Origin: a virus
DNA length: 64,000 bases
Virus record (IMG/VR): IMGVR_UViG_3300031463_000006
Span: 1 to 64,000 of that record
Strand: one strand, 5' to 3'
The notes beneath the pieces are model-generated. The model saw nothing but the letters and a program-made list of their open reading frames with translations, had not been told where the DNA came from and did no database searches. The translations under genes were made by a program, and so were the position numbers. How positions within the stretch are numbered: position 1 is the first letter of the stretch; each line of letters begins with the position of its first letter. Shown piece by piece: positions 1-64,000 of the stretch.

Positions 1-1837
1 TAACACCACCTGCACGTGCACGATCGATGCTTTGCCATGTTGCCCGATACAACTCTGCCGCCGTAGTTGCGAAGCCATCGAAGAACACCAAATATGGTGC
101 GGCATCGAACGCATTGTATGGATGCGGGGCATCGAATGGCACACCGAATTCACCAAGCGATGATGGCGGCACACCGATCAAAAAGAACGCGCGGAACTCG
201 GTATAGTTGAGGTTCAGCTTGAACCGATCTTCTATACGCAACCCATATTGGATTGCCGCAGGCGTAAATACTGCGCCAGACACGTCGCCAACAATAGGCA
301 AGCCAACCTGAAATCCAGGGCCTCGCACGTTTGCAACCTCGAGCGTAAGCACTCCCGGATGCGGTACCGGCGAGCCAATCGGCGCCGCAACAAGTGTACT
401 CGTAACGCGCGCGGTTGTGTGCGTTCCTCCGTTGTCTTGCACGACGAGCTCACCGTCGAAGAATTCGCCAACTTTGGCGCCGCTCATTAGCAGTCCATCG
501 AAATCGTAAGCATAACGGGAAAGGTCCAGCGGATTACCTGGACTGCCATCGCAGTATAATCCCGGCAATAATGCGCTGCCAACTTCTCGCAGGCAAATCT
601 CAGCTCCCCATGGCGCCCAAATACGATTGCCGATGCGTCGAATTGCGTTTGGGCTCACCACATCGGCAATTTCTGCGATGCGCTTTCGGTAACTATCATC
701 GTCTTCATTTGGTGCCCGGTCGATGCCTCGTTCCGCGCCAAGCGCATCAAGCACGCCGATTGCTCCAGGTGTTGCAACGCCTGTGTTTGCAATGCAAAGC
801 CCCATACCTTCGGCCCAAGGAACGATGCGCCAAGCAGCCGTTTCCAACTCGGGCGTGAGTTTGCCCGTATCGGTTACGTCTTCGACGGGGAACGTTGCAC
901 TTGATTGTACGCCAACAATGGGGCCGATGGTACCGGCACTTGCTTGGAATGCGCCGTTATTATGCTCAACGATAATATACCAAGGCGGCCCGCTTGTGCT
1001 TACAGCAAGCACAATTCCTCGTGCGATGAGGGTTGGCCCTAACGTGTCGTATTGTTCGACCGTCTCGCCGATGACGAACGAACCTGCCGGCACCGTGCTG
1101 ACAGATCGTCCAACAAAGGTGCCTGCAAGTAGTGCTACGCCACCATGCGGTACGCTCGGGTCGGCTCGCTCATACCCGACAATACGCCGCACGACCCCGC
1201 TATTCGCGCCACCGACGAACTCGAGGTATTGCCCGACATGTTCTGGCACAATCACATCGGGTTCTGGTTGCACTTGTAGTCGAGCAACCGATGGTGTTTG
1301 CACAACGGTTGCTCGAGTATTCTGAAACGTTGCACCTGGTTGATAGATGCCGCGTAGCTTTCCCGGTGCGATGTTTGCGTCACCGAAGCTAGGGCGCATC
1401 GAAACAACATGCGCCGTCAATGGCCCCGTTTCGCCCGGAAGAAACGTTAAGTCGCGCGTAAGCGTAAACCTACGCCCCGTGCGCACTTCGATGCCGCCAG
1501 TTTCCCCGGCATCAATCTCGACTTCTTCGAATAGGACAGCGCCTGCTCCAAGTGTCATCGGAAGGTCTGCCCGGTGTGTTCGCGTAAACTGCACTTCCAA
1601 CGTTGCGAACACTTGTCCCATTGCTGGCGGCGCAGTTTGACCCGACCATGGTCGAATGTACAACGCTTGCGTCGTGCGATTGATGGCCTCATCAACTCGC
1701 TGCATTACGGCAAGCAATGCTTCGAAAGCTTCGAGCCCGGAACCATATCCGGCCTCGAAGAACGGTCGAAGATACTCTGGATCGGCCGCCGATTTGAGTA
1801 CCGCGAGCAATTCTTCGAACGTATACGCGCCAGCCAT
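1..1837 (-). CDS. Baseplate J-like protein, large paralogue (partial, C-terminus beyond the left edge)
   Basis: The frame stays open to base 1, so about 612 N-terminal residues are visible and the end is missing. The ATG shares its A with the upstream TGA (TGATG). Near residue 380 the sequence NEDDDSYRKRIAEI followed by an arginine-rich stretch and a hydrophobic strand matches the core signature of the phage baseplate J/gp47 wedge family. That family joins the baseplate hub to the tail fibres. The first 370 residues are much longer than in P2 gpJ, so extra domains are present. It directly follows a second, smaller J-like gene, giving two paralogues in tandem. Family assignment is fairly firm; the division of labour between the two is unknown. 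Confidence 0.75.
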   Translation of the reverse strand, partial: MAGAYTFEELLAVLKSAADPEYLRPFFEAGYGSGLEAFEALLAVMQRVDEAINRTTQALYIRPWSGQTAPPAMGQVFATLEVQFTRTHRADLPMTLGAGAVLFEEVEIDAGETGGIEVRTGRRFTLTRDLTFLPGETGPLTAHVVSMRPSFGDANIAPGKLRGIYQPGATFQNTRATVVQTPSVARLQVQPEPDVIVPEHVGQYLEFVGGANSGVVRRIVGYERADPSVPHGGVALLAGTFVGRSVSTVPAGSFVIGETVEQYDTLGPTLIARGIVLAVSTSGPPWYIIVEHNNGAFQASAGTIGPIVGVQSSATFPVEDVTDTGKLTPELETAAWRIVPWAEGMGLCIANTGVATPGAIGVLDALGAERGIDRAPNEDDDSYRKRIAEIADVVSPNAIRRIGNRIWAPWGAEICLREVGSALLPGLYCDGSPGNPLDLSRYAYDFDGLLMSGAKVGEFFDGELVVQDNGGTHTTARVTSTLVAAPIGSPVPHPGVLTLEVANVRGPGFQVGLPIVGDVSGAVFTPAAIQYGLRIEDRFKLNLNYTEFRAFFLIGVPPSSLGEFGVPFDAPHPYNAFDAAPYLVFFDGFATTAAELYRATWQSIDRARAGGV

Positions 1838-2949
1838 CAAACCACCGTTACATTTGCGAACCTTGTGCGTAGCGTCTTGCCGGCGTCTGGTACCAAATCA
1901 CCGGCCGGCGCGATAATGCTGTCCTGGGTGACGATAAGCCCTGCGCTTGTGAATCGTTTGAGCACTGCATATAGATCGGCGCGCAATAGTGTCTGGCCAA
2001 CACCAAGCGAATTAATGTATTCTGCTACAGCGGCGCGAATGTTCTCCGTGAGCAACGTTGTGTTGACGTTACCACCGAATGTTAGTTTGAGTTGTACATC
2101 GATGAGCTGAGGCGCGACCGTTCCAATCACGACGGCGATTCCTGCGGCGCGATACTCGTCAAGCGCGGCAAGCACGGTTGCCGCAAGTGCCGTGGAACTC
2201 GAGCCCGAACTATCCGCTGCTTGAAGCATTACGACGCGCGCCGGACGTGGATCGGCTGTCAACACTTCTTCGGCTTTCGCACTAACTACACCATTAACTG
2301 TCAATGCTCCGAATTCAATTGCCGACAGTGTTCCGCGGCGCGCGGTGTTCCAGAATTTGCGTATGCGTTCTCGGAATGTATCATCATCTTCGGCTTCTTC
2401 GCCGCCGGCGGTTGGCGCATCGTTGTTTACTTGCAACGTTGTATCCCAAAGCGCACTTGGCTTCGCGATTTGGCGAATTTGATTTGCGCCAACTTGCGAC
2501 GTCTTCCCCGCTTGTGTTGCGCGTACTTCGGCAGTTGCCGTTAGATCGGTTGCGCCGAAAGTTGCGCTTGTCGTTGTAACATACTCAATACCATTTAGCG
2601 TCAACAGTGTTGTGTTGATTGGTACTGAACCCGCACCGGCGGCGGTTGATGCGCGAAAGAATCTAACTGTTCCGAGTGCAGGCGATGCACCTTTGCGCGT
2701 CAACCCATATCGATCGAATGCGTAACGATCCAAATCTTCATCGTATGCGCCATCAAGCAACAACGAATTGATTGCTTGAATCAATGATAATACGATCTGA
2801 TAACCTACGACCGATGCGATACCAACAAACAGATTCACATCGCTTCCTGCGATGTCTACTTGCGCGGGATCGATCTTCGATGCGCGTGTCAACACATAGG
2901 TTCGTGCGAGCGAGTACAAATCCAAGCGGCTCGGGAAATCGGCAGGCAT
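1837..2949 (-). CDS. Baseplate J-like wedge protein
   Basis: 370 residues, close to the usual size of baseplate J. The motif EEAEDDDTFRERIRKFWNTA near residues 185-205 is the family signature, followed by the expected alpha/beta part (ALTVNGVVSAKAEEV) and a C-terminal strand region with VIGTVAPQLIDVQLKL. It should form part of the wedge that links the hub to the fibres and triggers sheath contraction. It lies between the gp25-like gene and the larger J paralogue, the order seen in many myoviruses. Start is the ATG at 2949. Confidence 0.85.
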   Translation of the reverse strand: MPADFPSRLDLYSLARTYVLTRASKIDPAQVDIAGSDVNLFVGIASVVGYQIVLSLIQAINSLLLDGAYDEDLDRYAFDRYGLTRKGASPALGTVRFFRASTAAGAGSVPINTTLLTLNGIEYVTTTSATFGATDLTATAEVRATQAGKTSQVGANQIRQIAKPSALWDTTLQVNNDAPTAGGEEAEDDDTFRERIRKFWNTARRGTLSAIEFGALTVNGVVSAKAEEVLTADPRPARVVMLQAADSSGSSSTALAATVLAALDEYRAAGIAVVIGTVAPQLIDVQLKLTFGGNVNTTLLTENIRAAVAEYINSLGVGQTLLRADLYAVLKRFTSAGLIVTQDSIIAPAGDLVPDAGKTLRTRFANVTVV

Positions 2950-2956
2950 GGTTCAC

Positions 2957-3844
2957 TCATACTGGTGCAAAGGGTATCTCGAAGGCAACGTTGCCTTGCG
3001 TTCCTGCAATACGCACTTTGATTTGGAATACCGTCACGTTCGGATTCTTCTTGTCGGTAACAACTTGCACCTTTACTGCTTCAACATCTGGTTCTTGACC
3101 GATTTGTCGTTCGGCTTCGGCTGCAAGTTGTTGTCGTACTCCGGCAATAGACAAATGTTTGCCGTATGATGGCACACCGATTCCGTATTCTGGTAGCGTA
3201 GGAAACGCGCCTTTGCGTGTAAGTAGTCTTCGGAAGATGCGCTTCTTGATCTGTGGAATGCCATGATCGAACGCATAATCGCCATCGCTACCGACGGGAA
3301 TAACACCAAGCGCAAGCGGGTCGCCTGCTTGCGGCAACGGATCTAGCTGCGCCGTATACGTACTCGGGTTCGCAAAGTCGCGAGAAGGTACAGGATCGGC
3401 AAGCGACGCTTGTCGTAGCTCACGATACACGCCAGCAAACGATGCGCTCGATTTGTTTGGATCCAGTAAGTTGCCGCTCGTTGTAACGAGCTGGTTGCAT
3501 GCAACGATGTACATCGCGCCCCACGGGGAAAAAGGACGATCGACTGTCACATCGAGAACCGAACCAAACGATTCGGGGATCGCAGCTTGCTCAACAAGCA
3601 CGGCGCGCACGTCGCGCGTGGGTTGCCCATCGCGGCCGCTGGAACCAGCAATCGCAGTGATTGTGTAGCGTTCGGGATTCGATGCATCGGTTGGCGTAAG
3701 AAGGCGAGTGAATAGTGGAGCCTCGTTGAAGAACAATCGCACCACATTTTCGCGCACGGCAAGCGCGCGTTGCAACTGCAACGCGACACCACTACCGCTG
3801 CCCCATGGCCCGGCTCCCCACGGTAGCATCCCCCATCCGGTCAT
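2957..3844 (-). CDS. Baseplate wedge protein with gp25/GpW-like C-terminal domain
   Basis: 295 residues. The N-terminus is Gly/Trp-rich (MTGWGMLPWGAGPWGSGSG), then comes a beta-rich domain of unknown type. The C-terminal ~110 residues carry KKRIFRRLLTRKGAFPTLPE and a GIGVPSY segment, the pattern of the gp25/GpW wedge family, in which an R/L-rich helix precedes a small beta sheet. Position immediately before the J genes supports a wedge role. It starts with an ATGA overlap on the preceding gene. The N-terminal ~170 residues are extra compared with a minimal gp25 protein, so this may be a fusion. Confidence 0.7.
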   Translation of the reverse strand: MTGWGMLPWGAGPWGSGSGVALQLQRALAVRENVVRLFFNEAPLFTRLLTPTDASNPERYTITAIAGSSGRDGQPTRDVRAVLVEQAAIPESFGSVLDVTVDRPFSPWGAMYIVACNQLVTTSGNLLDPNKSSASFAGVYRELRQASLADPVPSRDFANPSTYTAQLDPLPQAGDPLALGVIPVGSDGDYAFDHGIPQIKKRIFRRLLTRKGAFPTLPEYGIGVPSYGKHLSIAGVRQQLAAEAERQIGQEPDVEAVKVQVVTDKKNPNVTVFQIKVRIAGTQGNVAFEIPFAPV

Positions 3845-4635
3845 GGCGTCGCCTTTACCTCGAACGAGAAGTCACCGTCTGTAAGCATGCCCCACGAATC
3901 TGCGCGATACATGCGGAACCCGTTGACCGTTTCGGAATCAGCGTATGCTTGCCCGTTCGTGCCGCGTAGCGACGGAATGACGGCATAGTTTGCGTTCGGC
4001 ATGGGTCGCGCAAACACAACATCAACAACACCTGTCGAAATCCAAACTGCGCCGGCAATGTTGAACCCTTGCACAACCGTTGCTGGCCCACCAATCGCAA
4101 CTGCGACGCGCCCGCATGCCCAAGATTTCCCTTTGTAGATGCGCTTGAGAACCTCTTGCCATCGTTGCCGTTCCTGCGCCCAACCTCGAGCGTTGCCAAG
4201 CGGGAACACGGCGTCGGGCACGTTGTGTTCGGTCGTCTCGCGAAACGCCATTTCTCGCCGCGGTAGTTCGGCAGGGTCGCTCGCAAGCGCGTTGAGTGTC
4301 GGCCCGGCATAGAACGTTATGCGTGCGATGTCGTCTGGAAGCGCGCCAAGTCCAGCACCCGAATCGACGACAACCTGTACATAGTAGGTGCCTTCGATGT
4401 CGATCGGCTGCATCTGTGTGATGGGTGCATTCGGCGCCGTGAGCAACGCAACCGACTGTGTGCCGAGTGCGATGTCGACCGTCTTGTCAATGATGCTCCA
4501 CTGATACGCGAGATATGGCCCGCCAATCGCTGTGAGCTGCACGGGGAACCCAAGCACGAGATCTTCTCGTGCACGTCCAGGCACACCCATCGGTGCGCCA
4601 GAGCCTGGTTGATCGATTTGAATCTGCACTGACAT
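3841..4635 (-). CDS. Baseplate/tail-fibre-like protein of unknown fold
   Basis: 264 residues. Residues ~1-110 look like a beta-sandwich of Ig type (SIIDKTVDIALGTQSVALL, GTYYVQVVVDSGAG). The C-terminal ~90 residues (VWISTGVVDVVFARPMPNAN, then NGFRMYRADSWG) resemble the small distal domains of phage tail fibres, where 'TG.VTVTFA.PMPN.NY' stretches recur. The product therefore probably projects from the baseplate. It overlaps the next gene by 4 bases (ATGA). I do not recognise a named family; the fibre assignment is inference from the C-terminal pattern and neighbours. Confidence 0.5.
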   Translation of the reverse strand: MSVQIQIDQPGSGAPMGVPGRAREDLVLGFPVQLTAIGGPYLAYQWSIIDKTVDIALGTQSVALLTAPNAPITQMQPIDIEGTYYVQVVVDSGAGLGALPDDIARITFYAGPTLNALASDPAELPRREMAFRETTEHNVPDAVFPLGNARGWAQERQRWQEVLKRIYKGKSWACGRVAVAIGGPATVVQGFNIAGAVWISTGVVDVVFARPMPNANYAVIPSLRGTNGQAYADSETVNGFRMYRADSWGMLTDGDFSFEVKATP

Positions 4636-4702
4636 GCGACGAGCTTACCACGTCTTGCCGCCCGACGAACGTTCCACCGCACGACCATGACGCGCCCCGT
4701 GA

Positions 4703-4731
4703 GCGACAACCCATGCCGACTCGGTTGTCGC
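4703..4731 (-). other. Intergenic hairpin
   Basis: Perfect 9-bp inverted repeat GCGACAACC / GGTTGTCGC with an 11-base loop, in the 127-base gap between two baseplate genes. There is no following U-run, so it is not a classical intrinsic terminator; it could protect or attenuate transcript ends. Nothing else is visible in the gap (4636-4762). Confidence 0.4.
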
Positions 4732-4762
4732 GTTCTCGGGCCAATTCCGCCCGACGGCGCCG

Positions 4763-5059
4763 TCAGTAGTCGCGATCCTCGGCGCTTGCGTTGCCCGTGC
4801 TTTTCTTCCCGCCACCAAACGACACTTCGGCCTCGAGCGGGTCGCTCAAGTCGCACTTGAGCGCAAGCGAGAAATTGAACGGCAGGGGCAACGAGAAGTT
4901 TGGGAAGGGAATGTTCAGCGCAAAATGGATGCTGAATGATGGCGGAATCTTGAACCCGCAAATGTCAGCCGCCGTCGGGCTTGGCGGGAAACTGATGTCA
5001 GCCTGCACGATGGCTTGATCTTCAGGCGGCGGAGCATCAGGCGGTGGAGGCGAACCCAT
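4763..5059 (-). CDS. Small proline-rich baseplate-region protein
   Basis: 98 residues, starting MGSPPPPDAPPPEDQAI and then a run of beta-strand-like, Phe/Pro-rich repeats (FSIHFALNIPFPNFSLPLPF). Small proteins of this composition sit beside the spike gene in other phages, and the position just downstream of the spike suggests a spike-tip or spike-associated role. No family is recognised. The plausible ATG and the absence of another good frame support a real gene. Confidence 0.5.
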   Translation of the reverse strand: MGSPPPPDAPPPEDQAIVQADISFPPSPTAADICGFKIPPSFSIHFALNIPFPNFSLPLPFNFSLALKCDLSDPLEAEVSFGGGKKSTGNASAEDRDY

Positions 5060-5071
5060 GATGCATTATCC

Positions 5072-6127
5072 TCATCCGGCCAGAAAGCCAGCGCAACCGA
5101 TCCCAGGCATGAGCTGCCCTTGCCCCGGCACACCTGGCGGCTTCAACGTTGCGCTTGTGAATGCGCCGAATAGTGCAGCCGCAACGGCCGCATTGAGCGA
5201 TGAATGCGCAGCAACTGATGCGCCAGGTGCAATACACGAAGCTGAAAATGCCGGATCAACAAACAACGCCGAAAGTGCATTCGGTGTAACAGGATTTGGA
5301 AGCGTTAACATAAGCAGCCCAAGCGTATTCATGATCTGCGCAAGCAGATTGCAGAATGCTTCGGTTGTCAAGACGTGTTCAACGGCCGTAATGATGCTTT
5401 GCCCTGCCGCCGTTACAGCGAACGTGCTTGGTACCTGAAGCACACTTTGTGGATTGCTTCCGCCACCATCACCAGAAAGTGTCAATTGTGCGTTGCCGAT
5501 GGCGAGATTGAATCGCTTGGCATTCATGTCGAGTTGCAACACTATATCGCCATCGCCATTTTGAAAGCCGAACACGTCTGGCGACATTTGAAGCACGTTC
5601 TTTGCCGAGTCGCGCAACGTGACGTTGCCCTGTCCCGAAAGTAGCAAAAATGCTCCCGCGGCCGCGCTTCGTACCATGACCGAAGCTCCCGATTCGATCG
5701 TGAGCGCAGTGCGCGTGCGAAACACGGCAAAGCTATTCTTCGTCGGGTCTGCGCCGGCAACGCTATCGAATGGGAAGGCGTCATAGGCATTGTTCAGCCG
5801 CGCGATGATGACGGCACCCGCACGAAAGTGTCCCTCTGGAATCGCAACCAGCACCTCGTCGCCTGGAACCAGCGGGAAAAAACACGCCTCGCCCGGGCCA
5901 GCGAAAAGTTGCCCTACGCGGCAACGAATCGGCGTGTCGTAGGGCTTGAGCAACACGTTCGCGTATACCTGCCCGTCATCGCGATCAAACTCAATTGCTT
6001 GTTCGTCTTCACCGGCACCCGCTTCATCGACGACGCCATATGAGATCCAAACACGCGGATCGATGCCCGGTACAGCGAACGCTTGTGCCAGCGTTGTTTG
6101 ATCGGTCTGTCGCCCCGTCGGAAACAT
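5072..6127 (-). CDS. Baseplate spike protein (gpV/gp5-like)
   Basis: 351 residues from the ATG at 6127, which overlaps the upstream TGA as TGATG (a TTG one codon earlier is possible but does not fit the local rule). Residues ~20-130 form an OB-like region with GQLFAGPGEACFFPLVPGDE and VLVAIPEGHFRAGAVIIARL, the pattern of gpV/gp5 spike OB domains. Residues ~150-230 are repetitive short strands (ASVMVRSAAAGAFLLLSGQG), as expected for a trimeric beta-helical needle. The Gly/Pro-rich C-terminus may cap the tip. It punctures the host envelope and sits on the hub encoded just upstream. Confidence 0.8.
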   Translation of the reverse strand: MFPTGRQTDQTTLAQAFAVPGIDPRVWISYGVVDEAGAGEDEQAIEFDRDDGQVYANVLLKPYDTPIRCRVGQLFAGPGEACFFPLVPGDEVLVAIPEGHFRAGAVIIARLNNAYDAFPFDSVAGADPTKNSFAVFRTRTALTIESGASVMVRSAAAGAFLLLSGQGNVTLRDSAKNVLQMSPDVFGFQNGDGDIVLQLDMNAKRFNLAIGNAQLTLSGDGGGSNPQSVLQVPSTFAVTAAGQSIITAVEHVLTTEAFCNLLAQIMNTLGLLMLTLPNPVTPNALSALFVDPAFSASCIAPGASVAAHSSLNAAVAAALFGAFTSATLKPPGVPGQGQLMPGIGCAGFLAG

Positions 6128-7920
6128 CAATCCTTGCCTCCCCCTCGCAGCAAACTGGCGATGCTAAAGTTGTGCGCGGCATCGATGATCGTGCGCAAGA
6201 TGCTCTCTGGCGATTGCCCGGGATCTGGTTCTTCGCCGCGCGGTAGGCTATCACCGCGTAGCTCGATGTAGTTGATTGCTGTGATAGCAATGTCCAATCC
6301 GCGTTCGATATCCCATCCGAAGTCGATGCGCTTTACGCGAAAGTATGGCTGCATCACCGCGTTCTGTCGCGCAACACCATACGCTTGCGCGAACTCGTCT
6401 GTGTAACCAAGCTTGCGCATGTATTCGGCCGCTCGAGCTTCCGTCGTTTGTGCTTGTTCTACTTCCGACGCGATGTTTAGCTGCGCCGTCTGTACATCTT
6501 CTGTTACCTCGAATTGAATGGTATCCCCTGCTTTCAGATCAAGCACATCAGGATCAAGTGCACTGCCGCCGAACGAACCAAGATCTCGCGTGCGCAGGTT
6601 TAGCTCGATCTCGTTGCGACCAAGTTGTTCGTAGATCGCTTGCGCAATTTTGCGCAATGTAGATAGGTCTTCGATACCAGGAAAGAAAAATTGCGCGATC
6701 GTTTCGTCGGGCAAGATCACGCCAGGAAGCCCGCGTTCCAATCGCTCCGCCTTAAACGGATAGCGCACTACAAGGTATCGCTTAAGCTTCGTGCTGTAGC
6801 TGCGCACCTCGATTGTCTTTGGCCCGGCAACCGTGTACTTTCGCTTCATTGAGAATTCGGCAACGTTGCGCCCATAAACGAACAATCGATACGGTAGCGC
6901 TCGTCCATTAACGCCTTCGCGCGCGTAGGGATCTTCTTCTCGCTTTGGGAATTTGTTCGAGTAGATGGTGCGCGGCATCTGAATGATGAGCGTACTTGTC
7001 ATTCCATCAAATCGCACGACCAATCCAAGGTGCGCCGCAATGTCCGACAAGTAATCGAGCACCGACATCTTACCGCCCATCATACCGGGCGGACCGAACG
7101 GCGTTCGAAAGCTCGCTTTCTGCGCCGCAGATTGATATGCCGGTGCTTGCGTTCCTGCCGGTAGATACTGCACGCTGATGCCCGCAAACTGTGGGAACAC
7201 GGCAAGATACTTCGCGAACGCCTTGTCGAGCGGTAGCTTCGGATCGATCGTCAACATCGGCGGCGCCTCGGTATCGATCAAAATCGATCCGTTGTCTCGG
7301 CATTGAAGACGCACAATCGGTGCGCCTTCGCTCCAAACAACTTCCCACTCGTCAACCCAACCACTAAATCGTAGGTTCGTTCGTTGTCTGCCAAAGCCGT
7401 CGACGTATTCGGTCGGAATAATGTTCAGGGGTTCTCGTTCGCCCGTCGATGTCGTGCGTGTTTGCCCGGCAATTCCCGCCGCAAAATCACTCGCCGTTAC
7501 GGTGCCGAGGTAGAAGTCAACGGCTACACCTCGCACCATGCGCGGTTCGACCGGCAAGTCGCTGAACGCAATTTCCAAGGTAAGCGTGCTTGCTGTGCGA
7601 ATACCGTTGATCGCGAGCGTTGCGCGAAGCGGAATGATGCCCGTTATCGGTTGCGTCATCGAATCGCCACCGATGCTAAGCAGCGATGGGCGCAGCTTGC
7701 TTGGCTTCTCGGTGGAACCTTTCGGTACAAGAACAATCTTTCCGCCCTCGTCTTTCATGTCCAATGCAAGCGGATACTTGTTGGACAATCGCGACACGGG
7801 CTTTATATACGGCATGCGATTGAATCGCTTGCGTTTCGGATCATCGAATCGTACTACGAAACTAACGCGAGCGCTTGGATAGTAACTTTGCTCGGGATAC
7901 TCCAATTCGCCCGTCGTCAT
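6127..7920 (-). CDS. Baseplate hub protein (gpD/gp27-like)
   Basis: 597 residues. The segment LPLDKAFAKYLAVFPQFAG is the short alpha-helical signature often seen in gpD/gp27-type hub proteins, and FSGWVDEWEVVWSEGAPIVR followed by LQCRDNGSILID is the usual beta-barrel part. The hub is a tail-tube-like trimer that joins the tube to the spike. It lies between the LysM protein and the spike, the standard order. It is longer than P2 gpD (about 390 residues), so it has extra domains, probably in the middle (residues 240-420). Position and pattern give fairly good support. Confidence 0.7.
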   Translation of the reverse strand: MTTGELEYPEQSYYPSARVSFVVRFDDPKRKRFNRMPYIKPVSRLSNKYPLALDMKDEGGKIVLVPKGSTEKPSKLRPSLLSIGGDSMTQPITGIIPLRATLAINGIRTASTLTLEIAFSDLPVEPRMVRGVAVDFYLGTVTASDFAAGIAGQTRTTSTGEREPLNIIPTEYVDGFGRQRTNLRFSGWVDEWEVVWSEGAPIVRLQCRDNGSILIDTEAPPMLTIDPKLPLDKAFAKYLAVFPQFAGISVQYLPAGTQAPAYQSAAQKASFRTPFGPPGMMGGKMSVLDYLSDIAAHLGLVVRFDGMTSTLIIQMPRTIYSNKFPKREEDPYAREGVNGRALPYRLFVYGRNVAEFSMKRKYTVAGPKTIEVRSYSTKLKRYLVVRYPFKAERLERGLPGVILPDETIAQFFFPGIEDLSTLRKIAQAIYEQLGRNEIELNLRTRDLGSFGGSALDPDVLDLKAGDTIQFEVTEDVQTAQLNIASEVEQAQTTEARAAEYMRKLGYTDEFAQAYGVARQNAVMQPYFRVKRIDFGWDIERGLDIAITAINYIELRGDSLPRGEEPDPGQSPESILRTIIDAAHNFSIASLLRGGGKD

Positions 7921-7927
7921 GCGTCAC

Positions 7928-9277
7928 CTACGGTGTATAAGGATATTGTTGACCAATTCCGTTCGGTAGCGTCGGATTCTGGGACAACGCCGGTTTGATT
8001 GGCGGCTTCGCCTTGCCAGCCTGTATTGCTCCAATTCCCTTGTATGGCGGAATGATCAACACCTTGCCAACTGGCGGCGTTGCCGTCTTGAACGAAAGGT
8101 TGTTTGCATAAGCGATGTCAGCAGCTCCGTCAGGCATTCCGTAAAATCGCTGACTGATACCGATGAGCGTATCGCCAGGACGCACGATGTACACGTCGGT
8201 TTGCATTTGTTCGCCACCGGTGTGCTTGTGCGGTTTTTGATATGGCCCAAGATTCTTCGTGCCTTTGCCATCGATGCCGGTTCCAGCCCGTTGTGCTTGC
8301 GTCGCGCGGAATTGTTCCCGCGCATTGCTTGCCTCGCGGGCAACGCGCATTGACGAATCCAAGCCACCCTTGAAGTAACTTGCTGTGCGAGTCAAGCTGC
8401 CGAGCCGTTGTTGCGTGTCGTAATAATCTGGCGGGGTTCGCGTACAATCGTCGTAGAACTTTATTGCCGATTGTACAGCGGTTGTCGCAATATCAATTGC
8501 TTGGTTCGTAACCTCGAACGGCAAGTTTGCAGCTTTGCCGATCAAATCACCAAGTGTGCGAACACGATTGCTGATTCGGTTGCATGATTGCGCAAAATCT
8601 CGCATGAGCTTACTTGGCGCACTAAGCATTGCATCCAATTGCTCCAACGAGAACGTGTTTGCGCTTCGTGGAATTGTACGCCTTGTCAACTGAATCTGTG
8701 TGTTGTTTACAGATTCGTCTACTGCAAGCAGAACGAGATCAAGCGAGTTGAGTGACTGCGTTGCCGCACCATCGTTTCGAAGTGCAACGCGATCTTGTCC
8801 GAGTCCACGCCCAATCCAATCCCACGTTACCTTCCAAACGATATCGTCAATGCGATCGTAAGCAAAATCCCAATCGCTTGCACGTCCTTGCCGACTGATT
8901 TGTTGCGGCGTAACAAATGGATTTTCGTTGTCAACGGCCCAAGTGACTTCGAGCAATACGCCGCTGCGAAAGATGTCCTCGAGCACAAGCGCGAGCGAAT
9001 GCGCGAACGCGAGCTTCATCGAGGAACCGCCCTCTTCGTAGATCGCAGGCGACCTAACAAGGCGTGTCGTGTTCCATTCGCCGCTCCATTGCGATTGCGC
9101 TTCGATCGGCCCGATGACTTGTTGTGACGCTTGCGCAATGTTGCCGGGATACCACGTCGTAACAAGCCGTTGCTTGCCCGGCCAGTTTGCACCGCGTTTA
9201 GGCAATCCCGCGCCAACAAGCCGAAGCGTTCGTTTACGCCCGGCCAACTCCTTGATGATGATCTCGCTACTTGCCAC
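7928..9277 (-). CDS. Tail protein with C-terminal LysM domain
   Basis: 449 residues. The C-terminal region contains a LysM domain (DVYIVRPGDTLIGISQRFYG, then ANNL and VLIIPP). LysM domains bind GlcNAc polymers, and in myoviruses such proteins (gp53/gpX-like) connect the end of the tail tube to the baseplate hub. The N-terminal ~150 residues are beta-rich and contain GEWNTTRLVRSPAIYEEG; the middle is helical (LMRDFAQSCNRISNRVRTLG). Its position between tape measure and hub fits this role. A short linker rich in Gly/Lys precedes the LysM domain. Confidence 0.75.
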   Translation of the reverse strand: MASSEIIIKELAGRKRTLRLVGAGLPKRGANWPGKQRLVTTWYPGNIAQASQQVIGPIEAQSQWSGEWNTTRLVRSPAIYEEGGSSMKLAFAHSLALVLEDIFRSGVLLEVTWAVDNENPFVTPQQISRQGRASDWDFAYDRIDDIVWKVTWDWIGRGLGQDRVALRNDGAATQSLNSLDLVLLAVDESVNNTQIQLTRRTIPRSANTFSLEQLDAMLSAPSKLMRDFAQSCNRISNRVRTLGDLIGKAANLPFEVTNQAIDIATTAVQSAIKFYDDCTRTPPDYYDTQQRLGSLTRTASYFKGGLDSSMRVAREASNAREQFRATQAQRAGTGIDGKGTKNLGPYQKPHKHTGGEQMQTDVYIVRPGDTLIGISQRFYGMPDGAADIAYANNLSFKTATPPVGKVLIIPPYKGIGAIQAGKAKPPIKPALSQNPTLPNGIGQQYPYTP

Positions 9278-9314
9278 GCCACAAGTTTACATCGGGCAAC
9301 GGCAAAGGCGAATA

Positions 9315-9341
9315 GCGACCGTGCTTCTTGTGAGCGGTCGC
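9315..9341 (-). other. Intergenic hairpin
   Basis: 7-bp perfect stem GCGACCG / CGGTCGC with a 13-base loop, just downstream of the acidic-protein gene (stop at 9355) and before the LysM gene. No U-run follows on the minus strand, so termination is uncertain. Confidence 0.35.
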
Positions 9342-9354
9342 TGATACAGATGCG

Positions 9355-9903
9355 TCAGCGAATACGGCCTCGGCCGCCGACCATGTTTCGCGCCCAAGCT
9401 GCAAGCGGGGGCATGAGTGCACCTCGGCCACGGCCGCCTTTACCGCGACCCATTCGGCCACGTCCCGTGCCAGACGGCTTGTCGTCATCTTCGTCATCGT
9501 ATTCGTCTTCGTCGTCGCCCTCGCCGCCGCGTTCGTCGTATTCGTCTTCGTCGTCGCCCTCGCCGCCGCGTTCGTCAAGCATATCGGAATCGCGATCACC
9601 TTCGGCACGGCCGCCTCGGCCACGACCCATTCCTTCTCGCTTCTTTTCATCCTCATCATCGTCGAAGGATTCATCGTCAGGGCCTTCGCCAGAATGCGCA
9701 TGCTCGGCTTCTTCTTCTTGCGCCCAATCGACAAGGGCGCCTTCGCCGCCCTTCTCGTCTTCAAGCGCAAGCCCACCGGACGCGGCATTCAAGGCGGCCA
9801 TCGTGTCGTCGCCAAGTTGCTGTGGGTCGATTACGATTACATCGGGGTTTTCCGCCAGCTCGGGCGGGAGATTTTCGGGCAATCCGATGACGATAATTTT
9901 CAT
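9355..9903 (-). CDS. Acidic, Gly/Arg-rich low-complexity protein with C-terminal WAR-GG peptide
   Basis: 182 residues. Residues 1-60 look folded (MKIIVIGLPENLPPELAE, with a short Rossmann-like strand). The middle is extremely acidic, with two tandem 13-residue copies of DERGGEGDDEDEY. RGRGG-type patches (GMGRGRGGRA, GRGRMGRGKGGRGRG) follow, and the C-terminus is LAAWARNMVGGRGRIR. Alternating acidic and RG patches suggest a disordered protein that binds DNA or basic proteins. The last segment resembles peptides in at least three other proteins here. It lies between tape measure and LysM gene. No family recognised. Confidence 0.6.
   Translation of the reverse strand: MKIIVIGLPENLPPELAENPDVIVIDPQQLGDDTMAALNAASGGLALEDEKGGEGALVDWAQEEEAEHAHSGEGPDDESFDDDEDEKKREGMGRGRGGRAEGDRDSDMLDERGGEGDDEDEYDERGGEGDDEDEYDDEDDDKPSGTGRGRMGRGKGGRGRGALMPPLAAWARNMVGGRGRIR
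9499..9576. repeat. Two tandem 39-bp repeats inside the acidic protein
   Basis: Two back-to-back 39-bp units (9499-9537 and 9538-9576) that appear identical, each encoding DERGGEGDDEDEY on the minus strand. Identity at the DNA level points to a recent slippage or duplication. Confidence 0.85.
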
Positions 9904-9952
9904 GGTCGTTCTCCTAGGTTGAAATTACCGCAACCAAGCGGCCTTGTGCAAG

Positions 9953-11965
9953 TCATCCGCCGAATGGCAACGCGGTCCGTGCCTGCAATCTGCTCTCGGC
10001 GGCTCGCGCAATATCACGCTGGAAAATAACGGCAATGCGATCGGGGTCTTGGTCGCGGAAATCTTGCTTGATTTGAAACACTTGTCCGCCGTTGAAAATA
10101 TTGTTTGCAACCGGACCCTCGGTTTTCGCAGCCTTCTCTTGTTCGCCGAGCTTTGTCTTGACCTTATCAACGAAATCCTTTGCTCGGTCACCAATAATAT
10201 CGGCAAGCTCTGCAAGTCCTTTGCTAATGTCATCGCCTCCTTGCAACAGCGCAATTTGCAATCGCTTGTTTCCGATAACAATCTGCGCCGCCGCTTCCAT
10301 GGCAGCCTTGTTTCCCGCCGCGGACACTTCGCTATAATTCTTCATGAATAGATCAAGAGCTTCCTGTGTTTGCCGTGCGGCTGCTACCTGATCTTCTTCA
10401 CTTCGCGAAGCGATGTCGGACGGTATACGATTCAAAAATGCTTCGGCGCGTTGCATATCGCGTGTTGCGTCTACAAGTGCTTTATGCTCGCGATATAGCG
10501 CATCGATGCGCTCGCCAACCGCGGCCGCATTCTGGCCAGCCGCTTCGGCTTCTTGAATTGCTTTCGCGCGAATGTAATCGTAATCCTTAGCTTGTTGTAC
10601 GGATAGAACGTGATAATCCTTTGCAAGCCGTTCAAAGGCGCCAACTCGAGCCGTTACGTTTTCTTCGGCCATTCCTGCACTTGGGGTTAGGTGTCCGTGC
10701 GTTTCGTCGAGATACTTCGAGAATTGCCAAACCGCCGCCGTTACAGCCCCAAGCGCAAGTGCGAACGCGCCAAGCGTTATTGCCATGCCTCCAAGTCCGG
10801 CCGCAGCTCCACTTGCAGCAATCCCAAGCTCCGGAATGCCCGTTTTGGCAAGCGTTGTTAGCGCCCGCCCAAATTCCAAGACACTCTTCGTTCCCTCAAT
10901 TGCCGGCGTAGCTGCCTTCGTCGCTACAACACCAAGCGTAAGTGCAGTCTTATGCTCGATCGCAAAATCAATAACTGACTTTGCGAACTCAAATGCTTCC
11001 TTAATTGCGGCTTTAATTTCCTCGGCGTGCGATTGCACATATTTGAACCCCTCTTCGATTTTCTTCGCCGCCTCTGTAATCCATTCGCCCGCTTTCTCGC
11101 CAACCATCTTTGCATACTTCTCGATGGCTCCGCGGTTCTCCATGATTTTATCGTACAAATTCTTGAAGGCCGGCGTTATAGCGCGCACCATCGGTTCTCC
11201 GATCATGCGCATAACGTCGGTTTTCATATCGTGCAGCATGTTACCCATGTCCTTCAAGGTCATGGGCATTTTCTTCGCGCGCTCCTGCATTTCTTTGAGC
11301 GCTTTCAACATTAAATTCAACATGCCTTGCCGACCCATCGTTTGTAGCCGCAAGGCAATTTGTTCATTGTGGCCTCGCATCAGGTTGGCTTGCTTCACCA
11401 TTTCGATAAGCGGGTTTGACGCACTAATGGTGTTCTTCTCGATCTCACCAAAGCCTTTCACAATATCGCCAACCGGGGCAGGAAGCGCGCGAGCTGCACT
11501 TGTTACCTTGCCCATCAGATCAAGAACCTGCTCCTTTGTGCGCGACGTGTTTGCACCGAGCTCGCTGAATGCCGCAACAATCTCGCCTCGAGCAACACCC
11601 GATTCGATGCTCATTTTACGAATTGTCTCGTAGGCATCCTTCGCGCGTTTGTCGAATCCTTCGAGGCCAACACCACGCTCGGCACTCATGCCAGCAATCG
11701 TTTTCGTTAGCGCGCGCATTTGTTCTTGGCCTTCCAAGGCTGCGCGCACTGCACCGGTTGCAATGTCTTGAATGCCGCCGACAATGTTGCCGATGTTTAC
11801 GCCGATTGCCATCGCCGCGGTTTGCGAAGCGAACGCCAACACACGCGACTGCACCGTATTGACCGTAGCTTCAACCCGCTTGAACCCGCTCTGAATCTTG
11901 GCAAGCGTTGCACTCGCTAGATCATCTAGCTTTAGCTCGGTTCGAACCTCGGTCTTAGCGGCCAT
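9953..11965 (-). CDS. Tail tape measure protein
   Basis: 670 residues. Long helical, Ala-rich protein beginning MAAKTEVRTELKLDDLA. It has a typical tape-measure N-terminal region (FKRVEATVNTVQSRVLAFAS), central helices (KEMQERAKKMPMTLKDMGNM) and a hydrophobic span near residues 380-430 (AASGAAAGLGGMAITLGAFA) that could cross the host membrane on injection. It is directly downstream of the frameshifted chaperone pair, the hallmark position. The length is modest for a myovirus, implying a rather short tail if the usual length ruler applies. It starts 11 bases inside the end of the chaperone frame. Confidence 0.85.
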   Translation of the reverse strand: MAAKTEVRTELKLDDLASATLAKIQSGFKRVEATVNTVQSRVLAFASQTAAMAIGVNIGNIVGGIQDIATGAVRAALEGQEQMRALTKTIAGMSAERGVGLEGFDKRAKDAYETIRKMSIESGVARGEIVAAFSELGANTSRTKEQVLDLMGKVTSAARALPAPVGDIVKGFGEIEKNTISASNPLIEMVKQANLMRGHNEQIALRLQTMGRQGMLNLMLKALKEMQERAKKMPMTLKDMGNMLHDMKTDVMRMIGEPMVRAITPAFKNLYDKIMENRGAIEKYAKMVGEKAGEWITEAAKKIEEGFKYVQSHAEEIKAAIKEAFEFAKSVIDFAIEHKTALTLGVVATKAATPAIEGTKSVLEFGRALTTLAKTGIPELGIAASGAAAGLGGMAITLGAFALALGAVTAAVWQFSKYLDETHGHLTPSAGMAEENVTARVGAFERLAKDYHVLSVQQAKDYDYIRAKAIQEAEAAGQNAAAVGERIDALYREHKALVDATRDMQRAEAFLNRIPSDIASRSEEDQVAAARQTQEALDLFMKNYSEVSAAGNKAAMEAAAQIVIGNKRLQIALLQGGDDISKGLAELADIIGDRAKDFVDKVKTKLGEQEKAAKTEGPVANNIFNGGQVFQIKQDFRDQDPDRIAVIFQRDIARAAESRLQARTALPFGG

Positions 11966-12314
11966 CGCTGTCTTTCTCGTATTGTTCGATTTGACGTTTC
12001 GCCGCGGCGTTCTCTTCTTGTAGTAGCTCAGCTAGCACAGCCACGTATTGACGCACCAATCGCCCGTCCATGTTCTCCCATTGCGTTACGGGTTGCCTCC
12101 CCCATCGCGCCAAGAACACGTGTCGGCGCAACCGTTGACGCTCGAGCTCGTCCGGGTCTAACGCCGATGCAATTGCCATCGCAAAGGTCGCATCAACATA
12201 GCGCGATCCCGTGCGGAGCACGAGTATTCGTAACTCGTGCTCCACAACATCGGGATCTTGTAGGTGCGCACCATCCTCTGTGTACCTTAGCCAGCCGTTC
12301 TTACTGCGACGCAC
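11955..12314 (-). CDS. Tail assembly chaperone, C-terminal part made by -1 frameshift
   Basis: The frame could begin at a GTG at 12314 (119 residues), but it lacks a good ribosome-binding site and overlaps the upstream chaperone. A canonical slippery heptamer at 12320-12326 would fuse it to that protein in the -1 frame, reading ...EELRDFF then RAVRRSKNGWL. This is the gpG/gpGT arrangement: the longer product recruits tube subunits to the tape measure. The part itself is helical (EHELRILVLRTGSRYVDATF) and ends just inside the tape measure start. Confidence 0.75.
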   Translation of the reverse strand: MRRSKNGWLRYTEDGAHLQDPDVVEHELRILVLRTGSRYVDATFAMAIASALDPDELERQRLRRHVFLARWGRQPVTQWENMDGRLVRQYVAVLAELLQEENAAAKRQIEQYEKDSDGR

Positions 12315-12823
12315 TGCTCGAAAAAATCACGCAGTTCCTCATCGCTCGCAAGATGCATTTGCGTGTAAACGCGCATGAGAATGTTGCGCCCTTTCGGCCC
12401 AATCTCGCGCCAAAATTCATCAACCGACCCTGGCCCTCGAGGTTTACTCCAATCCACAACAACCCCATCCACGGCGCGCAACATTTGCTTCGAGTACTCG
12501 GCCGCTGCCCGGTTCGGCTTGCCATCGCATCGATCGGCCGCGAGCTTTTCTTCTCCGTCGGTCAACGACCATGCGATGCACTGTCGATCGCCTTTCGATG
12601 GCGTGTCGGTAAGCGAAGCCGGGAACCGCAAGAACACGATCTGCTTACCACGCGGCACCTTCAAGTGCTTCGGCATGATTACCCAATCGGGCACATCATC
12701 GCCTTGCGCTTCTGGGATCTTCGGAGCCGGCTTTACCGCTTCGGCAGATTCGGCTTCTGGTTCAACCGTCGCTTCGGGTTCTTCGTCAAGCACGATGCTC
12801 GACAATTTGCGTACATCCTCCAT
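12287..12823 (-). CDS. Tail assembly chaperone, short form (gpG-like)
   Basis: 178 residues from the ATG at 12823, preceded by GGGAGG at good spacing; a longer reading from 12946 would overlap the tube gene and is unlikely. Residues 1-60 are acidic and disordered-looking (DEEPEATVEPEAES). Residues 60-178 are folded, with DVPDWVIMPKHLKVPRGKQ and FLRFPASLTD. It sits between the tube gene and the tape measure and its end overlaps the next frame by 28 bases across a slippery site, as expected for the tail chaperone pair. Confidence 0.8.
   Translation of the reverse strand: MEDVRKLSSIVLDEEPEATVEPEAESAEAVKPAPKIPEAQGDDVPDWVIMPKHLKVPRGKQIVFLRFPASLTDTPSKGDRQCIAWSLTDGEEKLAADRCDGKPNRAAAEYSKQMLRAVDGVVVDWSKPRGPGSVDEFWREIGPKGRNILMRVYTQMHLASDEELRDFFEQCVAVRTAG
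12320..12326 (-). promoter_or_regulatory. Programmed -1 ribosomal frameshift site (T TTT TTC)
   Basis: On the coding strand the codons GAT TTT TTC contain the in-phase X XXY YYZ heptamer T TTT TTC. Slipping back one base joins the upstream chaperone frame to the downstream frame, which is open there; the zero frame stops 33 bases after the heptamer (at 12287). Tail chaperone genes in this position commonly use such sites. Confidence 0.8.
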
Positions 12824-12845
12824 CGCATCCTCCCGTTTCGATAGA

Positions 12846-12907
12846 GGATGCGGGTCACGGCTGGGAGGTGCCTCGCTCGTCAGCGCTGCGCGCCGCAACC
12901 CGCATCC
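12846..12907 (-). other. Long-range inverted repeat between tube and chaperone genes
   Basis: GGATGCGGGT (12846-12855) and ACCCGCATCC (12898-12907) are perfect 10-bp inverted repeats separated by 42 bases, in the 119-base gap between the tube gene and the chaperone start. A second small GC-rich hairpin lies next to it. It may modulate the ratio of tube to chaperone transcripts. Confidence 0.4.
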
Positions 12908-12942
12908 ATCCTTGCAAGCGCGCCGTCGCGCGCGGGGTTTAC

Positions 12943-13395
12943 TCACAGCACAGAGTTGAGCAACTGCTCATCGCGATCGCTTGCACTAAAATCAAGCGTT
13001 ACCTTTACGAACTCGCCACGTCCCGCAACACTTGTCGGCGATGGACCGAATTTGCAATCGCTATACGTAATGACTGACGTTTGCCCGTTCGCGTAATAGT
13101 CTGTGCGAACCATGTTGATTACGGTTTCCGGTTGCTTGCGTTGCGCTTGTAACTTGATCGCATTCTGCAACTGAATCCAATCGTTCGTGTTGACTTGAAA
13201 CTCTACTTTGCCATCGATACCGTTGTAGATGTGGTCGTATCGATTCGTTGTCTCGCCCAAGAACCCATCTTCCTTCTTCTCGAGCTTGAATGTTTCCTCG
13301 AACGTCGCAATCGCTGTAATGGTTGCCTCGGGTGTACCATCACGCACGATACGAACCTCGACTTCTTGACCTCGGAGCCTCGGATCGTTGCTCAT
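12943..13395 (-). CDS. Tail tube protein
   Basis: 150 residues, the usual size for a myovirus tube protein. IVRDGTPEATITAIATFEET, then YNGIDGKVEFQVNTNDW with QLQNAIKLQAQRK, then DYYANGQTSVITYSDCKFG, is the beta-sandwich pattern of tube subunits. It directly follows the sheath gene, as in nearly all contractile tails. Hexamers stack to form the inner tube. Confidence 0.85.
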   Translation of the reverse strand: MSNDPRLRGQEVEVRIVRDGTPEATITAIATFEETFKLEKKEDGFLGETTNRYDHIYNGIDGKVEFQVNTNDWIQLQNAIKLQAQRKQPETVINMVRTDYYANGQTSVITYSDCKFGPSPTSVAGRGEFVKVTLDFSASDRDEQLLNSVL

Positions 13396-13403
13396 TGTTC
13401 ACC

Positions 13404-15911
13404 TCACGCCGCTTCGGACACGTCAACCGATTCGCCAACCGTTGTTTGTAGCACGATCGCATCGAGCGAAGATAGCGTGCGCACACTCAAGATGATTCGA
13501 AAGATACCAAGCGCAAGCGTGGTTGGCGTATTACCGCTCACGACATCTAACTTGAATCCGTCGATACGCTGTGCCGCAGGATTCCCAGGCGACAGAAGCG
13601 TATTCATGAATGCTCGAATCTCGCCAGTAATGAGTGCGCGTCGCGTGCGCGTGTTGAGTTTCTTCCCGAACGCCTTAAGTCGCCGCGCAAGCGAATCCTG
13701 AAGAAAATCAGCAAAGCGTCGTCGCGCAATGTTGCGCAAATTCGGCTGCACTTGCGGATCAACGCTAGTCACGCCGCTTTGGAAGATCATAGTACCGTTA
13801 TCCATCCGCGGCGCACAGATGCCAGCTTCGCGGAAGTTTGTGTAGTCAATGATCGTCATCGACTGAACGTCGGGATTGTTCTTTTCAAGGCCGATCGCGC
13901 CGCCAGCGAATGACGTCAGTTGCCCGGGATTCTCTTCCGGCGCGAGCTGCGAGCATACCGAAATCAGGAACCCATCGGCCCCGACGTCGATGATCCCATC
14001 CGCCGAGAAGCCGTCTCCACCCGCAAGCCCTTTGCTTGCAATGATCGGCACGAACGTCTGAACCCCCGGATAACAATACCAAACACGTTGATCGCGGTAT
14101 GCTCCAACACCCGGTTGTGCCGCGCCGCTAAGCGCCTGCGACCGGGTCGTCGTTCCAAGCGGAGGCCGAATGGCGCAGCATCGCCCGTACAACCCGCCTA
14201 CGCTTGCATCGATTGTGTTCTGTCGCAACGCCGAACGCACTGCATTCGATTGACGTGCCGACCAAATGAGATTGGCTTGCGCCGCAACCGATGCCGGATT
14301 CAGTGTTGCATCGAGTGCCGTCAAATATGCGGCATCGATCGCGTATTCCGAAAGTGCTGCCGAAAGACCGATTGGATTGACTACAGCAAGTGCAACCGAA
14401 TCGTTATACCGAGCCAATCCTGTGATACCTAGCGGCGACACTGCTGGAGCCGTACCATCATCCGTCGCAGGTCGTACCTTTACGCTGTACGGGCCAGGAT
14501 TGTCCGCTGCGATGACGAAAGTTTGCATGGTGACCCATTGTTGCGCCGACGAGTCGTGCACGGGTGTTCCCGCCGCGACCTTCGAGCTATTCGTGCCAGG
14601 GCCAGCAAGGGCCAACACCGTTGCGCTTTGCACGACAACCGCCGTATAGCCGAGCGTCGTGTTGATGCGTGACGCAACCTGCGTGATGGTCTGGTCGGTC
14701 GATTTGAAAGTGATTTTCGTTGCGGGGCGACCCGTTACCTGCACGGTCATCGTTTCGCCGCCAACGAACCCCGTCGGATAGGTACCGGCACCGCTCGTCA
14801 AGACACTTTCCGGCGCGCTGGACACCGCGAACCCCGTTGCGGCCGCGACAACGGCATCAATTGCCGTGATGGCAATCGTGTTCGGCACGTCTTGCCAAGC
14901 CGCGTTCTGACCGGCGGCGAACCCAAGCGCGAACGCGGTTCCTCCCGTAACACGCAACACGCCCGTCAATGGTTGGCCTACGTTCTCCATGCGCAACTGC
15001 CCGCTCGCAAGCTGACGCACTCGCACTTCGCCAACCGATGCGGCGTTCACAACCGCGTCAATTTCGTTTGGAAGCACGGCTGCAATGTTGGCGACGTTGC
15101 CGCCGCCGCTTGCCGACGCAAGAGCGAACCCCGTCGCCGCAAGCACACCTGCCGTTGTCGGCGCTTTGATCTCGATCTTTCCACTCGTGCCTTGCACAAG
15201 CGACGACAACGTTGTGACGCCGCCGCCCGCATCGACCGCGGCCGTATATCCGAGCGCCGCGTTGATGCGCGCGATGACTTGTGCCTGCGTTTGATCTGTC
15301 GCCTGGAAAACGACGGTGTAATCGGTGCCGTCTCGGTTGATTGTCATTACCTCGCCGCCAGCGAATCCAGTGGGATAGGTCCCGGCTGCACTCGTCAACG
15401 TTGCAGGTGTTCCGGTAAACGTTGCCGTCCACGACGACGTTGCGTCCCCGAAGACAAGCGTTTGTCCGCTCGAAAGCGGGTACGAAAACAGCGACGAGCC
15501 ACCAAGCCAAGCAAGCCGTTCGAACTCTACCGAGCCGACGCTCGTGTCAACTCGGCACAAGATGAGACGTCGAAACTTCTTGCCATTGAGCGCGATGATG
15601 CCGTTGCCGTTCCAGTATTCTGGCACGATCGCGCCGTCTGCTTTGCGACTTCGCGCGCATGGATTGTTTGCGACGTCGCCGTTGTAGACGAATCCAAAGC
15701 CGCCGAACGTGTTGGCGAGGTCCGTCGCGCTTGTGACCTCGGTCGGTTCGTTGAACGGTCCATCCTCAAACTCGGCAACGAGCAACGCCGTTCCTGTGCC
15801 GACGCCGCTAATGCTACCGGGCGGTTCAAGATCCAAGATGTTGACCGCTTCGATCTCGAGTAGAACCTCGATGCCTGGATCGGTCGTGAAACGACGAATG
15901 AACATGCTCAT
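13404..15911 (-). CDS. Tail sheath protein with internal IN-like repeat domains
   Basis: 835 residues, large for a sheath. The N-terminus (FEDGPFNEPTEVTSATDLAN at 48-67) and the C-terminal third (RIDGFKLDVVSGNTPTTLAL near 775, LARRLKAFGKKLNTRTRRAL near 735) are standard sheath signatures. Between residues ~165 and 450 lie two related inserts: LTSAAGTYPTGFAGGEVMT...ARINAALGYTA and LTSGAGTYPTGFVGGETMT...SRINTTLGYTA. They resemble the small IN-type beta domains of flagellar hook proteins and probably decorate the tail surface. The sheath contracts around the tube. It precedes the tube gene by 8 bases. Confidence 0.9.
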   Translation of the reverse strand: MSMFIRRFTTDPGIEVLLEIEAVNILDLEPPGSISGVGTGTALLVAEFEDGPFNEPTEVTSATDLANTFGGFGFVYNGDVANNPCARSRKADGAIVPEYWNGNGIIALNGKKFRRLILCRVDTSVGSVEFERLAWLGGSSLFSYPLSSGQTLVFGDATSSWTATFTGTPATLTSAAGTYPTGFAGGEVMTINRDGTDYTVVFQATDQTQAQVIARINAALGYTAAVDAGGGVTTLSSLVQGTSGKIEIKAPTTAGVLAATGFALASASGGGNVANIAAVLPNEIDAVVNAASVGEVRVRQLASGQLRMENVGQPLTGVLRVTGGTAFALGFAAGQNAAWQDVPNTIAITAIDAVVAAATGFAVSSAPESVLTSGAGTYPTGFVGGETMTVQVTGRPATKITFKSTDQTITQVASRINTTLGYTAVVVQSATVLALAGPGTNSSKVAAGTPVHDSSAQQWVTMQTFVIAADNPGPYSVKVRPATDDGTAPAVSPLGITGLARYNDSVALAVVNPIGLSAALSEYAIDAAYLTALDATLNPASVAAQANLIWSARQSNAVRSALRQNTIDASVGGLYGRCCAIRPPLGTTTRSQALSGAAQPGVGAYRDQRVWYCYPGVQTFVPIIASKGLAGGDGFSADGIIDVGADGFLISVCSQLAPEENPGQLTSFAGGAIGLEKNNPDVQSMTIIDYTNFREAGICAPRMDNGTMIFQSGVTSVDPQVQPNLRNIARRRFADFLQDSLARRLKAFGKKLNTRTRRALITGEIRAFMNTLLSPGNPAAQRIDGFKLDVVSGNTPTTLALGIFRIILSVRTLSSLDAIVLQTTVGESVDVSEAA

Positions 15912-15935
15912 GGCGATTCCTCTTGCGAAAATGTC

Positions 15936-16910
15936 TCACGGCAACGCGGTTCGCGGCAAGCCACGAAATACCGCTTGTGCCACTGTTTCACTCGGCGAGT
16001 AAGGGGGCCTTCCTTGGGCCGTTTCGAACGAAGCGTTCTCGGCTGCCATCGTCTGGATCAAAGCGAGTAAGTAGTCCGCGGTCAACTCGGCTGCTTGCGC
16101 TTGCGTCAAGCCTAGCGTTGCACGTGCGATTTGCCGTGCAAATGCGACATCGATGCCCATTGCTCGCAACCCGGCTTCGCCTGATAACCCGGCCGATGCA
16201 GCAACCGCCTTGGCTCCAAGCCCATCGGTAAACCCATTATTTGTTATATTCACAGCAATGTTTGGGTTCAATGGTAGGAATCTTGCGGCAGTTACCACGG
16301 GAACCGTCATTTGCACGAACAAGTGTACTCGTCGCCTCCCACGTACACTTTCATCTTCGAGATTCTCACGCTCCATAAGCGCAAACGTGGCAACAAGTCC
16401 ATAATAATCGGGCATGATAAGACGAAGATCTGTCGTGCCTTCGTATGTACCCATCGCAACTTCGATTGCTGCAACGATGCTGCGACGTTCGGCAATCTTC
16501 GAACCCCATCCTTCGACCGTAATTAGCTCCTGATAGTCATACGGCACAAGAAGGGCGAGCCCGTCAACAGTTGCCGTTGCATCGTCTGGTTCCGTTCCCC
16601 CGATTCCGCGTGTCAAATACGAACCACGGCCCGGAAGAATACCAATCGCTGGAAACTGCAATCCTTCAACATTATCCGGCTGCTCGATGAAAACACGATC
16701 GGGCGTAATGCTAAACGGCTCAGACGGCATTCCCGGAGCCATCGTGCGGCGGTACACAAGCGCCGAAAGCCATCTGGCGAACACGCGCAAGGCATGCGTT
16801 CGCGCGTCTACGTCAGGCAACGGCACCTCAGGATAGGGCGGCGGTTCTCCAAATCGCCGTGTTGGCGACGGCGGAAACGGACCCTGTAGATCGTTTGCCT
16901 TCGTGCTCAT
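15936..16910 (-). CDS. Structural protein, possible tail terminator/neck component
   Basis: 324 residues. The N-terminus is Pro-rich (FPPSPTRRFGEPPPYPEVPL). The middle has a beta-rich fold with QFPAIGILPGRGSYLT, VPYDYQELITVEGW and RRRVHLFVQMTVPVV. That order resembles tail terminator-like proteins. The C-terminal 90 residues are Ala-rich helices (IARATLGLTQAQAAELTADY). It sits between the completion gene and the sheath, consistent with a neck or terminator function. I do not recognise a firm family. Confidence 0.5.
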   Translation of the reverse strand: MSTKANDLQGPFPPSPTRRFGEPPPYPEVPLPDVDARTHALRVFARWLSALVYRRTMAPGMPSEPFSITPDRVFIEQPDNVEGLQFPAIGILPGRGSYLTRGIGGTEPDDATATVDGLALLVPYDYQELITVEGWGSKIAERRSIVAAIEVAMGTYEGTTDLRLIMPDYYGLVATFALMERENLEDESVRGRRRVHLFVQMTVPVVTAARFLPLNPNIAVNITNNGFTDGLGAKAVAASAGLSGEAGLRAMGIDVAFARQIARATLGLTQAQAAELTADYLLALIQTMAAENASFETAQGRPPYSPSETVAQAVFRGLPRTALP

Positions 16911-17431
16911 TTCCGAGCCACCTTTGCAACTTCACGCGCGACTTCTTGTCGTATGATAGCAGGTAGCGTATTGCGAGCATAATCCTCCATTACTCGCAAT
17001 CCTTTTCCTCGCGCAAAGATACCACGCCGCTTGAGTGCATGCATAATCGCGGTCGCAACACGCATTGCTTCGGCACCCGCTCGAATACCGAGTTTTCGAT
17101 GCGCCCATTCTGCTATTGCAAGAATAGCTTTTCGTGAGATAACAACATTCGCAGCAGGTACGCCGTATTCGATCATTGCTGCATGCGGAACCGGATTGTA
17201 AACGGCGGCCCCAGTGCTTAATCGTTCAACTTGCCATCCCGCACGGTAAATGCCGCGATCAATTGGCCTCGGCATCTTGTTTGGGATTTCCTTGACCACG
17301 ATATCATGCTTCGCACGCAACGCCGCCGAATACAGACCATCGAGTGCAGCCGAGCGCAGTTGCTCAGCAAGCGGCCCATCTGGAGCGAAGTATCCCGCCG
17401 CCTCACGCATCGTAATGCGTAACATTGCCAT
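16907..17431 (-). CDS. Tail completion/neck protein (HK97 gp10-like)
   Basis: 174 residues from the ATG at 17431, where TGATG couples it to the upstream gene (a longer frame to 17503 would overlap further). The pattern GIYRAGWQVERLSTGAAVYN followed by PHAAMIEYG is typical of gp10/gpS-like completion proteins: a helix, a beta hairpin, then 'YA..vEfG'. The C-terminal helix is basic (RQEVAREVAKVARK). It should act at the head-tail joint. Confidence 0.7.
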   Translation of the reverse strand: MAMLRITMREAAGYFAPDGPLAEQLRSAALDGLYSAALRAKHDIVVKEIPNKMPRPIDRGIYRAGWQVERLSTGAAVYNPVPHAAMIEYGVPAANVVISRKAILAIAEWAHRKLGIRAGAEAMRVATAIMHALKRRGIFARGKGLRVMEDYARNTLPAIIRQEVAREVAKVARK

Positions 17432-17982
17432 CAACGACCCCCGAACGGCGGTAGGTTGTCTTGCTGCGTTGCTTCGTCTTGGCGTTCGAGCATCACCGTC
17501 CACGAAACATTCCCTGCAACACGGAACGGCTGCGAACTCAACCGAAAGCGCAACGCGACGGGACGGTCGCCGCCGCGCCCGTCTTCTCGCATCTCGTACC
17601 AGAAATCGATCTGCTTTGGCATATCGGCGACTTGTCCCATGCCTGGAATCTCCAAGCCGCTTAGTTGCGCCTGCGTAAACCCAGCACTGATTCGTTCGAG
17701 TCGAATAGTACCAGTCGTCAACACGCCGGCAACATACGGATTCTGTTGTAGCGCCGTTAAATCGGCAACCTTTGGCGTCGGCAAAATCTCGACACGCGCA
17801 ATCTCGCGTTCAACGCCTTCGCCACGTTCCTCGCCGTCGAACGTCGTCCATACAAGGAACACGCGATACGGCCGCAAGCCAAATTTTGTGCTGAATTGTC
17901 GTAGCCGATCGACTTGTCGGCGCAGCCGATGCGCTAGCGTGCGCTTTGCTTCGAACGGTTGCAGTGCTCGAGGAGTCGGCAT
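17431..17982 (-). CDS. Neck/head-tail joining region protein
   Basis: 183 residues. It has a basic N-terminus (AKRTLAHRLRRQVDRLRQF) and a beta-rich body with YRVFLVWTTFDGEERGEG and MPKQIDFWYEMREDGRG near the C-terminus. No family recognised. Its place between connector-like genes and the completion gene, with 1-base overlaps, suggests a neck role. Confidence 0.5.
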   Translation of the reverse strand: MPTPRALQPFEAKRTLAHRLRRQVDRLRQFSTKFGLRPYRVFLVWTTFDGEERGEGVEREIARVEILPTPKVADLTALQQNPYVAGVLTTGTIRLERISAGFTQAQLSGLEIPGMGQVADMPKQIDFWYEMREDGRGGDRPVALRFRLSSQPFRVAGNVSWTVMLERQDEATQQDNLPPFGGR

Positions 17983-17994
17983 AATGGGAGCATA

Positions 17995-18204
17995 TCACTC
18001 CGCATCGGGGTTGGCTTCTTCCTCGTCAGAGTCGGCAGCTTCTTCGTCGAACTCGTCGTCTTCGTCTTCGCCTTCCTCGTCTTCGTCGCCGGGGCCGTCC
18101 AAGTCCAACGCCTCGTCGTCGTAACCGTAATCAGTATCTTTGCTTCGCTGCGACAACCATTTGGCGTATCGTTCCAAATCGGCTTGCGTCAATTCTTGTT
18201 TCAT
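17995..18204 (-). CDS. Small protein with acidic tail
   Basis: 69 residues from the ATG at 18204, which overlaps the topoisomerase stop as ATGA; the longer frame to 18267 would lie inside that gene. A short N-terminal helix (MKQELTQADLERYAKWLSQ) is followed by a 40-residue tail of almost only Asp and Glu. It may bind basic partners or mimic DNA. No family recognised. Confidence 0.6.
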   Translation of the reverse strand: MKQELTQADLERYAKWLSQRSKDTDYGYDDEALDLDGPGDEDEEGEDEDDEFDEEAADSDEEEANPDAE

Positions 18205-19286
18205 GCGGGCCTCACGCTTTGCATGTAGTTGTCGATGATCGCCGGGTTGATATACTTCTTCCGGCAAACCGCGGGTGTATTGTTAAGCTCTGCCGCAGCG
18301 GCCTTTACTGCGGCATTTACGTTTCGCTTGGCTTCAGCCATTGTGCGCGGCGTACCCATGCGCTCGAGTTCGCGAAGCGCAACCGCACTGCCACGATGTG
18401 TGCGAAAATCCTTTGCTGTAATCTTTACAGGCGAAGATTTTCGCAAGTAATCGTTCACATCTTCCGCCGTCGTATTCAGCAATCGATCGCCAGGTTGTTT
18501 ATTTCGCACGGCTTCTTGCAACGCTTGCACAAGCGCCGGATCGCGTACAGGACGATCCCACATCTTACCGCTCTTGCCCTTGAATTGCAATCGCATCGTG
18601 CCGTCAGGTTGCTGTGTAACGTTCTCGACGCGCAGTGTTGTTGCTCCGCGAGAACCCGTGCGCTTTTCGTGTTCACTTCCGCCAATACGCATTGACGTTT
18701 CGGCGATAAGTGCTACTGCCGTTGCGGCGTTGCGCACGTGAGGATCGCTGCTCTTCAAATCATTGTTTACTTTCGAGAGTAGCTCAGGCATTGCCTTCGC
18801 CATTCTTGCGGTACGCGCAAACTTTCTAGCCGCCGCTTTCTGCTCGTGTTCTTCGGTGTATTTGTATGTCTTTACTTCGCGGCCATTACGATCGATACGA
18901 TGAATTACCGCTTTCAATTCTGTCGAGCCGGGGAATTCATGCACCTTCAAAATCTTGCTAAGCGGATATCCCATATACCGCTGCTCTTTGCCTTCTGGTG
19001 CAGGCGGCAGCTCGGCAGCAAGTTGTTGCGGCGTCTTTACAACGGGCTCGCCGTGTTTCGATGCGGTTGTTGACGATTTCGTACTTGCCTTTGGCTTTTC
19101 TTTTGGTTTTTCTTGTTCCTTATGCTCGGTTGATTCTTTCTGTGCAACCGTATGCTTCGATACGTCGGCCTTTGGATGTTGCCGCAAATACGCTTGTAAT
19201 GCGGCTTCGGTTGGGAACTCTGTACCGCCGCCGCGTATTCCTGCGCCACCAAGAGCGCGAGCCCAAATGAGAAGATTCGGTTTCAT
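18201..19286 (-). CDS. Type IB DNA topoisomerase (poxvirus/bacterial type) with WAR-GG N-terminus
   Basis: 361 residues. The catalytic core (about 110-350) has the expected residues: Arg in ETSMRIGGSEH, Lys in QFKGKSGK, Arg in KDFRTHRGSAVAL, and a Tyr nucleophile in CRKKYINPAI. The position of vaccinia His265 is Asn (LNNTPAVC), which I believe is common in bacterial members. It would relax supercoils through a 3'-phosphotyrosine intermediate. The N-terminus MKPNLLIWARALGGAG plus a 'FPTEAALQAYLRQHPKAD' segment and a Lys-rich linker are extra. It is placed within head-tail genes, suggesting virion packaging and injection, which is inference. Confidence 0.85.
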   Translation of the reverse strand: MKPNLLIWARALGGAGIRGGGTEFPTEAALQAYLRQHPKADVSKHTVAQKESTEHKEQEKPKEKPKASTKSSTTASKHGEPVVKTPQQLAAELPPAPEGKEQRYMGYPLSKILKVHEFPGSTELKAVIHRIDRNGREVKTYKYTEEHEQKAAARKFARTARMAKAMPELLSKVNNDLKSSDPHVRNAATAVALIAETSMRIGGSEHEKRTGSRGATTLRVENVTQQPDGTMRLQFKGKSGKMWDRPVRDPALVQALQEAVRNKQPGDRLLNTTAEDVNDYLRKSSPVKITAKDFRTHRGSAVALRELERMGTPRTMAEAKRNVNAAVKAAAAELNNTPAVCRKKYINPAIIDNYMQSVRPA

Positions 19287-19687
19287 CAGTGCATCACCGG
19301 CAAATTGATAGAACCAGCACCACCTTCGAATCGTTTGTCAAATGGATTCGGATAAACGCCAAGCACATTTGCAAGACCATTGCGCCAATAATGATATCGA
19401 TGCAGTAGTGCTTGGAATTCGTCTTGGCGCACACCGATTTCATCGACTTGCGTTACCGCAAGCAACTCTTGATTCTCGATCAACTGCGCTTCAACGGCAT
19501 CGCACTTTGCAATGAGCTCGCGCGCCAACGTTTCGGCCGCCGGAAGAACCTTGTTCATTGCAGATTCAATAATGAATGTTGTTTCAACGCCCGCCGGCGC
19601 ACCAAGAACAAATGTCGCGGCCGCTGCAACATTCAGATAACCAAGATGATGCCGGATTCGAACTTTCTCTTCTTCCGTAAACGGCAT
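19286..19687 (-). CDS. Conserved phage head-tail connector-region protein
   Basis: 133 residues, helical. The N-terminus MPFTEEEKVRIRHHLGYLNV and AATFVLGAPAGVETTFIIES recall a short helical protein often encoded next to neck genes in myoviruses of diverse hosts. It is coupled by TGATG to the topoisomerase gene. Likely a head-tail adaptor component; function is inferred from position only. Confidence 0.5.
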   Translation of the reverse strand: MPFTEEEKVRIRHHLGYLNVAAAATFVLGAPAGVETTFIIESAMNKVLPAAETLARELIAKCDAVEAQLIENQELLAVTQVDEIGVRQDEFQALLHRYHYWRNGLANVLGVYPNPFDKRFEGGAGSINLPVMH

Positions 19688-19697
19688 GCTCTTACTC

Positions 19698-19874
19698 CTA
19701 TATCGGTTTAGTCACCTGAATCGTTGCAACACCACGGCGCACGTCTATGTCATATCGTGCGATGAACCACAACAATGCCAACATGCAAAGATTGTTGTCT
19801 TGCAAAGCAGACCATGTATCCGGCTCGAGTCGGAACAAGAACTCGCTCGCAACATCCTTTGCATGCTTTCTCAT
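19698..19874 (-). CDS. Small protein, 58 residues
   Basis: Short frame that fills the gap between two genes. It starts MRKHAKDVASEFLFRLE and ends with TIQVTKPI. The ATG overlaps the upstream stop as TAATG, the coupling used throughout this operon, which is the main reason to accept it. The composition is that of a folded alpha/beta protein (LQDNNLCMLALLWFIARYDI). No family recognised. Confidence 0.55.
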   Translation of the reverse strand: MRKHAKDVASEFLFRLEPDTWSALQDNNLCMLALLWFIARYDIDVRRGVATIQVTKPI

Positions 19875-20194
19875 TACAAAGCCAAGCGCTCGAGTTCAAC
19901 ACCTTGTCGTACAAGCGCTTCGATGTCGTAATTTGCACCATCAATTAGCTTGCCAGGCCGCAACAAAACCCGGGAACCACGATTCATAACAAGCGCCTGC
20001 CGTACGACACGAAACTTCGGCATCGCGGCCACCGTTACCGAGGCCTCGCCATCTCGCTGCACGGCGCTTGGCATCAGCGGCGACGGGTTTACCAGCTCGG
20101 TGCTTGTGTCGATGATCTCGGTCATGCCATGCGGGCTCGAGACATACGGGTCGAACGTTGTTTCTTGTTCGTCGGTCTTGATTTTACGCGCCAT
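19874..20194 (-). CDS. Small head-region protein
   Basis: 106 residues. The first half is polar and probably disordered (DEQETTFDPYVSSPHGMTEI); the second half is compact (FRVVRQALVMNRGSRVLLRP). It lies between the C39-like peptidase and the 58-residue protein. No family recognised. Confidence 0.5.
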   Translation of the reverse strand: MARKIKTDEQETTFDPYVSSPHGMTEIIDTSTELVNPSPLMPSAVQRDGEASVTVAAMPKFRVVRQALVMNRGSRVLLRPGKLIDGANYDIEALVRQGVELERLAL

Positions 20195-20222
20195 CGTGCA
20201 CCTCCAAGCTCAACATACCGCA

Positions 20223-21056
20223 TCATAGAAGCGGCGTCACTGCCTCCAAAATCTTTGTGTGATTTGCTGGCCTGTCGCCACGCAGAACAAGCGCCAAACC
20301 ATTCACTTGTTTCATCATGTTGATGCAGTGCCATCGTTCTTCGAATTCGTTTACCGAGATGATCGCACGCGCGTTGTCGACGCTCGGGTCCATACATTCG
20401 ACAACGACAGCGTCGCCCATATCGGTTATCGCACACGGTACAACCCAATGACTGTTATCGTAACTCGATTCGTATGGCGAACCATCCGTTGCATGCATTT
20501 TCTTTGGATCTTTCCATGCCTGAATACATGCAAGCACAACGGCACCTTCCTTTAGCGCGTCAACCACGTCATCAATGCGCATGGCTTCCCGTTTCTCGGG
20601 CTCCACACCGCATTGTTGCGCGGCATAAGCCAACCCTTCGATGCTTGTGCCGCCATCGGCAGTTGTGCCAGCCAAGGCCGCAAGTTCGTCTTCCTCGCGG
20701 CCGATGCCGAATGCCGCAAGTGCGGCACGCAACGCAGCCGGGCCGCACGTGTAGTTCGTCACCTGCCGAACCCGTGGCACTCGCACACCTACGCCGCCTT
20801 TCCCGCCCATAGCGGCCGCCCATCTTGCGAGCGGAATGTCGAACGCGGCCCGTTCTTGTGCACTCGGCATTCCACGTCGCGCGCCTTTGCCCTTGCCGCG
20901 ACGCGCACTACATCGTCCACCTCGCGCACAACCACCCGACTCGCGCGCCTTGCGCAAGGCCGCTGCAACTGCTTGGTCTTGCGGATGGCCAGCTCGCATC
21001 ATTTCGCGGATGTTGCTGCTTATCGTTTCCTTCGACGAACCTTCTTTGAGCGGCAT
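20223..21056 (-). CDS. C39-like papain-fold cysteine peptidase with phage N-terminal module
   Basis: 277 residues. Residues 1-42 ([20 protein letters not shown], then [18 protein letters not shown]) match a short helical module common at the start of phage proteins (DUF6496-like). A Lys/Gly/Arg-rich linker follows, then the WAR-GG-like peptide [15 protein letters not shown] at 76-90. The peptidase part has Cys in [13 protein letters not shown], His in [10 protein letters not shown] and Asp in ECMDPS, the C39/papain triad pattern. It might process a head protein, act on host proteins after injection, or be a bacteriocin-type peptidase relative. It sits beside the capsid genes. Confidence 0.75.
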
Positions 21057-21171
21057 GACCCAATATTACCGCACGACATCGCAAATAGGGAATCGCCCGC
21101 GGCGACGTGCAACTGGAGGGGGAGGGGGGCAATAACAGCACGTCTCAACGCGGGCGATTCGAGCGGTGCCA
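21057..21171. other. Intergenic gap with nothing recognised
   Basis: 115 bases between the gene downstream of the major capsid gene and the C39-like gene. It contains a short G-run, and I see no clear promoter or terminator. Confidence 0.4.
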
Positions 21172-21615
21172 TCAGGAGGGGTTACTGACGTCACCACCGG
21201 CAACGAAAGTATATTCGCCCGCCGGCGCCTGCGCAACATCATTCGGCAGGCGCGGCACGATGCAAAGCGAGATCGCTCCGTCGCTTGACCGCGCGTTCAA
21301 ATGCGCAACGGTCGGTGTCTCGACGTAAGCGAGTCGTCCGGCTCGCACAACAATGTCATGCTCGGGTTGCGTGTTGAACCACCGATCACTCAAATCGTCG
21401 TGCACGTAAACCGCAACCGGAATGCATGCGCCCTCCGGTGCATCGAGCCCAATTACAACTCGCTGAACGGGGAAGCCGTTGATGTTGGCCGGCCGCAACT
21501 CCAATAGGTTGTCGCGATCTGCACGCGGCGCATGCGAAGGCGGTTCGTCTGTGCCGAGTGTTCCGCCTTCGCCAACCGTTCGCGTGAACTTGATCTGAAA
21601 GCGCATGACGCCCAT
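21172..21615 (-). CDS. Probable capsid accessory (decoration-like) protein
   Basis: 147 residues, beta-rich (MRFQIKFTRTVGEGGTLG, FPVQRVVIGLDAPEGACIPV). The ATG is coupled to the major capsid stop. A small beta protein immediately after the capsid gene is the usual place for a head-decoration or minor capsid protein. No family recognised. Confidence 0.5.
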   Translation of the reverse strand: MGVMRFQIKFTRTVGEGGTLGTDEPPSHAPRADRDNLLELRPANINGFPVQRVVIGLDAPEGACIPVAVYVHDDLSDRWFNTQPEHDIVVRAGRLAYVETPTVAHLNARSSDGAISLCIVPRLPNDVAQAPAGEYTFVAGGDVSNPS

Positions 21616-23003
21616 CAGCCAAGCGAATGCTCGATGACGACGGCGCGCTTGTATCGCTCTGGTCCCGTTCCGTTCGTCATGTCGCTTGGCACCGGGAAGC
21701 TAGTCGTAATCTGCCACGTTGCAGCAACTGTGTCCTGCAACCGATTCAGCGGTGCACGCAAGATGAGATCGATGCGCTCGGTTTGCACAGACACACCTGC
21801 GTTAATGATCTCGAACTCGCCCATCTTGCCAGTGATACCGGCTTCGCTCACGTACAGATTGCCAGGCAGCCACTTCTCGTAAAGCGCTCCGCGACCCGTA
21901 ATGATGATTCGACCGACACGAATCCCGCCTTCGTTCACTACTTCGCCGCCGATATCCTCACCATACATCGCATTTACACCCGTCGGTGTAAGCGCTCCCA
22001 CGTTCAGGCTATCGGGCGACTCGGTGTTCATGAAGAACATGATGCCGGCAATCGTACCGATGAATCCTTCATGATAGATGTGATAATCCGGCAACGCAGT
22101 GTTGAGCCGCTGGAATGCCGGATCGGTAAACACTTGCGCGTTGCCATCCGGACTGATGTGTGCGTGATAGTAACCATCCTCGTGCGGCGGAACGTTGTTC
22201 CTGCGCAGCTTGTTCACCGCATTGATCGCATCCTGCAACGTGAACACGTCACCTGCGCCAAGTGCATCGACAGAGGTGCCGCCGCCGGATCGAATCACAA
22301 GCGGGGCTGCGCTCGAGATGACCGGGGTTCGTGCGGGAATACCACCCCCACCAATCGCAGCGTCGAGCTGAAGCGTTCCCGGGCCAAACGGATCGTCGGG
22401 GTTGTCGGGCGTGAAGCCAACAACATTTCGCGTACCGATGGTCGCGATGTTGATGGCAAGCGGCGTCGCGGGGCTGACTGGAACGGGCCGCACCGTGGTC
22501 GACGGAATCACGACGTCAGTAAACCCGTTGAGCGCTGCAACGCGAATAAACGTGTCGCCTGCCGCCGCCGCCGCAATGGTAAGCGTCTGGCCCGAAAGAT
22601 ACGCCTTGAACAATTCGTTTCGCGGAATGCGGTTGAGCGACTGCCCGGCCTGCAAGCCGAGCTGATGCACGTTGCGCAGAAACAGATTTGCCGATGCCGT
22701 TGCGGAAGTCGGCATGTGAGTGTCGATCGTTCCGCTATATCGAGCGAGCCGTGCAATCCATTGTTCGAAGTTGATCGACTGCGGAAGCGGATCGTTCCCA
22801 GGTGACAATGGCTTCGTGATTGGAGCCAGCAACCCGGGGCGCGACATGAACAACTCGGTTCCCGTGTTCGCTGGCCATTCTTCGACAAGTGCTTCCTGTC
22901 GATACTGTAGGGCGGGATACAAACCATCGTGGAAAGCACGCTCAAGCAATCCTTGCTGGACGAGCTGTACGACGGCAGGCGGAATTCCTAGAACTAGCGG
23001 CAT
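21615..23003 (-). CDS. Major capsid protein (HK97-fold candidate)
   Basis: 462 residues, preceded by AAGGAGATAACC before the ATG. The N-terminus (MPLVLGIPPAVVQLVQQGLL, ERAFHDGLYPALQYRQEALV) and C-terminal strand region (RIDLILRAPLNRLQDTVA then WQITTSFPVPSD) fit large HK97-fold capsids. The central part has EDGYYHAHISPDGNAQVF and EDIGGEVVNEGGIRVG. It follows the scaffold gene and precedes decoration and neck genes. Identification rests on length, order and overall pattern rather than one decisive motif. Confidence 0.75.
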   Translation of the reverse strand: MPLVLGIPPAVVQLVQQGLLERAFHDGLYPALQYRQEALVEEWPANTGTELFMSRPGLLAPITKPLSPGNDPLPQSINFEQWIARLARYSGTIDTHMPTSATASANLFLRNVHQLGLQAGQSLNRIPRNELFKAYLSGQTLTIAAAAAGDTFIRVAALNGFTDVVIPSTTVRPVPVSPATPLAINIATIGTRNVVGFTPDNPDDPFGPGTLQLDAAIGGGGIPARTPVISSAAPLVIRSGGGTSVDALGAGDVFTLQDAINAVNKLRRNNVPPHEDGYYHAHISPDGNAQVFTDPAFQRLNTALPDYHIYHEGFIGTIAGIMFFMNTESPDSLNVGALTPTGVNAMYGEDIGGEVVNEGGIRVGRIIITGRGALYEKWLPGNLYVSEAGITGKMGEFEIINAGVSVQTERIDLILRAPLNRLQDTVAATWQITTSFPVPSDMTNGTGPERYKRAVVIEHSLG

Positions 23004-23126
23004 GGTTATCTCCTTGCGTTGTGGTTGTTGCTTCGCCGCTTCCGTGCCGCTCGCCGATGGTCCGTCTATTGACCGCCGACGTTAGCGTTGTGCGACCGAC
23101 CCGTCGCGCGCAAAGCCTTGGTGCAT
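23004..23126. other. Intergenic region between scaffold and major capsid gene
   Basis: 123 bases that hold the strong capsid ribosome-binding site (AAGGAGATAACC) near the left end and GC-rich sequence. No clear promoter seen. The unusually long leader may serve to raise capsid expression over the scaffold. Confidence 0.4.
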
Positions 23127-23954
23127 TTACCATTGATAGCCGAGACGTCGCGCCTCGGCTCGTGCTTCCTCCCTCGTCATGCTGTTTGGCAGACCAGGCT
23201 TGAATGTCTTGCCGCCGTTTGTTTGCGGCGACGCTTGATTCTGTGGCCTCGGCGGCGGCGTTGCTGCCCCTGCCGGTGCGCGTTGCTGACGACGTGCATT
23301 CGGCGATGCTGCAAGCGCTGGCTTGCGCTCAACATATCGCTGAAACCATCGTGCAACATCTTTCTCCGTGTAACGCGCCACCTCGCGTGGATCGCGCTGC
23401 GCGATATCTCGAGCAAATGCAATCGCTGCTTCCTCGAGATATAGCGGGTTGACATGTCGCGATGCAATGCGCTCAACAAAGCTCTGTTGTTCGCGCACGA
23501 TCTCACGTTCCTTCGCTTGTGCAAGCTCGCTGCGATATCGAATCGCTTCCTGTCGAGCACGATCGCGTTCGTACTTCATACGCTCGATCTCGCTCATCTG
23601 TGCGAGCCGCGCCGCTTCGGCTTGCTTCTCCAGTTCCTCGGCCTTGCGAAGTCGCTCGCGAATAGCGGCAGCATCGTCGGTACCAAACACGTCTCGAAGC
23701 GCCGCTGCCTTTGCCCGTCGCAAGCGTTCGTTCAACTCCTCCGTCGAGAGTTGAAGGCGTTTACTGCCGCTAGATTGCCTCGAGGGTGCGACGGCAGGTT
23801 GTGTCGGCTGTGTTGGGGCAGGGGACGGCGACGGGCTCGTTGTCGGGCCAACTGCGCCAACCGGCGCACCGCTAGGAACCGGTGCACTCGTACTAGTAGA
23901 GACGGGGGCCGCTGGCGTCCCAGCGGCAATGGAACCTGTATTCGGATCTGACAC
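23127..23954 (-). CDS. Capsid scaffolding protein
   Basis: 275 residues. An N-terminal Pro/Ser/Thr-rich disordered region (residues 1-65) is followed by a long charged coiled coil (about 70-165: ELNERLRRAKAAALRDVFG, then EELEKQAEAARLAQMSEIER) and a C-terminal basic segment (TREEARAEARRLGYQW). This is the classic scaffold architecture: coiled-coil core with a basic C-terminal capsid-binding end. It is directly upstream of the capsid gene. Confidence 0.85.
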   Translation of the reverse strand: MSDPNTGSIAAGTPAAPVSTSTSAPVPSGAPVGAVGPTTSPSPSPAPTQPTQPAVAPSRQSSGSKRLQLSTEELNERLRRAKAAALRDVFGTDDAAAIRERLRKAEELEKQAEAARLAQMSEIERMKYERDRARQEAIRYRSELAQAKEREIVREQQSFVERIASRHVNPLYLEEAAIAFARDIAQRDPREVARYTEKDVARWFQRYVERKPALAASPNARRQQRAPAGAATPPPRPQNQASPQTNGGKTFKPGLPNSMTREEARAEARRLGYQW

Positions 23955-23985
23955 GAGAATCCTCCCTTTACTCGTCTATATATTC

Positions 23986-24663
23986 TCAGACGTACTCGCT
24001 CATGCTGTCAAGCATTGCACTAACATCAACGCTCGATGCCACGAGCAACTTGATGTGAGCACTCGTTACCCCATCTGCCGGTGCAAATGCAATCTGTGTT
24101 TTGCTTGTATTCAATGCGGCTTGTCCCGCAGCGACAGCCGTACCGGGCGACATAATGATCTTCGCTCCCGTTGCGGTTCCAGTCAACGCCGTTGCTTCCA
24201 GCAACATGACGGCGCCGATCATTGTAATGTTCGTCGGCAACGCCAAAATTCCCGTTGTAGGATCCACAGTAAAATCGAATTCTTCGACGTCACCCTTCTC
24301 GGGCAGATACATTACATCGACGTCCGTCCATGCATCCGCGCCCCATGTAACGATCTTACCATTTGGCGCGATTGCATATTCGCCAGATGCAGGCGGATAA
24401 CTAGCCGACTTGTTGAGCATGCCGGGAACACCCGCACCTGCCCGTGCATAAACCGAAAACACGGTTGCCGCCGGTGCGAGATCTGATTGCTTTGTCAATA
24501 CATGCACATTCGATGCAACAAACGCATTTGTTGCAGTGCCGCTCTTGCGCAATGCCGTCGGAAGTGCGCGAAGCACGTCGCCAAACTTCATCGCGCGAAG
24601 AATATCCGAAAGCGTATTCAGATCCGAACGATTGATGCTTTGTTGCTTGATCTCGTTGCTCAT
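23986..24663 (-). CDS. Head-region structural protein
   Basis: 225 residues. A helical N-terminus (LNTLSDILRAMKFGDVLRAL) leads to a beta-rich part (ATVFSVYARAGAGVPGMLNK, IVTWGADAWTDVDVMYLPEK). It resembles proteins encoded between scaffold and other head genes in environmental phages, but I cannot name the family. Good ATG and ribosome-binding site. Confidence 0.5.
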   Translation of the reverse strand: MSNEIKQQSINRSDLNTLSDILRAMKFGDVLRALPTALRKSGTATNAFVASNVHVLTKQSDLAPAATVFSVYARAGAGVPGMLNKSASYPPASGEYAIAPNGKIVTWGADAWTDVDVMYLPEKGDVEEFDFTVDPTTGILALPTNITMIGAVMLLEATALTGTATGAKIIMSPGTAVAAGQAALNTSKTQIAFAPADGVTSAHIKLLVASSVDVSAMLDSMSEYV

Positions 24664-24671
24664 GTTTGCTC

Positions 24672-25088
24672 CTATTGCCCTGTAATCGCATACTCGATTG
24701 TTGCAGAACCTTGTGCTTCAAGTAAGATCAACGGCGACGCGGCGGGGAATTCTATTACCGCAAGCCCGTTGACGAACAACTCGCGTATCAGCGGAGGACC
24801 AGACGGATTTAGCGGATCGGTTTGCGACAATCGAAGCAACACTTGCGAATCGCTGCGAAAGTATAGCAAATCTCCCTTCGTTACCGTATCGTCAACGCCA
24901 ACTCCACTTAGCACAGCGAATGCGGGAGCTGCAACATTCACTCGTCGTTGCAGAACGCCCGTCGCCGCGCTGAAAGGCTTTGGCGATGGCGTCGTGCCGA
25001 GCGTCGTCGTGAAGATCGCTTGCGGGAATCCGGCGCCAACCTGCACCGGGCCACCAAGCACTGTTCCAGCAATCGAAACTTGTCCCAC
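24672..25088 (-). CDS. Head-region beta-rich protein, possible decoration protein
   Basis: 138 residues of mainly short strands (VQVGAGFPQAIFTTTLGTT, VTKGDLLYFRSDSQVLLRLS), ending GSATIEYAITGQ. Composition and size resemble surface decoration proteins. It is coupled closely with its neighbours. No family recognised. Confidence 0.45.
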   Translation of the reverse strand: MGQVSIAGTVLGGPVQVGAGFPQAIFTTTLGTTPSPKPFSAATGVLQRRVNVAAPAFAVLSGVGVDDTVTKGDLLYFRSDSQVLLRLSQTDPLNPSGPPLIRELFVNGLAVIEFPAASPLILLEAQGSATIEYAITGQ

Positions 25089-25090
25089 GA

Positions 25091-25453
25091 CTAGATCCCC
25101 TTGAACGGCTTACGGCCATCACCGATAGAGCCGACGCCAATCAATGGAGCACGAGGCGAACCCGTCGGCACGTCAGCCAAAGGAACACGTTGCCCGCTTT
25201 GTTTGATCGTGCTTTCCGGATTTAGGTCCTCGGGCTCGCCGCTTTTCTGTGCACTCTTGCCACCCTTGGTGAAGTCGATCGGCGTTGCACCGGTTGGCCC
25301 TGTACCTACGGGGTTCGCGACGAAATCGGCACCTGGCCCTCCAGGCGTTGCACCCGCGGGATTCTTCGTGAAGTCGTTGCCTGCCATCTTTCCATCTCCT
25401 GGTCCACCAAACGGATTGGTCTTCCCATCGCCCGTTGTCTTCCCATCACCCAT
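25091..25453 (-). CDS. Gly/Asp/Lys-rich low-complexity protein
   Basis: 120 residues with repeated GDGKT/GDGKM and FTK(N/G)-type units (MGDGKTTGDGKTNPFGGPGD, NDFTKNPAGATPGGPGAD). Probably disordered. Together with the next gene (which shares the PFK ending and starts) it may encode flexible head-surface or internal proteins. No function assigned. Confidence 0.5.
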   Translation of the reverse strand: MGDGKTTGDGKTNPFGGPGDGKMAGNDFTKNPAGATPGGPGADFVANPVGTGPTGATPIDFTKGGKSAQKSGEPEDLNPESTIKQSGQRVPLADVPTGSPRAPLIGVGSIGDGRKPFKGI

Positions 25454-25456
25454 GAT

Positions 25457-25768
25457 TCACCTCGTCAGCTTGAATGGAACCTTGCCGGCGTCGTTGATTG
25501 GCCCGGCCTCTGGCCATGGAATCGCATCAGGATATACCGGTGCCGGTGCATTCGCATTCGGCCCGCTAACATCCTTCACTTCATCGTCACCGACCTCGCG
25601 ATCTGGAACACGTGCGGCGCGCAACGCTTCGTTGTTCGTCGCCCCCGTGTCGGCGCTATTCTTTGCAATCACCTGTGCTGGAAGCGGTGCTTGAATACGC
25701 ACAAACTTCCCGTCGCTTCTTCGCCCGATTGTCGGTTCTGGCGTCGTCAACTTGAATGGCTTCGGCAT
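25457..25768 (-). CDS. Small polar protein
   Basis: 103 residues from the ATG at 25768 (MPKPFKLTTPEPTIGRRSDG); a longer frame to 25819 is possible. It ends GKVPFKLTR, and both ends repeat a PFKLT motif. The middle is charged (EALRAARVPDREVGDDEVKD). No family recognised. Confidence 0.5.
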   Translation of the reverse strand: MPKPFKLTTPEPTIGRRSDGKFVRIQAPLPAQVIAKNSADTGATNNEALRAARVPDREVGDDEVKDVSGPNANAPAPVYPDAIPWPEAGPINDAGKVPFKLTR

Positions 25769-25815
25769 AGCATCACCTACTGCAACGATACCGCAAGTTG
25801 GAGGGGGCGTGCAAC

Positions 25816-26544
25816 TCAAGGAACGCCAGGCGGGATGTATAGGCTTTCTTCGTAGGGGTTATCATCGGGGATTCCGCCTTCGAAATCTGGCGGAACAATA
25901 GCACTTTCCTTCAATACAAGCCGTTCCAAATCGATCCATCCGCGAAGTATTCGATCGCCAATCTGTAACATACCATTGCTTGTATGCTGAAACTTTCGGT
26001 CGCGTTGCCTGCCATACGGTTGACCGTAATCGTATGATCGCAACGTTGCGGTCGCAAGTTCAAAGTAAACAAAGATCATGATATGATCGCTATTGGGCGC
26101 GCTTCCGCTAATATGCAGCACGTCACCGGGCTTTGGTAACGCACCTTCTTCGGCGCGAACATATCCAGGCGCATTGACAAGTCTCGATACATTTGCGCCG
26201 ACCTTCCACGGCACAACGCCGCCATCCCAATCGCGATTGATGATGCGCTCGTCGCGTACACCAAGACACATCAAAAGCCAGTTGCCCAAATCGCCGCAAG
26301 ACGAATACGACACCTCGGGTGAACCACACGCGCGCCGACGTTCGTTTTCTTTGCGCCTGTTCTCGGTAACCCAATCATACACGGGGTCGCCTACATCGCG
26401 ACCCTTCTCGCCATTCACGGCGAAACGCCCAAGTGCAACCGCCGCCGCTCGCAAAATGGTTGGATCAACAAGCAATGCGCTTGGCTTGCCTGCAAGAATC
26501 TCCGCAATTGGAGCTCCGGGTCGTTGAAGAAATACTCGTTTCAT
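25816..26544 (-). CDS. NlpC/P60- or CHAP-like amidase/peptidase
   Basis: 242 residues. A Cys in SYSSCGDLGNWLLMCLG at about residue 82 and a His in NSDHIMIFVYFE, preceded by KPGDVLHISG, are the order and spacing of CHAP and NlpC/P60 papain-fold enzymes, which cut peptidoglycan cross-bridges or amides. The acidic C-terminus (GGIPDDNPYEESLYIPPGVP) is probably flexible. Its location among head genes suggests a virion-associated wall hydrolase or a host-directed enzyme, not the endolysin. The third active-site residue is not certain. Confidence 0.6.
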   Translation of the reverse strand: MKRVFLQRPGAPIAEILAGKPSALLVDPTILRAAAVALGRFAVNGEKGRDVGDPVYDWVTENRRKENERRRACGSPEVSYSSCGDLGNWLLMCLGVRDERIINRDWDGGVVPWKVGANVSRLVNAPGYVRAEEGALPKPGDVLHISGSAPNSDHIMIFVYFELATATLRSYDYGQPYGRQRDRKFQHTSNGMLQIGDRILRGWIDLERLVLKESAIVPPDFEGGIPDDNPYEESLYIPPGVP

Positions 26545-26553
26545 AGTTGGCTC

Positions 26554-27771
26554 CTATTGAGCTAATGCTATTGCGTCGGCGGCGCCTTCTCGCGTCAATG
26601 CACCGCCACCTCGTACTTTGCGCAATCGATCTATTGCTTGCTGCATCGTAAGATGTTCTGGACCAAGTCGCATCGCCATCGCAGCAATAATCGCAGAACG
26701 ATTCATACCGCGCAAACACGTTACAAACACGCGCTTCCCAAGTGCTCGTTGTTCGTTTACCCATCGTGCCGCATCGCGTGCGATAAGTGCATCGCGCAAA
26801 CTCACAGGATCGTCGTACATCGGAGCATGATACACTTCGACGCCAGGAAACTTCTCATCTGGCGCTTGATACTCAACTGCCGCAAGCACAATTGCATCAA
26901 AGTAACGACCGATCTCAACGCCCTTTGGCGGCGCAGATCCAACCCACAAGCCTTCGGCCACTTGCGCCGCGTCAAATGGCATCGGATGCGATTCGCGTTC
27001 TCGTTGCGGCAATCGTTGTCGGCGTGCAACACGAATCTGCGCTTGCGTTTCTTCAGGCGTCGGCCATGGCAATCCAACCGCCTGCACAACTTCGGGCGGT
27101 GCAACGGGTCGCGGCGCCGATATCCCGAGATCAAGCGCGTGTAGGTATTCGCTTGCAGCTCGCGCAAACTTCGCAATCGAATCGTAGTTCTCTTCGATTG
27201 CGCGTCGTTGTTCTGGCGACGTCGGCTTGTACACGGCATGCTGCCATTGCGCAAATGCGTCGGCATGCTTGGTTCGTAGCTGCACTTCCTTCGCCAACCC
27301 ATCGTCATCGATCACCGTGACGTGTCGCGCTCGATAACCAATCTCATTTGGCGCGTCGAACATATCGTCATCGTCAACAACGTCGAACTCGTCATGCAGT
27401 ACACGTGCGGCCGCATCCACATCATCGAGCGTATCAACAACAACCGATGCGCCCGTTACATCCTCAAGCTTTTCGGGTTCGTCGTACTTGTCAGCACGAC
27501 GCGGTAACTTCTCGAGCATCGAATGCAACGTCTTGAGTCGCACGCCAACTTTGGCATCAGGAAACAACTCGCGCAGTCGGCGCAGAAATGCCTCGGCCGA
27601 TTTCGCATGCTTGCGCTGCACTCGTTTGGCTTCATTTTCAAGCGTATCCGCATCGCCATCAAGCTCATCATCTTCGATTGCGCTGCGTACCTTGTTACGA
27701 GCAACATCAAGCTCACGGTCGGCAATCTCGTCGGCCAATACACCACGCGCCCAAGTCGTTAGCTTGCTCAT
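26554..27771 (-). CDS. RelA/SpoT-type nucleotidyltransferase fused to dual-specificity phosphatase
   Basis: 405 residues. Residues ~75-185 match a RelA/SpoT synthetase domain: VGVRLKTLHSMLEKL, LEDVTGASVVV, NEIGYRARH and KEVQLRT with a following Trp-Gln-His. Residues ~265-400 form a phosphatase domain with the CX5R loop C352-LRGMN-R358-S and a candidate general acid in MYDDP (about 320). The synthetase transfers pyrophosphate to a nucleotide or tRNA; the phosphatase would remove phosphates, so the two activities may oppose each other. The N-terminus MSKLTTWARGVLADEI resembles the WAR peptide of other proteins. It lies between the CHAP-like gene and MuF, suggesting capsid cargo (inference). Confidence 0.8.
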   Translation of the reverse strand: MSKLTTWARGVLADEIADRELDVARNKVRSAIEDDELDGDADTLENEAKRVQRKHAKSAEAFLRRLRELFPDAKVGVRLKTLHSMLEKLPRRADKYDEPEKLEDVTGASVVVDTLDDVDAAARVLHDEFDVVDDDDMFDAPNEIGYRARHVTVIDDDGLAKEVQLRTKHADAFAQWQHAVYKPTSPEQRRAIEENYDSIAKFARAASEYLHALDLGISAPRPVAPPEVVQAVGLPWPTPEETQAQIRVARRQRLPQRERESHPMPFDAAQVAEGLWVGSAPPKGVEIGRYFDAIVLAAVEYQAPDEKFPGVEVYHAPMYDDPVSLRDALIARDAARWVNEQRALGKRVFVTCLRGMNRSAIIAAMAMRLGPEHLTMQQAIDRLRKVRGGGALTREGAADAIALAQ

Positions 27772-28835
27772 GCGCTTTCCCTACCAAATCGGTTGAGCGG
27801 TACGGTCGTCATGGTCGAAAGGTCGCGCGGCGGAGGTGCGCCACGACGTCTTTCGCGTCGCCAGGCGGCTGCAACCTCGGCGTCGCTACGCCATCGAAGC
27901 TCATCAGGAATGGGCCATGCGATGCGATGCGGCACGACAACTTCGCGGTCATTCGGCCGATTCGGCGGGTGCTGGTAGTATCCGCCGGCCCATTGAAAAG
28001 CCTCGTCTGGACGTCGTATCTGTCCGTGCACCTGATAGCTATCCCAACTGGTTCTATCGTCGAACGTTGCGCTAAGGATCTTTACCACGTCGCCGAGTTC
28101 GTCGTCTGCCGCGCGGATGCTTTCCCATCCGCTTCGATTCAAAGCTCCCATCGTTTCCGTTCGCACGATGCGCTCGGCCCAATAGCGCGGCGCGCCTTGC
28201 AGAAACGGGCTTCGCTCAATCAATTCGGCACGCACGTCACCCCACGGCTTTCCGGTTGCGATGCCAACCTGAAGCACCTTCTCGAACTCGCCGATGGTTG
28301 CCATGCTGTACCTCGAAAGCACACCGCCCTCGCGCATAGGTTGCGGCGGCACGGCCTCGGTAACGTCTTCGTCGGGCGATTCCTGCGCCGCTTCGGCTTC
28401 CTTCTCGCGAGTCGCTAAGCGGCGTAGCACCGACGCTTCCGCACCCGACACCGCACGCGACAACATCGAGGCTTCCCGTAACCCAAGCGGGCGCGCGCGC
28501 GCGCCAAGTTCCTGATTGGCGCTTTGCAAGTAATCGTACATACCAAGCGCGCCAAGCTCGGCCGCTTTGCGTGCAGTCGTTGTTGTTGTGCGCCCAAGTC
28601 GTTGCGCAAGATCTCGCATTACTGCGCGAAGCTGCGTCAACGTAGCTTGCATTTGCGCAACGCTAGTTGGCGTTGCAGCTCCGGCGCGAACCGCAACGTC
28701 GAGCCGGTGCGCAAGATCTTGCGTCGCCCGCTGCAACAAGGCTTCGACTTCCTTGCGCCCAACACGATCTGCCAGCGCAAGCGCTTGTTCGCGATTCAGG
28801 CGAAGCACATCAGCCGCGCGGCCGAGCCGTGGCAT
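27768..28835 (-). CDS. MuF-like minor head protein
   Basis: 355 residues from MPRLGRAADVLRL at 28835 (longer frames to 28910 overlap the portal more). A helical N-terminal half (KEVEALLQRATQDLAHRLDV) is followed by the MuF core: ERIVRTETMGALNRSGWESI and then DDRTSWDSYQVHGQI with HPPNRPNDREVVVPHR, equivalent to the usual 'CxxLHG ... P..P.CRC' block but with the cysteines lost. Minor head proteins of this family bind the portal and enter the capsid. It overlaps the portal gene by 26 bases and the RelA/SpoT gene by 4. Confidence 0.85.
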   Translation of the reverse strand: MPRLGRAADVLRLNREQALALADRVGRKEVEALLQRATQDLAHRLDVAVRAGAATPTSVAQMQATLTQLRAVMRDLAQRLGRTTTTTARKAAELGALGMYDYLQSANQELGARARPLGLREASMLSRAVSGAEASVLRRLATREKEAEAAQESPDEDVTEAVPPQPMREGGVLSRYSMATIGEFEKVLQVGIATGKPWGDVRAELIERSPFLQGAPRYWAERIVRTETMGALNRSGWESIRAADDELGDVVKILSATFDDRTSWDSYQVHGQIRRPDEAFQWAGGYYQHPPNRPNDREVVVPHRIAWPIPDELRWRSDAEVAAAWRRERRRGAPPPRDLSTMTTVPLNRFGRESA

Positions 28836-30819
28836 CGCTCGCCTCCGTCTCGCGTGCTGCATTGCGGCGGCGTTCGTCTTCGATGGCAGCTTTCTCGCGT
28901 TCGACCGCAATGCGCTCGCTTGCCTTTGCCATCGACAAGAACTCGGCCACGGTCATGTCGCCATCGGCGCCCTCCAACGGCGGCAATCCCATTCGTTCGC
29001 GCAGCTCGTTCACGCGCATCATGCCGACTTGCTTGAGGTCTGCTCCGCGATCCAATACGCGGCTCCAGTTGCTGCGCGGCAATGCATCGGGCGGTAGCTC
29101 ATCTTGGCTGCTAACTCGGCCGCCCATGCCGCCCATGCCTTGCCCCGTGTCGCCAAACATTTGCGCTTGTGCGGCTTCCTTTTCCTTCTTCTCGCGTTGA
29201 ATGCGCTCCCAATCCGCCCGAGGATCGATGCGCACAATACGCGCAGCCAAATCGGCTCCGCTTTCCTGCGAAAGCAACGAGCCGCTCACAAGCTGCGTCA
29301 GCGTGGTTGCGGTCTGTTGCTGGTCCTGCGCCGTCGGCGTGAAGTAGTCACCCCAATCGAACACAAGCACATCGCTCTTCCCGGGACGTTGTTCCTCATA
29401 TTCGGTTCGTGTTTCGCCGGTAGGCTCGCCCGTTGTTTCGTCACGCTCTGGTACCTCAACGGCTCGCGGCGGCAAGTCCAGATAGAAGGAGCGCTCAACC
29501 TCGTTGCCTTGTTCGTCTTGCACGACGGTCACAAGCTCGAGCGCGCGCCGTGCGCTACGAATCATCTGTACTAGCAACTCGCGAATTCCACGCTCATATT
29601 GCTCGCGCAAGATGTCTGCTTTACCGAGCATCGGCGCATAGATAACCTTGAGCGCAACGCTGCTTGTTCCCGCGGCTCCGATCTGATTCGGGTCGGGAAC
29701 CACGCATTGTGCTACCTCGAGCGCACTTTCGCGCATCTTCGTGAAAAGCTGCGTGCCGACTTGTACGCTGGTTCCCTGAAGCTCCATGTAGTGAGCATCG
29801 CCTGTTTGCCCAACCAGCAATGCGTTATCCGAACCTTTGCTGACACCGGTACGCGCAACGATATCAGGATCTAGTTTTAGGATAAGCGTAGGATCAAGGT
29901 TCAACGTTGTGCCGCGCACAAGCGTCGAATGCAGAATGTCGAGCGCATCAAATGTCTCGTAAAGCCCTTCGTAATCTGTCGAACCGTCGATTTCTTCACT
30001 GTGTTCGCTTGGCAGATTTTGGATCCAAACAAAGTGTGTGAATCCATCGCCGTGCGAGTAAGTGTTTGCTTCGTCGACAACCCATTGCGGATCTAATGAC
30101 GGTGTGAACAATTGCTCATGGAACGCCACATCGGCAACGGGCGTCCAATCTCGTCTGAACCAGTACCAGTTTCGCACAAAGCGCTTCTTGTTTTCGTCCC
30201 ATTCATCACGCGGGAATTTGTAGATCTCCATGACGTGACGCGGAATCAACCGCTCACGATCTTCCCACTCGTGCACGTACAAGTGTTTCGCGTTGTGCGC
30301 TTGCACTACCGGACGTCCTTTCACGAACCGCCACGACAAGCCGACAGTGCCAACCATGCCACCGATCGTGCGAGCTCGAATCATCAACGTGCGAAGTCCA
30401 GCCGCATCAGCAAGTGCACGCACAAATTCTTCGGTCGTTTGATCTCCAGGGCATCCGATGCTCGGCCATCGCTGGTAACCAAACACAAGATTCGTAAACG
30501 AATCGACGATGACACGAGCGAGTCGGTATGGTGCACTTGGACGTCGCAAGCGTAGCGGCACATACCACGGCGAAGGCTCGCCGCTTAGGTTCGGCTGCCC
30601 GAGTAACGGGTTACCTGCTGGAATTGGACGGCCCTCGAAGTCAAACTGTTTCCAGTCGTGTTGCGTGCACGAGTAGTAACTCTGCTTTCGATCAAGCAGC
30701 TTGTAGCGCTCGGATTCGATGATGCTGCGAGCGCGAAACTGTGGGCCTAGTGTTGTTTGATCAAGGCCGAAGCTGGACGCCACGAACACGTCCTGGCCGA
30801 ATGCATAGGCTTGGCTCAT
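28810..30819 (-). CDS. Portal protein
   Basis: 669 residues. Patterns include SPWYVPLRLRRPSAPYRLAR, RTIGGMVGTVGLSWRFVKGR and KVIYAPMLGKADILREQYER with GIRELLVQMIRSARRALELV, typical of the clip, wing and stem of phage portals. The C-terminal ~100 residues are Glu/Lys/Ala-rich helices. Dodecamers form the DNA channel and bind the terminase during packaging. It is upstream of MuF, as usual. Confidence 0.85.
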   Translation of the reverse strand: MSQAYAFGQDVFVASSFGLDQTTLGPQFRARSIIESERYKLLDRKQSYYSCTQHDWKQFDFEGRPIPAGNPLLGQPNLSGEPSPWYVPLRLRRPSAPYRLARVIVDSFTNLVFGYQRWPSIGCPGDQTTEEFVRALADAAGLRTLMIRARTIGGMVGTVGLSWRFVKGRPVVQAHNAKHLYVHEWEDRERLIPRHVMEIYKFPRDEWDENKKRFVRNWYWFRRDWTPVADVAFHEQLFTPSLDPQWVVDEANTYSHGDGFTHFVWIQNLPSEHSEEIDGSTDYEGLYETFDALDILHSTLVRGTTLNLDPTLILKLDPDIVARTGVSKGSDNALLVGQTGDAHYMELQGTSVQVGTQLFTKMRESALEVAQCVVPDPNQIGAAGTSSVALKVIYAPMLGKADILREQYERGIRELLVQMIRSARRALELVTVVQDEQGNEVERSFYLDLPPRAVEVPERDETTGEPTGETRTEYEEQRPGKSDVLVFDWGDYFTPTAQDQQQTATTLTQLVSGSLLSQESGADLAARIVRIDPRADWERIQREKKEKEAAQAQMFGDTGQGMGGMGGRVSSQDELPPDALPRSNWSRVLDRGADLKQVGMMRVNELRERMGLPPLEGADGDMTVAEFLSMAKASERIAVEREKAAIEDERRRNAARETEASDATARPRG

Positions 30820-30828
30820 GCAACGAGT

Positions 30829-31074
30829 TTAGCGCGAACCGCGCGCAGATTGCATCCGCGCATGCACGCTGCCCGTCAAAGGCGGTTCCGGCTGCGATAA
30901 TGGCGGCGGCGATGGTGGTTGCCACATCATTGCTCGCGCTTGCGGCGTCAATGGTTCTTGGGGCGGCACGGCGTCGAACTCATCATTGCACGCGCCCGCG
31001 CCACCAAATCGCATTGCAAGCGCAAAGCATCGTTCGCCAAGACGCTCCAAGATGCTAGCGAGTAAACGTCGCAT
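30829..31074 (-). CDS. Small Pro-rich protein
   Basis: 81 residues; helical N-terminus (MRRLLASILERLGERCFALA) then a Pro-rich stretch (PPSPPPLSQPEPPLTG). Coupled to its neighbours at 1-base overlap. No family recognised. Confidence 0.45.
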   Translation of the reverse strand: MRRLLASILERLGERCFALAMRFGGAGACNDEFDAVPPQEPLTPQARAMMWQPPSPPPLSQPEPPLTGSVHARMQSARGSR

Positions 31075-31589
31075 TAGATTCCAATATGAATTCTACTAGG
31101 CGGCACAAATACGTCGCCAATTCGCACAACTTCGAGCAACGAACCCGGATAACCATAGTCCGTTTGAACAAAGAACTCCTTAGCACTTTCGGCTTGGAAA
31201 GTAAACCACGCGCCAGCTTCTAGTGCAAGCACAGCACTTGCGTGCAACGAATATCGCGCAGTTATCATGTTCGGCATGACTGGCATAACAAACATCCAAT
31301 CGCGAATAGTCGTCTGAAAACTAAACTGCGTTCCTCGTGTCAAGTGCAATCGCGCATTGAATGCAGCATTCGGACTTGGATCCGGATATCGCAACACAGC
31401 TGACATTGTTATAAGATACAATCCGGAATAATCGACGATTGTTCGATCCGGATTACTGCCGTTCGACACTTCGTACCTAACACCAAAATTTGGTACTTCG
31501 ATTGCCGCATCGGCATCGAAGGCGAGTACATTGTCGCCAGCCAGTGTGCGATCAATGCTCGGTGCAAACCGTCCATGTATACTTCTCAT
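31074..31589 (-). CDS. Beta-rich surface protein, possible C1q/TNF-like jelly roll
   Basis: 171 residues. YEVSNGSNPDRTIVDYSGLY, LITMSAVLRYPDPSPNAAF and a C-terminal GSLLEVVRIG block resemble C1q/TNF-like jelly rolls, in which 'G.Y.i...v.y' is conserved. Such folds are used for receptor-binding or capsid-surface trimers. It belongs to a group of three beta-rich proteins encoded between portal and terminase. The fold call is tentative. Confidence 0.45.
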   Translation of the reverse strand: MRSIHGRFAPSIDRTLAGDNVLAFDADAAIEVPNFGVRYEVSNGSNPDRTIVDYSGLYLITMSAVLRYPDPSPNAAFNARLHLTRGTQFSFQTTIRDWMFVMPVMPNMITARYSLHASAVLALEAGAWFTFQAESAKEFFVQTDYGYPGSLLEVVRIGDVFVPPSRIHIGI

Positions 31590-32440
31590 GGCCGCACCCC
31601 AAGATATCCGATTGCGAATACCTGAACCGCCTCGACTGGCGGCGGGTTTACCGGTGTAAATGGCGTCGCTTCAATACTCGCCATGCCGCGTACATATACT
31701 CGTGCGCGTTTCATTCCGATCGGCACTTCGAATTCGTGGTAATGCGGGATTTCGAACCCGGGTGCACTGCTTACCTGTCGTCGCACCATATACGAGTATC
31801 GTTCTACGGAACCCATCGGGTCATCGGTAGTGACCCAATCAATTACGGGATCGTTGCCCGCTATGATAGCGCCTTTCAACGTCCAGCCTTCAAGCACTGC
31901 GTTATCGCTCCAAAGAACCATGAAATCTGCGCCCCACAATGTTGATGTGCCTGTGGGCGATTCGATCCAAACTGCCAACCCCAACCGATTTACATTGTCT
32001 GGAATGTCAATGTAGTTTGCCGAAGTAAATTCAGCGATGCGATCTTGCTGTGGCTGCAATGCAGATTTGACATACGGTCGCAATGGCGTTGCGATATTGC
32101 GATTCTCAATCGGCAATCCGATTCTCGTATAATTCGACGTTGCCGTTACCGAAACTTGTGTCGCGTGCGTTAACCGAACATGCCCATCGACGACCGACGC
32201 AAGCCCTGGGAACACACCATTAATTCGGGCTGCAACTGCGGCAGCGGTTGTATCTCCAGCATGCATTGTAACGACAGTTGGCGCGCCACCGCCCGCTGCG
32301 ATTGTGACTGTTTCGCCACCAACAATCGATGCAAAGTCGGCGGCCCAACCATCAATGATTGCTTGTGCACCGGGGCCCCACTGAAACTGAACTGGACTTC
32401 CGACGCTATTACGCACATTCGGCGGATAGATTGTTCCCAT
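31586..32440 (-). CDS. Surface/fibre-like protein with IN-type domain
   Basis: 284 residues. Residues ~35-100 (SIVGGETVTIAAGG, then DTTAAAVAARINGVF) carry the same GGETxTI ... D-T ... ARIN pattern as two inserts in the tail sheath. The rest is beta-rich (NVNRLGLAVWIESPTGTSTL, MKRARVYVRGMASIEATPFT). It may decorate the head or form a fibre. ATGA overlap with the previous gene. Confidence 0.5.
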   Translation of the reverse strand: MGTIYPPNVRNSVGSPVQFQWGPGAQAIIDGWAADFASIVGGETVTIAAGGGAPTVVTMHAGDTTAAAVAARINGVFPGLASVVDGHVRLTHATQVSVTATSNYTRIGLPIENRNIATPLRPYVKSALQPQQDRIAEFTSANYIDIPDNVNRLGLAVWIESPTGTSTLWGADFMVLWSDNAVLEGWTLKGAIIAGNDPVIDWVTTDDPMGSVERYSYMVRRQVSSAPGFEIPHYHEFEVPIGMKRARVYVRGMASIEATPFTPVNPPPVEAVQVFAIGYLGVRP

Positions 32441-32450
32441 TGTATTCTCC

Positions 32451-33095
32451 TTATGACGAGAATTCGATTACAACACACAATCCTTCTGGCCCCGTTGCGC
32501 TTGCATCTTCTTTATCGCGCAAGATTACTTCGATTGTATCGTTCTGCACAAGTGAAGTGCTACCAGGTACAAATGTTGTCGAAGAAGCAATCGCATAATC
32601 ACCCATTGCCGACGTAACTTGTGGTTCGTTTGCCGGTGCCGGGAATATGTTGGCTCCGTTGACAAGCACAGCAACGCGCGTTGTGCCTGCCGAACCAGCC
32701 GTTCGGCGCAGCAACCAAACACGAGCAATGGTGCGCGCCGCGATAACAAGCATCGGGCCATCGAACGACCCGTCCAAAATCGCGCCCGAGTAATCGCCCT
32801 CGAGCCGGAACACGAATGCCTCAGCCGCCATGGAACTACCTCCAGACATCAACACCCATCGCCCCGGTGCCGCCGGTGCGACGTCGTTTGGCTTGATTAC
32901 CGTTGCCCCGTCGTCGGCCGCCGTGCTGAGCGCATCCCAGACAAAGAAGCCAGGTCCCAACCCAACCATGACGACCGCAAGCATGTTCGTCGCGAACCCG
33001 CTTGATGGCCCGAACGGCCGCAATGCCGTCGGTCCACCATTAACGGCAACGAGCGGTCGAACTGCAATGCCTGGGGCTGGGAAGAAGAACGGCAC
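32451..33095 (-). CDS. Fibre/appendage-like structural protein
   Basis: 214 residues. FFVWDALSTAADDGATVIKP followed by GRWVLMSG is a common block in phage fibres and appendages ('F.WD..S.A.DDG..VI.P ... GRW'). The C-terminal half is a beta sandwich (TTRVAVLVNGANIFPAPANE, NDTIEVILRDKEDASATG). Possible capsid or collar appendage, given its position between portal and terminase genes. Confidence 0.5.
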   Translation of the reverse strand: MPFFFPAPGIAVRPLVAVNGGPTALRPFGPSSGFATNMLAVVMVGLGPGFFVWDALSTAADDGATVIKPNDVAPAAPGRWVLMSGGSSMAAEAFVFRLEGDYSGAILDGSFDGPMLVIAARTIARVWLLRRTAGSAGTTRVAVLVNGANIFPAPANEPQVTSAMGDYAIASSTTFVPGSTSLVQNDTIEVILRDKEDASATGPEGLCVVIEFSS

Positions 33096-33119
33096 GGGAA
33101 CCTCCGCACATCGAATATA

Positions 33120-33350
33120 CTATGGTTGCTGCAACATAGCGAGTGCTTGCTCGAGCACGAACGCGAGCTTTGGCTCAAACTCGGTATTTTCTGGGAACGG
33201 AATGCCAGCGCTTCGCGCCGTCATATCAGTTGGCTTGCGACCATGCCACACAAGCACTCGTTGCATCGTCGGCATCGTCGTGTACTCAATGCACACCCGG
33301 AAATCAGGTGCGAGAGCAATGCATGCATCAAACAATTGCTTTGGCGTCAT
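33120..33350 (-). CDS. Small protein of unknown function
   Basis: 76 residues from the ATG at 33350, which overlaps the upstream stop by ATGA. Starts MTPKQLFDACIALAPDFRVC. The C-terminal helix is FEPKLAFVLEQALAMLQQP. No family recognised. Confidence 0.55.
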   Translation of the reverse strand: MTPKQLFDACIALAPDFRVCIEYTTMPTMQRVLVWHGRKPTDMTARSAGIPFPENTEFEPKLAFVLEQALAMLQQP

Positions 33351-33883
33351 CGACTTTGACTCATCGCGAACCATTGCACGCGAGCACCCATCAGCGTGCC
33401 ATACAGTTGCACCGCAAGAAACATATCCGCTGGGATATCAGCCCGGGCTCGGCCACCTACGAACCATCCGCCGCCAGCATCGGGCGGTCCAAGGTGCAGC
33501 ATACTCACGGGTGACGTTTCAGGCATGAGCCCCGTCGCATGCGCTCCTACTTGCGCCGTGTCGCTTGCGATGCGCAACGTTCCGCCCAACGAACCAAGCT
33601 CGGCATCAACAACGACGCGCGCTAACCAGTGAATGACGGGGTACTCGGGCGTGACGTGCAGCATGAGCGGGCAACCACGCGAGCTGCGCCGCGGATCAAA
33701 AACCCAACCGCGACCGTAAGCGCGCTTTGCCCAACCAGCGAATGCTCCCCGTTTCATCAACTCGGGAACCACGGGCAACGTTGCGACGCCACGTGCACGA
33801 GCAACCTCGGCTCGGTTGTCGATCAACACCTCGCCTTCGGGTTCAACACCCGCCGGATCGTGAACAACAACAACGTGAAACAT
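33347..33883 (-). CDS. Protein of unknown function upstream of the head appendage genes
   Basis: 178 residues. The N-terminus MFHVVVVHDPAGVEPEGEVL looks like a Rossmann or flavodoxin-type strand-turn; the C-terminal half is beta-rich. No catalytic motif is visible. It is encoded just downstream of the large terminase. Confidence 0.45.
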   Translation of the reverse strand: MFHVVVVHDPAGVEPEGEVLIDNRAEVARARGVATLPVVPELMKRGAFAGWAKRAYGRGWVFDPRRSSRGCPLMLHVTPEYPVIHWLARVVVDAELGSLGGTLRIASDTAQVGAHATGLMPETSPVSMLHLGPPDAGGGWFVGGRARADIPADMFLAVQLYGTLMGARVQWFAMSQSR

Positions 33884-33904
33884 ATCAGCACCTCTGCGCG
33901 CACA

Positions 33905-36676
33905 TTACCGCGCCATGAGCGATGCTGCCAAGCCCGGTCGCAATCCACCCGCACCTGCCGCATGCGATACACCGGCCGTCAGCCCCATGGCTCGTGCTTG
34001 TTCTCTTGCCAACCATGATGCCATCAACACGTCATCAACGTGCGCATCAGGCTGATAATACAAACACGCATCAACCCATCGTTGCACATTTGGATGGCAT
34101 CTTCCTGCGTGATCGCACGGAATAATCCACGCGCCATTCTGAATCTCGACGAACAAACTTTCGACACCATATTCCGGGTGCGCTTTGTTTCTTCCAGTTG
34201 TGTGTGCTTTGATCGGCACACTCGCATTCTGCGCACGCGCAAACTGCAAGATATAATCTTGCGCGTTATGTACGATGTAATCTTCGACAACATACGATTC
34301 GTCTTCTTCAACGATCAAGTTGTACACCGGACCATCATACTTCTCAACCACACCTGGTTCCGGTTGCAATATGCTCGCCCATACACCTTTGTCATCGATC
34401 GCAAACTTCGAGTTCGAAGCGTGTTTGCGAGTTACATACGGCGCCCATTGCACATCTTCGATCTCGCTCGTGAATGTTTCGCACAATCGAAACGCATCAT
34501 CGGCGTACAACGAAAGCGTGTAAATCGAACGATCGACAACGCCAGGCTTGATGTATCGATACGAGCTTTCATTATCCATTGTCAGCATCGCACGGCAACC
34601 AAATTCGAATAGCGTCGTTCGTGCAAACAATATCCAATTGCGCGATATACTGATGCCGGAAATCTCATGCAATAACATATTTGTCGAGCGCATACATCCG
34701 GCTCCCATGAGCCAACCGCGCACCATTGCAAGTCGTTGTGCTAGCGGCCAGCCAAACAATGGGATCGGTGGACACTTTGCATCGCCAACACCGAACGCGC
34801 CAAACATGTCTGCAATTGCCGCACCATCTACGCGGAAGACGAAATCGTCAATTTGTTCGCAGCTAGCGTTGCGAGTTATGTCGTACAACACCGAACGAAC
34901 AAACTCTGCAAGATGCGACTCGTGTCGCCCGAATATAAATCGAACTTGATGATCTACAACTTCCCCTCGCGCCATGAATAGCCCAAGCAATAGCGCTTCG
35001 CGCTCACCAACAGACACGTCAACGCTGCCGACATGCAATACCGGGTCGACCGCTGGCCAACACGGAACCGCAAGCCCTGCATAGGCCGGGCGGTCACGTA
35101 GCCCAAGCGAAATCCATGTCGCCTCGCCAACCAGCCTACGATATTCCAACCCGTCGTGCTCGGCTTCGCGCAACCAGAACCAGTGATTCGGCGTCGTCAC
35201 AACCGGCAAAGAACCATACGCTCGAGCCGTACAAACGGCGTGAGCAACACCGGCGACCCGTTCTAGGACTCGGCGCCAGCGGCCACGATGCGTCCACACC
35301 TCGGTGCCAGGCGTAACCAGTTCGATGGGAACATAGCCGTTCTTCGTCAGCACGCGCGTTCCCGGAACAAAGCACGAATTGTTCTCAACCCGAGCAATCG
35401 ATTTATATCGTTCGCACTTCTCGATGATCTTGCGAACGATTGTAGGTGCATCCCATTGCCCGAACTCGACGTCGAGAATGAGCCGCTTCCCGTCGGGCAA
35501 ACACTCGGCCGTGAACAACGCCGTCAAGTCGTGCTGCGCGCCTTTGCCTACCGCGAGGTCAACCCCGGTCACGGTAACGTTTGAGCCCGTGTACTCGCTA
35601 ACCAGCGTGCGACCCTTGCCTTGCTCTTTACAACGCTCAATCCAATCGATCTTGCAACGAGCCGTTTCGTCGTTACGGCAGACGCACATATAAAGTTGAT
35701 TATATCGATGCGGCAAGTGCTTTGTACGCAATCGTTCAATCTCATCCCAGTCATAGCGTTCTGGCCAAAGCGGCACGTTCTCGGTAATAACTTCGCCGCG
35801 TTCGTTGCGCGCCTCATTGTGCGCCGTCAATCTGTACACTTCGCCAGGGCGTGCACTCGGAACAATATCCGAACTATCCCAATCTGGGCAATTCGATAGC
35901 TTGATGTTGCCCTCAATATCCATGGTCAGTGTCGGCCAACCAGCGGCTTCCAATCGATATGTGATATCGTCGGGCGACCATGGCGTGTTCGTTACGACAA
36001 GTCTTCCTTTATGCGGATCGATACGCGATAGCACCGATGAATCGAACCACTCATGAACCTTGTGCAACCCGGCTGTCGTACTCGTGTTCTCGCGGTCAAG
36101 TATGTCATCCACAACCGCCCATGAAAGACGGGACCCCGCGATTGCACCGTCAATGCCTACTGCCACAAGCGACGGGTCGCGAATTGCCGGAGGTCGATCA
36201 ACCGTGATCTCCGTCTGCGTCCAAGGGTCGGTCTTACGAACCGATTTGCGTAGCCGAGGAAACACAAGCCGCAACTCATGGCTGGCTTCGATCAAGTCGC
36301 GCACCATAGCAAGCGGCTTCATGGCCTGACCTTGCGTCGCGCTAACCAAGGCACCGCGGCTTGCCGGGTCGCGCCCGAGAAAGTGCAACCCAAGTGTCGC
36401 CATGCAGAACGTCTTGCTTGTGCCGACCGGCATGCGCACAACACAGAACCTATGCGCCTCGACGAAATCAAACAACACTCGTTGATGCGGTGCAATTACA
36501 AGTTCCGCGTTTGTATGTTCTTCGCGCATCACGAAGCCAAAGAATTCTTTCACATCGGAACGTGCACGTTCAGCTACCCATTCAAGATGCGCAACAAGTA
36601 GCTCACTTTCTTCGATCGCTTTCGGATCGATGCCGACTCCTGCAACAATTTCTTGGTACCTATCGCCTTGCATCAT
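33905..36676 (-). CDS. terL: Terminase large subunit, interrupted by an intein
   Basis: 923 residues including a 370-residue intein (435-804), leaving about 553 residues, normal for TerL. Walker A-like RMPVGTSKTF (81-90), Walker B LSWAVVDDILD (185-195), and a nuclease part with TVTGVDLAVGKG (D373), LILDVEFG and HVDDVLMASWLAR. It packages DNA into the prohead by ATP hydrolysis and cuts concatemers. The intein interrupts the conserved VENNS/AQDYI loop in the nuclease domain. A second Met at 36673 could be the start. It is divergent from the ParB-methyltransferase gene across only 35 bases. Confidence 0.9.
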   Translation of the reverse strand: MMQGDRYQEIVAGVGIDPKAIEESELLVAHLEWVAERARSDVKEFFGFVMREEHTNAELVIAPHQRVLFDFVEAHRFCVVRMPVGTSKTFCMATLGLHFLGRDPASRGALVSATQGQAMKPLAMVRDLIEASHELRLVFPRLRKSVRKTDPWTQTEITVDRPPAIRDPSLVAVGIDGAIAGSRLSWAVVDDILDRENTSTTAGLHKVHEWFDSSVLSRIDPHKGRLVVTNTPWSPDDITYRLEAAGWPTLTMDIEGNIKLSNCPDWDSSDIVPSARPGEVYRLTAHNEARNERGEVITENVPLWPERYDWDEIERLRTKHLPHRYNQLYMCVCRNDETARCKIDWIERCKEQGKGRTLVSEYTGSNVTVTGVDLAVGKGAQHDLTALFTAECLPDGKRLILDVEFGQWDAPTIVRKIIEKCERYKSIARVENNSCFVPGTRVLTKNGYVPIELVTPGTEVWTHRGRWRRVLERVAGVAHAVCTARAYGSLPVVTTPNHWFWLREAEHDGLEYRRLVGEATWISLGLRDRPAYAGLAVPCWPAVDPVLHVGSVDVSVGEREALLLGLFMARGEVVDHQVRFIFGRHESHLAEFVRSVLYDITRNASCEQIDDFVFRVDGAAIADMFGAFGVGDAKCPPIPLFGWPLAQRLAMVRGWLMGAGCMRSTNMLLHEISGISISRNWILFARTTLFEFGCRAMLTMDNESSYRYIKPGVVDRSIYTLSLYADDAFRLCETFTSEIEDVQWAPYVTRKHASNSKFAIDDKGVWASILQPEPGVVEKYDGPVYNLIVEEDESYVVEDYIVHNAQDYILQFARAQNASVPIKAHTTGRNKAHPEYGVESLFVEIQNGAWIIPCDHAGRCHPNVQRWVDACLYYQPDAHVDDVLMASWLAREQARAMGLTAGVSHAAGAGGLRPGLAASLMAR
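34265..35374 (-). other. Intein in TerL with degenerate homing endonuclease and Ala at +1
   Basis: 370 codons. Block A is CFVPGTRVLT (Cys1), block B VVTTPNHWFW keeps TxxH, and the C-terminal block is SYVVEDYIVHN with the penultimate His and terminal Asn. The first C-extein residue is Ala (AQDYI), not Cys, Ser or Thr. The two LAGLIDADG-type helices read LLGLFMARGEV and VRGWLMGAGCM, with the catalytic acid positions occupied by Arg and Ala. The joined extein ...ENNSAQDYI is a normal terminase sequence, so the boundaries are well supported. Confidence 0.85.
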
Positions 36677-36711
36677 AGTTTACGATATACCTCATACCAC
36701 GGAGGGCCACC
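36677..36711. promoter_or_regulatory. Short divergent intergenic spacer
   Basis: 35 bases separate the TerL start (minus) from the ParB-methyltransferase start (plus). It contains GGAGG for the plus-strand gene. There is little room for two independent promoters, so at least one must lie inside a coding region. Confidence 0.5.
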
Positions 36712-38067
36712 ATGCGCCGTCAACTCAAGGTATCTGCCACGTCTCCAGTTGCAACCCCTACAATTGACAACGCCTCCCAAATCGTTCCCATCGACTCAAT
36801 CAAACCATGGGACAAGAACCCGCGCAAGAACGATCAAGCCGTCAACAAGGTCGCCAAGAGCATCAAACAATTTGGCTTCAACGCGCCGATCATTGTGTGC
36901 CGCGCGACAAACGAAATCATTGCCGGCCACACGCGCTACAAGGCGGCACGCAAACTCGGGCTCGCATCGGTACCCGTGCGCTTCATCGATCTGCCACCCG
37001 AGCAAGCACACGCTTACGCCCTGGCCGACAATCGCACCGCCGAAGAAGCCGAGTGGGATACCGAACTTCTTGGTAGTATTCTCGACGAATTACGAAACGA
37101 TGGCGCCGAATACTTCGATGCCATCGGCTTTGACCGAGAAGAACTCATCCGCCTATTAACGCCGCTTCCCGAAGAATCCACACCCGAACCGGCTCCAAAT
37201 CTTGTCGAACGGTATCAAGTAGAACTCGGACAACGATGGGTCATCCATGGCACCGCTGGCGACCATGTTGTCGTGTGCGGCGATAGCACCAATCCGCAAC
37301 ACGTCGCTCAATGCGCAGGTGGCGAGCAATTCGACTTCGTATTCACATCGCCGCCATACAACGTCGGCGTGCGATACGCTTCGCATTCCGATATACACTT
37401 GCCATGGGAACAATACTCGCAGCCATTGCGACATACAATAGAAGCATTCATGCCATATCTCGCGCAGGGCCGCATGGTTGCGTGGAACATCGGCACTGCA
37501 CCAAGAGTGTTTCCTCATCGTCAAGCAGTGCTTCTCGAAGAGTGTGGACTAACATACAATCGGCAGATCGTATGGTCCAAGAACAACGTACCGATGCCGT
37601 TGTGGTATGTAAACAAACGACGAATCGCCGCGCGCTTCTTTACGCCAAACATGAAGCACGAGCTCATCTTGCTGTATTCGAAGGGCAAGGTTGCTTATGG
37701 TGGCAACATCACAATCATCGAAGAATTGCGCGACGATGTTATATCATGCGATGCTAGCAATTCTACCAAAGAACTACCATCGAGCTCGGCACAGAATATT
37801 AGCGGTGCTTCGCATATACGACATCGAGAAGTCACACGCGCGTCGCATCCTGCACCTTTCCCCGTCAAGTTGCCATGGATGTTCGTCAACATGCTTTCCG
37901 ACGTCGGTACCGTTGTTTTCGATCCGTTCGTCGGAAGCGGTTCGACAATACTTGCGTGTGAAAAGGCAAATCGCCGAGGCTACGGCATCGACATCGCGCC
38001 CGAATACGTCGCGCTCACGCTCGAACGTATGGTGCAAAATGGCTGCACCGTTGAGCGTGTAGCTTAA
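36712..38067 (+). CDS. ParB/Srx-like domain fused to DNA (adenine/cytosine-N4) methyltransferase
   Basis: 451 residues; the only convincing plus-strand gene. Residues ~20-115 are a ParB-like N-terminal domain (IVPIDSIKPWDKNPRKND, then IIAGHTRYKAARKLG). Residues ~185-445 are a beta-class amino-methyltransferase: motif IV FTSPPYNVG at about 218 and motif I VVFDPFVGSGSTILAC near 415. Such fusions occur in phages and plasmids and are usually orphan methyltransferases protecting DNA or marking origins. It starts with GGAGG 6 bases from the ATG. Its stop overlaps the convergent recombinase stop (TTAA). Confidence 0.9.
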   Translation: MRRQLKVSATSPVATPTIDNASQIVPIDSIKPWDKNPRKNDQAVNKVAKSIKQFGFNAPIIVCRATNEIIAGHTRYKAARKLGLASVPVRFIDLPPEQAHAYALADNRTAEEAEWDTELLGSILDELRNDGAEYFDAIGFDREELIRLLTPLPEESTPEPAPNLVERYQVELGQRWVIHGTAGDHVVVCGDSTNPQHVAQCAGGEQFDFVFTSPPYNVGVRYASHSDIHLPWEQYSQPLRHTIEAFMPYLAQGRMVAWNIGTAPRVFPHRQAVLLEECGLTYNRQIVWSKNNVPMPLWYVNKRRIAARFFTPNMKHELILLYSKGKVAYGGNITIIEELRDDVISCDASNSTKELPSSSAQNISGASHIRHREVTRASHPAPFPVKLPWMFVNMLSDVGTVVFDPFVGSGSTILACEKANRRGYGIDIAPEYVALTLERMVQNGCTVERVA

Positions 38068-38768
38068 TCAATGTCCGGAGAAACTGTGGTAGGTTGACCG
38101 GGGATCTGCCTAAGCGCGGCGCGCACGGTCTTCACCCACCATTTGCCGCCGCGCACGCTTGCCACACCCTCGGCATTCAGCCGCTCGACAATCGCGCGCA
38201 ACGTCAACCCTTGCGCGCGAAGCTCGTGCACTTTTCGCACGGCCTCGGGGTTGATCATGCTCATTGACGGCGCGCCGAGCCGCTGACCCTGCGCCCGCAC
38301 GTGCGCCAAGGCATCGCGCGTGCGCTCGCTTACCAGATCGGCCTCGAGTTGCGACCATACGCCGATCATGCCGAGCATGGCTCGCCCCATCGGGCTCGCC
38401 GTGTCGAACGGTTCGGTCGCGCTAACCAGCGCAATTGAGTCGCCCCGTGCCGGGTCAAGCAACGTCCAAAGAATGCGCTGCGACCTGGCTACCCTCGACA
38501 CGCTATAGACAACCAAGACAGCCTCGTGCTCGCGGCACAAAGCAATCGCTTCGCGCAAGCCAGGCCGCTCGGCTACCTCGGACCGACCGCTCGCGCCCGC
38601 ATCGCTGCGAACAGCAACCACGGTCAGCCCCCGAGCCGCGCACACCGCGCGGCAACGCTCTTCTTGCGCGTCGAGGCTAACGCCGTCGCGCGCCTGCATC
38701 GCCGTGCTCACGCGGCAGTAAATGACTGCGCGAGACACGGCTGCAACTGTAACAGAGTTTCTAGTCAT
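38064..38768 (-). CDS. Serine recombinase (resolvase/invertase family)
   Basis: 234 residues if the ATG at 38768 is used; a GTG at 38738 (VSRAVIYCRVST) better fits the family, because catalytic Ser sits in YCRVSTAMQ right at the start. YSVSRVARSQRILWTLL and LGMIGVWSQLEADLVSERTR complete the catalytic domain; a C-terminal ~60-residue part (LTLRAIVERLNAEGVASVRG) is a short DNA-binding domain. It is much smaller than phage large serine integrases, so resolution or inversion is more likely than attB/attP integration. A promoter with an operator-like palindrome precedes it. Confidence 0.85.
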   Translation of the reverse strand: MTRNSVTVAAVSRAVIYCRVSTAMQARDGVSLDAQEERCRAVCAARGLTVVAVRSDAGASGRSEVAERPGLREAIALCREHEAVLVVYSVSRVARSQRILWTLLDPARGDSIALVSATEPFDTASPMGRAMLGMIGVWSQLEADLVSERTRDALAHVRAQGQRLGAPSMSMINPEAVRKVHELRAQGLTLRAIVERLNAEGVASVRGGKWWVKTVRAALRQIPGQPTTVSPDID

Positions 38769-38774
38769 GTGTGT

Positions 38775-38803
38775 ACACTAGCACACCAAAGCTTGGTGCA
38801 CAA
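38775..38803 (-). promoter_or_regulatory. Promoter with palindromic operator for the recombinase
   Basis: On the minus strand -35 TTGTGC, 17-base spacer, -10 TAGTGT. A perfect palindrome CACCAA-AGC-TTGGTG (38784-38798) fills the spacer. Transcription would begin close to the ATG at 38768, consistent with use of the downstream GTG. A second such promoter is at 40929-40957. Confidence 0.6.
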
Positions 38804-38826
38804 TCTCCCTCGCCAGACGTGTACGC

Positions 38827-39234
38827 TCAGGCGCGCAAGGTGCGCCACGTGCGCCACGACCCGCTATCGATCCGGATGCAGGGTTGCGGCTTGCTCGCTG
38901 CAACATACATCCACGCTTGCAGAGCCTCGTCGGTCTGCAAGTCGTGCACGTAACGCATCACCCGGACATAGTGTCCGGCCGCGACACCCTCGAGTACGTC
39001 GAGCCTCGCCAGCGTCGGCTCATCAACTCGCCACACTTCCCCCCGCACCCGATCCCGCCGATTTCCCGTAAGCACCGCATAGGGAAATCCAGCGTGCCGG
39101 CTCGTCACGCACAACATCAGGCCGCCCGCTTCCGCATGCGCAATCACGCACTCGCAATCGGCAAGTAGAGCGTGGTTGGGCTCGCCCCGAAGAAGCGTCC
39201 CGTACACGAACACAAAGTGCTTCCCGCTCATCAT
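38827..39234 (-). CDS. Gamma-glutamylcyclotransferase-like protein (AIG2/GGCT fold), first copy
   Basis: 135 residues from the ATG at 39234 (GAGGAG upstream); a longer frame starts at 39252. The signature FVFVYGTLLRGEPNH forms the substrate loop, VRGEVWRVDEPTLARLDVLE contains the catalytic acid region, and YVRVMRYVH follows. GGCT enzymes release 5-oxoproline from gamma-glutamyl amides. It is immediately downstream of a second GGCT-like gene and an amidoligase. Confidence 0.8.
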   Translation of the reverse strand: MMSGKHFVFVYGTLLRGEPNHALLADCECVIAHAEAGGLMLCVTSRHAGFPYAVLTGNRRDRVRGEVWRVDEPTLARLDVLEGVAAGHYVRVMRYVHDLQTDEALQAWMYVAASKPQPCIRIDSGSWRTWRTLRA

Positions 39235-39235
39235 G

Positions 39236-39730
39236 CTACTCCTCTCGGACAACCTCGGCCCGCAAACAACGCTCCGCCGCCTCGACGATCGGCTCCCACG
39301 GCAAGCCGTGTTCCGTAGCCCCCGCTACCAGGGCCGCAAGGTATCGGTAGCTAGGTCCGCCGACCTCGGCCCCCGTGTGCACGTACACCCATGCATTCAC
39401 ACGCCGCCCGGCTGGCGACCCGAGCCGCACCAGCAACCACAGCCGACGGTACACGATCGGCGCGCCCTCGTACACGTCGAGCTGCAACAAGTCGTCGCAC
39501 GTGATGCTCGCTATCACGCCGCCAACCATACCGTTGCGCCGCGGCTCGACTGTGGCCACGCTCCCTCCCCAGGCCCCACTATGCCCGACGAACGCCAGCC
39601 GATGCCCTGGCAACCAGGCCGGCGCAAAGTCGGTCGCGCTCGGGCACCGCGCACGCAATTGCTCGGTGCGCATGTTCGACCCGTAGCCGAACACGCGCAC
39701 CATGCCGCCAGCATGCTTGCTTACGCGCAT
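39236..39730 (-). CDS. Gamma-glutamylcyclotransferase-like protein (AIG2/GGCT fold), second copy
   Basis: 164 residues. The YGSN loop appears in MVRVFGYGSNMRTEQLRARC and a catalytic acid in LLQLDVYEGAPIVYRR, with the family's Gly-rich region. The copy differs strongly from its neighbour (YGTLLRG versus YGSNMRT), so these are diverged paralogues, perhaps for different gamma-glutamyl substrates. It overlaps the amidoligase stop by 10 bases. A start at 39703 is also possible. Confidence 0.8.
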   Translation of the reverse strand: MRVSKHAGGMVRVFGYGSNMRTEQLRARCPSATDFAPAWLPGHRLAFVGHSGAWGGSVATVEPRRNGMVGGVIASITCDDLLQLDVYEGAPIVYRRLWLLVRLGSPAGRRVNAWVYVHTGAEVGGPSYRYLAALVAGATEHGLPWEPIVEAAERCLRAEVVREE

Positions 39731-40635
39731 GCGACCTCCACGGCGGCTTGCTCGGCCACGGCCCGACGTGCAGGCGCACGCTTCGGCAGCCGACTCATGA
39801 GATGCTCGAGCACCGTCTGGTCGTCGATGCCGAGCGTCAGCTTTACTAGCCGACGCATCAGCTCGCGATCGCTGGCATCAGCATCGACCGGGCGGCCGCT
39901 GACGTGTCTCGCCGTCACCGCATGCGCTACCAGGGCCAGACACAAGGTAATCATGGCCCGAACCTTACCCGCATGCAGCGTCGACGCGAAATATCTGAAT
40001 TCGACGGTCCCCCGGTAGAACCACGAGTTCAGATTTAGCCCGTGGTAGCGGCTCGCGTCGTAGCGCGTCGGCGAGCCAAGGTATCGCCCGTACCATGCTC
40101 CCTCGAGCGAATACCGGGTGACGCGACTGCCGTGCCGCCACACATAGTCGGCGAATTCCGGGTCCATGCGCTTGCAGTACCGATTGCCCGGCCGGCCAAC
40201 CGCCTTCTCAATTACCGGCTCATACCGGCAGATGGCCGCCGCCAACCGCGCGATCATCTTCGCCCCCCGATCATCGCGCTCGATCCCCCCCACGTGCACG
40301 TGCAGCCCGCATCTATCACTAACCTGTGCGCCCGCACGTCTAAGCGCGCGCACAACCTCCTGCACGCGCGGAATGTCGACCGTCGTGCAGATCGGCGACA
40401 CGACCTCGCAGCCGCAAACAAGCGAACCGTCGTTCACAACGGTCCACTCGCGACGATCGGACGTGCGTACCCCGTACGCGACGCCCATCGCGTACAGGTA
40501 CTCGCCGCCTAGCGCGGCGCGTATCGCCGCGACCGCGCTAGACTTATTGACGCCCTCCACCTCAATCTCAACCCCGAACGTGAGGCGGTCCATCATCCAA
40601 CGGACCGCCTCGTGTTTCTTGTCGCGGGTGGCCAT
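39721..40635 (-). CDS. Amidoligase (COOH-NH2 ligase, glutamine-synthetase-like fold)
   Basis: 304 residues. Key motifs in order: TFGVEIEVEGVNKSS (about 20-33), NDGSLVCGCEVVSP (67-80), DRCGLHVHVGG (107-117) and YHGLNLNSWFYRGTVEFRYF (196-215), the glutamate/His/Arg set of the amidoligase family. These enzymes use ATP to form amide or isopeptide bonds. In published comparative genomics (Iyer and colleagues, 2009) phage amidoligases are neighbours of GGCT-like enzymes, as here. The substrate is unknown; modification of DNA, protein tails or small metabolites is possible. Confidence 0.85.
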   Translation of the reverse strand: MATRDKKHEAVRWMMDRLTFGVEIEVEGVNKSSAVAAIRAALGGEYLYAMGVAYGVRTSDRREWTVVNDGSLVCGCEVVSPICTTVDIPRVQEVVRALRRAGAQVSDRCGLHVHVGGIERDDRGAKMIARLAAAICRYEPVIEKAVGRPGNRYCKRMDPEFADYVWRHGSRVTRYSLEGAWYGRYLGSPTRYDASRYHGLNLNSWFYRGTVEFRYFASTLHAGKVRAMITLCLALVAHAVTARHVSGRPVDADASDRELMRRLVKLTLGIDDQTVLEHLMSRLPKRAPARRAVAEQAAVEVACA

Positions 40636-40640
40636 CGTGC

Positions 40641-40883
40641 CTAGCTCCTCACCGCCGCCAACAATTCCGAGACGGCCCGAAGGTCGTCAAGTACAACCTC
40701 GGGGATAGACACCCAACACTTATCCCCTTCGTATCCGACCCGCCACTTCCGCCCGCCGGACACGTGAATAAAATACGTGTCGCGGAACAGTTCCACCACC
40801 CCGGTGGTAGCCGCAACAACCGCCGCGACTACCGCCGCAACTTCAACCCCTTCCAACTTGATCGTAATGTTGGCGCTTGCCAT
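40641..40883 (-). CDS. Small protein of unknown function in the amidoligase cassette
   Basis: 80 residues from the ATG at 40883 (AAGGAGCAAGGACG upstream). MASANITIKLEGVEVAAVVA leads to a long Ala/Val helix, then ELFRDTYFIHVSGGRKWRVG and GDKCWVSI, a small alpha+beta fold. It is the first gene after a clear promoter. A frame open to 41483 upstream is Arg-rich and lies in repeats, so it is rejected. No family recognised; conserved position may point to a partner of the ligase. Confidence 0.65.
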   Translation of the reverse strand: MASANITIKLEGVEVAAVVAAVVAATTGVVELFRDTYFIHVSGGRKWRVGYEGDKCWVSIPEVVLDDLRAVSELLAAVRS

Positions 40884-40928
40884 CGTCCTTGCTCCTTGCG
40901 GCGTCCTTGCGCCGCCTTTGATATGTAC

Positions 40929-40957
40929 ACTATAGCGCACCAAACTCCGGTGCACAA
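40929..40957 (-). promoter_or_regulatory. Promoter with operator-like inverted repeat for the amidoligase cassette
   Basis: Minus strand: -35 TTGTGC, 17-base spacer, -10 TATAGT. The spacer holds GCACC-N7-GGTGC (40937-40953), like the CACCAA-AGC-TTGGTG element at the recombinase promoter. About 45 bases separate the expected start site from the ATG at 40883. Confidence 0.65.
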
Positions 40958-41093
40958 GTTCTTTCTTCAAACGCCATCGCTTTTTGTAGTACCTACGCGC
41001 ATACCACCCCGCCGCCACGGCTTCGCCCTTCCACCGCCCTCGCCAATCCCAAATTTTTTTGCACAAACCCGAGTCGGGTACCTTGCGCCGCGA

Positions 41094-41120
41094 CCCCCCT
41101 CGTTCCCCCCGGACCCCCCC
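41094..41120. other. Poly-C/poly-G tract with quadruplex potential
   Basis: C runs of 6, 6 and 7 bases within 27 bases; the minus strand has the matching G runs and could form a G-quadruplex near the amidoligase-cassette promoter. Confidence 0.4.
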
Positions 41121-41373
41121 ACCTGCACGCCGGCCACGCCGCATCGCACCCGCCCCCCGCACGACCGCGCCGCATCGCGCGAACACCAAGACGCACGTTT
41201 CGGTGTCCGCCAGGCGGCCGCCCTCGCCCGACGTCGCGCCGCGCACAACATCATGCATGCGCGCTACACGTCGCAGCAAAGGCCGGCCTCGAGCCCGTGC
41301 GCACCATCGTCCGCACCATCGCCAGGCCGAGCGGCGCGCATGCGTACCCCGCCCGCACGACCGCGCCGCGCGC

Positions 41374-41496
41374 GGTACCAATCCCTCAAGTACACAGTCA
41401 AGGATCGCTCGTAACCCCACGAATATTGTGCGAATAATGTTGTGTGCGCCGCGGTGGTACCAATCCCTCAAGTAAACAGTCAAGGATCGCTCGTAA
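41374..41496. repeat. Pair of 41-bp direct repeats
   Basis: Copies at 41374-41414 and 41456-41496, each starting ggtaccaatccctcaagta and differing at one base, 82 bases apart. Each contains TTGACTGT on the minus strand, which could be a -35-like box, though no matching -10 is clear. Confidence 0.8.
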
Positions 41497-41570
41497 GCCC
41501 GCGAAACAACGCAAGTTCTCGCGCGCGCGCGGAACGCGCGAAGCGCCGCGCGGTGGGGGTCGCGAGAGAC

Positions 41571-42152
41571 GATGTTTCGTGCACGAAATATTAGGATAGG
41601 AACGGAAGCAGGTAAGGGGAAGGCGATGCTGAGCGTTCTGAATATTCAGAATGGAAGGGATGCAGGTAAGGGGAAGCAGGTAAGGGGAAGGCGATGCTGA
41701 GCGTTCTGAATATTCAGAATGGAAGGGATGCAGGTAAGGGGAAGCAGGTAAGGTGGGCGCGTGTGTTGGGGCGCGTGTGTTGGGGATGTAGGTATGGGGG
41801 AAGACGATATTTCGTGTACGAAACATTAGGATAGGAACGAATGCAGGTAAGTGGGAGCAGGTAAGTGGGAGCAGGTATGCTTGGGGCGCGTGTGTTGGGG
41901 AGCGTATGCTTGGGGCGCGTGTGTTGGGGATGTAGGTATAGGGGGAAGGTAGAGGGGGATGTTTCGTGTACGAAACATTAGGATAGGAACGAATGCAGGT
42001 ATGGTGTGGAGGCTGGAATGGTGTGGGAGCTGGGATGGGGGAACTTGTAACCGGGGCTGATATGTTGGGGCGGGTATGGGTGGAGCAAGTGATATGGGGT
42101 ATGGGTATTCGAGCGCGACGCGGATAGATGTTTCGTGTGCGAAGGATTAGGT
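41571..42152. repeat. Four spaced copies of a palindromic unit (iteron-like)
   Basis: Copies begin at 41571, 41806, 41958 and 42127 (the last degenerate). The core is TTTCGTGTACGAAA followed by CATTAGGATAGGAACG, with a TTTCG-N4-CGAAA dyad. Units are 150-235 bases apart and separated by G/T-rich sequence. Confidence 0.75.
41605..41753. repeat. 68-bp tandem repeat with perfect 16-bp palindrome
   Basis: Two full 68-bp units (41605-41672, 41673-41740) plus 13 bases of a third. Each holds the perfect palindrome TTCTGAATATTCAGAA (41636-41651, 41704-41719) and runs of GCAGGTAAGGGGAA. Confidence 0.85.
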
Positions 42153-42202
42153 GGGGTAGGGGAACGTGTTTGTGGTTGGCGAGGGATAGGTGTGGGGCTA
42201 GG

Positions 42203-42751
42203 TTAGCGGGGAGGGAGGTTACGGAGTGGGGCAGAGATATAGGAGCGAGGGAAGTTAGGAGGGAGCGGGGAGCCGAGGGAGGCGGCATTGAGGGCGTCAT
42301 GGATATCGGCGGAGATGAGGTCGAGGTGAAGTTTGAGGGCATGGTAGTCGGCGAGGAGTAGTTGATATGCGGAAAGGGCTTCTTGTAGCCGGGAGGGTAG
42401 TTGATTTGGGTGAGGTGGGATGGGGTTAGGTGATGGTGGGATAGTTTGTGTGTTAGGTTGGAGGTGGAAGCTATTGGCTGCGAGAAGGATGATAAGGTAG
42501 CCGGCGAGGTCGCGCAGGGAGTCTTCGTTGTCTTGTGTGGGGAGGGTATGTTTGATGCGGGCGAGTTTGTCGTCGATGCGGACGAGGATTTGTTCTAGCT
42601 GTGGGGCTTGCGAGAAGATTCGAATTGGCTCGAACACACTGTTACCATAGCGATTGTTCTTGTCGATGAGCATTTGCTTCAGGTTGTCGCAAACCGCGGC
42701 GATGGCTTGCTGCGCTTCGAGTTGATGGGACGGGCTTGTAGCGTCGCGCAT
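42203..42751 (-). CDS. Nmad1/DUF1599-like protein (nucleotide-modification associated)
   Basis: 182 residues from the ATG at 42751 with AAGGAG upstream. LIDKNNRYGNSVFEPIRIFS and QILVRIDDKLARIKH with SLRDLAGYLIILLAA match the 'KN..YG..vf.p...fs ... RiDDKl.Ri ... DL.GYl' pattern of this MazG-like family, which comparative genomics links to phage DNA modification and nucleotide metabolism. The C-terminal half is Pro-rich then helical and is extra. A 34-bp palindrome lies in its leader. Confidence 0.7.
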   Translation of the reverse strand: MRDATSPSHQLEAQQAIAAVCDNLKQMLIDKNNRYGNSVFEPIRIFSQAPQLEQILVRIDDKLARIKHTLPTQDNEDSLRDLAGYLIILLAANSFHLQPNTQTIPPSPNPIPPHPNQLPSRLQEALSAYQLLLADYHALKLHLDLISADIHDALNAASLGSPLPPNFPRSYISAPLRNLPPR

Positions 42752-42802
42752 AAGGTAACTCCTTGTCGTAACTCGTTGAACGGCAACTATCACAACACAT
42801 CG

Positions 42803-42836
42803 GTGCACAGTTGAAACTCGAGTTTCAACTGTGCAC
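42803..42836. promoter_or_regulatory. Perfect 34-bp palindrome in the leader of the Nmad1-like gene
   Basis: GTGCACAGTTGAAACTC followed directly by its reverse complement, with no loop. It lies 52 bases upstream of the ATG and downstream of the promoter at 42905-42932, so it could be a protein-binding dyad or an attenuating hairpin. Confidence 0.8.
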
Positions 42837-42904
42837 GAAAGTTCGGTGTTCCATAACGATTGCCAGGGGTTGCATGGTGTTCGTCGAGTACGGCACCCGC
42901 GTCG

Positions 42905-42932
42905 ATAATGGTACCATGCTTGGTATGCACAC
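42905..42932 (-). promoter_or_regulatory. Possible promoter with operator-like dyad for the Nmad1-like gene
   Basis: Minus strand GTGTGC, 16-base spacer, CATTAT. The spacer contains TACCA-TGCT-TGGTA (42912-42925), similar to the dyads at the other two promoters. Weaker boxes than at 40929-40957. Confidence 0.4.
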
Positions 42933-42943
42933 CGATCGAACAC

Positions 42944-43567
42944 CTATTCAGGGTTCGTCGACAACGCGGGTGCGGCATCGCCCGGGGGCGAGCTCGATGC
43001 TTGTGACGACGTCGAACCCGGTGCGCTCGCAGCCGAAACATTGACCGTCGCACCTTGCGCCAAAGCGCGCAACCGCCGTTGCTCCTCGATCAAGGCGCGC
43101 TTGCGCTCGGGGCTAAGGTTGGCAACCACGTGTAGCATGGCTTCGGTCACGGTAGCGTCGACGTTTACCTGCACTTCGATGGGTTCTTTCGTACCCTGAA
43201 TGTCGGAAAGCAACCGCTCGAGTTGTGCAACGGCGGCCCAATTGCTGGCTTTTCGGGCCTCGGCAATGTGGCCGTACAGCCGACGAATTGCTTGCGTCTT
43301 GTAGTGCGCACGATTGGTGCGCTCCTCCTCGGCCCATCGCGCGTGCACCCGGCTGATATAGTTGCGCACGGCAGTTTTCGACATCGGCGGGTTGAAGGCT
43401 TCGCGGCACGCACTTTCGATGCGCGATATGCTTACGCCCGCGATAAGCAACTTCTCGATGAAATCGAGCCGCTTACGGCGTTCGGCCGGAAGCACAACGT
43501 GCACGCGACGCTCGCTGTCGGTCGCGGGCTGATAGTCGGGCACGTTCGATAGGTACCTTCGAGGCAT
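42944..43567 (-). CDS. Probable terminase small subunit
   Basis: 207 residues. Residues ~25-75 contain a helix-turn-helix (LDFIEKLLIAGVSISRIESA, then FNPPMSKTAVRNYISRV). A central helical hairpin (AIRRLYGHIAEARKASNWAA, VAQLERLLSDIQGTKEP) matches the 'KsnW.av..L..ll..i.Gt..p' pattern of small terminases. A disordered C-terminal tail follows. It recognises packaging sites and feeds DNA to TerL; here it is 6 kb from TerL and on the far side of the repeat region. Confidence 0.65.
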   Translation of the reverse strand: MPRRYLSNVPDYQPATDSERRVHVVLPAERRKRLDFIEKLLIAGVSISRIESACREAFNPPMSKTAVRNYISRVHARWAEEERTNRAHYKTQAIRRLYGHIAEARKASNWAAVAQLERLLSDIQGTKEPIEVQVNVDATVTEAMLHVVANLSPERKRALIEEQRRLRALAQGATVNVSAASAPGSTSSQASSSPPGDAAPALSTNPE

Positions 43568-43573
43568 GACGAA

Positions 43574-43687
43574 TCAACGGCCTGCACGTGCAAGCACAGT
43601 CCAAGCCTGCCGAACAAGAACAATCGTTTCCTTTACGAATCCGGCTGCGATTTCAAGTGCCGCACAAGCTTCTCGTTCTAATGCTTC
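43574..43687 (-). other. Orphan coding-like segment without its own start
   Basis: Between TerS and the 68-residue gene, a frame reads LEALEREACAALEIAAGFVK and ends WTVLARAGR, then stops. It has protein-like composition but no ATG, GTG or TTG. It is in the -1 frame relative to the upstream small gene, whose stop it overlaps, so a frameshifted extension or a decayed gene is possible. Confidence 0.35.
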
Positions 43688-43884
43688 GAGTCTTCTTCGA
43701 CGTCTGCTAGTACGTCGAGCGCTTGGCCAAATCGTTGCTTTGCGCGTTCGACAATTGTGCGAATTGCCTTGTCCGCTCGATGTCCTCGCACTGCATCTTC
43801 GATGCTCTTCCATCGTTGCAATTGCTCCCATGCGGCAAGCACTTCGGCTTCGGCAAATATTCGTTGTTCTTCGCGCGCGCGCAT
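43678..43884 (-). CDS. Small helical protein
   Basis: 68 residues, fully helical and charged (MRAREEQRIFAEAEVLAAWE, RADKAIRTIVERAKQRFGQA). It starts 7 bases after the preceding gene. Position just upstream of TerS may suggest a packaging role; no family recognised. Confidence 0.55.
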   Translation of the reverse strand: MRAREEQRIFAEAEVLAAWEQLQRWKSIEDAVRGHRADKAIRTIVERAKQRFGQALDVLADVEEDSKH

Positions 43885-43890
43885 AATGCA

Positions 43891-44577
43891 TCAACCGATG
43901 ATTGGATTGCACTCGCAGTTTCCAACCGGCGGGAAATAACCATGCGGGCATTGCACGTTTTTTCGCCCGCACAATTCTTGTGCATAGCGAAGTCTTGCGG
44001 TCGTTGCATGTTGCTCGCACTCGTCCCACGACCATGCCCCCGTCAATCGCGCGAATTGCGCTTGCGCTGCGAATTGCTCGGCGGCCGTACCAATCCAAAG
44101 CGAACTTGTCGGCACAAACTCGCAACCCGCGGCAAACAAAGCTTCTCGATCGTCGGAATCGGTCATTACCGTTCCCGCCCAATATTGACGCGACCCAATA
44201 TATGCACCGCGCATTAACAACGCAGGTCCTGGCGGCAATGGCGTCGGAAAAACAACAATCGGCGGACACGGAACATTGATGTGAGAACCAAGCCGTTCGC
44301 ATTGAAACAGACCACTGCGTTCGGTTGCGCTACGCACCGTCTCGGCTGCCCATCCAACCAGATATTTTTCGATGGCGCCCCAATCCTCACCGCGCAACCG
44401 CATTCTTGTTGACGTATCGACAATCTCTCGCCATTGCCGTTCATCGATCGTATCTGGAACGAACATTGCGCCTGCATCAATGTACGGCGAAGTGTTCTCG
44501 AACACTTCGTCCACCAAATGCCCGGGGGCAACCATTCCACGATCGGCCAGCGTGATTCGATTGAGAAGTAGCAACAT
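43891..44577 (-). CDS. Unknown protein with Cys-rich C-terminus
   Basis: 228 residues, preceded by GGAGG. ERQWREIVDTSTRMRLRGED and GWAAETVRSATERSGLFQ are helical, the middle is Pro/Gly-rich (PCPPIVVFPTPLPPGPALLM), and the end (CGRKNVQCPHGYFPPVGNCE) could bind a metal. Downstream of the candidate endolysin gene. No family recognised. Confidence 0.45.
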   Translation of the reverse strand: MLLLLNRITLADRGMVAPGHLVDEVFENTSPYIDAGAMFVPDTIDERQWREIVDTSTRMRLRGEDWGAIEKYLVGWAAETVRSATERSGLFQCERLGSHINVPCPPIVVFPTPLPPGPALLMRGAYIGSRQYWAGTVMTDSDDREALFAAGCEFVPTSSLWIGTAAEQFAAQAQFARLTGAWSWDECEQHATTARLRYAQELCGRKNVQCPHGYFPPVGNCECNPIIG

Positions 44578-44599
44578 GATGACCTCCTACACGTGCAAG

Positions 44600-45388
44600 C
44601 TACCACGTTTCCGCATCGAGCGCAGCACGCAGCCGCCCCGTTCGATGCGCGAACGTCTCGGGCCAAGCACCCGCATGTTGCGCTAGCTCCATGAGGCGTT
44701 CGGCGTCGGGTCCGGCCGCCTTTAGCAGGCGCATCGCTCCGCGAGGATGGTTGATCGCATAGGCCAGATAACACGCGGCGGCACGTCGCAACCCGGTTTG
44801 TGACGGCGGACTATACGGGCTCGCAAAGCCAAGAAGTGTTGCCGCTTCTTGCGCGACGTAGCCGCTCAACAACTTTCCCGATGCTTGTGCCGTCGCACGC
44901 AATGTCGCAGGATCAGTTAGTAGTGCGTTGATTGCGACAACCCATTCAAATGCAATGCGTTGCTGCTCTTCTGTCCATTCGATGCCGTTACTACCACCGA
45001 GAAACACTTCTCGTTGCTCGATCAACGACAACGGCCGCAACCCGCGAACAAGCCGCGGCACCCCGTGCGCCGGGTTGCTTTGCAGCCCGATGCCATGCGC
45101 CGCGAATCGATCGCCAAGATGGTGCGCAAGCACGGATCGTGGCATTTCCGCAAACAACTTCGGCAACGTTTCGGTCGCAGCCGTAAACCCGAGCGGCCCG
45201 GCCGTCATGATGCCGGCATCGTAGCATTGCACCATGTCGACATGACCACCTTCGGCCGCGCATGCTACGCGCGACGCCTGTGACCAGAAATCACCGCCCG
45301 AAAGACGATTCGCAGGCAATGCTCCCGTTATAAGCCAACCGTGCCGTTCTCCGTACTTGACCCATTGCGGATTACAAGGATTACTCAT
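44600..45388 (-). CDS. Candidate lysozyme-superfamily endolysin
   Basis: 262 residues. WSQASRVACAAEGGHVDMVQ followed by CYDAGIMTAGPLGFTA resembles a group of phage muramidase-like proteins in which a Glu precedes a 'YD..i.T.G...f' block (E66 would be the catalytic candidate). The C-terminal half is helical with RRAAACYLAYAINHPRGAMR and may be a substrate-binding part. No signal peptide. If it is the endolysin, a holin must be elsewhere. Assignment is tentative. Confidence 0.45.
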   Translation of the reverse strand: MSNPCNPQWVKYGERHGWLITGALPANRLSGGDFWSQASRVACAAEGGHVDMVQCYDAGIMTAGPLGFTAATETLPKLFAEMPRSVLAHHLGDRFAAHGIGLQSNPAHGVPRLVRGLRPLSLIEQREVFLGGSNGIEWTEEQQRIAFEWVVAINALLTDPATLRATAQASGKLLSGYVAQEAATLLGFASPYSPPSQTGLRRAAACYLAYAINHPRGAMRLLKAAGPDAERLMELAQHAGAWPETFAHRTGRLRAALDAETW

Positions 45389-45801
45389 TCTTCATCCTCC
45401 GCAATCTTCTTCGGCACGTGATTCAACACATCGCGATGCAGATGTACAAGCGCAAATCGTTGTATATGATTGCGGACAAGTCCGCTTGTGCACTGTGTTT
45501 GCCACGTTTCGCCGCACTTTTCGCATCGCATCTTGATCAATTGTGGTTCGGGCATACCACGCTCATCAAACACGCGATCAGTCCATTCACCTTCGACGTG
45601 CGGCGCCGCTGGAGGTCGCCATCGCGTAACATGCTCCCGCGCTTGTTGCGCTCGTGCTTGCCATTCAGCTTCAACCACGGCATTCGCTAGTACTGCTAGC
45701 CGTTGCGTGTCGACACGCTCACCTCGCGCTGCACGTGTCGCAAGGCGCAGGTATTCGTCACGCGCTTTCGCCGCCTCGGCCCAAAGCTCAACCGCCTTCA
45801 T
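45385..45801 (-). CDS. Small protein with zinc-ribbon-like motif
   Basis: 138 residues from MKAVELWAEAAKARDEYLRL at 45801, which overlaps the upstream gene by 14 bases. The helical first half (AVLANAVVEAEWQARAQQAR) leads to MRCEKCGETWQTQC and then HIQRFALVHLH, a likely Zn site (CxxC ... C, H, H). The longer frame to 46014 is basic and overlaps another gene, so it is not used. It may bind nucleic acid. Confidence 0.55.
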   Translation of the reverse strand: MKAVELWAEAAKARDEYLRLATRAARGERVDTQRLAVLANAVVEAEWQARAQQAREHVTRWRPPAAPHVEGEWTDRVFDERGMPEPQLIKMRCEKCGETWQTQCTSGLVRNHIQRFALVHLHRDVLNHVPKKIAEDEE

Positions 45802-46093
45802 TCGGGCCTCCGTCGAAAGCTCGCAGCACAACACCAAGCGCATGCAAAGCTTCGAGTAGCAGATGCGACGGCGGTTGTTCCGGATTTTGTCTTGCCGCGG
45901 CGCGAACAACGGCACGTGCCGCCGCCACAATCGAAGACGAATCTTTGCTCGAATGCGCTGGCTCTTGTTTGGGTTGTGCGGCTTGCTTAAGCGCAGCTTG
46001 CATCTGTTCGACAAGCTGCGCTTGTTCGCTTAGTGCCTCGGCGTAGGCACTCACCGTGGCCACAATCGCGTTGCTAAATGTAGTGGGTCGCAT
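45788..46093 (-). CDS. Small helical protein
   Basis: 101 residues, Ala/Gln-rich helices (AEALSEQAQLVEQMQAALKQ, SSIVAAARAVVRAAARQNPE). Upstream on the minus strand are TTGACG and a TATA-like sequence (CATAGTATAGG) close to the ATG, so it may head a transcript. No family recognised. Confidence 0.45.
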   Translation of the reverse strand: MRPTTFSNAIVATVSAYAEALSEQAQLVEQMQAALKQAAQPKQEPAHSSKDSSSIVAAARAVVRAAARQNPEQPPSHLLLEALHALGVVLRAFDGGPNEGG

Positions 46094-46130
46094 GCCTATA
46101 CTATGGCGCGGACCCGTGAGGACACGTCAA

Positions 46131-46547
46131 CTAGGCAGCCGATTCGACTTGCATAGGGAAGGCATTGCGCAAAGCGGCGAGAAGGGGAGCGTGCGTCGGT
46201 GCGTGCCACCATGGCTCACGCGCCGGATCGACAACAGATAGGCTGCGAGGCACCTGAGCAAGAAGATGCCACCATTCGATATCGGAGCCAACAATACGCG
46301 CAGAAAATCCACCGTGTGTTAGCGGATCGCTACGCATTGTTGCGCTCGAGGTTCCCCAAACTTTCGCCCATTCACCAGGGGGAACCTCGAACACGGCAAC
46401 GTCTTCGCCTTCGATACGAAACGTCAAGCGCAACACGCCATCGTACTCCGTATCGGTGGCAACGATACTAGTATCACCATAACGCTGCAGAAAGCGCAAA
46501 TACTGCGCAATCTGCGAGCGCACGTGCGGCAAGAAAATGAGGCGCAT
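46131..46547 (-). CDS. Protein of unknown function
   Basis: 138 residues, alpha/beta. SQIAQYLRFLQRYGDTSIVA and EVPPGEWAKVWGTSSATMRS stand out, with WWHLLAQVP and EPWWHAPTHAPL near the end. It is encoded directly downstream of the DUF1874 protein with a 2-base gap, so the two may act together. No family recognised. Confidence 0.45.
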   Translation of the reverse strand: MRLIFLPHVRSQIAQYLRFLQRYGDTSIVATDTEYDGVLRLTFRIEGEDVAVFEVPPGEWAKVWGTSSATMRSDPLTHGGFSARIVGSDIEWWHLLAQVPRSLSVVDPAREPWWHAPTHAPLLAALRNAFPMQVESAA

Positions 46548-46549
46548 GG

Positions 46550-46885
46550 TTACGCCTCACGCTTCAGCATGCCGATCTCGGCATGCTGAAGGATGAATTC
46601 TCGCCCGAGCCCACCTTTGGTAGACGGGTCGATGCGGCGCGACCCTGGCGGGACAATCAGGCGAAACACAAGCGCCTCGTCGCCTGGTTCCATGCGGATC
46701 GTTGCACGATTGACCGGAATCTCAATTCCGGTCAGCTCGGACAACGCCTCCGCCGTTTCGGCATACCCAATGGTGGATTGCCACCCACCAGAAGCCAGCC
46801 ACGCCGTCGCGGCCGCGACATCGATCAGTTGATACTCGTATCTTCCTGGAGAAGTAATGACTGCGCTGTTGAGGATATACTTCAT
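46550..46885 (-). CDS. DUF1874 family protein (AcrIII-1/Crn2-like) with Tyr in place of the key His
   Basis: 111 residues. MKYILNSAVITSPGRYEYQL, then STIGYAETAEALSEL, PVNRATIRMEPGDEALVFRL and VPPGSRRI match the DUF1874 pattern ('lN... s.iGh..Ta..l..l.g..ip.NR..i....gD..lv..l..R'). Viral members such as SIRV1 gp29 (AcrIII-1) degrade cyclic tetra-adenylate and block type III CRISPR signalling. The residue equivalent to the catalytic His (His47 there) is Tyr here (TAT instead of CAT), as far as alignment by eye allows. Activity may be lost or changed to ligand binding. Confidence 0.7.
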   Translation of the reverse strand: MKYILNSAVITSPGRYEYQLIDVAAATAWLASGGWQSTIGYAETAEALSELTGIEIPVNRATIRMEPGDEALVFRLIVPPGSRRIDPSTKGGLGREFILQHAEIGMLKREA

Positions 46886-47109
46886 CGCGACCTCCTTTTC
46901 ACCGCACTATTCTTCGCCGCACGTGCACAGATCCATGCGGCACGTGCAGCCGCGACGACGAGCCGCAACGTGCTCCACAGCCCATGCGGCATCGTGTGCG
47001 GCTCCACGAATGCCACCGCACGACGGAGGACCGTTGGCGGCACGCTAAATCCCATCCATGCCGTGCGCCGCGTGAGCAACGCACGGACACTTCCTTGCTT
47101 CACTCTCAT
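46882..47109 (-). CDS. Small basic protein, possible membrane segment
   Basis: 75 residues from the ATG at 47109, behind the conserved hairpin leader and AAGGAG. Basic N-terminus, a moderately hydrophobic stretch (LRLVVAAARAAWICARAA) and a basic end (KRRSR). Could be a small membrane or nucleic-acid-binding protein. No family recognised. Confidence 0.4.
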   Translation of the reverse strand: MRVKQGSVRALLTRRTAWMGFSVPPTVLRRAVAFVEPHTMPHGLWSTLRLVVAAARAAWICARAAKNSAVKRRSR

Positions 47110-47121
47110 CGTTGTCTCCTT

Positions 47122-47141
47122 GCCGCGCATCAGCCCGCGGC
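47122..47141 (-). promoter_or_regulatory. Conserved leader hairpin, copy 1
   Basis: GCCGCG-8-CGCGGC immediately upstream of AAGGAG for the gene at 47109. The same hairpin with a nearly identical loop precedes the genes at 50393 and 50709. Confidence 0.6.
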
Positions 47142-47788
47142 TAAGCCCACCCGTTCCACATCGGGCCTTTAGGATTCAGTGGGAGCGGCTTGCCGCATCG
47201 ACAGCAAGTCGCCTCTCCCCGCCATCCTTGACCGCGATAGACGACGGGATATCGCCAGTCATCCCTATCGTCGTAGCACCCTTTACATACGACTCGGGGC
47301 CTGTCCAAATCTTTGGTCACGTTGCGCCCAATTACAGATTTGGACACGACCTTCCATCCACTTCTGCTCATTTTCACGAGCGGCCGAAGCCACTCGTAAC
47401 CATCTACCGGACCATTTGACCCGCGACGAATTGGCGGGATCATCCGGAGACATCCCTCGAGGGAGTCCCCGGCAATAATCCACTGTCCTTCTTCGTATCG
47501 ACGAACAAAGGCCACAAACGGCCTTCGCAACTCGTCGATGACATTTCCCCATATCGGCACTGCAACCTTTACGGGGAAATACGGCCGAAACTTACAGATC
47601 TCATCGACCTCCGGGGTCCGCTGCCCCCGGTACTCGATTTTGCGGACCTCCCACACCGGATATCGGGTCGGGTCGGCCCACGGACCGCCCAACGATTTTA
47701 TTTCCTCGAACGCGGCTGCGCGCGCAACCGCGTCGTCCTCTTGTAGCGCATGGATGTATCTCACCCATGCGCCAACATTCCCGTTCAT
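47141..47788 (-). CDS. Unknown protein with C-terminal zinc ribbon
   Basis: 215 residues; GGAGG lies 5 bases before the ATG. The C-terminus has VVCKGCYDDRDDWRYPVVYR and GEATCCRCGKPLPLNP, i.e. two CxxC pairs. The middle is alpha/beta (FVAFVRRYEEGQWIIAGDSL). Possible nucleic-acid-binding role; no family recognised. Confidence 0.5.
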   Translation of the reverse strand: MNGNVGAWVRYIHALQEDDAVARAAAFEEIKSLGGPWADPTRYPVWEVRKIEYRGQRTPEVDEICKFRPYFPVKVAVPIWGNVIDELRRPFVAFVRRYEEGQWIIAGDSLEGCLRMIPPIRRGSNGPVDGYEWLRPLVKMSRSGWKVVSKSVIGRNVTKDLDRPRVVCKGCYDDRDDWRYPVVYRGQGWRGEATCCRCGKPLPLNPKGPMWNGWA

Positions 47789-47809
47789 GACGCCTCCATG
47801 TGCGAGCCA

Positions 47810-47914
47810 TCAGTGCAGCCCGGCCACCAAGCGCCAGACTCGGCGGCCAAAGCGCAAAGCAGATGGTCCTCGCGAATGCACGCCTATAATCGTGCGGAAT
47901 ACGCTATTATTCAT
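47810..47914 (-). CDS. Very small protein, 34 residues
   Basis: ATG at 47914 overlaps the stop of the PcfJ-like gene as ATGA, and an AAGGAGACGCC lies upstream, so it is likely translated. Basic (MNNSVFRTIIGVHSRGPSAL, then RFGRRVWRLVAGLH). Its function may be only to relay ribosomes to the next gene. Confidence 0.45.
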   Translation of the reverse strand: MNNSVFRTIIGVHSRGPSALRFGRRVWRLVAGLH

Positions 47915-49491
47915 GGCGTCTCCTTGTACTGCGCCAGTTTGTTCCGGCGCAGGAATTTATCGAGCACCCGCGCGCAAAGCGGGTGCGGTTCTTGGTTCCA
48001 CTCGGCGAAGTGCTGACGCACTTCGCGGCCATCGGGCGAGATCTCTACTGTCGATCGATGCCCGCACACTTCTAGCGAAATGATCACCGACCGTCCCGCG
48101 CGGACAGCCGGGATCATGGCCGACACGCAGTGATTCATGTCTCGTTTCTCCTGCACAAGTTGTGCAGGAGTATTGAGAATTCGCATACACGGGTACAGCC
48201 GCCATTTCGGCGGCTCGTGAAGGATCGTATGGTCATCCACAAAGATCTCCTCGTACTTCGTCGCGTACCGCTCGGCGGCACGCCGGAATACGGCGTCGAC
48301 GCCGGTGCCGCCCGCGCCGACGAGGTCCTCGTCACGGACCTCGTCGAGGCGGTCAACATAGCGAAACCGCACGATGCGCCCGCCCGGGGCGCGCATCGTG
48401 CGCTCCCGGACGATGCCGCCCCACCCCCCGCGACGATACACGTCGAGGAGCCAGCGCGCCACAGCTACGCTGTTGACGCGCAGGTGGCGCGCATCGGGAA
48501 GCTCGCGGGCGAGCCAATACGATGGCTCCATCGTGGCTCCCGACAAGAGCCACTCGTGCGCCTCGCGGCGCGTTAGGCCGCCGCTGATCTGCACCGGGGT
48601 CTCGCCCCGGCACAGGCGTACCGCGATGGCCAGCGACACCAGCGGATATGCCGGGGCGAGCCACGGCACCAAGCCGTCGTAGCACAACACGCCGGCAGCC
48701 TCGGCCAGGCGGCGAAAGCGCTCGCCCGGGCCGCGCCCGACGGCGACTAACTCTGGATCCACCGCCCAGGCCGCGCGCACGCGGCCAGACGTGTCCCGCG
48801 CCATTTCGTCGCGCACACGCGCGACGAACTCCCAATCGATGTCGTGCATCCGCACGACAGTGCGGCCCTCCTCGAGGCGCACGGTCGACAGTGCGGCGCG
48901 CTGAAGCTCGGCATCCAGCGCCCCGAGCGCACGCGCAGTGCGCGCGTCGGTCCACCATCGGTAAGCCGACGCCCGGCGCGCGAACCGCGCAATCTCCGGG
49001 AGCCAGCGCATCGCGCGCCGAGAGACGCGAAGCGCGCCCGTCTCGCGATCGCGCGAGACAAGCAGAGCCCACCTGTCCGGCGGCAGCCTGCGCGCCGCGC
49101 GCTGGACCGCCGGTCCGGCGAGCCACAGCGTTCCGGCAACGTCGGGGTCGGCGTTGTAGAATGACCCGACGGCGCCGGGACGCGGCTGCGTCCCGTCCCA
49201 CCACGCTAGGAAATCCCCCAGGAACCGAGGGGGGCGCCCGTCGTCGCGCTCGCCAAGCACCCATTCCCGGGGGGGAACGCGCCTGAAGCCGACGGCGATT
49301 AGCCGACCATCGACTGGGCGCTCCCCGTCGAGCCGCAGCCCCGGGTCGAGACGACGGCAGGCGGCGACATACTCGCCTGCCGTCCGAATATGGTGGGGTC
49401 GGGCCGTCCTCGACAGGACGGCCCACTCGCGCGCCCCGGCACACGTCGCCGGGACGCCATATTCATGCTCGATGAAAGTGATTGGTTGCAC
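47911..49491 (-). CDS. PcfJ-like protein
   Basis: 526 residues. The C-terminal third has the PcfJ signature: EKRDMNHCVSAMIPAVRAGR, then VIISLEVCGHRSTVEI and EVRQHFAEWNQEP. N-terminal ~350 residues are Arg-rich and have no motif I recognise. PcfJ-like proteins occur on conjugative plasmids and phages; their biochemical role is not established. The composition (very high GC and Arg) differs from the tail and capsid genes, which may point to a recent acquisition. Confidence 0.7.
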   Translation of the reverse strand: MQPITFIEHEYGVPATCAGAREWAVLSRTARPHHIRTAGEYVAACRRLDPGLRLDGERPVDGRLIAVGFRRVPPREWVLGERDDGRPPRFLGDFLAWWDGTQPRPGAVGSFYNADPDVAGTLWLAGPAVQRAARRLPPDRWALLVSRDRETGALRVSRRAMRWLPEIARFARRASAYRWWTDARTARALGALDAELQRAALSTVRLEEGRTVVRMHDIDWEFVARVRDEMARDTSGRVRAAWAVDPELVAVGRGPGERFRRLAEAAGVLCYDGLVPWLAPAYPLVSLAIAVRLCRGETPVQISGGLTRREAHEWLLSGATMEPSYWLARELPDARHLRVNSVAVARWLLDVYRRGGWGGIVRERTMRAPGGRIVRFRYVDRLDEVRDEDLVGAGGTGVDAVFRRAAERYATKYEEIFVDDHTILHEPPKWRLYPCMRILNTPAQLVQEKRDMNHCVSAMIPAVRAGRSVIISLEVCGHRSTVEISPDGREVRQHFAEWNQEPHPLCARVLDKFLRRNKLAQYKETP

Positions 49492-49494
49492 GGC

Positions 49495-50124
49495 CTAACC
49501 TCGTTGTGACGAAAGGTCGCCCCACCATGCGTCGGGCTCCGCGGACGCCACTGCGCGCAGCCGCTCGTCATCGAAGGGGGGGAGAAAGAACCATATTGAA
49601 TGCTCGGCAGCGGCGCGTTCATCCAGGGTCTGCAAGGCGCCTTCGAGCACGAGGGCATCGCCCGTGCCGCGAGCCAGAAACAGAATTGCTTCCAGATCGT
49701 CTCGACGTCGTAGCCAGTCCAGCGCCAGCGGCGCCGCCGTCACCGGATCCGCGGCAACCCTGCTCCGCAGCTCCGGCAAGTCGTCCATCAGGCTGTCGAT
49801 TCTCAACAGCGCATCTCGGACCACGGTACGTCGGTCTTCGGGCGGCAGCGCCGCCCACCATGTGCGCCCCGTCTGGCCTGGCCCGGCGCCTCTCAACGAT
49901 ATTTGCAGTGCCGCCTGGACATCGTTTTTGCGCAGCGGCAGCCATAGTCGCCCAAGCAACCCGACTGCCGCACACCTATCTATCGCGGCAGAACTCTCCA
50001 TCAAGGATTCCGCGGCAGCCTGAAGCCACGGCTGTGAGCCGAGGTCGTGCGTCAGGCTCGCGACCGAGGGTGCGGCCAGCTCGTGCCGCGCGTCAGGCTG
50101 CCAGGCGGCAATGGTGCGAATCAT
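49495..50124 (-). CDS. Protein of unknown function
   Basis: 209 residues, helical and Ala/Leu-rich (SQPWLQAAAESLMESSAAID, LALDWLRRRDDLEAILFLAR), like HEAT-type repeats. It ends 3 bases from the PcfJ-like gene and may be its partner. No family recognised. Confidence 0.45.
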   Translation of the reverse strand: MIRTIAAWQPDARHELAAPSVASLTHDLGSQPWLQAAAESLMESSAAIDRCAAVGLLGRLWLPLRKNDVQAALQISLRGAGPGQTGRTWWAALPPEDRRTVVRDALLRIDSLMDDLPELRSRVAADPVTAAPLALDWLRRRDDLEAILFLARGTGDALVLEGALQTLDERAAAEHSIWFFLPPFDDERLRAVASAEPDAWWGDLSSQRG

Positions 50125-50393
50125 GGCTTCACCGATGGGATGGTGGATGGGGTGGGGGTGCGCCGCGGCCGCCAGGTCGCTCCCGTTAGCGCCCAGTCGG
50201 TCTCCGTCCAGTTCTCGAACAAACTCGCTGCTCTCTCATCGAGAGCCGCGAGTTCTTCTTGGAATTCTTCGGGGACAGGCTCATTGCTGAGCCTGTCCCT
50301 CAAACTCAGGAACTCAATGGTGTCCCGCGTTACTTCGAATGGGTTGCAACACTCCAGGACCTCAACGAGGTCCTCAATCAGCCTCTTGGTCAT
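50121..50393 (-). CDS. Small acidic helical protein
   Basis: 90 residues from MTKRLIEDLVEVLECCNPFE at 50393, behind the conserved hairpin leader and AAGGAG. Contains EEFQEELAALDERAASLF. ATGA overlap with the next gene. No family recognised. Confidence 0.55.
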   Translation of the reverse strand: MTKRLIEDLVEVLECCNPFEVTRDTIEFLSLRDRLSNEPVPEEFQEELAALDERAASLFENWTETDWALTGATWRPRRTPTPSTIPSVKP

Positions 50394-50405
50394 GGTCGTC
50401 TCCTT

Positions 50406-50425
50406 GCCGCGCATCGGCCCGCGGC
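50406..50425 (-). promoter_or_regulatory. Conserved leader hairpin, copy 2
   Basis: GCCGCG-8-CGCGGC directly before the AAGGAG of the gene at 50393; the loop reads GGCCGATG on the coding strand, as in the other copies with one base varying. Confidence 0.6.
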
Positions 50426-50496
50426 TGGCCTGATGACCGAGCCTGACCGGCTCTCTACCGCACCCGAGCCGTCGCTCGGACGCGGTCGGCAGACGG

Positions 50497-50709
50497 TCAA
50501 GCGTCTGCGTCTTTGTCGGCTGGCATGTACCAGCCGGTAGATTCGTCACGACCTTGATTGAAGTTCGTGCGGCGCTCGGCGCCGCACGAACACCATTCGT
50601 GGCGGCACGCCCATCCGTGGCTGGCCGGGTTGCAGCCACGGCGGTCCACGTCGCCCAAACAGCCAAAAAACGGCTCAATTCTACTTTTCACTGCCCGATG
50701 ACGGTGCAT
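50497..50709 (-). CDS. Small Cys/Trp-rich protein
   Basis: 70 residues from MHRHRAVKSRIEPFFGCLGD at 50709. The cysteines in DRRGCNPASHGWACRHEWCS plus CGAERR suggest a small zinc-binding domain. It follows the third hairpin leader. No family recognised. Confidence 0.5.
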   Translation of the reverse strand: MHRHRAVKSRIEPFFGCLGDVDRRGCNPASHGWACRHEWCSCGAERRTNFNQGRDESTGWYMPADKDADA

Positions 50710-50721
50710 GGTATCTCCTTC

Positions 50722-50741
50722 GCCGCGCGTCGGCCCGCGGC
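50722..50741 (-). promoter_or_regulatory. Conserved leader hairpin, copy 3
   Basis: GCCGCG-8-CGCGGC before GAAGGAGATACC and the ATG at 50709; the loop differs from copy 2 by one or two bases. Confidence 0.6.
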
Positions 50742-51124
50742 TGGCCGTTCGTTGTTGACACCCCTGGATAGTGCACGTGCGGTGCCAGGACCGGCCACGA
50801 GATTTCAACAACTTGCGCGGCACTTTTCAACCCGCATTGCAGGAATGAAAGGGCTGCCTTGCAAGCCTGCAAACTGCTTACTTTCCCGTCAGATTTACGA
50901 AAGCGCTCGCAAAATGAGCAGAAATGCCCGCGAAAACACGCATTTCACGGCTGCAATAGCAACCCTGCGACAAGACGTTTCTCGTGCGCACGAGCGCTTT
51001 ACATGCCCGACGCCGGGCTTCCTGGCCCGACTCCCCCCGACGCTCGGGCCTCGCCTGGCTACCTGTACCTGGCATCGCCTGGCTATCTGTACCTGGCCTC
51101 GTCTGACGCCCTGGCGTCCCCTGA
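50742..51124. other. Gene-poor gap of about 380 bases
   Basis: The left half is AT-richer and holds TTGCA-N4-TGCAA (around 50858-50871), a plausible regulatory dyad or promoter area for the minus-strand gene at 50709. The right half contains a short duplicated sequence (two copies of CTGGCTA-CTGTACCTGGC type around 51055-51095). A plus-strand frame (50859-51185) crosses it but overlaps a better minus-strand gene. Confidence 0.5.
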
Positions 51125-51589
51125 CTATGACGGCCTACCACCCGACGCGCGGCTCGGCATGACAACTACACGAAACGTCCCGTAGTACCGACCAAGTACG
51201 TCTAGATATCGCGCGCGCGCCTCGTCATCGGGAAGTTGCAACAAGAAGTCACCGACAACTACCTGCGTCAGCTCGTCGCTCGTCAGCGCGTCCGGCGCAT
51301 GCCAGGTCCAATCGTGTGCATATTGATCGACAAGTCGTTCTGGATCGTCGGGTCGCAATTGATCAAGATCGCGCTCCGCCCACTCAAATCCGCGCGTCCA
51401 CCCGGCACGATACGCACCGCGCGCTAGATTTGTTGCGAATTGCGCCCATCGTTCGCGAGTTGCTTGCGGATGCGATTTCGCGAACGCGACAACTTGTTCG
51501 GCATATCGAATCGGCGGCTCCGGACCCTCGTAATACCGCTTGGCGAGCCGCTCGAGCACGTTACGCAGCATGCGCCCGACCCGTGTCAC
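51125..51589 (-). CDS. Protein of unknown function
   Basis: 154 residues, helical with several Trp (ATRERWAQFATNLARGAYRA, GWTRGFEWAERDLDQL). It is coupled to the membrane-anchored gene upstream. No family recognised; a start at 51571 is possible. Confidence 0.5.
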   Translation of the reverse strand: MTRVGRMLRNVLERLAKRYYEGPEPPIRYAEQVVAFAKSHPQATRERWAQFATNLARGAYRAGWTRGFEWAERDLDQLRPDDPERLVDQYAHDWTWHAPDALTSDELTQVVVGDFLLQLPDDEARARYLDVLGRYYGTFRVVVMPSRASGGRPS

Positions 51590-52047
51590 CGTGCGCCTCG
51601 CAACGCAAGCACAACTGCCGGGGTTCGCAATTGCGGCTTTGTATCGTTTACTGTCGACGACACTTGAATCGACATCACTTTCGGTAGTTGCGTTGCAAGT
51701 TCAATTGCTTGCCATGCTGCAACGAAATCGCCGAACACAGTTGCGATATCAGGCGATGTGCATGCTTTACCGAGCGCACCCAAAGTTGCCGTGCTTGCCG
51801 CAAGCGTGTCGCGCGCCTTCTCGACGGCAACACGTGCAGTCACAAGTCGCTCGGGCGGCAAGCCAAGGGACGGCAACACAGCATCAACTTGATCGAGCGC
51901 AATCTCGGCGTCCATAACGTACATCTGCGCTGACGACATTGCCGGCGTAGCATTTGCGCATGCTCCGCGCAACCACGCACAACCAATCGTTGAAAATACG
52001 GCCAACACAAATGCAAGAACGGCAAGTTTCCAACTCATTTCGTTCAT
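51586..52047 (-). CDS. Membrane-anchored or lipoprotein-like protein
   Basis: 153 residues. An N-terminal hydrophobic segment (MSWKLAVLAFVLAVFSTIGC) ends at a Cys that could be lipidated (TIGC is an imperfect lipobox). The rest is soluble helices (VTARVAVEKARDTLAASTAT). A possible outer-membrane spanin or superinfection-type lipoprotein; it is one of few exported-looking proteins here. Confidence 0.5.
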   Translation of the reverse strand: MNEMSWKLAVLAFVLAVFSTIGCAWLRGACANATPAMSSAQMYVMDAEIALDQVDAVLPSLGLPPERLVTARVAVEKARDTLAASTATLGALGKACTSPDIATVFGDFVAAWQAIELATQLPKVMSIQVSSTVNDTKPQLRTPAVVLALRGAR

Positions 52048-52349
52048 CGGAATGTTCCTCCCATGTTCTCATAAACATGCGTCACGACGGCATACGGCTC
52101 GTCGTAATTGCTCCAGTACTTCTCCACCGCCTTCTTCGCACGCTCCCACAGAGCTTCGTTCGCGACCCACTGCGGCGGGTTGTCGGGCCGCTCGAAGTCG
52201 CGCGGCGCAAGATCGATCCACGAAAGGATCTCGGGCCGATCGGCGTAGATGTCTCGATGCACGTTCGGCGGCGCCTTCTCGTAGCCTTTACCATCGCCGC
52301 GACCACCGACCATGCTTCGCGCCCAAGTAAACAACGGATTCGGTTTCAT
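52044..52349 (-). CDS. Small protein with WAR-GG N-terminus
   Basis: 101 residues from the ATG at 52349. It starts MKPNPLFTWARSMVGGRG, nearly the same as the topoisomerase N-terminus. The rest (PQWVANEALWERAKKAVEKY, EPYAVVTHVYENMGG) resembles a short helical domain found in phage structural proteins ('vWe.Ak.ave....dyaVVthVYknMGG'). So it may be a virion protein encoded away from the structural cluster. ATGA overlap with the lipoprotein-like gene. Confidence 0.65.
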   Translation of the reverse strand: MKPNPLFTWARSMVGGRGDGKGYEKAPPNVHRDIYADRPEILSWIDLAPRDFERPDNPPQWVANEALWERAKKAVEKYWSNYDEPYAVVTHVYENMGGTFR

Positions 52350-52380
52350 GCCGAATATGCTACCGCGCGGATACGAGCAT

Positions 52381-52701
52381 TCAACCGATAAAGTTACCGT
52401 CAAGCCTCCGGCCATACAGTGATGGCGCGTTAATACCTCGTTGTATGACTACATCGTGCTCCGTCAGCACCGTAACAAGTGCCGATAATCCTCGCGTCGA
52501 TGGTATAACAACAAATCTCAATCGAATTGGCTTTCCAGATCTCCACAACTGCGCTTTGTTATCTAGATTCTTAACATAATGCGCACGCTCCGACAATTGA
52601 ATCAACTCTCCCAGTCCTTGTTCGTATGTCAAACCAGGACGCACGCGCATAATGTATCGTCGTACCGCATGCGGAGTAATGAACCATCGTCCAGGAATCA
52701 T
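52381..52701 (-). CDS. Small protein of a common phage type
   Basis: 106 residues: WFITPHAVRRYIMRVRPGLT, then LRFVVIPSTRGLSALVTVLT. The 'F.tpHAv.Ryi.R ... vVTVL' pattern is frequent in small phage and toxin-like proteins of unknown function. It is coupled to the radical-SAM gene by ATGA. Confidence 0.55.
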   Translation of the reverse strand: MIPGRWFITPHAVRRYIMRVRPGLTYEQGLGELIQLSERAHYVKNLDNKAQLWRSGKPIRLRFVVIPSTRGLSALVTVLTEHDVVIQRGINAPSLYGRRLDGNFIG

Positions 52702-54164
52702 TCATCGCCTTTCAACCGATTCATCATTACATCGTATGCTTTGCGAAGTGTACGACGCGAATAAGCATGCGCAATCCAATCCCAAGGAAGCGGCGCGTCT
52801 GGATCCAACTCGCCATATCCTACACCGGCAATTTCCGCCGCGACATCGGGCGTGACTCTGCGTTCGCCAAGCGCCTCGAGCAAGTCGACTCCACGCCGAT
52901 CTGAACGCGCAAGCACTGTACACACCTTCGCCACGTCATCGGTGCGCCCGGCATGCTGACGAATGCACACCCACGACAGATCCTCAACACCACGTATCGT
53001 GGCAGCTAAGCGCCGAGCACCACCACCGCACGAGCACCATTGCATCGGCGTTCCCGGTAACGGCTGAAACGGCTGCCAGTGCAACGACAAATTGCGCGCT
53101 ATTTTACCTCTTCGTCTGTAATCAAGCTCTATAAGCACTCGCATAAATGCAATTGGATCATCTGCAGTTTGGCCAGGCAATCCAGCAATCATGTGCCATG
53201 CAAGCCGTCCTTTCCCATCGCCTTCTGTTCGATCCATTATGGAAAGCGTACTATCGATGAGTCGTTCGTCTGTCAAATATCCCTTCCCAATTGCACGACG
53301 CACACGTTCTGTCATGCCTTCTACACCAAAGGCGTATCGCTTGTTCGCAACAATCGGCTCGTCACCTTCGATGCTATCGAGCCTACCGGTCCAACCATTG
53401 TCTACCGCCGCACGTTCTCGCAGCGCAGCCCGAATCGCCGTGATTCCAGAATGGGATTCGGCATCTCCGGCCTGCAAATGCAACTGCCGCGGGCTCATCT
53501 TTATCGCCGAAATGATTGCGTCAGTTGAATTTTCACGCAACGGAGCACGCCAACCAAGCCCACAAAACAAGCACTTGTGACGGCAATTTCGGGCAATCTC
53601 TATACGGCGCAAGCTGGTCAAGTTTACTCGAACGTCTGCACGCAAAGTAATCCCTATGTCTTGCGAAACCGATTGCACAATCGTTGCTTCGCCTGGAACA
53701 TGATATGCTGGGACAAGCACGCCAGGAATTGTCGAGCACTCGGCAAGGAATCCTGGCGTGCGATGATGACGTTCCCACGCACCAAGAATAGCTGGCAGCG
53801 GTTCTTCCGCATCGCCAACCACAATCACATCAGCGATGTCGTAGTATGGCATCGGATTATGCAATCCTTGACCTCCGGCGATAACCCACGGATGATTCGG
53901 TCCACGTTGTTGACGACGCATGGGTATCTTCCAAGCACGAAAGTGTTTAGAAGTCTCCATCATCAAACGCGAATCGAGCACCGAGATCATGATTGCATCA
54001 ACACCACTTGGGCGTCGTTCCTCTTCTGCTACCATGCGTAGGCCATAGGGACGACCAATCGCTTCAACAACCGCAAGCGGAAACGCCAATCCGTGGTGCT
54101 TAACAATCCGCTCTACTCGTTCAATTTGATTCCACGCACCAAGTGAAGAAGCAAATGCCAACAT
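52698..54164 (-). CDS. Radical SAM enzyme with B12-binding-like N-terminal domain
   Basis: 488 residues from the ATG at 54164 (TAATG overlap with the methyltransferase; a TTG start 27 bases earlier is weaker). The FeS site is CRHKCLFC (residues 194-201), followed by the Gly-rich SAM region. The N-terminal part (VDAIMISVLDSRLMMETSKH, WVIAGGQGLHNP, YDIADVIVVGDAEEPLP) resembles B12-binding folds of the YgiQ/TIGR03960 type. Substrate unknown. It is translationally linked to the csf genes and a methyltransferase, so DNA or tRNA modification is plausible. Confidence 0.8.
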   Translation of the reverse strand: MLAFASSLGAWNQIERVERIVKHHGLAFPLAVVEAIGRPYGLRMVAEEERRPSGVDAIMISVLDSRLMMETSKHFRAWKIPMRRQQRGPNHPWVIAGGQGLHNPMPYYDIADVIVVGDAEEPLPAILGAWERHHRTPGFLAECSTIPGVLVPAYHVPGEATIVQSVSQDIGITLRADVRVNLTSLRRIEIARNCRHKCLFCGLGWRAPLRENSTDAIISAIKMSPRQLHLQAGDAESHSGITAIRAALRERAAVDNGWTGRLDSIEGDEPIVANKRYAFGVEGMTERVRRAIGKGYLTDERLIDSTLSIMDRTEGDGKGRLAWHMIAGLPGQTADDPIAFMRVLIELDYRRRGKIARNLSLHWQPFQPLPGTPMQWCSCGGGARRLAATIRGVEDLSWVCIRQHAGRTDDVAKVCTVLARSDRRGVDLLEALGERRVTPDVAAEIAGVGYGELDPDAPLPWDWIAHAYSRRTLRKAYDVMMNRLKGDE

Positions 54165-54784
54165 TACTTTCTGAATTGTTTGCGCAACCAATCAACTGCA
54201 ACGTCAAGCCGATTCTGATTGAGCTCGCACCCGCGAAATCGCCCGCCAAGCCGATGCGTATGGCGAGCCGTAACACCTTTTCCAGTGCATGGATCAAGCA
54301 CAATCATTCCTGGAAGCACCACCGCAGACAACACTGCCTTTGTTAATGCCGGGCCATGCTTGTCGGGAAGATTGATCGAAATATCTCGTGAGCCATATAG
54401 TGTCAACGTATATGGACGCATAGGCGAACCTTTGAGGTTCTCCCATATACGTTGCCTGACAAGTCCAACTTTTTGCATGGCCAAATCCAAATCACGAAGC
54501 CCTTGCACTCCCATCTCTACAAATACCGGTGCATCCGGCGTACGAAATGAAGCGCAAACATCGCAAAAAGCATTGAGAAATTCGGCCCACGATGTTCGCC
54601 GCGCCGACCCGTTGATGCTGTACCAATACTTATGATGTTTCTCGTCGGATGGTGGATTGCTATAAATTACGTCTGCGCGTTCCGAACCCATCAATTCTGC
54701 AACGGCGCCGGTCGTAATATCAGCATGCATCAATCGATGCAATCGGCGAGGGCCAACATTGAAAATCATTGCATCGGAAGTCAT
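54164..54784 (-). CDS. Small DNA amino-methyltransferase
   Basis: 206 residues. Motif IV appears as VIYSNPPSDEKHHKYW (NPPS rather than NPPY/W), and motif I as VLDPCTGKGVTARHTHR near 170-185, in the beta-class order. GYPxxx parts for specificity are minimal. The substitution in motif IV leaves the catalytic role uncertain. It is coupled by ATGA to csf3 and by TAATG to the radical-SAM gene, so the three probably act together. Confidence 0.7.
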   Translation of the reverse strand: MTSDAMIFNVGPRRLHRLMHADITTGAVAELMGSERADVIYSNPPSDEKHHKYWYSINGSARRTSWAEFLNAFCDVCASFRTPDAPVFVEMGVQGLRDLDLAMQKVGLVRQRIWENLKGSPMRPYTLTLYGSRDISINLPDKHGPALTKAVLSAVVLPGMIVLDPCTGKGVTARHTHRLGGRFRGCELNQNRLDVAVDWLRKQFRK

Positions 54785-55431
54785 GGCACTGCAATCTCAC
54801 ACTCATTAGGGTTAAGCCGACCCGGATACGGATACGTCAAGTTTCCATATCCGATGTTCGGATCAACTAGCCCGGGCCAATCGAGCGGAAGATTGCGCAG
54901 GGCTTTCCCGTCGCGCACGACCGGGAACCCGTCCCACGTGTCGCACGGCTCCACAATCCACTCCGCCACTTGTCCGAGCCCCACCGCTCGCTTCTTCCCG
55001 AGCCCCATACACATCTCGACAAGCGATCTTATCTCCGCCTCGTCGCCGATGCACCACCACGTCAACATATCGTCGACGAGATAAACCGTGTCGAGCGGAA
55101 ACCGATACGACTTCGTGCGCCCGCTTTTCGTCGAGAAACGACGCAACCTGGGGCCGCCAAACATTTGCGCTTCTTCGACTGGAAATCTACGGTTGATTCG
55201 ATGCATTCGATGCCGTTCAATCTGCGCGACGCTGAACGATGCAAGGTGGAACCGTCCCTTCGGCTCACGTTGCACGGGAATTTCTATCCGCACTACCTCT
55301 TCGGGGCATGTTGCAGGATGAATATTATCGCGCAATGCTACTTGTGCCGCGAGCAACGAATCAAGCGCAATCGGCCCGTTCGGCATCGCAATCGCCCCAT
55401 TAATTCTTGCCTGTACTCGTAGCGGTTTCAT
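54781..55431 (-). CDS. csf3: Csf3-like RAMP protein (Cas5 of type IV CRISPR)
   Basis: 216 residues. The N-terminus MKPLRVQARINGAIAMPNGP with IALDSLLAA is the Csf3 pattern (beta1 of the RRM, then 'LDslLa'). The C-terminal region MLTWWCIGDEAEIRSLVEM then MGLGKKRAVGLGQVAEW is the Gly-rich RAMP loop. Cas5-like subunits cap the 5' end of the guide in the type IV complex. ATGA overlaps link it to csf2 and the methyltransferase. Confidence 0.85.
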   Translation of the reverse strand: MKPLRVQARINGAIAMPNGPIALDSLLAAQVALRDNIHPATCPEEVVRIEIPVQREPKGRFHLASFSVAQIERHRMHRINRRFPVEEAQMFGGPRLRRFSTKSGRTKSYRFPLDTVYLVDDMLTWWCIGDEAEIRSLVEMCMGLGKKRAVGLGQVAEWIVEPCDTWDGFPVVRDGKALRNLPLDWPGLVDPNIGYGNLTYPYPGRLNPNECEIAVP

Positions 55432-56414
55432 GCGTCCACCCTCAACAAGAATTCGCGTAGACGTTCTGCACGATCGGCAACATGCCGACGAAACAAAGCT
55501 CCAACACGCGGTGCTAGCGATGCGACGTCCAGATCGTTCGCCGCATCGCGCGGCCTCGTGAGCGTAATCTGTCTCGCCGTAATAGCCCTGACGCGGCCAT
55601 GTCCCGTCCCCGACTTTCCTCCAACGACCGCGTTGCTCAAAAACGCCATCACAGTCGTATTGAAGGTGTCGACGTCGAGTTCATTCATCAACGTTGCACC
55701 GATTGTCCAGTAAAACAAGCTACCAGCCTTCACTCGCTCGAACCGACGCGGCATGTTTGTCGACTTCTCCTTGTCGCGCTCCGCGTCGTCGGCTTCTTCG
55801 CTCGCCTTCTCGCTCAGCCGCAATCGCTCGTTGACAGCGACCTGCGCCCCCTCCGTCAACAGCACCCGTTTCTGCGGGTCCAGCACCGGGTCCATGCGTA
55901 CTCGCTGCACGCTCTCGATGTGCTTGCGCGCCGGTGCCGTCGTCGCCCCCACGGTCGAGATGTACTCTGCCACCCATCCAGGAAGTACATGCATCGTCTC
56001 GTCCGCGATCAGCAACGCTTCGGACACCTGTAGACGCCCTGGAATGCAACGGTTCTGCGCGCATCCACCGAACAACGCGAGCGGAGGAATCAGCTCGCAG
56101 AGCTCGCGGTAGATGTCGAGCTTCACCGCACCGCCGGCAGAGCCAGTGATCATGCCTCCTGCGAACAACAGGCGCAAAGCCTCTTCGCTGAGCGTGCTGC
56201 CGAGCAGTCCGGCCGCGTCGAGCAGCGCGTAGGTGCTCGCCTCCCGTAGCTTGTGCCGCATCGTGTCTCCGCTGATGATCGGTACATGTGCAAAGCTTCC
56301 GTTCGGTTGCCTCACTTCCGTTCGCATCAAGAATGATTCATTGCCGATCGTTCCCTCCGAGTGACAAATCGGTTGTTGTGCTTCAAGAATGAACTCATAC
56401 CTTTTCTGTTCCAT
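55428..56414 (-). CDS. csf2: Csf2-like RAMP protein (Cas7 of type IV CRISPR)
   Basis: 328 residues from the ATG at 56414 (GGGAGG at 6 bases; an ATG two codons earlier has no spacing). Typical features: FILEAQQPICHSEGTIGNES, then PIISGDTMRHKLREASTYAL (the 'i.G...R..lR.aa' block) and a C-terminal GGKSGTGHGRVRAI Gly-rich RAMP loop. Cas7-like subunits form the backbone filament on the guide RNA. The family is moderately sized and this length is usual. Confidence 0.85.
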   Translation of the reverse strand: MEQKRYEFILEAQQPICHSEGTIGNESFLMRTEVRQPNGSFAHVPIISGDTMRHKLREASTYALLDAAGLLGSTLSEEALRLLFAGGMITGSAGGAVKLDIYRELCELIPPLALFGGCAQNRCIPGRLQVSEALLIADETMHVLPGWVAEYISTVGATTAPARKHIESVQRVRMDPVLDPQKRVLLTEGAQVAVNERLRLSEKASEEADDAERDKEKSTNMPRRFERVKAGSLFYWTIGATLMNELDVDTFNTTVMAFLSNAVVGGKSGTGHGRVRAITARQITLTRPRDAANDLDVASLAPRVGALFRRHVADRAERLREFLLRVDA

Positions 56415-56793
56415 GTGCATCCTCCCTATGTTCGCGATCCCGACGCTCTTCTACTGTCTTCCGCGCCATTGCAATCAGCAGCCCGTATTCGCGCTCCACC
56501 ATATCTAGCCACTCGGCCGCTGCTCCAAGCTCACGCACGTGGTCAGCGAGCTCGAGCAAACAGGTCGAGCTGAGTAGGGATGGAGCGGCCTTGATCTGCA
56601 ACGTCCTGAGCATGGTCGTGTACCACTCCTCCGGGCTCTCGCTTGTCCGCACAGCTCCCCTCATCCGGTCCGACAACTGCGTCCAGTGCTTGATCGCATT
56701 CGCTCCCTGCGCCAGGTACGCCGCCCGGATCGACAACAACACCTCGACTGTTTCGGTTCGCAGCTTTTCTTTTTCCTTTTCGTTTAGCTTCAT
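56395..56793 (-). CDS. cas11: Cas11-like small subunit of the type IV complex
   Basis: 132 residues, all helical (EVLLSIRAAYLAQGANAIKH, LSDRMRGAVRTSESPEEWY, LADHVRELGAAAEWLDMVER), the size and nature of Cas11. It lies between csf1 and csf2 as in type IV loci. A perfect AAGGAGG precedes the ATG, but the start is inside csf1: the first 251 bases overlap csf1 in another frame. Identification rests on position, size and helicity, not on a sequence motif. Confidence 0.65.
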   Translation of the reverse strand: MKLNEKEKEKLRTETVEVLLSIRAAYLAQGANAIKHWTQLSDRMRGAVRTSESPEEWYTTMLRTLQIKAAPSLLSSTCLLELADHVRELGAAAEWLDMVEREYGLLIAMARKTVEERRDREHREDAHGTEKV

Positions 56794-57598
56794 CAGCTTG
56801 CCTCCTTGCTACTTGTTCCTCATCTCGCTGCGCGAGCCACAATGCCAGCGAGAACCACGCTCCGCCTCGGAGCCGACCCCAGCGGCGCTCGAACTCCTCG
56901 ATCTCTGCGCGCGCACGCTCCCACTCCCCGGCCACGTACTCTCCCGTCTCCATCGCCCCCTTCGTCGCGCCCGCCGTCAGCGCTTTCGCCGCGTCGTCAA
57001 CGATGCTCCACCCCATTGTATCGCGTGGCAGTTCGACGCGAGCTTCCTCAAACATGACGATCCCGCGCAGCGATCCGCTTGGGTTCACTGGCGTGAACGG
57101 CACCACGTGTTTCTGCCCCGAATCCGCGATCGCAGCGAACCACGGGCCCTTGTGCGGTCTACGAAGGAAGCTGAGAATCTTCGGCTTCTCCGCCTTGGTC
57201 GCGTTGTCGTAGTACCCCGCATCATATAGATGCGAGTAGTTGCGGAACGATCCTCCGTGCGGATTCTTTCCGGTTCCCTCACAATGCGCGCACGACTCGC
57301 GCTTCCCAGGCTCGCCTCTGCACTTCGAACATGGGCCTGCTTCGCGCCCAGGCACCGAAGACACCCTGGCGCAAATGTATACGCACGCAGGACAAACATG
57401 CCTCGAGGCCGGCGATGCAACGCGGTTGGCCGCTGTGAAATTTTCTCCGAGCCACTTGTCTATTGGCACTCCAGCGTTGATGTACTCACCGCACATCCAG
57501 CATCTGTTGCTTCCTTTGCCAAAGAGAATGGCTTCGAGAGGGACACCAATATCTGGATATCCCATGCACTCGTATAGCAACTGTGGCGCAGTTTTCAT
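56543..57598 (-). CDS. csf1: Csf1-like protein (Cas8-like large subunit of type IV CRISPR) with extra zinc motif and C-terminal QLDLF
   Basis: 351 residues. The N-terminal zinc ribbon has CWMCGEYI (C33, C36) and HVCPACV (C69, C72) around NFTAANRVASPAS, and a central WFAAIADSGQKHVVPF block matches the 'SGQKH' region of Csf1. An insert (residues 90-111, CSKCRGEP and CAHCEGTG) looks like DnaJ-type CxxCxGxG zinc motifs. The last 83 residues, after ADEAKRKGKRKAA, overlap cas11 in another frame and end with IPTQLDLFARAR, a sliding-clamp-binding-like peptide. Csf1 is the large subunit that anchors the crRNP. Confidence 0.8.
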   Translation of the reverse strand: MKTAPQLLYECMGYPDIGVPLEAILFGKGSNRCWMCGEYINAGVPIDKWLGENFTAANRVASPASRHVCPACVYICARVSSVPGREAGPCSKCRGEPGKRESCAHCEGTGKNPHGGSFRNYSHLYDAGYYDNATKAEKPKILSFLRRPHKGPWFAAIADSGQKHVVPFTPVNPSGSLRGIVMFEEARVELPRDTMGWSIVDDAAKALTAGATKGAMETGEYVAGEWERARAEIEEFERRWGRLRGGAWFSLALWLAQRDEEQVARRQADEAKRKGKRKAANRNSRGVVVDPGGVPGAGSECDQALDAVVGPDEGSCADKREPGGVVHDHAQDVADQGRSIPTQLDLFARAR

Positions 57599-57601
57599 CG
57601 T

Positions 57602-58027
57602 TCATCTCACACAGCGCTTTGCAACCACGTTCACCCCGTCGAGCCCCATCAACAACCGAGCGTGCTCGGCATCAAAGGCAAGTACTTGCCTAACCACAAT
57701 ACCATCATCCTTTTTGGCCACATAATAACCGCGATGCTTTGTTCCGTGACCAGCAAGCACTTCCTTGTATCTGCCTCGCTGTACTACCGTTCCCACCCAC
57801 CATCGGCCATCCGAGTACAGCCGCAGTTGCACCGTCGGAAGCGGCTTGCCGTGCTCATCGTACACAACTTGTGTATTTGCCACGATAACCGCAGACTTCG
57901 ACACCGACCGATAAGAAAATGCTTCGCGAACAAGTGTTATCGGAAGACGACATTCTTCGGATACCGTTTCGTTCCTGCTCTTTACTGAAGCAAGAATTGC
58001 TTCTTTCGTCGCCCGATCTATATCCAC
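57602..58027 (-). CDS. Protein of unknown function upstream of csf1
   Basis: 141 residues from a GTG at 58027 behind GGAGG (a TTG at 58042 is weaker). SVKSRNETVSEECRLPITLV and QLRLYSDGRWWVGTVVQRGR, then RYKEVLAGHGTKHRGYYVAK; compact alpha/beta. It ends 3 bases before csf1 and so could be part of the CRISPR-associated operon. No family recognised. Confidence 0.5.
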   Translation of the reverse strand: MDIDRATKEAILASVKSRNETVSEECRLPITLVREAFSYRSVSKSAVIVANTQVVYDEHGKPLPTVQLRLYSDGRWWVGTVVQRGRYKEVLAGHGTKHRGYYVAKKDDGIVVRQVLAFDAEHARLLMGLDGVNVVAKRCVR

Positions 58028-58057
58028 AGCCCCTCCGTTCAAAACATAGTTCTAACA

Positions 58058-58633
58058 CTACACGTTGCGTTTTCTCATCCTCGGCAACAACGCACTCGGA
58101 TCGATTGCAAGCAATGCCGTTGCTGCAACAATCGAAACACGTTCGCTCGAACCTGCAACGCAAAGATCCTGCGCAAACAAGAATCGTGGCATAATCAACG
58201 AACAGATCCACGACGTTACTTTGGCGTCGGGCAACACAACACGCCAAAGCTCATTATTCCGACGAAGCCACAACATCGGCATCGCTTTCTGTTCCTCAGC
58301 CGCACGACACGTCTGCGCCCACCATGCCCAAACCGGGCTTGGCTTGCTCGCGAGAACGCGATCCCAACTGAACTGCTCGCGCCGCTTTATCTCCACGCAA
58401 AAAGGAAACTTCGCGGCCGTCGTCATAACATCGCCACTCGCACGAAACTCCGCGCGCACCTGCTTCGTGCTCCAACCGCCGCTCGACGGTGTACGAACAA
58501 ACTGGCAATCAGGTTCGAGTCGTCGCCACCATTGCGTCAACATAGCGGCAACCGCACGCTCGCTGTTTGCGCCCTTGCGACGGCTTCGACGACCGATTGC
58601 AGACGAATCTCGAGGTTGTTCCACACGACCCAT
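58058..58633 (-). CDS. RecB-like PD-(D/E)xK nuclease (Holliday-junction resolvase type)
   Basis: 191 residues. RRKGANSERAVAAMLTQWWR is the N-terminal helix, FVRTPSSGGWSTK the loop, and SGDVMTTAAKFPFCVEIKR holds Asp and the ExK of the active site; RREQFSW follows. This is the pattern of Hjc/RecB-like single-domain nucleases. It could resolve branched DNA in replication or packaging, near SbcCD and RecA genes, or act with the csf complex. Confidence 0.7.
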   Translation of the reverse strand: MGRVEQPRDSSAIGRRSRRKGANSERAVAAMLTQWWRRLEPDCQFVRTPSSGGWSTKQVRAEFRASGDVMTTAAKFPFCVEIKRREQFSWDRVLASKPSPVWAWWAQTCRAAEEQKAMPMLWLRRNNELWRVVLPDAKVTSWICSLIMPRFLFAQDLCVAGSSERVSIVAATALLAIDPSALLPRMRKRNV

Positions 58634-58636
58634 TGC

Positions 58637-59392
58637 TTACCCTCGCCCAGGAAACAAAGGCAGTTGACCGGCCCGCAATGCTGCAAGCGTCATGTTGTTC
58701 TCGGTCGCAATACATCGCTCACGCGCAATGTTTGCCCATCGCGGTTCCTTCTCGATCAAAATACATCGCCGTCCTTGCTGCACGGCCGCAACGCCAGTAG
58801 TACCAGCCCCAGCGAAAGGATCGAGCACAACTTCGTCGGGGTCGGTAAACAATGAGATCAACTCGAGCATCAACGAAACCGGTTTCTGTGTCTCGTGCTC
58901 GCGACACTCGGCGGCGTGCTTGCTATGAATGAACACGCCCGCGCGCCCGCCACCATTCCACCTCGACTTGCCGCGAGCATGACAACAAACAATCGATTCA
59001 TATCCCATTGCAGGGCGGTCACCACTGAATTGTGGCGTCGGATCTGGCTTTACCCAAATCGCAGTGCGTCGATACGACATCGACGATAACACTTCTCGCC
59101 ACAACATTGCGGCTTCAACTTGACAGAAAACAAGCGCCCAACGCCGTGTCAATCTTGCGATTTGAAGCCCAAACAATGATCGCATTTCTTGCGTCATCGG
59201 TTCGAACGCAAGGCTCTCGTTCTCGTTGCCAAGTTTCGTTCGCTGCTTGGTATGCGCTTCAACTTCGTATGGCGGATCTGTGATTACGTGGTCAACGCAA
59301 GTAGCAGGCAATGCCGGCAAAATGCTCGCGCTATCGCCGGTAATAACGGTCCAACGCGCGCGGCCCTCGAGCACTGCTAGTGCGTCATCCAT
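58637..59392 (-). CDS. DNA (N4/N6) methyltransferase with C-terminal QLPLF
   Basis: 251 residues from the ATG at 59392, overlapping the SbcC-like stop by 8 bases. Motif IV VITDPPYEV, motif I VVLDPFAGAGTTGVAAVQ and the TQKP block (HETQKPVSLMLELIS) are all present and intact, in beta-class order. It should be active on adenine or cytosine N. The end, AGQLPLFPGRG, carries a QLxLF peptide like sliding-clamp binders, which may couple it to replication. Confidence 0.85.
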   Translation of the reverse strand: MDDALAVLEGRARWTVITGDSASILPALPATCVDHVITDPPYEVEAHTKQRTKLGNENESLAFEPMTQEMRSLFGLQIARLTRRWALVFCQVEAAMLWREVLSSMSYRRTAIWVKPDPTPQFSGDRPAMGYESIVCCHARGKSRWNGGGRAGVFIHSKHAAECREHETQKPVSLMLELISLFTDPDEVVLDPFAGAGTTGVAAVQQGRRCILIEKEPRWANIARERCIATENNMTLAALRAGQLPLFPGRG

Positions 59393-61352
59393 TAGACACA
59401 CCGATCGTAGAACCAGAATCCCCCGCCTGCACAACCAAACATGCGGGAAGACCATCAAGCACATCGCGATCGTGCGCCACGACAAATGCTTGCTCGAACC
59501 CGTGTCGACCGCGCAGCATGCTTACAAGATGCGTCGCGAAAGCACGTCGGTTGGCTTCGTCGAGGGCGCCAAACGGCTCGTCGATGAGCGCAACCGACCA
59601 GCTAACATCCCGATTGCGCCGCAACCACGATGCCGCCGAAAGCTGAAGCGCCGCGCCTGCAAGATCCTCCGCGGCCCCGCTACGATCGCTTAGCTCGACG
59701 TCGAGCCGGTCCATAACCTTTGGGCCACGCTCAGCTCCACAACGGGGGCATTGCTTGACACGTGTCGACGGGGGAAACGGAGCCCCACACTCACCGCACC
59801 ATGCGGCAAGGCCAACGCCTTCTCGGCCCCATAGCACACGGACCTCGAGCGCAATGCCGGCTTCCCGAAGCACCTCGTTCGCGCCGGCTTCGATCTCGCC
59901 AAGGGCAGTCTCGGCAATGCGTCGCTGTGCACCCTGCCGACCAAAGATGCGCAACGCTGCACGTGCAACTCGTTCCTCGTCGGCAATGGTCGCAAGCTGC
60001 GTAACTACTTCAGCAAGCTCGGCATGCAATTGAGTCATCAGTTCAATTGCATGCTGCACTTGTTCAACTTTGGCCTCGGCTACCGCAAGCTCGCGTTGCG
60101 CCGCTTGGGCAGAATCTCGCAGCGCATTAACTTCCGAAGCTTTGATTTGCGGCGCATGTTTGGCAACTTCAACCGCCGATTTGAGTGCGCTAGCTTGTTG
60201 ACGCAATGAATCTCGCTGCGCCACAAGCCGCACCAATCGATCACGATTACTTGCAGCACTTTCTACGTCTAGTCGCGCGGCGGCTTCTGCGCGGCAAGCC
60301 TCGTCGTATTGCACTGCGGCGTCATCGTGCAGTTGCCGATTCCGATCCATCGCCGCATTGATCTGATGCGCCGCAGGACAGGCAATACCTGCAACGGGGC
60401 AACGACCATCAAACTCACCACGCGCCAAAGAGCGTTTTTGTTTCAGATTCTCAGCCGCTTGCACTACAGCCGCACGCAATTGCATCAACTGTTCGCGCGC
60501 TTCCTTTTCTTTCGCGTCGGTGCCGGATAGCTCAGCGATTTGACGATTCAATTCCTTTCCTTTGGCAACAATACGATCAAACTCGGCTGCTTGTTCTATC
60601 GTGCGCCGAATTTCTTCTTGTTGCGCAAGCATAGCTTGCGCCTCATCGACCTTCACTTTCGCGGCTTCTACGTCTCGACGCGCTTGTTCGTAACTTGCTT
60701 CGAGATGTTTCTTCAATTCATCGTCATCGACAGAAACTGCACCATACTCTGAAGCCAATCGTTGCAATTGCGCTTCCAACGCCGTGCGTTTTGTTCGCAG
60801 ATCCGAAGCCTTTATCGAAAGCGTCGATAGCTTCCCGCGCACGTTCTCTTCACACCGCTGCAACGGCGCCAACCCAAACCAGCCAGACATCAGGTCGAAC
60901 CGTTCCGACGGCCGTGCAAGCACAAGACGCGCAAGCTGCTTCTGTCCGAACCAGCACGTTACCTCGAAATCGTCTTTGTCGAATCCAACAACTCGATTCA
61001 AGAGATCCTGCGCATCATCGCCAACCGAGAACCCGCCCGGCCCTTCAACCGTCAACTGCGTCACACGGCCGCGCTTGCGTTCGCGACGAATAATCCAACC
61101 ATTATCCGTCACCAACTCAACAAATCCACTCTCTTTGTCGCGCGTAATCCAACCATCTTCGCGTGCGGCTCGATGCACTCCAAACAACGCGAATCGTATC
61201 GCTTCAACGAATGACGTCTTCCCAGACCAGTTTGAACGCCGCTTATCATCGGCGTATTGCCCCACGATGCCGTAAATCGTTCCGTCCAACGATATCGAAT
61301 GCTCGCCGGCATAACGAAGCCAATTCAGCAATCGAATTCGCTCAAGGCGCAT
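59385..61352 (-). CDS. SbcC/Rad50-like SMC-family ATPase
   Basis: 655 residues. N-terminal MRLERIRLLNWLRYAGEH and a Walker A region ending SNWSGKTSFVEAIRFALFG; the usual loop is stretched between Gly and GKT (GQYADDKRRSNWSGKT). A long coiled coil (about 180-500) has a hook CPVAGIAC near 318-325. A second zinc ribbon (WCGECGAPFPPS, QCPRCG) lies near 550. The C-terminal lobe has ALQLSAASWL and Walker B WSVALIDEPFGALDEAN. It pairs with the SbcD-like nuclease to process DNA ends in replication or recombination. Confidence 0.85.
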   Translation of the reverse strand: MRLERIRLLNWLRYAGEHSISLDGTIYGIVGQYADDKRRSNWSGKTSFVEAIRFALFGVHRAAREDGWITRDKESGFVELVTDNGWIIRRERKRGRVTQLTVEGPGGFSVGDDAQDLLNRVVGFDKDDFEVTCWFGQKQLARLVLARPSERFDLMSGWFGLAPLQRCEENVRGKLSTLSIKASDLRTKRTALEAQLQRLASEYGAVSVDDDELKKHLEASYEQARRDVEAAKVKVDEAQAMLAQQEEIRRTIEQAAEFDRIVAKGKELNRQIAELSGTDAKEKEAREQLMQLRAAVVQAAENLKQKRSLARGEFDGRCPVAGIACPAAHQINAAMDRNRQLHDDAAVQYDEACRAEAAARLDVESAASNRDRLVRLVAQRDSLRQQASALKSAVEVAKHAPQIKASEVNALRDSAQAAQRELAVAEAKVEQVQHAIELMTQLHAELAEVVTQLATIADEERVARAALRIFGRQGAQRRIAETALGEIEAGANEVLREAGIALEVRVLWGREGVGLAAWCGECGAPFPPSTRVKQCPRCGAERGPKVMDRLDVELSDRSGAAEDLAGAALQLSAASWLRRNRDVSWSVALIDEPFGALDEANRRAFATHLVSMLRGRHGFEQAFVVAHDRDVLDGLPACLVVQAGDSGSTIGVSNG

Positions 61353-61629
61353 GTGACGCCCCCTTCAATCCTTCTCTCACGGCACTTGCGTCAACAACCG
61401 GCATCAACTGACGACCGGCCCATGCTCCAGTAATTAGCTTCTCATACATGCGAACAACCCGATTGCTTGCAGCTTCGAATGCCTGCTTTGCTTGAAAATC
61501 ATCGAGATTTTCCCGCACAAGCAATCCGCAATGTTCGCAAACATGCGCGCGCACATCCATATCATCCGCCAATTCATCAAGCAATGCAATTGCTTGTTTC
61601 ATCTTCTCGGCCAATTCGATCGGTGTCAT
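61342..61629 (-). CDS. Small protein with CxxC motif
   Basis: 95 residues: MTPIELAEKMKQAIALLDEL, then HVCEHCGLLVRENLDDF and a helix (FEAASNRVVRMYEKLI). It is coupled on both sides (TAATG and an overlap with SbcC). No family recognised; a zinc-binding helper for the SbcCD pair is possible. Confidence 0.5.
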   Translation of the reverse strand: MTPIELAEKMKQAIALLDELADDMDVRAHVCEHCGLLVRENLDDFQAKQAFEAASNRVVRMYEKLITGAWAGRQLMPVVDASAVREGLKGASHAP

Positions 61630-62066
61630 TACAACCCCTCTTCATCCATAACGGAGGCAACCATTGCAACCAAAGCTGCAAGATCCGCAGGATTCGGCAT
61701 TCGCGCTTCCGACGCCAACTGCGTTACCACGTCACGCGGCGTCAACCGACCTTCTTTCGTGTCGACCGATGCGGCCGTAACTACGGCCGGAGCCAATACG
61801 GGCGGCACAACTCGCACCGCAACCGCATGCCCTCGCAGCGATGCAACAACGGCGTCTGTCCACTCGGCGGGCGTGCCTGGAGGCGGCCGCAATCGCACGA
61901 TCTTTCCCTCGCAATCATGCTCAGGCAACGGTTCCTTACTAGTCCACACTGGATGATCTTCCGCAATTGTGATAAGCTCGCGCGCACGATGTTCAACAAT
62001 ATGCACACAAAACAGTTCTTTGCTTTCTGGTTGCACGCCAGTAGCTCTACTTCTACGAGGCATCAT
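61629..62066 (-). CDS. Protein of unknown function
   Basis: 145 residues. A basic start (MMPRRSRATGVQPESKELF), a middle with VRLRPPPGTPAEWTDAVV and a helical end (AALVAMVASVMDEEGL). It overlaps the SbcD-like gene by 14 bases. No family recognised. Confidence 0.45.
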   Translation of the reverse strand: MMPRRSRATGVQPESKELFCVHIVEHRARELITIAEDHPVWTSKEPLPEHDCEGKIVRLRPPPGTPAEWTDAVVASLRGHAVAVRVVPPVLAPAVVTAASVDTKEGRLTPRDVVTQLASEARMPNPADLAALVAMVASVMDEEGL

Positions 62067-62793
62067 TCACCTCCACAATCACAACACCTGGCGTATTCTC
62101 TTCTTCACCGAACGTAAGGCGCTCGAGGCTTCCAGGAATAATCAACCCGCCACCATAAACGCCACGACCTTCAACAACCCGTCGATGATAATGACCATTG
62201 AGCATGAGAACCTTATCGCCCCATAGTTGCGCAGCATCATTGACGGGGAATCGCATATCTCGCCCACGCGGCATATCGATCGTTTCACTTCCGGGCGCCA
62301 ACTCTGGAATCATCAAATGACCAGCTAGCACAACGGTAAGATTCTTTTCGTCACGATCCGACTTGCCGACACTTCGCACAAACTCGGCGGCGTCATAGTC
62401 ACGAACGCGAGGCACAAAGGGCAAGAACACAAATCGCACACTGCCACTGTCAGCAACAAATGGCGTGTCGTGCACAATCGCGCCAGACGCGGCAAGAGGC
62501 GTGAGCGTGCTAGTCCCCGAACCATCTTCGATGACGTCGTGGTTACCAGTCAACCAAATCGAAACGATGTTTGCACGCTGCAATCGTCGTTCGATCTCAA
62601 TTGCCTTTGCAATACAACGCGGCGCTCGATTTGCGCTGGGGTCGCACAAATCACCTAGGAACATGTACATGTCGCAACCTTGCGAGATCGCAAGCTCAAC
62701 TGTGCGATCTGCCGCCGCGCTAATATCGTCAAAGCGCTCGTATCCGGCCGTGCTCGCATCCAAGTGCCAATCGCTCGTTACCAGTATTCGCAT
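62053..62793 (-). CDS. SbcD/Mre11-like metallophosphoesterase nuclease
   Basis: 246 residues from the ATG at 62793; an earlier ATG at 62814 is possible. All calcineurin-like motifs are present: SDWHLD, FLGDLCD, WLTGNHD, LAGHL and NGHYHR. With the SbcC-like ATPase it should form an end-processing nuclease used in recombination-dependent replication or to open hairpins. Confidence 0.85.
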   Translation of the reverse strand: MRILVTSDWHLDASTAGYERFDDISAAADRTVELAISQGCDMYMFLGDLCDPSANRAPRCIAKAIEIERRLQRANIVSIWLTGNHDVIEDGSGTSTLTPLAASGAIVHDTPFVADSGSVRFVFLPFVPRVRDYDAAEFVRSVGKSDRDEKNLTVVLAGHLMIPELAPGSETIDMPRGRDMRFPVNDAAQLWGDKVLMLNGHYHRRVVEGRGVYGGGLIIPGSLERLTFGEEENTPGVVIVEVNDAS

Positions 62794-62828
62794 AGTACAA
62801 TTGCCTTTATGCAACGGATTCGAACGCG

Positions 62829-64000
62829 CTAACCTTCGAACGTATTGTCGGCTTCGACCGTATTGACGGGTTCCTCGGCACCTGGCATTTCTTCTTCGGC
62901 GGCAGCTTCGGTGCTACTTTCTCCGGCAGGATCGCTTTGCGCTTGTAAGAAACTGTCGCGCACTGCGGCTTCAACGTCGTCAACGAGTCCCTGCCGCAAT
63001 TCGGCCAGGCACTTCGCCTCGCCCTGCCATCGATGCCGCTCAAACTTCAGCCAAGCGCCCGCGCTTTCTATGATACCAAGCTCTTTCGCTAGCTCCAACA
63101 CATCACGCGCACGATCGAAGCCAACGAATCCCTCGGCGCCGTTTCCGGTATGAAAGAAAGCATCCGCATGCTTGTCATCTTTACCGCCGATTTTGGTTTT
63201 CCAAATACGAGCACGATGCCGCTCGCCAACAATCGAAGCACTTGGCCCATCGCCAACACGAATCCAACTATCGCGCGTTATACGCACGACAAGTGACGCA
63301 TCATAAATCAGCGACTTGCTACCTTGTACGCGCCAAGCCATGTCGTATTTCATATCGTTTGCATCGGCCAACGGATCATCGGCTTCGCGCGCAACAATAA
63401 CAAGCGCAGTATGAGTGCTAGCAAGAAGCGGCACAAGCTCGTCGAGCCATTGCGACTGCAACGCCGCCTTGTACATCGCAGCCCGGCCACCCATTCCATC
63501 AACCGAGCCACGCTTGCCTTGCGCGCCTTCTTTCGCAATTTTTTCGAGCAAGCGATCTGGAACTAACTTGCGAATCGAATCAATCCCAAGCAACGCCGTT
63601 GTTGCAGGATCAAGATTGCCCTTTTCGCGCGCTTCGGCAATCAATTCGACGAACTCTCGCACAGCATCAACAGTTTGCTCGAACGACGACGGGCGCAACG
63701 CAACAAAGCCGGGATGACTTGCAAAGCGTCCCATCAACTCACCAAGCCACGGCGAAGGCGTCGTGTACTCGGCATCGACAAAGCCGTAAAAATGTGATTG
63801 CTCCAAGAACGAAAGCCCGAGCCCGTGCAAGAACTCGGTCTTCCCGTGATTCGAAGGACCATGCACCGTCGCAATTCGCTCGATCGGCCACCCGCCAACC
63901 CGTGTCGCAAAGTCAACCTGCACGAAGCGCGTCGGCACCGCGCGCACCCGCGTTAGCACTTCGGGCGCCGGTCGCCATGCCGCAAATCGCTCGGCAACCG
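62829..64000 (-). CDS. RecA-like recombinase (partial, N-terminus beyond the right edge)
   Basis: The frame is open to the right edge; a GTG at 63959 is possible, but codons before it (ERFAAWRPAPEVLTRV) look like real protein, so the start is probably outside. About 390 residues are visible. Walker A VHGPSNHGKTEFLHGL, Walker B ALLGIDSIRKL, and GGRAAMYKAALQSQWLDELV with TALVIVARE follow the RecA/UvsX core order. The C-terminus is acidic (SSTEAAAEEEMPGAEEPVN). Strand exchange in phage recombination and replication is the expected role. Confidence 0.85.
   Translation of the reverse strand, partial: VAERFAAWRPAPEVLTRVRAVPTRFVQVDFATRVGGWPIERIATVHGPSNHGKTEFLHGLGLSFLEQSHFYGFVDAEYTTPSPWLGELMGRFASHPGFVALRPSSFEQTVDAVREFVELIAEAREKGNLDPATTALLGIDSIRKLVPDRLLEKIAKEGAQGKRGSVDGMGGRAAMYKAALQSQWLDELVPLLASTHTALVIVAREADDPLADANDMKYDMAWRVQGSKSLIYDASLVVRITRDSWIRVGDGPSASIVGERHRARIWKTKIGGKDDKHADAFFHTGNGAEGFVGFDRARDVLELAKELGIIESAGAWLKFERHRWQGEAKCLAELRQGLVDDVEAAVRDSFLQAQSDPAGESSTEAAAEEEMPGAEEPVNTVEADNTFEG

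What the first reader, a model, noticed from the sequence alone, without database searches (positions are those of the whole stretch)
26554..27771. RelA/SpoT synthetase-like domain fused to a dual-specificity phosphatase
One 405-residue protein has RelA/SpoT signature segments (RLKTLHS, GYR..H, EVQLRT) followed by a CX5R phosphatase (CLRGMNRS). Small alarmone synthetases and ToxSAS toxins modify nucleotides or tRNA; pairing with a phosphatase in the same chain could make a toxin with built-in reversal or a two-step nucleotide modifier. Its place between a CHAP-like gene and MuF suggests it rides in the capsid, as do MuF-linked effectors.
Basis: partly seen in the sequence, partly recalled or inferred. 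Interest (0 to 1): 0.85.

Follow-up and report, generated by a model that had tools for sequence, protein, structure and literature searches.

The report
Phage head-linked alarmone-synthetase–phosphatase fusion
An uncultured tailed phage encodes, beside its DNA-portal genes, one protein that joins an alarmone-synthetase-like enzyme (the kind that makes bacterial stress nucleotides) to a tyrosine-phosphatase-like enzyme; the first half belongs to a known class of head-associated phage effectors, but I found no earlier report of this pairing.

Summary
In detail: a 405-aa ORF on the MINUS strand, 26554-27771, carries a RelA/SpoT synthetase domain (Pfam 54.4 bits against a cut-off of 27; model Z 17 to B. 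subtilis SAS1) and a C-terminal Cx5R phosphatase (CLRGMNRS; PDB sequence hits about 1e-10 to Tk-PTP/ShufPTP). It overlaps a MuF-like gene by 4 nt (ATGA), one gene after the portal. Related RelA/SpoT domains found by sequence alone are head-linked in 5 of about 6 virus lineages: fused to a portal-like protein, beside the portal in the thaumarchaeal provirus Pro-Nvie1, or inside MuF polyproteins. One such polyprotein has a HAD-phosphatase-like domain just before the RelA/SpoT domain. Head-linked RelA/SpoT effectors (MuF toxins, Apk2, polyvalent proteins) are published; the phosphatase fusion was not found in the surveys or collections I could search. Most likely it is a virion-associated, injected two-domain effector: a pyrophosphokinase plus a separate phosphatase activity. 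Cautions: an Arg present in all 18 compared sequences is Ser here (S109), the phosphatase lacks the usual His before Cys, packaging is inferred, and no activity is shown. 'Built-in reversal' is untested. New variant of a known kind.

The parts
26554..27771 (-). 405-aa protein: RelA/SpoT-like synthetase domain + PTP/DSP-like phosphatase
   Evidence: ORF; Pfam/PHROG/PDB matches; residues
27106..27642 (-). RelA/SpoT-like domain (residues 44-222); Pfam core is residues 78-182
   Evidence: PF04607 E 1.8e-14; AlphaFold2 pLDDT mostly 79-98 over residues 21-230; Z 17.0 to 5ded
26557..26991 (-). PTP/DSP-like phosphatase domain (about residues 261-405); P-loop C352LRGMNR358 at 26698-26718; candidate general acid D320
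   Evidence: phmmer to Tk-PTP/ShufPTP about 1e-9 to 1e-10 with alignment; PHROG 10650; model of domain alone Z 9.8 to SDP-1, low pLDDT 57.5
27768..28910 (-). MuF-like head morphogenesis gene directly upstream; its TGA overlaps the ATG of the fusion gene (ATGA)
   Evidence: PF04233 E 2.1e-6 just below cut-off, PHROG 3517 E 7.5e-8; overlap
28810..30819 (-). portal protein
   Evidence: PHROG 64 E 1.6e-6; tblastn to Komagataeibacter phage portals 3e-24
25816..26544 (-). next gene downstream (242 aa, 9-nt gap); 'CHAP-like' label not confirmed
   Evidence: no family hit; gap
21615..23003 (-). major capsid protein, marks the far end of the head block
   Evidence: PHROG 1357 E 2.3e-17, N4-gp56-like

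Best explanation
This is a late, head-block effector gene of a contractile-tailed phage. The protein is probably translated coupled to MuF, is probably carried in or on the head near the portal, and is delivered with the DNA. Its N-terminal domain is a small-alarmone-synthetase-type pyrophosphokinase (ATP donor; acceptor most likely a purine nucleotide, with a site resembling RelQ/SAS1 more than Apk2). Its C-terminal domain is a Cx5R phosphatase that acts as a second, largely independent effector activity, most likely on phosphoproteins of the host. Together they would reprogramme or shut down host metabolism early in infection. Shown: the two domains, their conserved catalytic residues, the gene order, and the recurrent head linkage of related domains. 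Inferred: packaging, injection, enzymatic activity, substrates, toxicity.
For: RelA/SpoT domain over the curated cut-off; fold match Z 17.0, 163 residues, 2.2 A to SAS1 with pppGpp. R78, K80, S84, K88, R91, D104, Y146, H150, E162, Q164, R166 are invariant across the eight aligned locus sequences; all but R91 are also kept, apart from a Ser/Thr swap at 84, in the ten other sequences. Head linkage found from sequence-only searches: RelA/SpoT adjacent to the portal in Pro-Nvie1; at the C-terminus of a 1399-aa protein whose N-terminus resembles that portal (E 4e-6, 22% identity); in MuF polyproteins L029/L030 downstream of the portal; 2-4 genes from the portal in L023 and L017. ATGA overlap with MuF. 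Published MuF-RelA/SpoT toxins with demonstrated (p)ppApp synthesis (PMC12226406). The phosphatase keeps C352, R358, S359 and a candidate D320; a HAD-phosphatase-like domain precedes RelA/SpoT in L029 (PHROG 1238 E 1.1e-23), so a second enzyme next to this domain has a precedent.
Against: S109 replaces an Arg present in all 18 other compared sequences; in FaRel2 the apparently equivalent R95 contacts the acceptor adenine (PMC11782079), so acceptor binding or activity may be altered or lost. The phosphatase has Thr instead of His before the catalytic Cys, scores below the DSPc cut-off, and its model is weak. The MuF domain is in a separate gene, so there is no covalent tether to the head. No virion proteomics. 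Head linkage is not seen in one lineage (L016, 186-kb record, no portal hit by PF04860).
Confidence: 0.55

Rival explanations
1. Toxin with built-in off-switch or two-step modifier: the phosphatase removes phosphates from the nucleotide or RNA product (or substrate) of the RelA/SpoT domain in the same chain, limiting or finishing the modification.
For: Fusion in one chain. In L029 a HAD-phosphatase-like domain also sits directly before RelA/SpoT. No HD_4 alarmone hydrolase was found in the window's record, whereas the pneumococcal phage MuF toxin gene is followed by a metal-dependent phosphohydrolase. Some Cx5R enzymes act on RNA 5' phosphates; baculovirus RNA 5'-phosphatase 1yn9 is among the weaker fold matches.
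Against: The closest solved relatives are protein-type PTPs (Tk-PTP, ShufPTP). L029 strings RelA/SpoT with several other unrelated domains, which fits independent modules. Separate DSP genes in G001/G006 and G004 lie far from the RelA/SpoT gene.
Confidence: 0.15
2. Structural or regulatory leftover: the RelA/SpoT domain is catalytically impaired (S109) and serves as a nucleotide- or protein-binding piece of the head, with the phosphatase the only active part.
For: Loss of the otherwise invariant Syn2 Arg; 1.14 changes/site terminal branch, the longest of the head-linked rows.
Against: All ATP-donor and metal residues are kept, which is unlikely under loss of catalysis.
Confidence: 0.17
3. Not virion-associated: a host-takeover enzyme or superinfection-exclusion factor made late in infection and merely encoded among head genes.
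For: Separate gene from MuF; no packaging signal recognised in the sequence.
Against: Repeated fusion of related domains to MuF or portal-like proteins and the ATGA overlap with MuF.
Confidence: 0.13

Closest known systems
MuF polymorphic toxins with RelA-like domains, incl. Apk2 (PMC5576092, PMC12226406)
   Same: Head-gene location beside the portal, RelA/SpoT-type domain linked to MuF, proposed delivery with phage DNA
   Different: Here MuF is a separate, overlapping gene; Syn3/Syn4 residues are RSH-like (xxH, LR) not Apk2-like (GxN, YH); no HD_4 hydrolase in the record; a phosphatase is fused at the C-terminus
Phage polyvalent proteins (PMC5512222)
   Same: Several enzymatic domains in one chain, RelA/SpoT among them, head/packaging gene context
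   Different: Only two domains; the paper's main text has no occurrence of 'phosphatase'
Small alarmone synthetases RelQ/SAS1 and RelP/SAS2
   Same: Best fold and sequence matches; same donor and metal residues
   Different: Stand-alone bacterial enzymes; keep the Syn2 Arg that is Ser109 here
Pro-Nvie1 gene 6 (Nitrososphaera provirus)
   Same: 33-34% identical RelA/SpoT domain overlapping the portal gene
   Different: 210 aa, no phosphatase domain, keeps the Arg
Archaeal Tk-PTP / ShufPTP and Bongovirus dual-specificity phosphatases
   Same: Cx5R P-loop; candidate general-acid Asp aligned with Tk-PTP/ShufPTP
   Different: Stand-alone proteins with His before Cys in the aligned examples (Thr here)

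Membership tests
RelA/SpoT (RSH/SAS) synthetase domain | Match to PF04607 above curated cut-off | tested here: met
   54.4 vs 27 bits
RelA/SpoT (RSH/SAS) synthetase domain | SYNTH fold | tested here: met
   Confident model; Z 17.0, 2.2 A over 163 residues to 5ded
RelA/SpoT (RSH/SAS) synthetase domain | ATP-donor, metal and G-loop residues (R,K,S,K,R; D; Y; E,Q,R) | tested here: met
RelA/SpoT (RSH/SAS) synthetase domain | Syn2 Arg (acceptor side) | tested here: not met
   S109 vs R in 18 of 18 others; so only family and fold are claimed, synthetase activity is not assumed
RelA/SpoT (RSH/SAS) synthetase domain | Pyrophosphate transfer to a 3' OH | not testable with these tools
   needs enzyme assay
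Cx5R (PTP/DSP) phosphatase | C-x5-R-[ST] P-loop | tested here: met
   C352LRGMNR358S359
Cx5R (PTP/DSP) phosphatase | Pfam DSPc above curated cut-off | tested here: not met
   21.7 vs 33.5 bits; related to the superfamily by sequence to PDB PTPs but not filed as a DSPc member
Cx5R (PTP/DSP) phosphatase | PTP fold | tested here: inconclusive
   model pLDDT 57.5; best Z 9.8, Foldseek best E 1.9e-3, top hits PTP/DSP
Cx5R (PTP/DSP) phosphatase | His before catalytic Cys | tested here: not met
   Thr351 in VTCLRGMNRS; a phage DSP in G004 also has VTC
MuF polymorphic toxin | MuF domain N-terminal in the same chain | tested here: not met
   MuF-like domain is in the upstream gene, overlapping by 4 nt
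Apk2 (MuF adenosine 3'-pyrophosphokinase) | Syn3 GxN and Syn4 YH signatures | tested here: not met
   ARH and LR here
Apk2 (MuF adenosine 3'-pyrophosphokinase) | Linked HD-type hydrolase immunity gene | tested here: not met
   no PF13328 match in the record, which may be incomplete; IapK-type immunity was not tested
toxSAS tRNA pyrophosphokinase (FaRel2/CapRel) | tRNA CCA pyrophosphorylation / tRNA-binding basic N-terminus | tested here: inconclusive
   domain is acidic overall (net -9); CapRel Z 14.7, FaRel2 Z 8.5
Phage polyvalent protein | Packaged and injected multi-domain effector | not testable with these tools
   two enzymatic domains and head context shown; packaging needs virion proteomics

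The most novel reading that the evidence does not exclude
Head-delivered RelA/SpoT enzymes of viruses have repeatedly recruited a partner phosphatase (PTP here, a HAD domain in L029, separate DSP genes in other lineages), and the two act in sequence on the same nucleotide or RNA pathway, giving a self-limited or chemically new modification; the family spans viruses of bacteria and of ammonia-oxidising archaea.
Probability: 0.12. Interest if true: 0.78.

Novelty: new variant of a known kind. Interest (0 to 1): 0.52.

Why it matters
MuF-linked RelA/SpoT toxins were described mainly from prophages of a few cultured bacteria. The loci found here extend head-linked RelA/SpoT domains to portal-like fusions, to an archaeal provirus and to large polyproteins, and add a two-enzyme chain with a phosphatase. 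That makes testable whether phages inject alarmone-type enzymes at the start of infection, and whether a paired phosphatase acts on the host's proteins or on the enzyme's own product.

Tried and rejected
Protein-only scan of IMG/VR found no close relative of the fusion, and a two-sequence alignment found none; a later pattern scan found only known loci plus chance matches. Both genome-contig scans found no relative; the tool's short patterns may have missed them. Plasmids: no match. A PTP scan of IMG/VR returned only five loci of 78-82 kb records, matching the mycobacteriophage (Bongovirus) DSP type. A fixed-gap motif scan with one more codon gave nothing. Kin by taxonomy is not available for virus records. 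I considered that RelA/SpoT viruses carry DSP genes more often than others: 4 of 8 records (3 of about 6 lineages) vs 0 of 15 control records; but total lengths are similar (about 560 vs 490 kb), the window was chosen for having both, and the controls are not matched, so I do not claim enrichment. Clade support for the head-linked group is modest (61/73) and the group was collected by similarity, so its clustering is partly by construction. A mixed alignment of both domains misaligned the PTP rows and was replaced by two separate ones. The C-terminal part of the full-length model (from about residue 248) is low confidence because no homologues covered it.

Full report
What is there. The ORF at 26554-27771 is on the minus strand, starts with ATG and encodes 405 aa. 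Residues 78-182 match Pfam RelA_SpoT at 54.4 bits (cut-off 27, E 1.8e-14). Residues 286-395 match solved protein tyrosine phosphatases (ShufPTP 2.5e-10, Tk-PTP about 1e-9) and the C-terminal part matches PHROG 'dual specificity phosphatase' (1.6e-6); the Pfam DSPc score is below its own cut-off. The window is part of a 67,924-base IMG/VR virus record with sheath, baseplate and head genes.

Structure and active sites. AlphaFold2 gives the RelA/SpoT half with pLDDT mostly 79-98 over residues 21-230; the best structural matches are small alarmone synthetases (5ded_E Z 17.0, 2.2 A over 163 residues; RelP about 16; CapRel 14.7; Tas1 12.6; FaRel2 8.5). The donor residues mapped in FaRel2 (R64, K66, S70, K74, R77; PMC11782079) correspond by motif spacing to R78, K80, S84, K88, R91; D104 and E162 fit the metal/catalytic acids and Y146 the G-loop Tyr. 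All are kept. One feature departs: S109 stands where all 18 other compared sequences have Arg. The Syn3/Syn4 residues (A-R-H; L-R) resemble guanosine-type enzymes rather than Apk2 (GxN; YH), but published swaps of these motifs did not change specificity, so the acceptor cannot be read from sequence. The phosphatase half keeps C352, R358, S359 and D320 (aligned with an Asp of Tk-PTP/ShufPTP) but has Thr before the Cys. Its separate model is weak (pLDDT 57.5), yet the top fold matches are PTP/DSP (Z up to 9.8).

Neighbourhood. Order on the minus strand: terminase with a Hint-like insert, six small genes, portal, MuF-like, fusion gene, 242-aa gene, small genes, scaffold-like (my label, no family hit), major capsid protein. 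The MuF stop and the fusion start share ATGA, and portal and MuF ORFs overlap. No HD_4 hydrolase was found in the record. The neighbour called CHAP-like had no family hit.

Relatives. Against 50,697 phage records the only match to the RelA/SpoT half at E 0.01 or better is gene 6 of Nitrososphaera provirus Pro-Nvie1, which overlaps its portal gene. IMG/VR scans, which use sequence only and not gene position, gave: G001/L010 and L013-L015, where the domain ends a roughly 1400-aa protein whose N-terminus resembles the Pro-Nvie1 portal (E 4e-6, 22% identity, a weak link); L017 and L023, 2-4 genes before a Pfam-confirmed portal; L029 and L030, inside 1478- and 1259-aa polyproteins after the portal, with a weak MuF C-terminus (E about 0.005; gene order agrees); and L016 in a 186-kb record with no portal match. 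Counting close copies once, five of about six lineages are head-linked. L029 also has a HAD-phosphatase-like domain before RelA/SpoT and a second domain after it that matches the C-terminus of pneumococcal phage minor head proteins, which have the MuF-toxin layout published as Apk2 (PMC12226406). Separate DSP genes occur in G001, G006 and G004, and G004 also has an HD_4 hydrolase; an unmatched control found no DSP in 15 records, which I treat as suggestive only.

Tree. In a 19-row tree the head-linked rows form one side of a branch with modest support (61/73); the window row has the longest terminal branch among them (1.14) and no strongly supported sister.

Literature. RelA/SpoT domains fused to MuF and predicted to travel in phage heads were described in 2012 (PMC3482391) and 2017 (PMC5576092; PMC5512222). 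Apk2 domains make (p)ppApp and are followed by IapK and the hydrolase Aph1 (PMC12226406). The main texts of the two 2017 surveys do not contain 'phosphatase', and text searches for the pairing found nothing relevant. The library is open-access only.

Mechanism. I commit to an injected two-domain effector with independent activities (0.55). Steps shown: domains, residues, location, recurrent linkage. Steps inferred: packaging, injection, activity, substrate, effect on the host. The self-reversal or two-step idea (0.15) is attractive because of the L029 HAD domain but has no direct evidence. An impaired RelA/SpoT half (0.17) is taken seriously because of S109.

Limits. The record is uncultured and possibly incomplete; the host is unknown. 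The scans use short patterns and can miss relatives; A0A6J5S4E3 (432 aa) is similar in length and may share the architecture, which I could not check.

Noticed in passing
window 33905-36676 (-): Large terminase of 923 aa carries a Hint/intein-like insert (Hint_2, 30.6 bits over cut-off 28.4, residues 435-492).
   Followed up: partly
window 20223-21056 (-): C39-type peptidase with an N-terminal 40-aa stretch matching PHROG 2423, beside the capsid genes; possibly another head-linked enzyme.
   Followed up: no
window 18201-19286 (-): Type IB (eukaryote-like) topoisomerase in a phage (PF01028 E 9.4e-37).
   Followed up: no
window 39721-40635 (-): Amidoligase_2 gene (E 7e-45) of unknown role in the phage.
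   Followed up: no
window 36712-38067 (+): ParB-N domain fused to an N6/N4 DNA methylase, on the strand opposite to the head genes.
   Followed up: no
window 42001-44000: GC skew is +0.195 in this block while nearly all of the window is negative.
   Followed up: no
L029 5049-9485: 1478-aa MuF polyprotein with HAD-like, RelA/SpoT and Apk2-like domains in one chain: apparently two different RelA/SpoT-type enzymes together.
   Followed up: partly
L010 4105-8304; L013 6389-10576: About 1400-aa protein with a portal-like N-terminus, a long low-complexity-looking middle and a C-terminal RelA/SpoT domain.
   Followed up: partly
L062 2992-3531 (G004:C1, about 35 kb): 186-kb phage record encodes an HD_4 (SpoT/MESH1-type) hydrolase (E 8e-20) besides its RelA/SpoT gene and a DSP gene.
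   Followed up: partly
L017 8624-10795: Portal protein interrupted by an intein-like segment.
   Followed up: no
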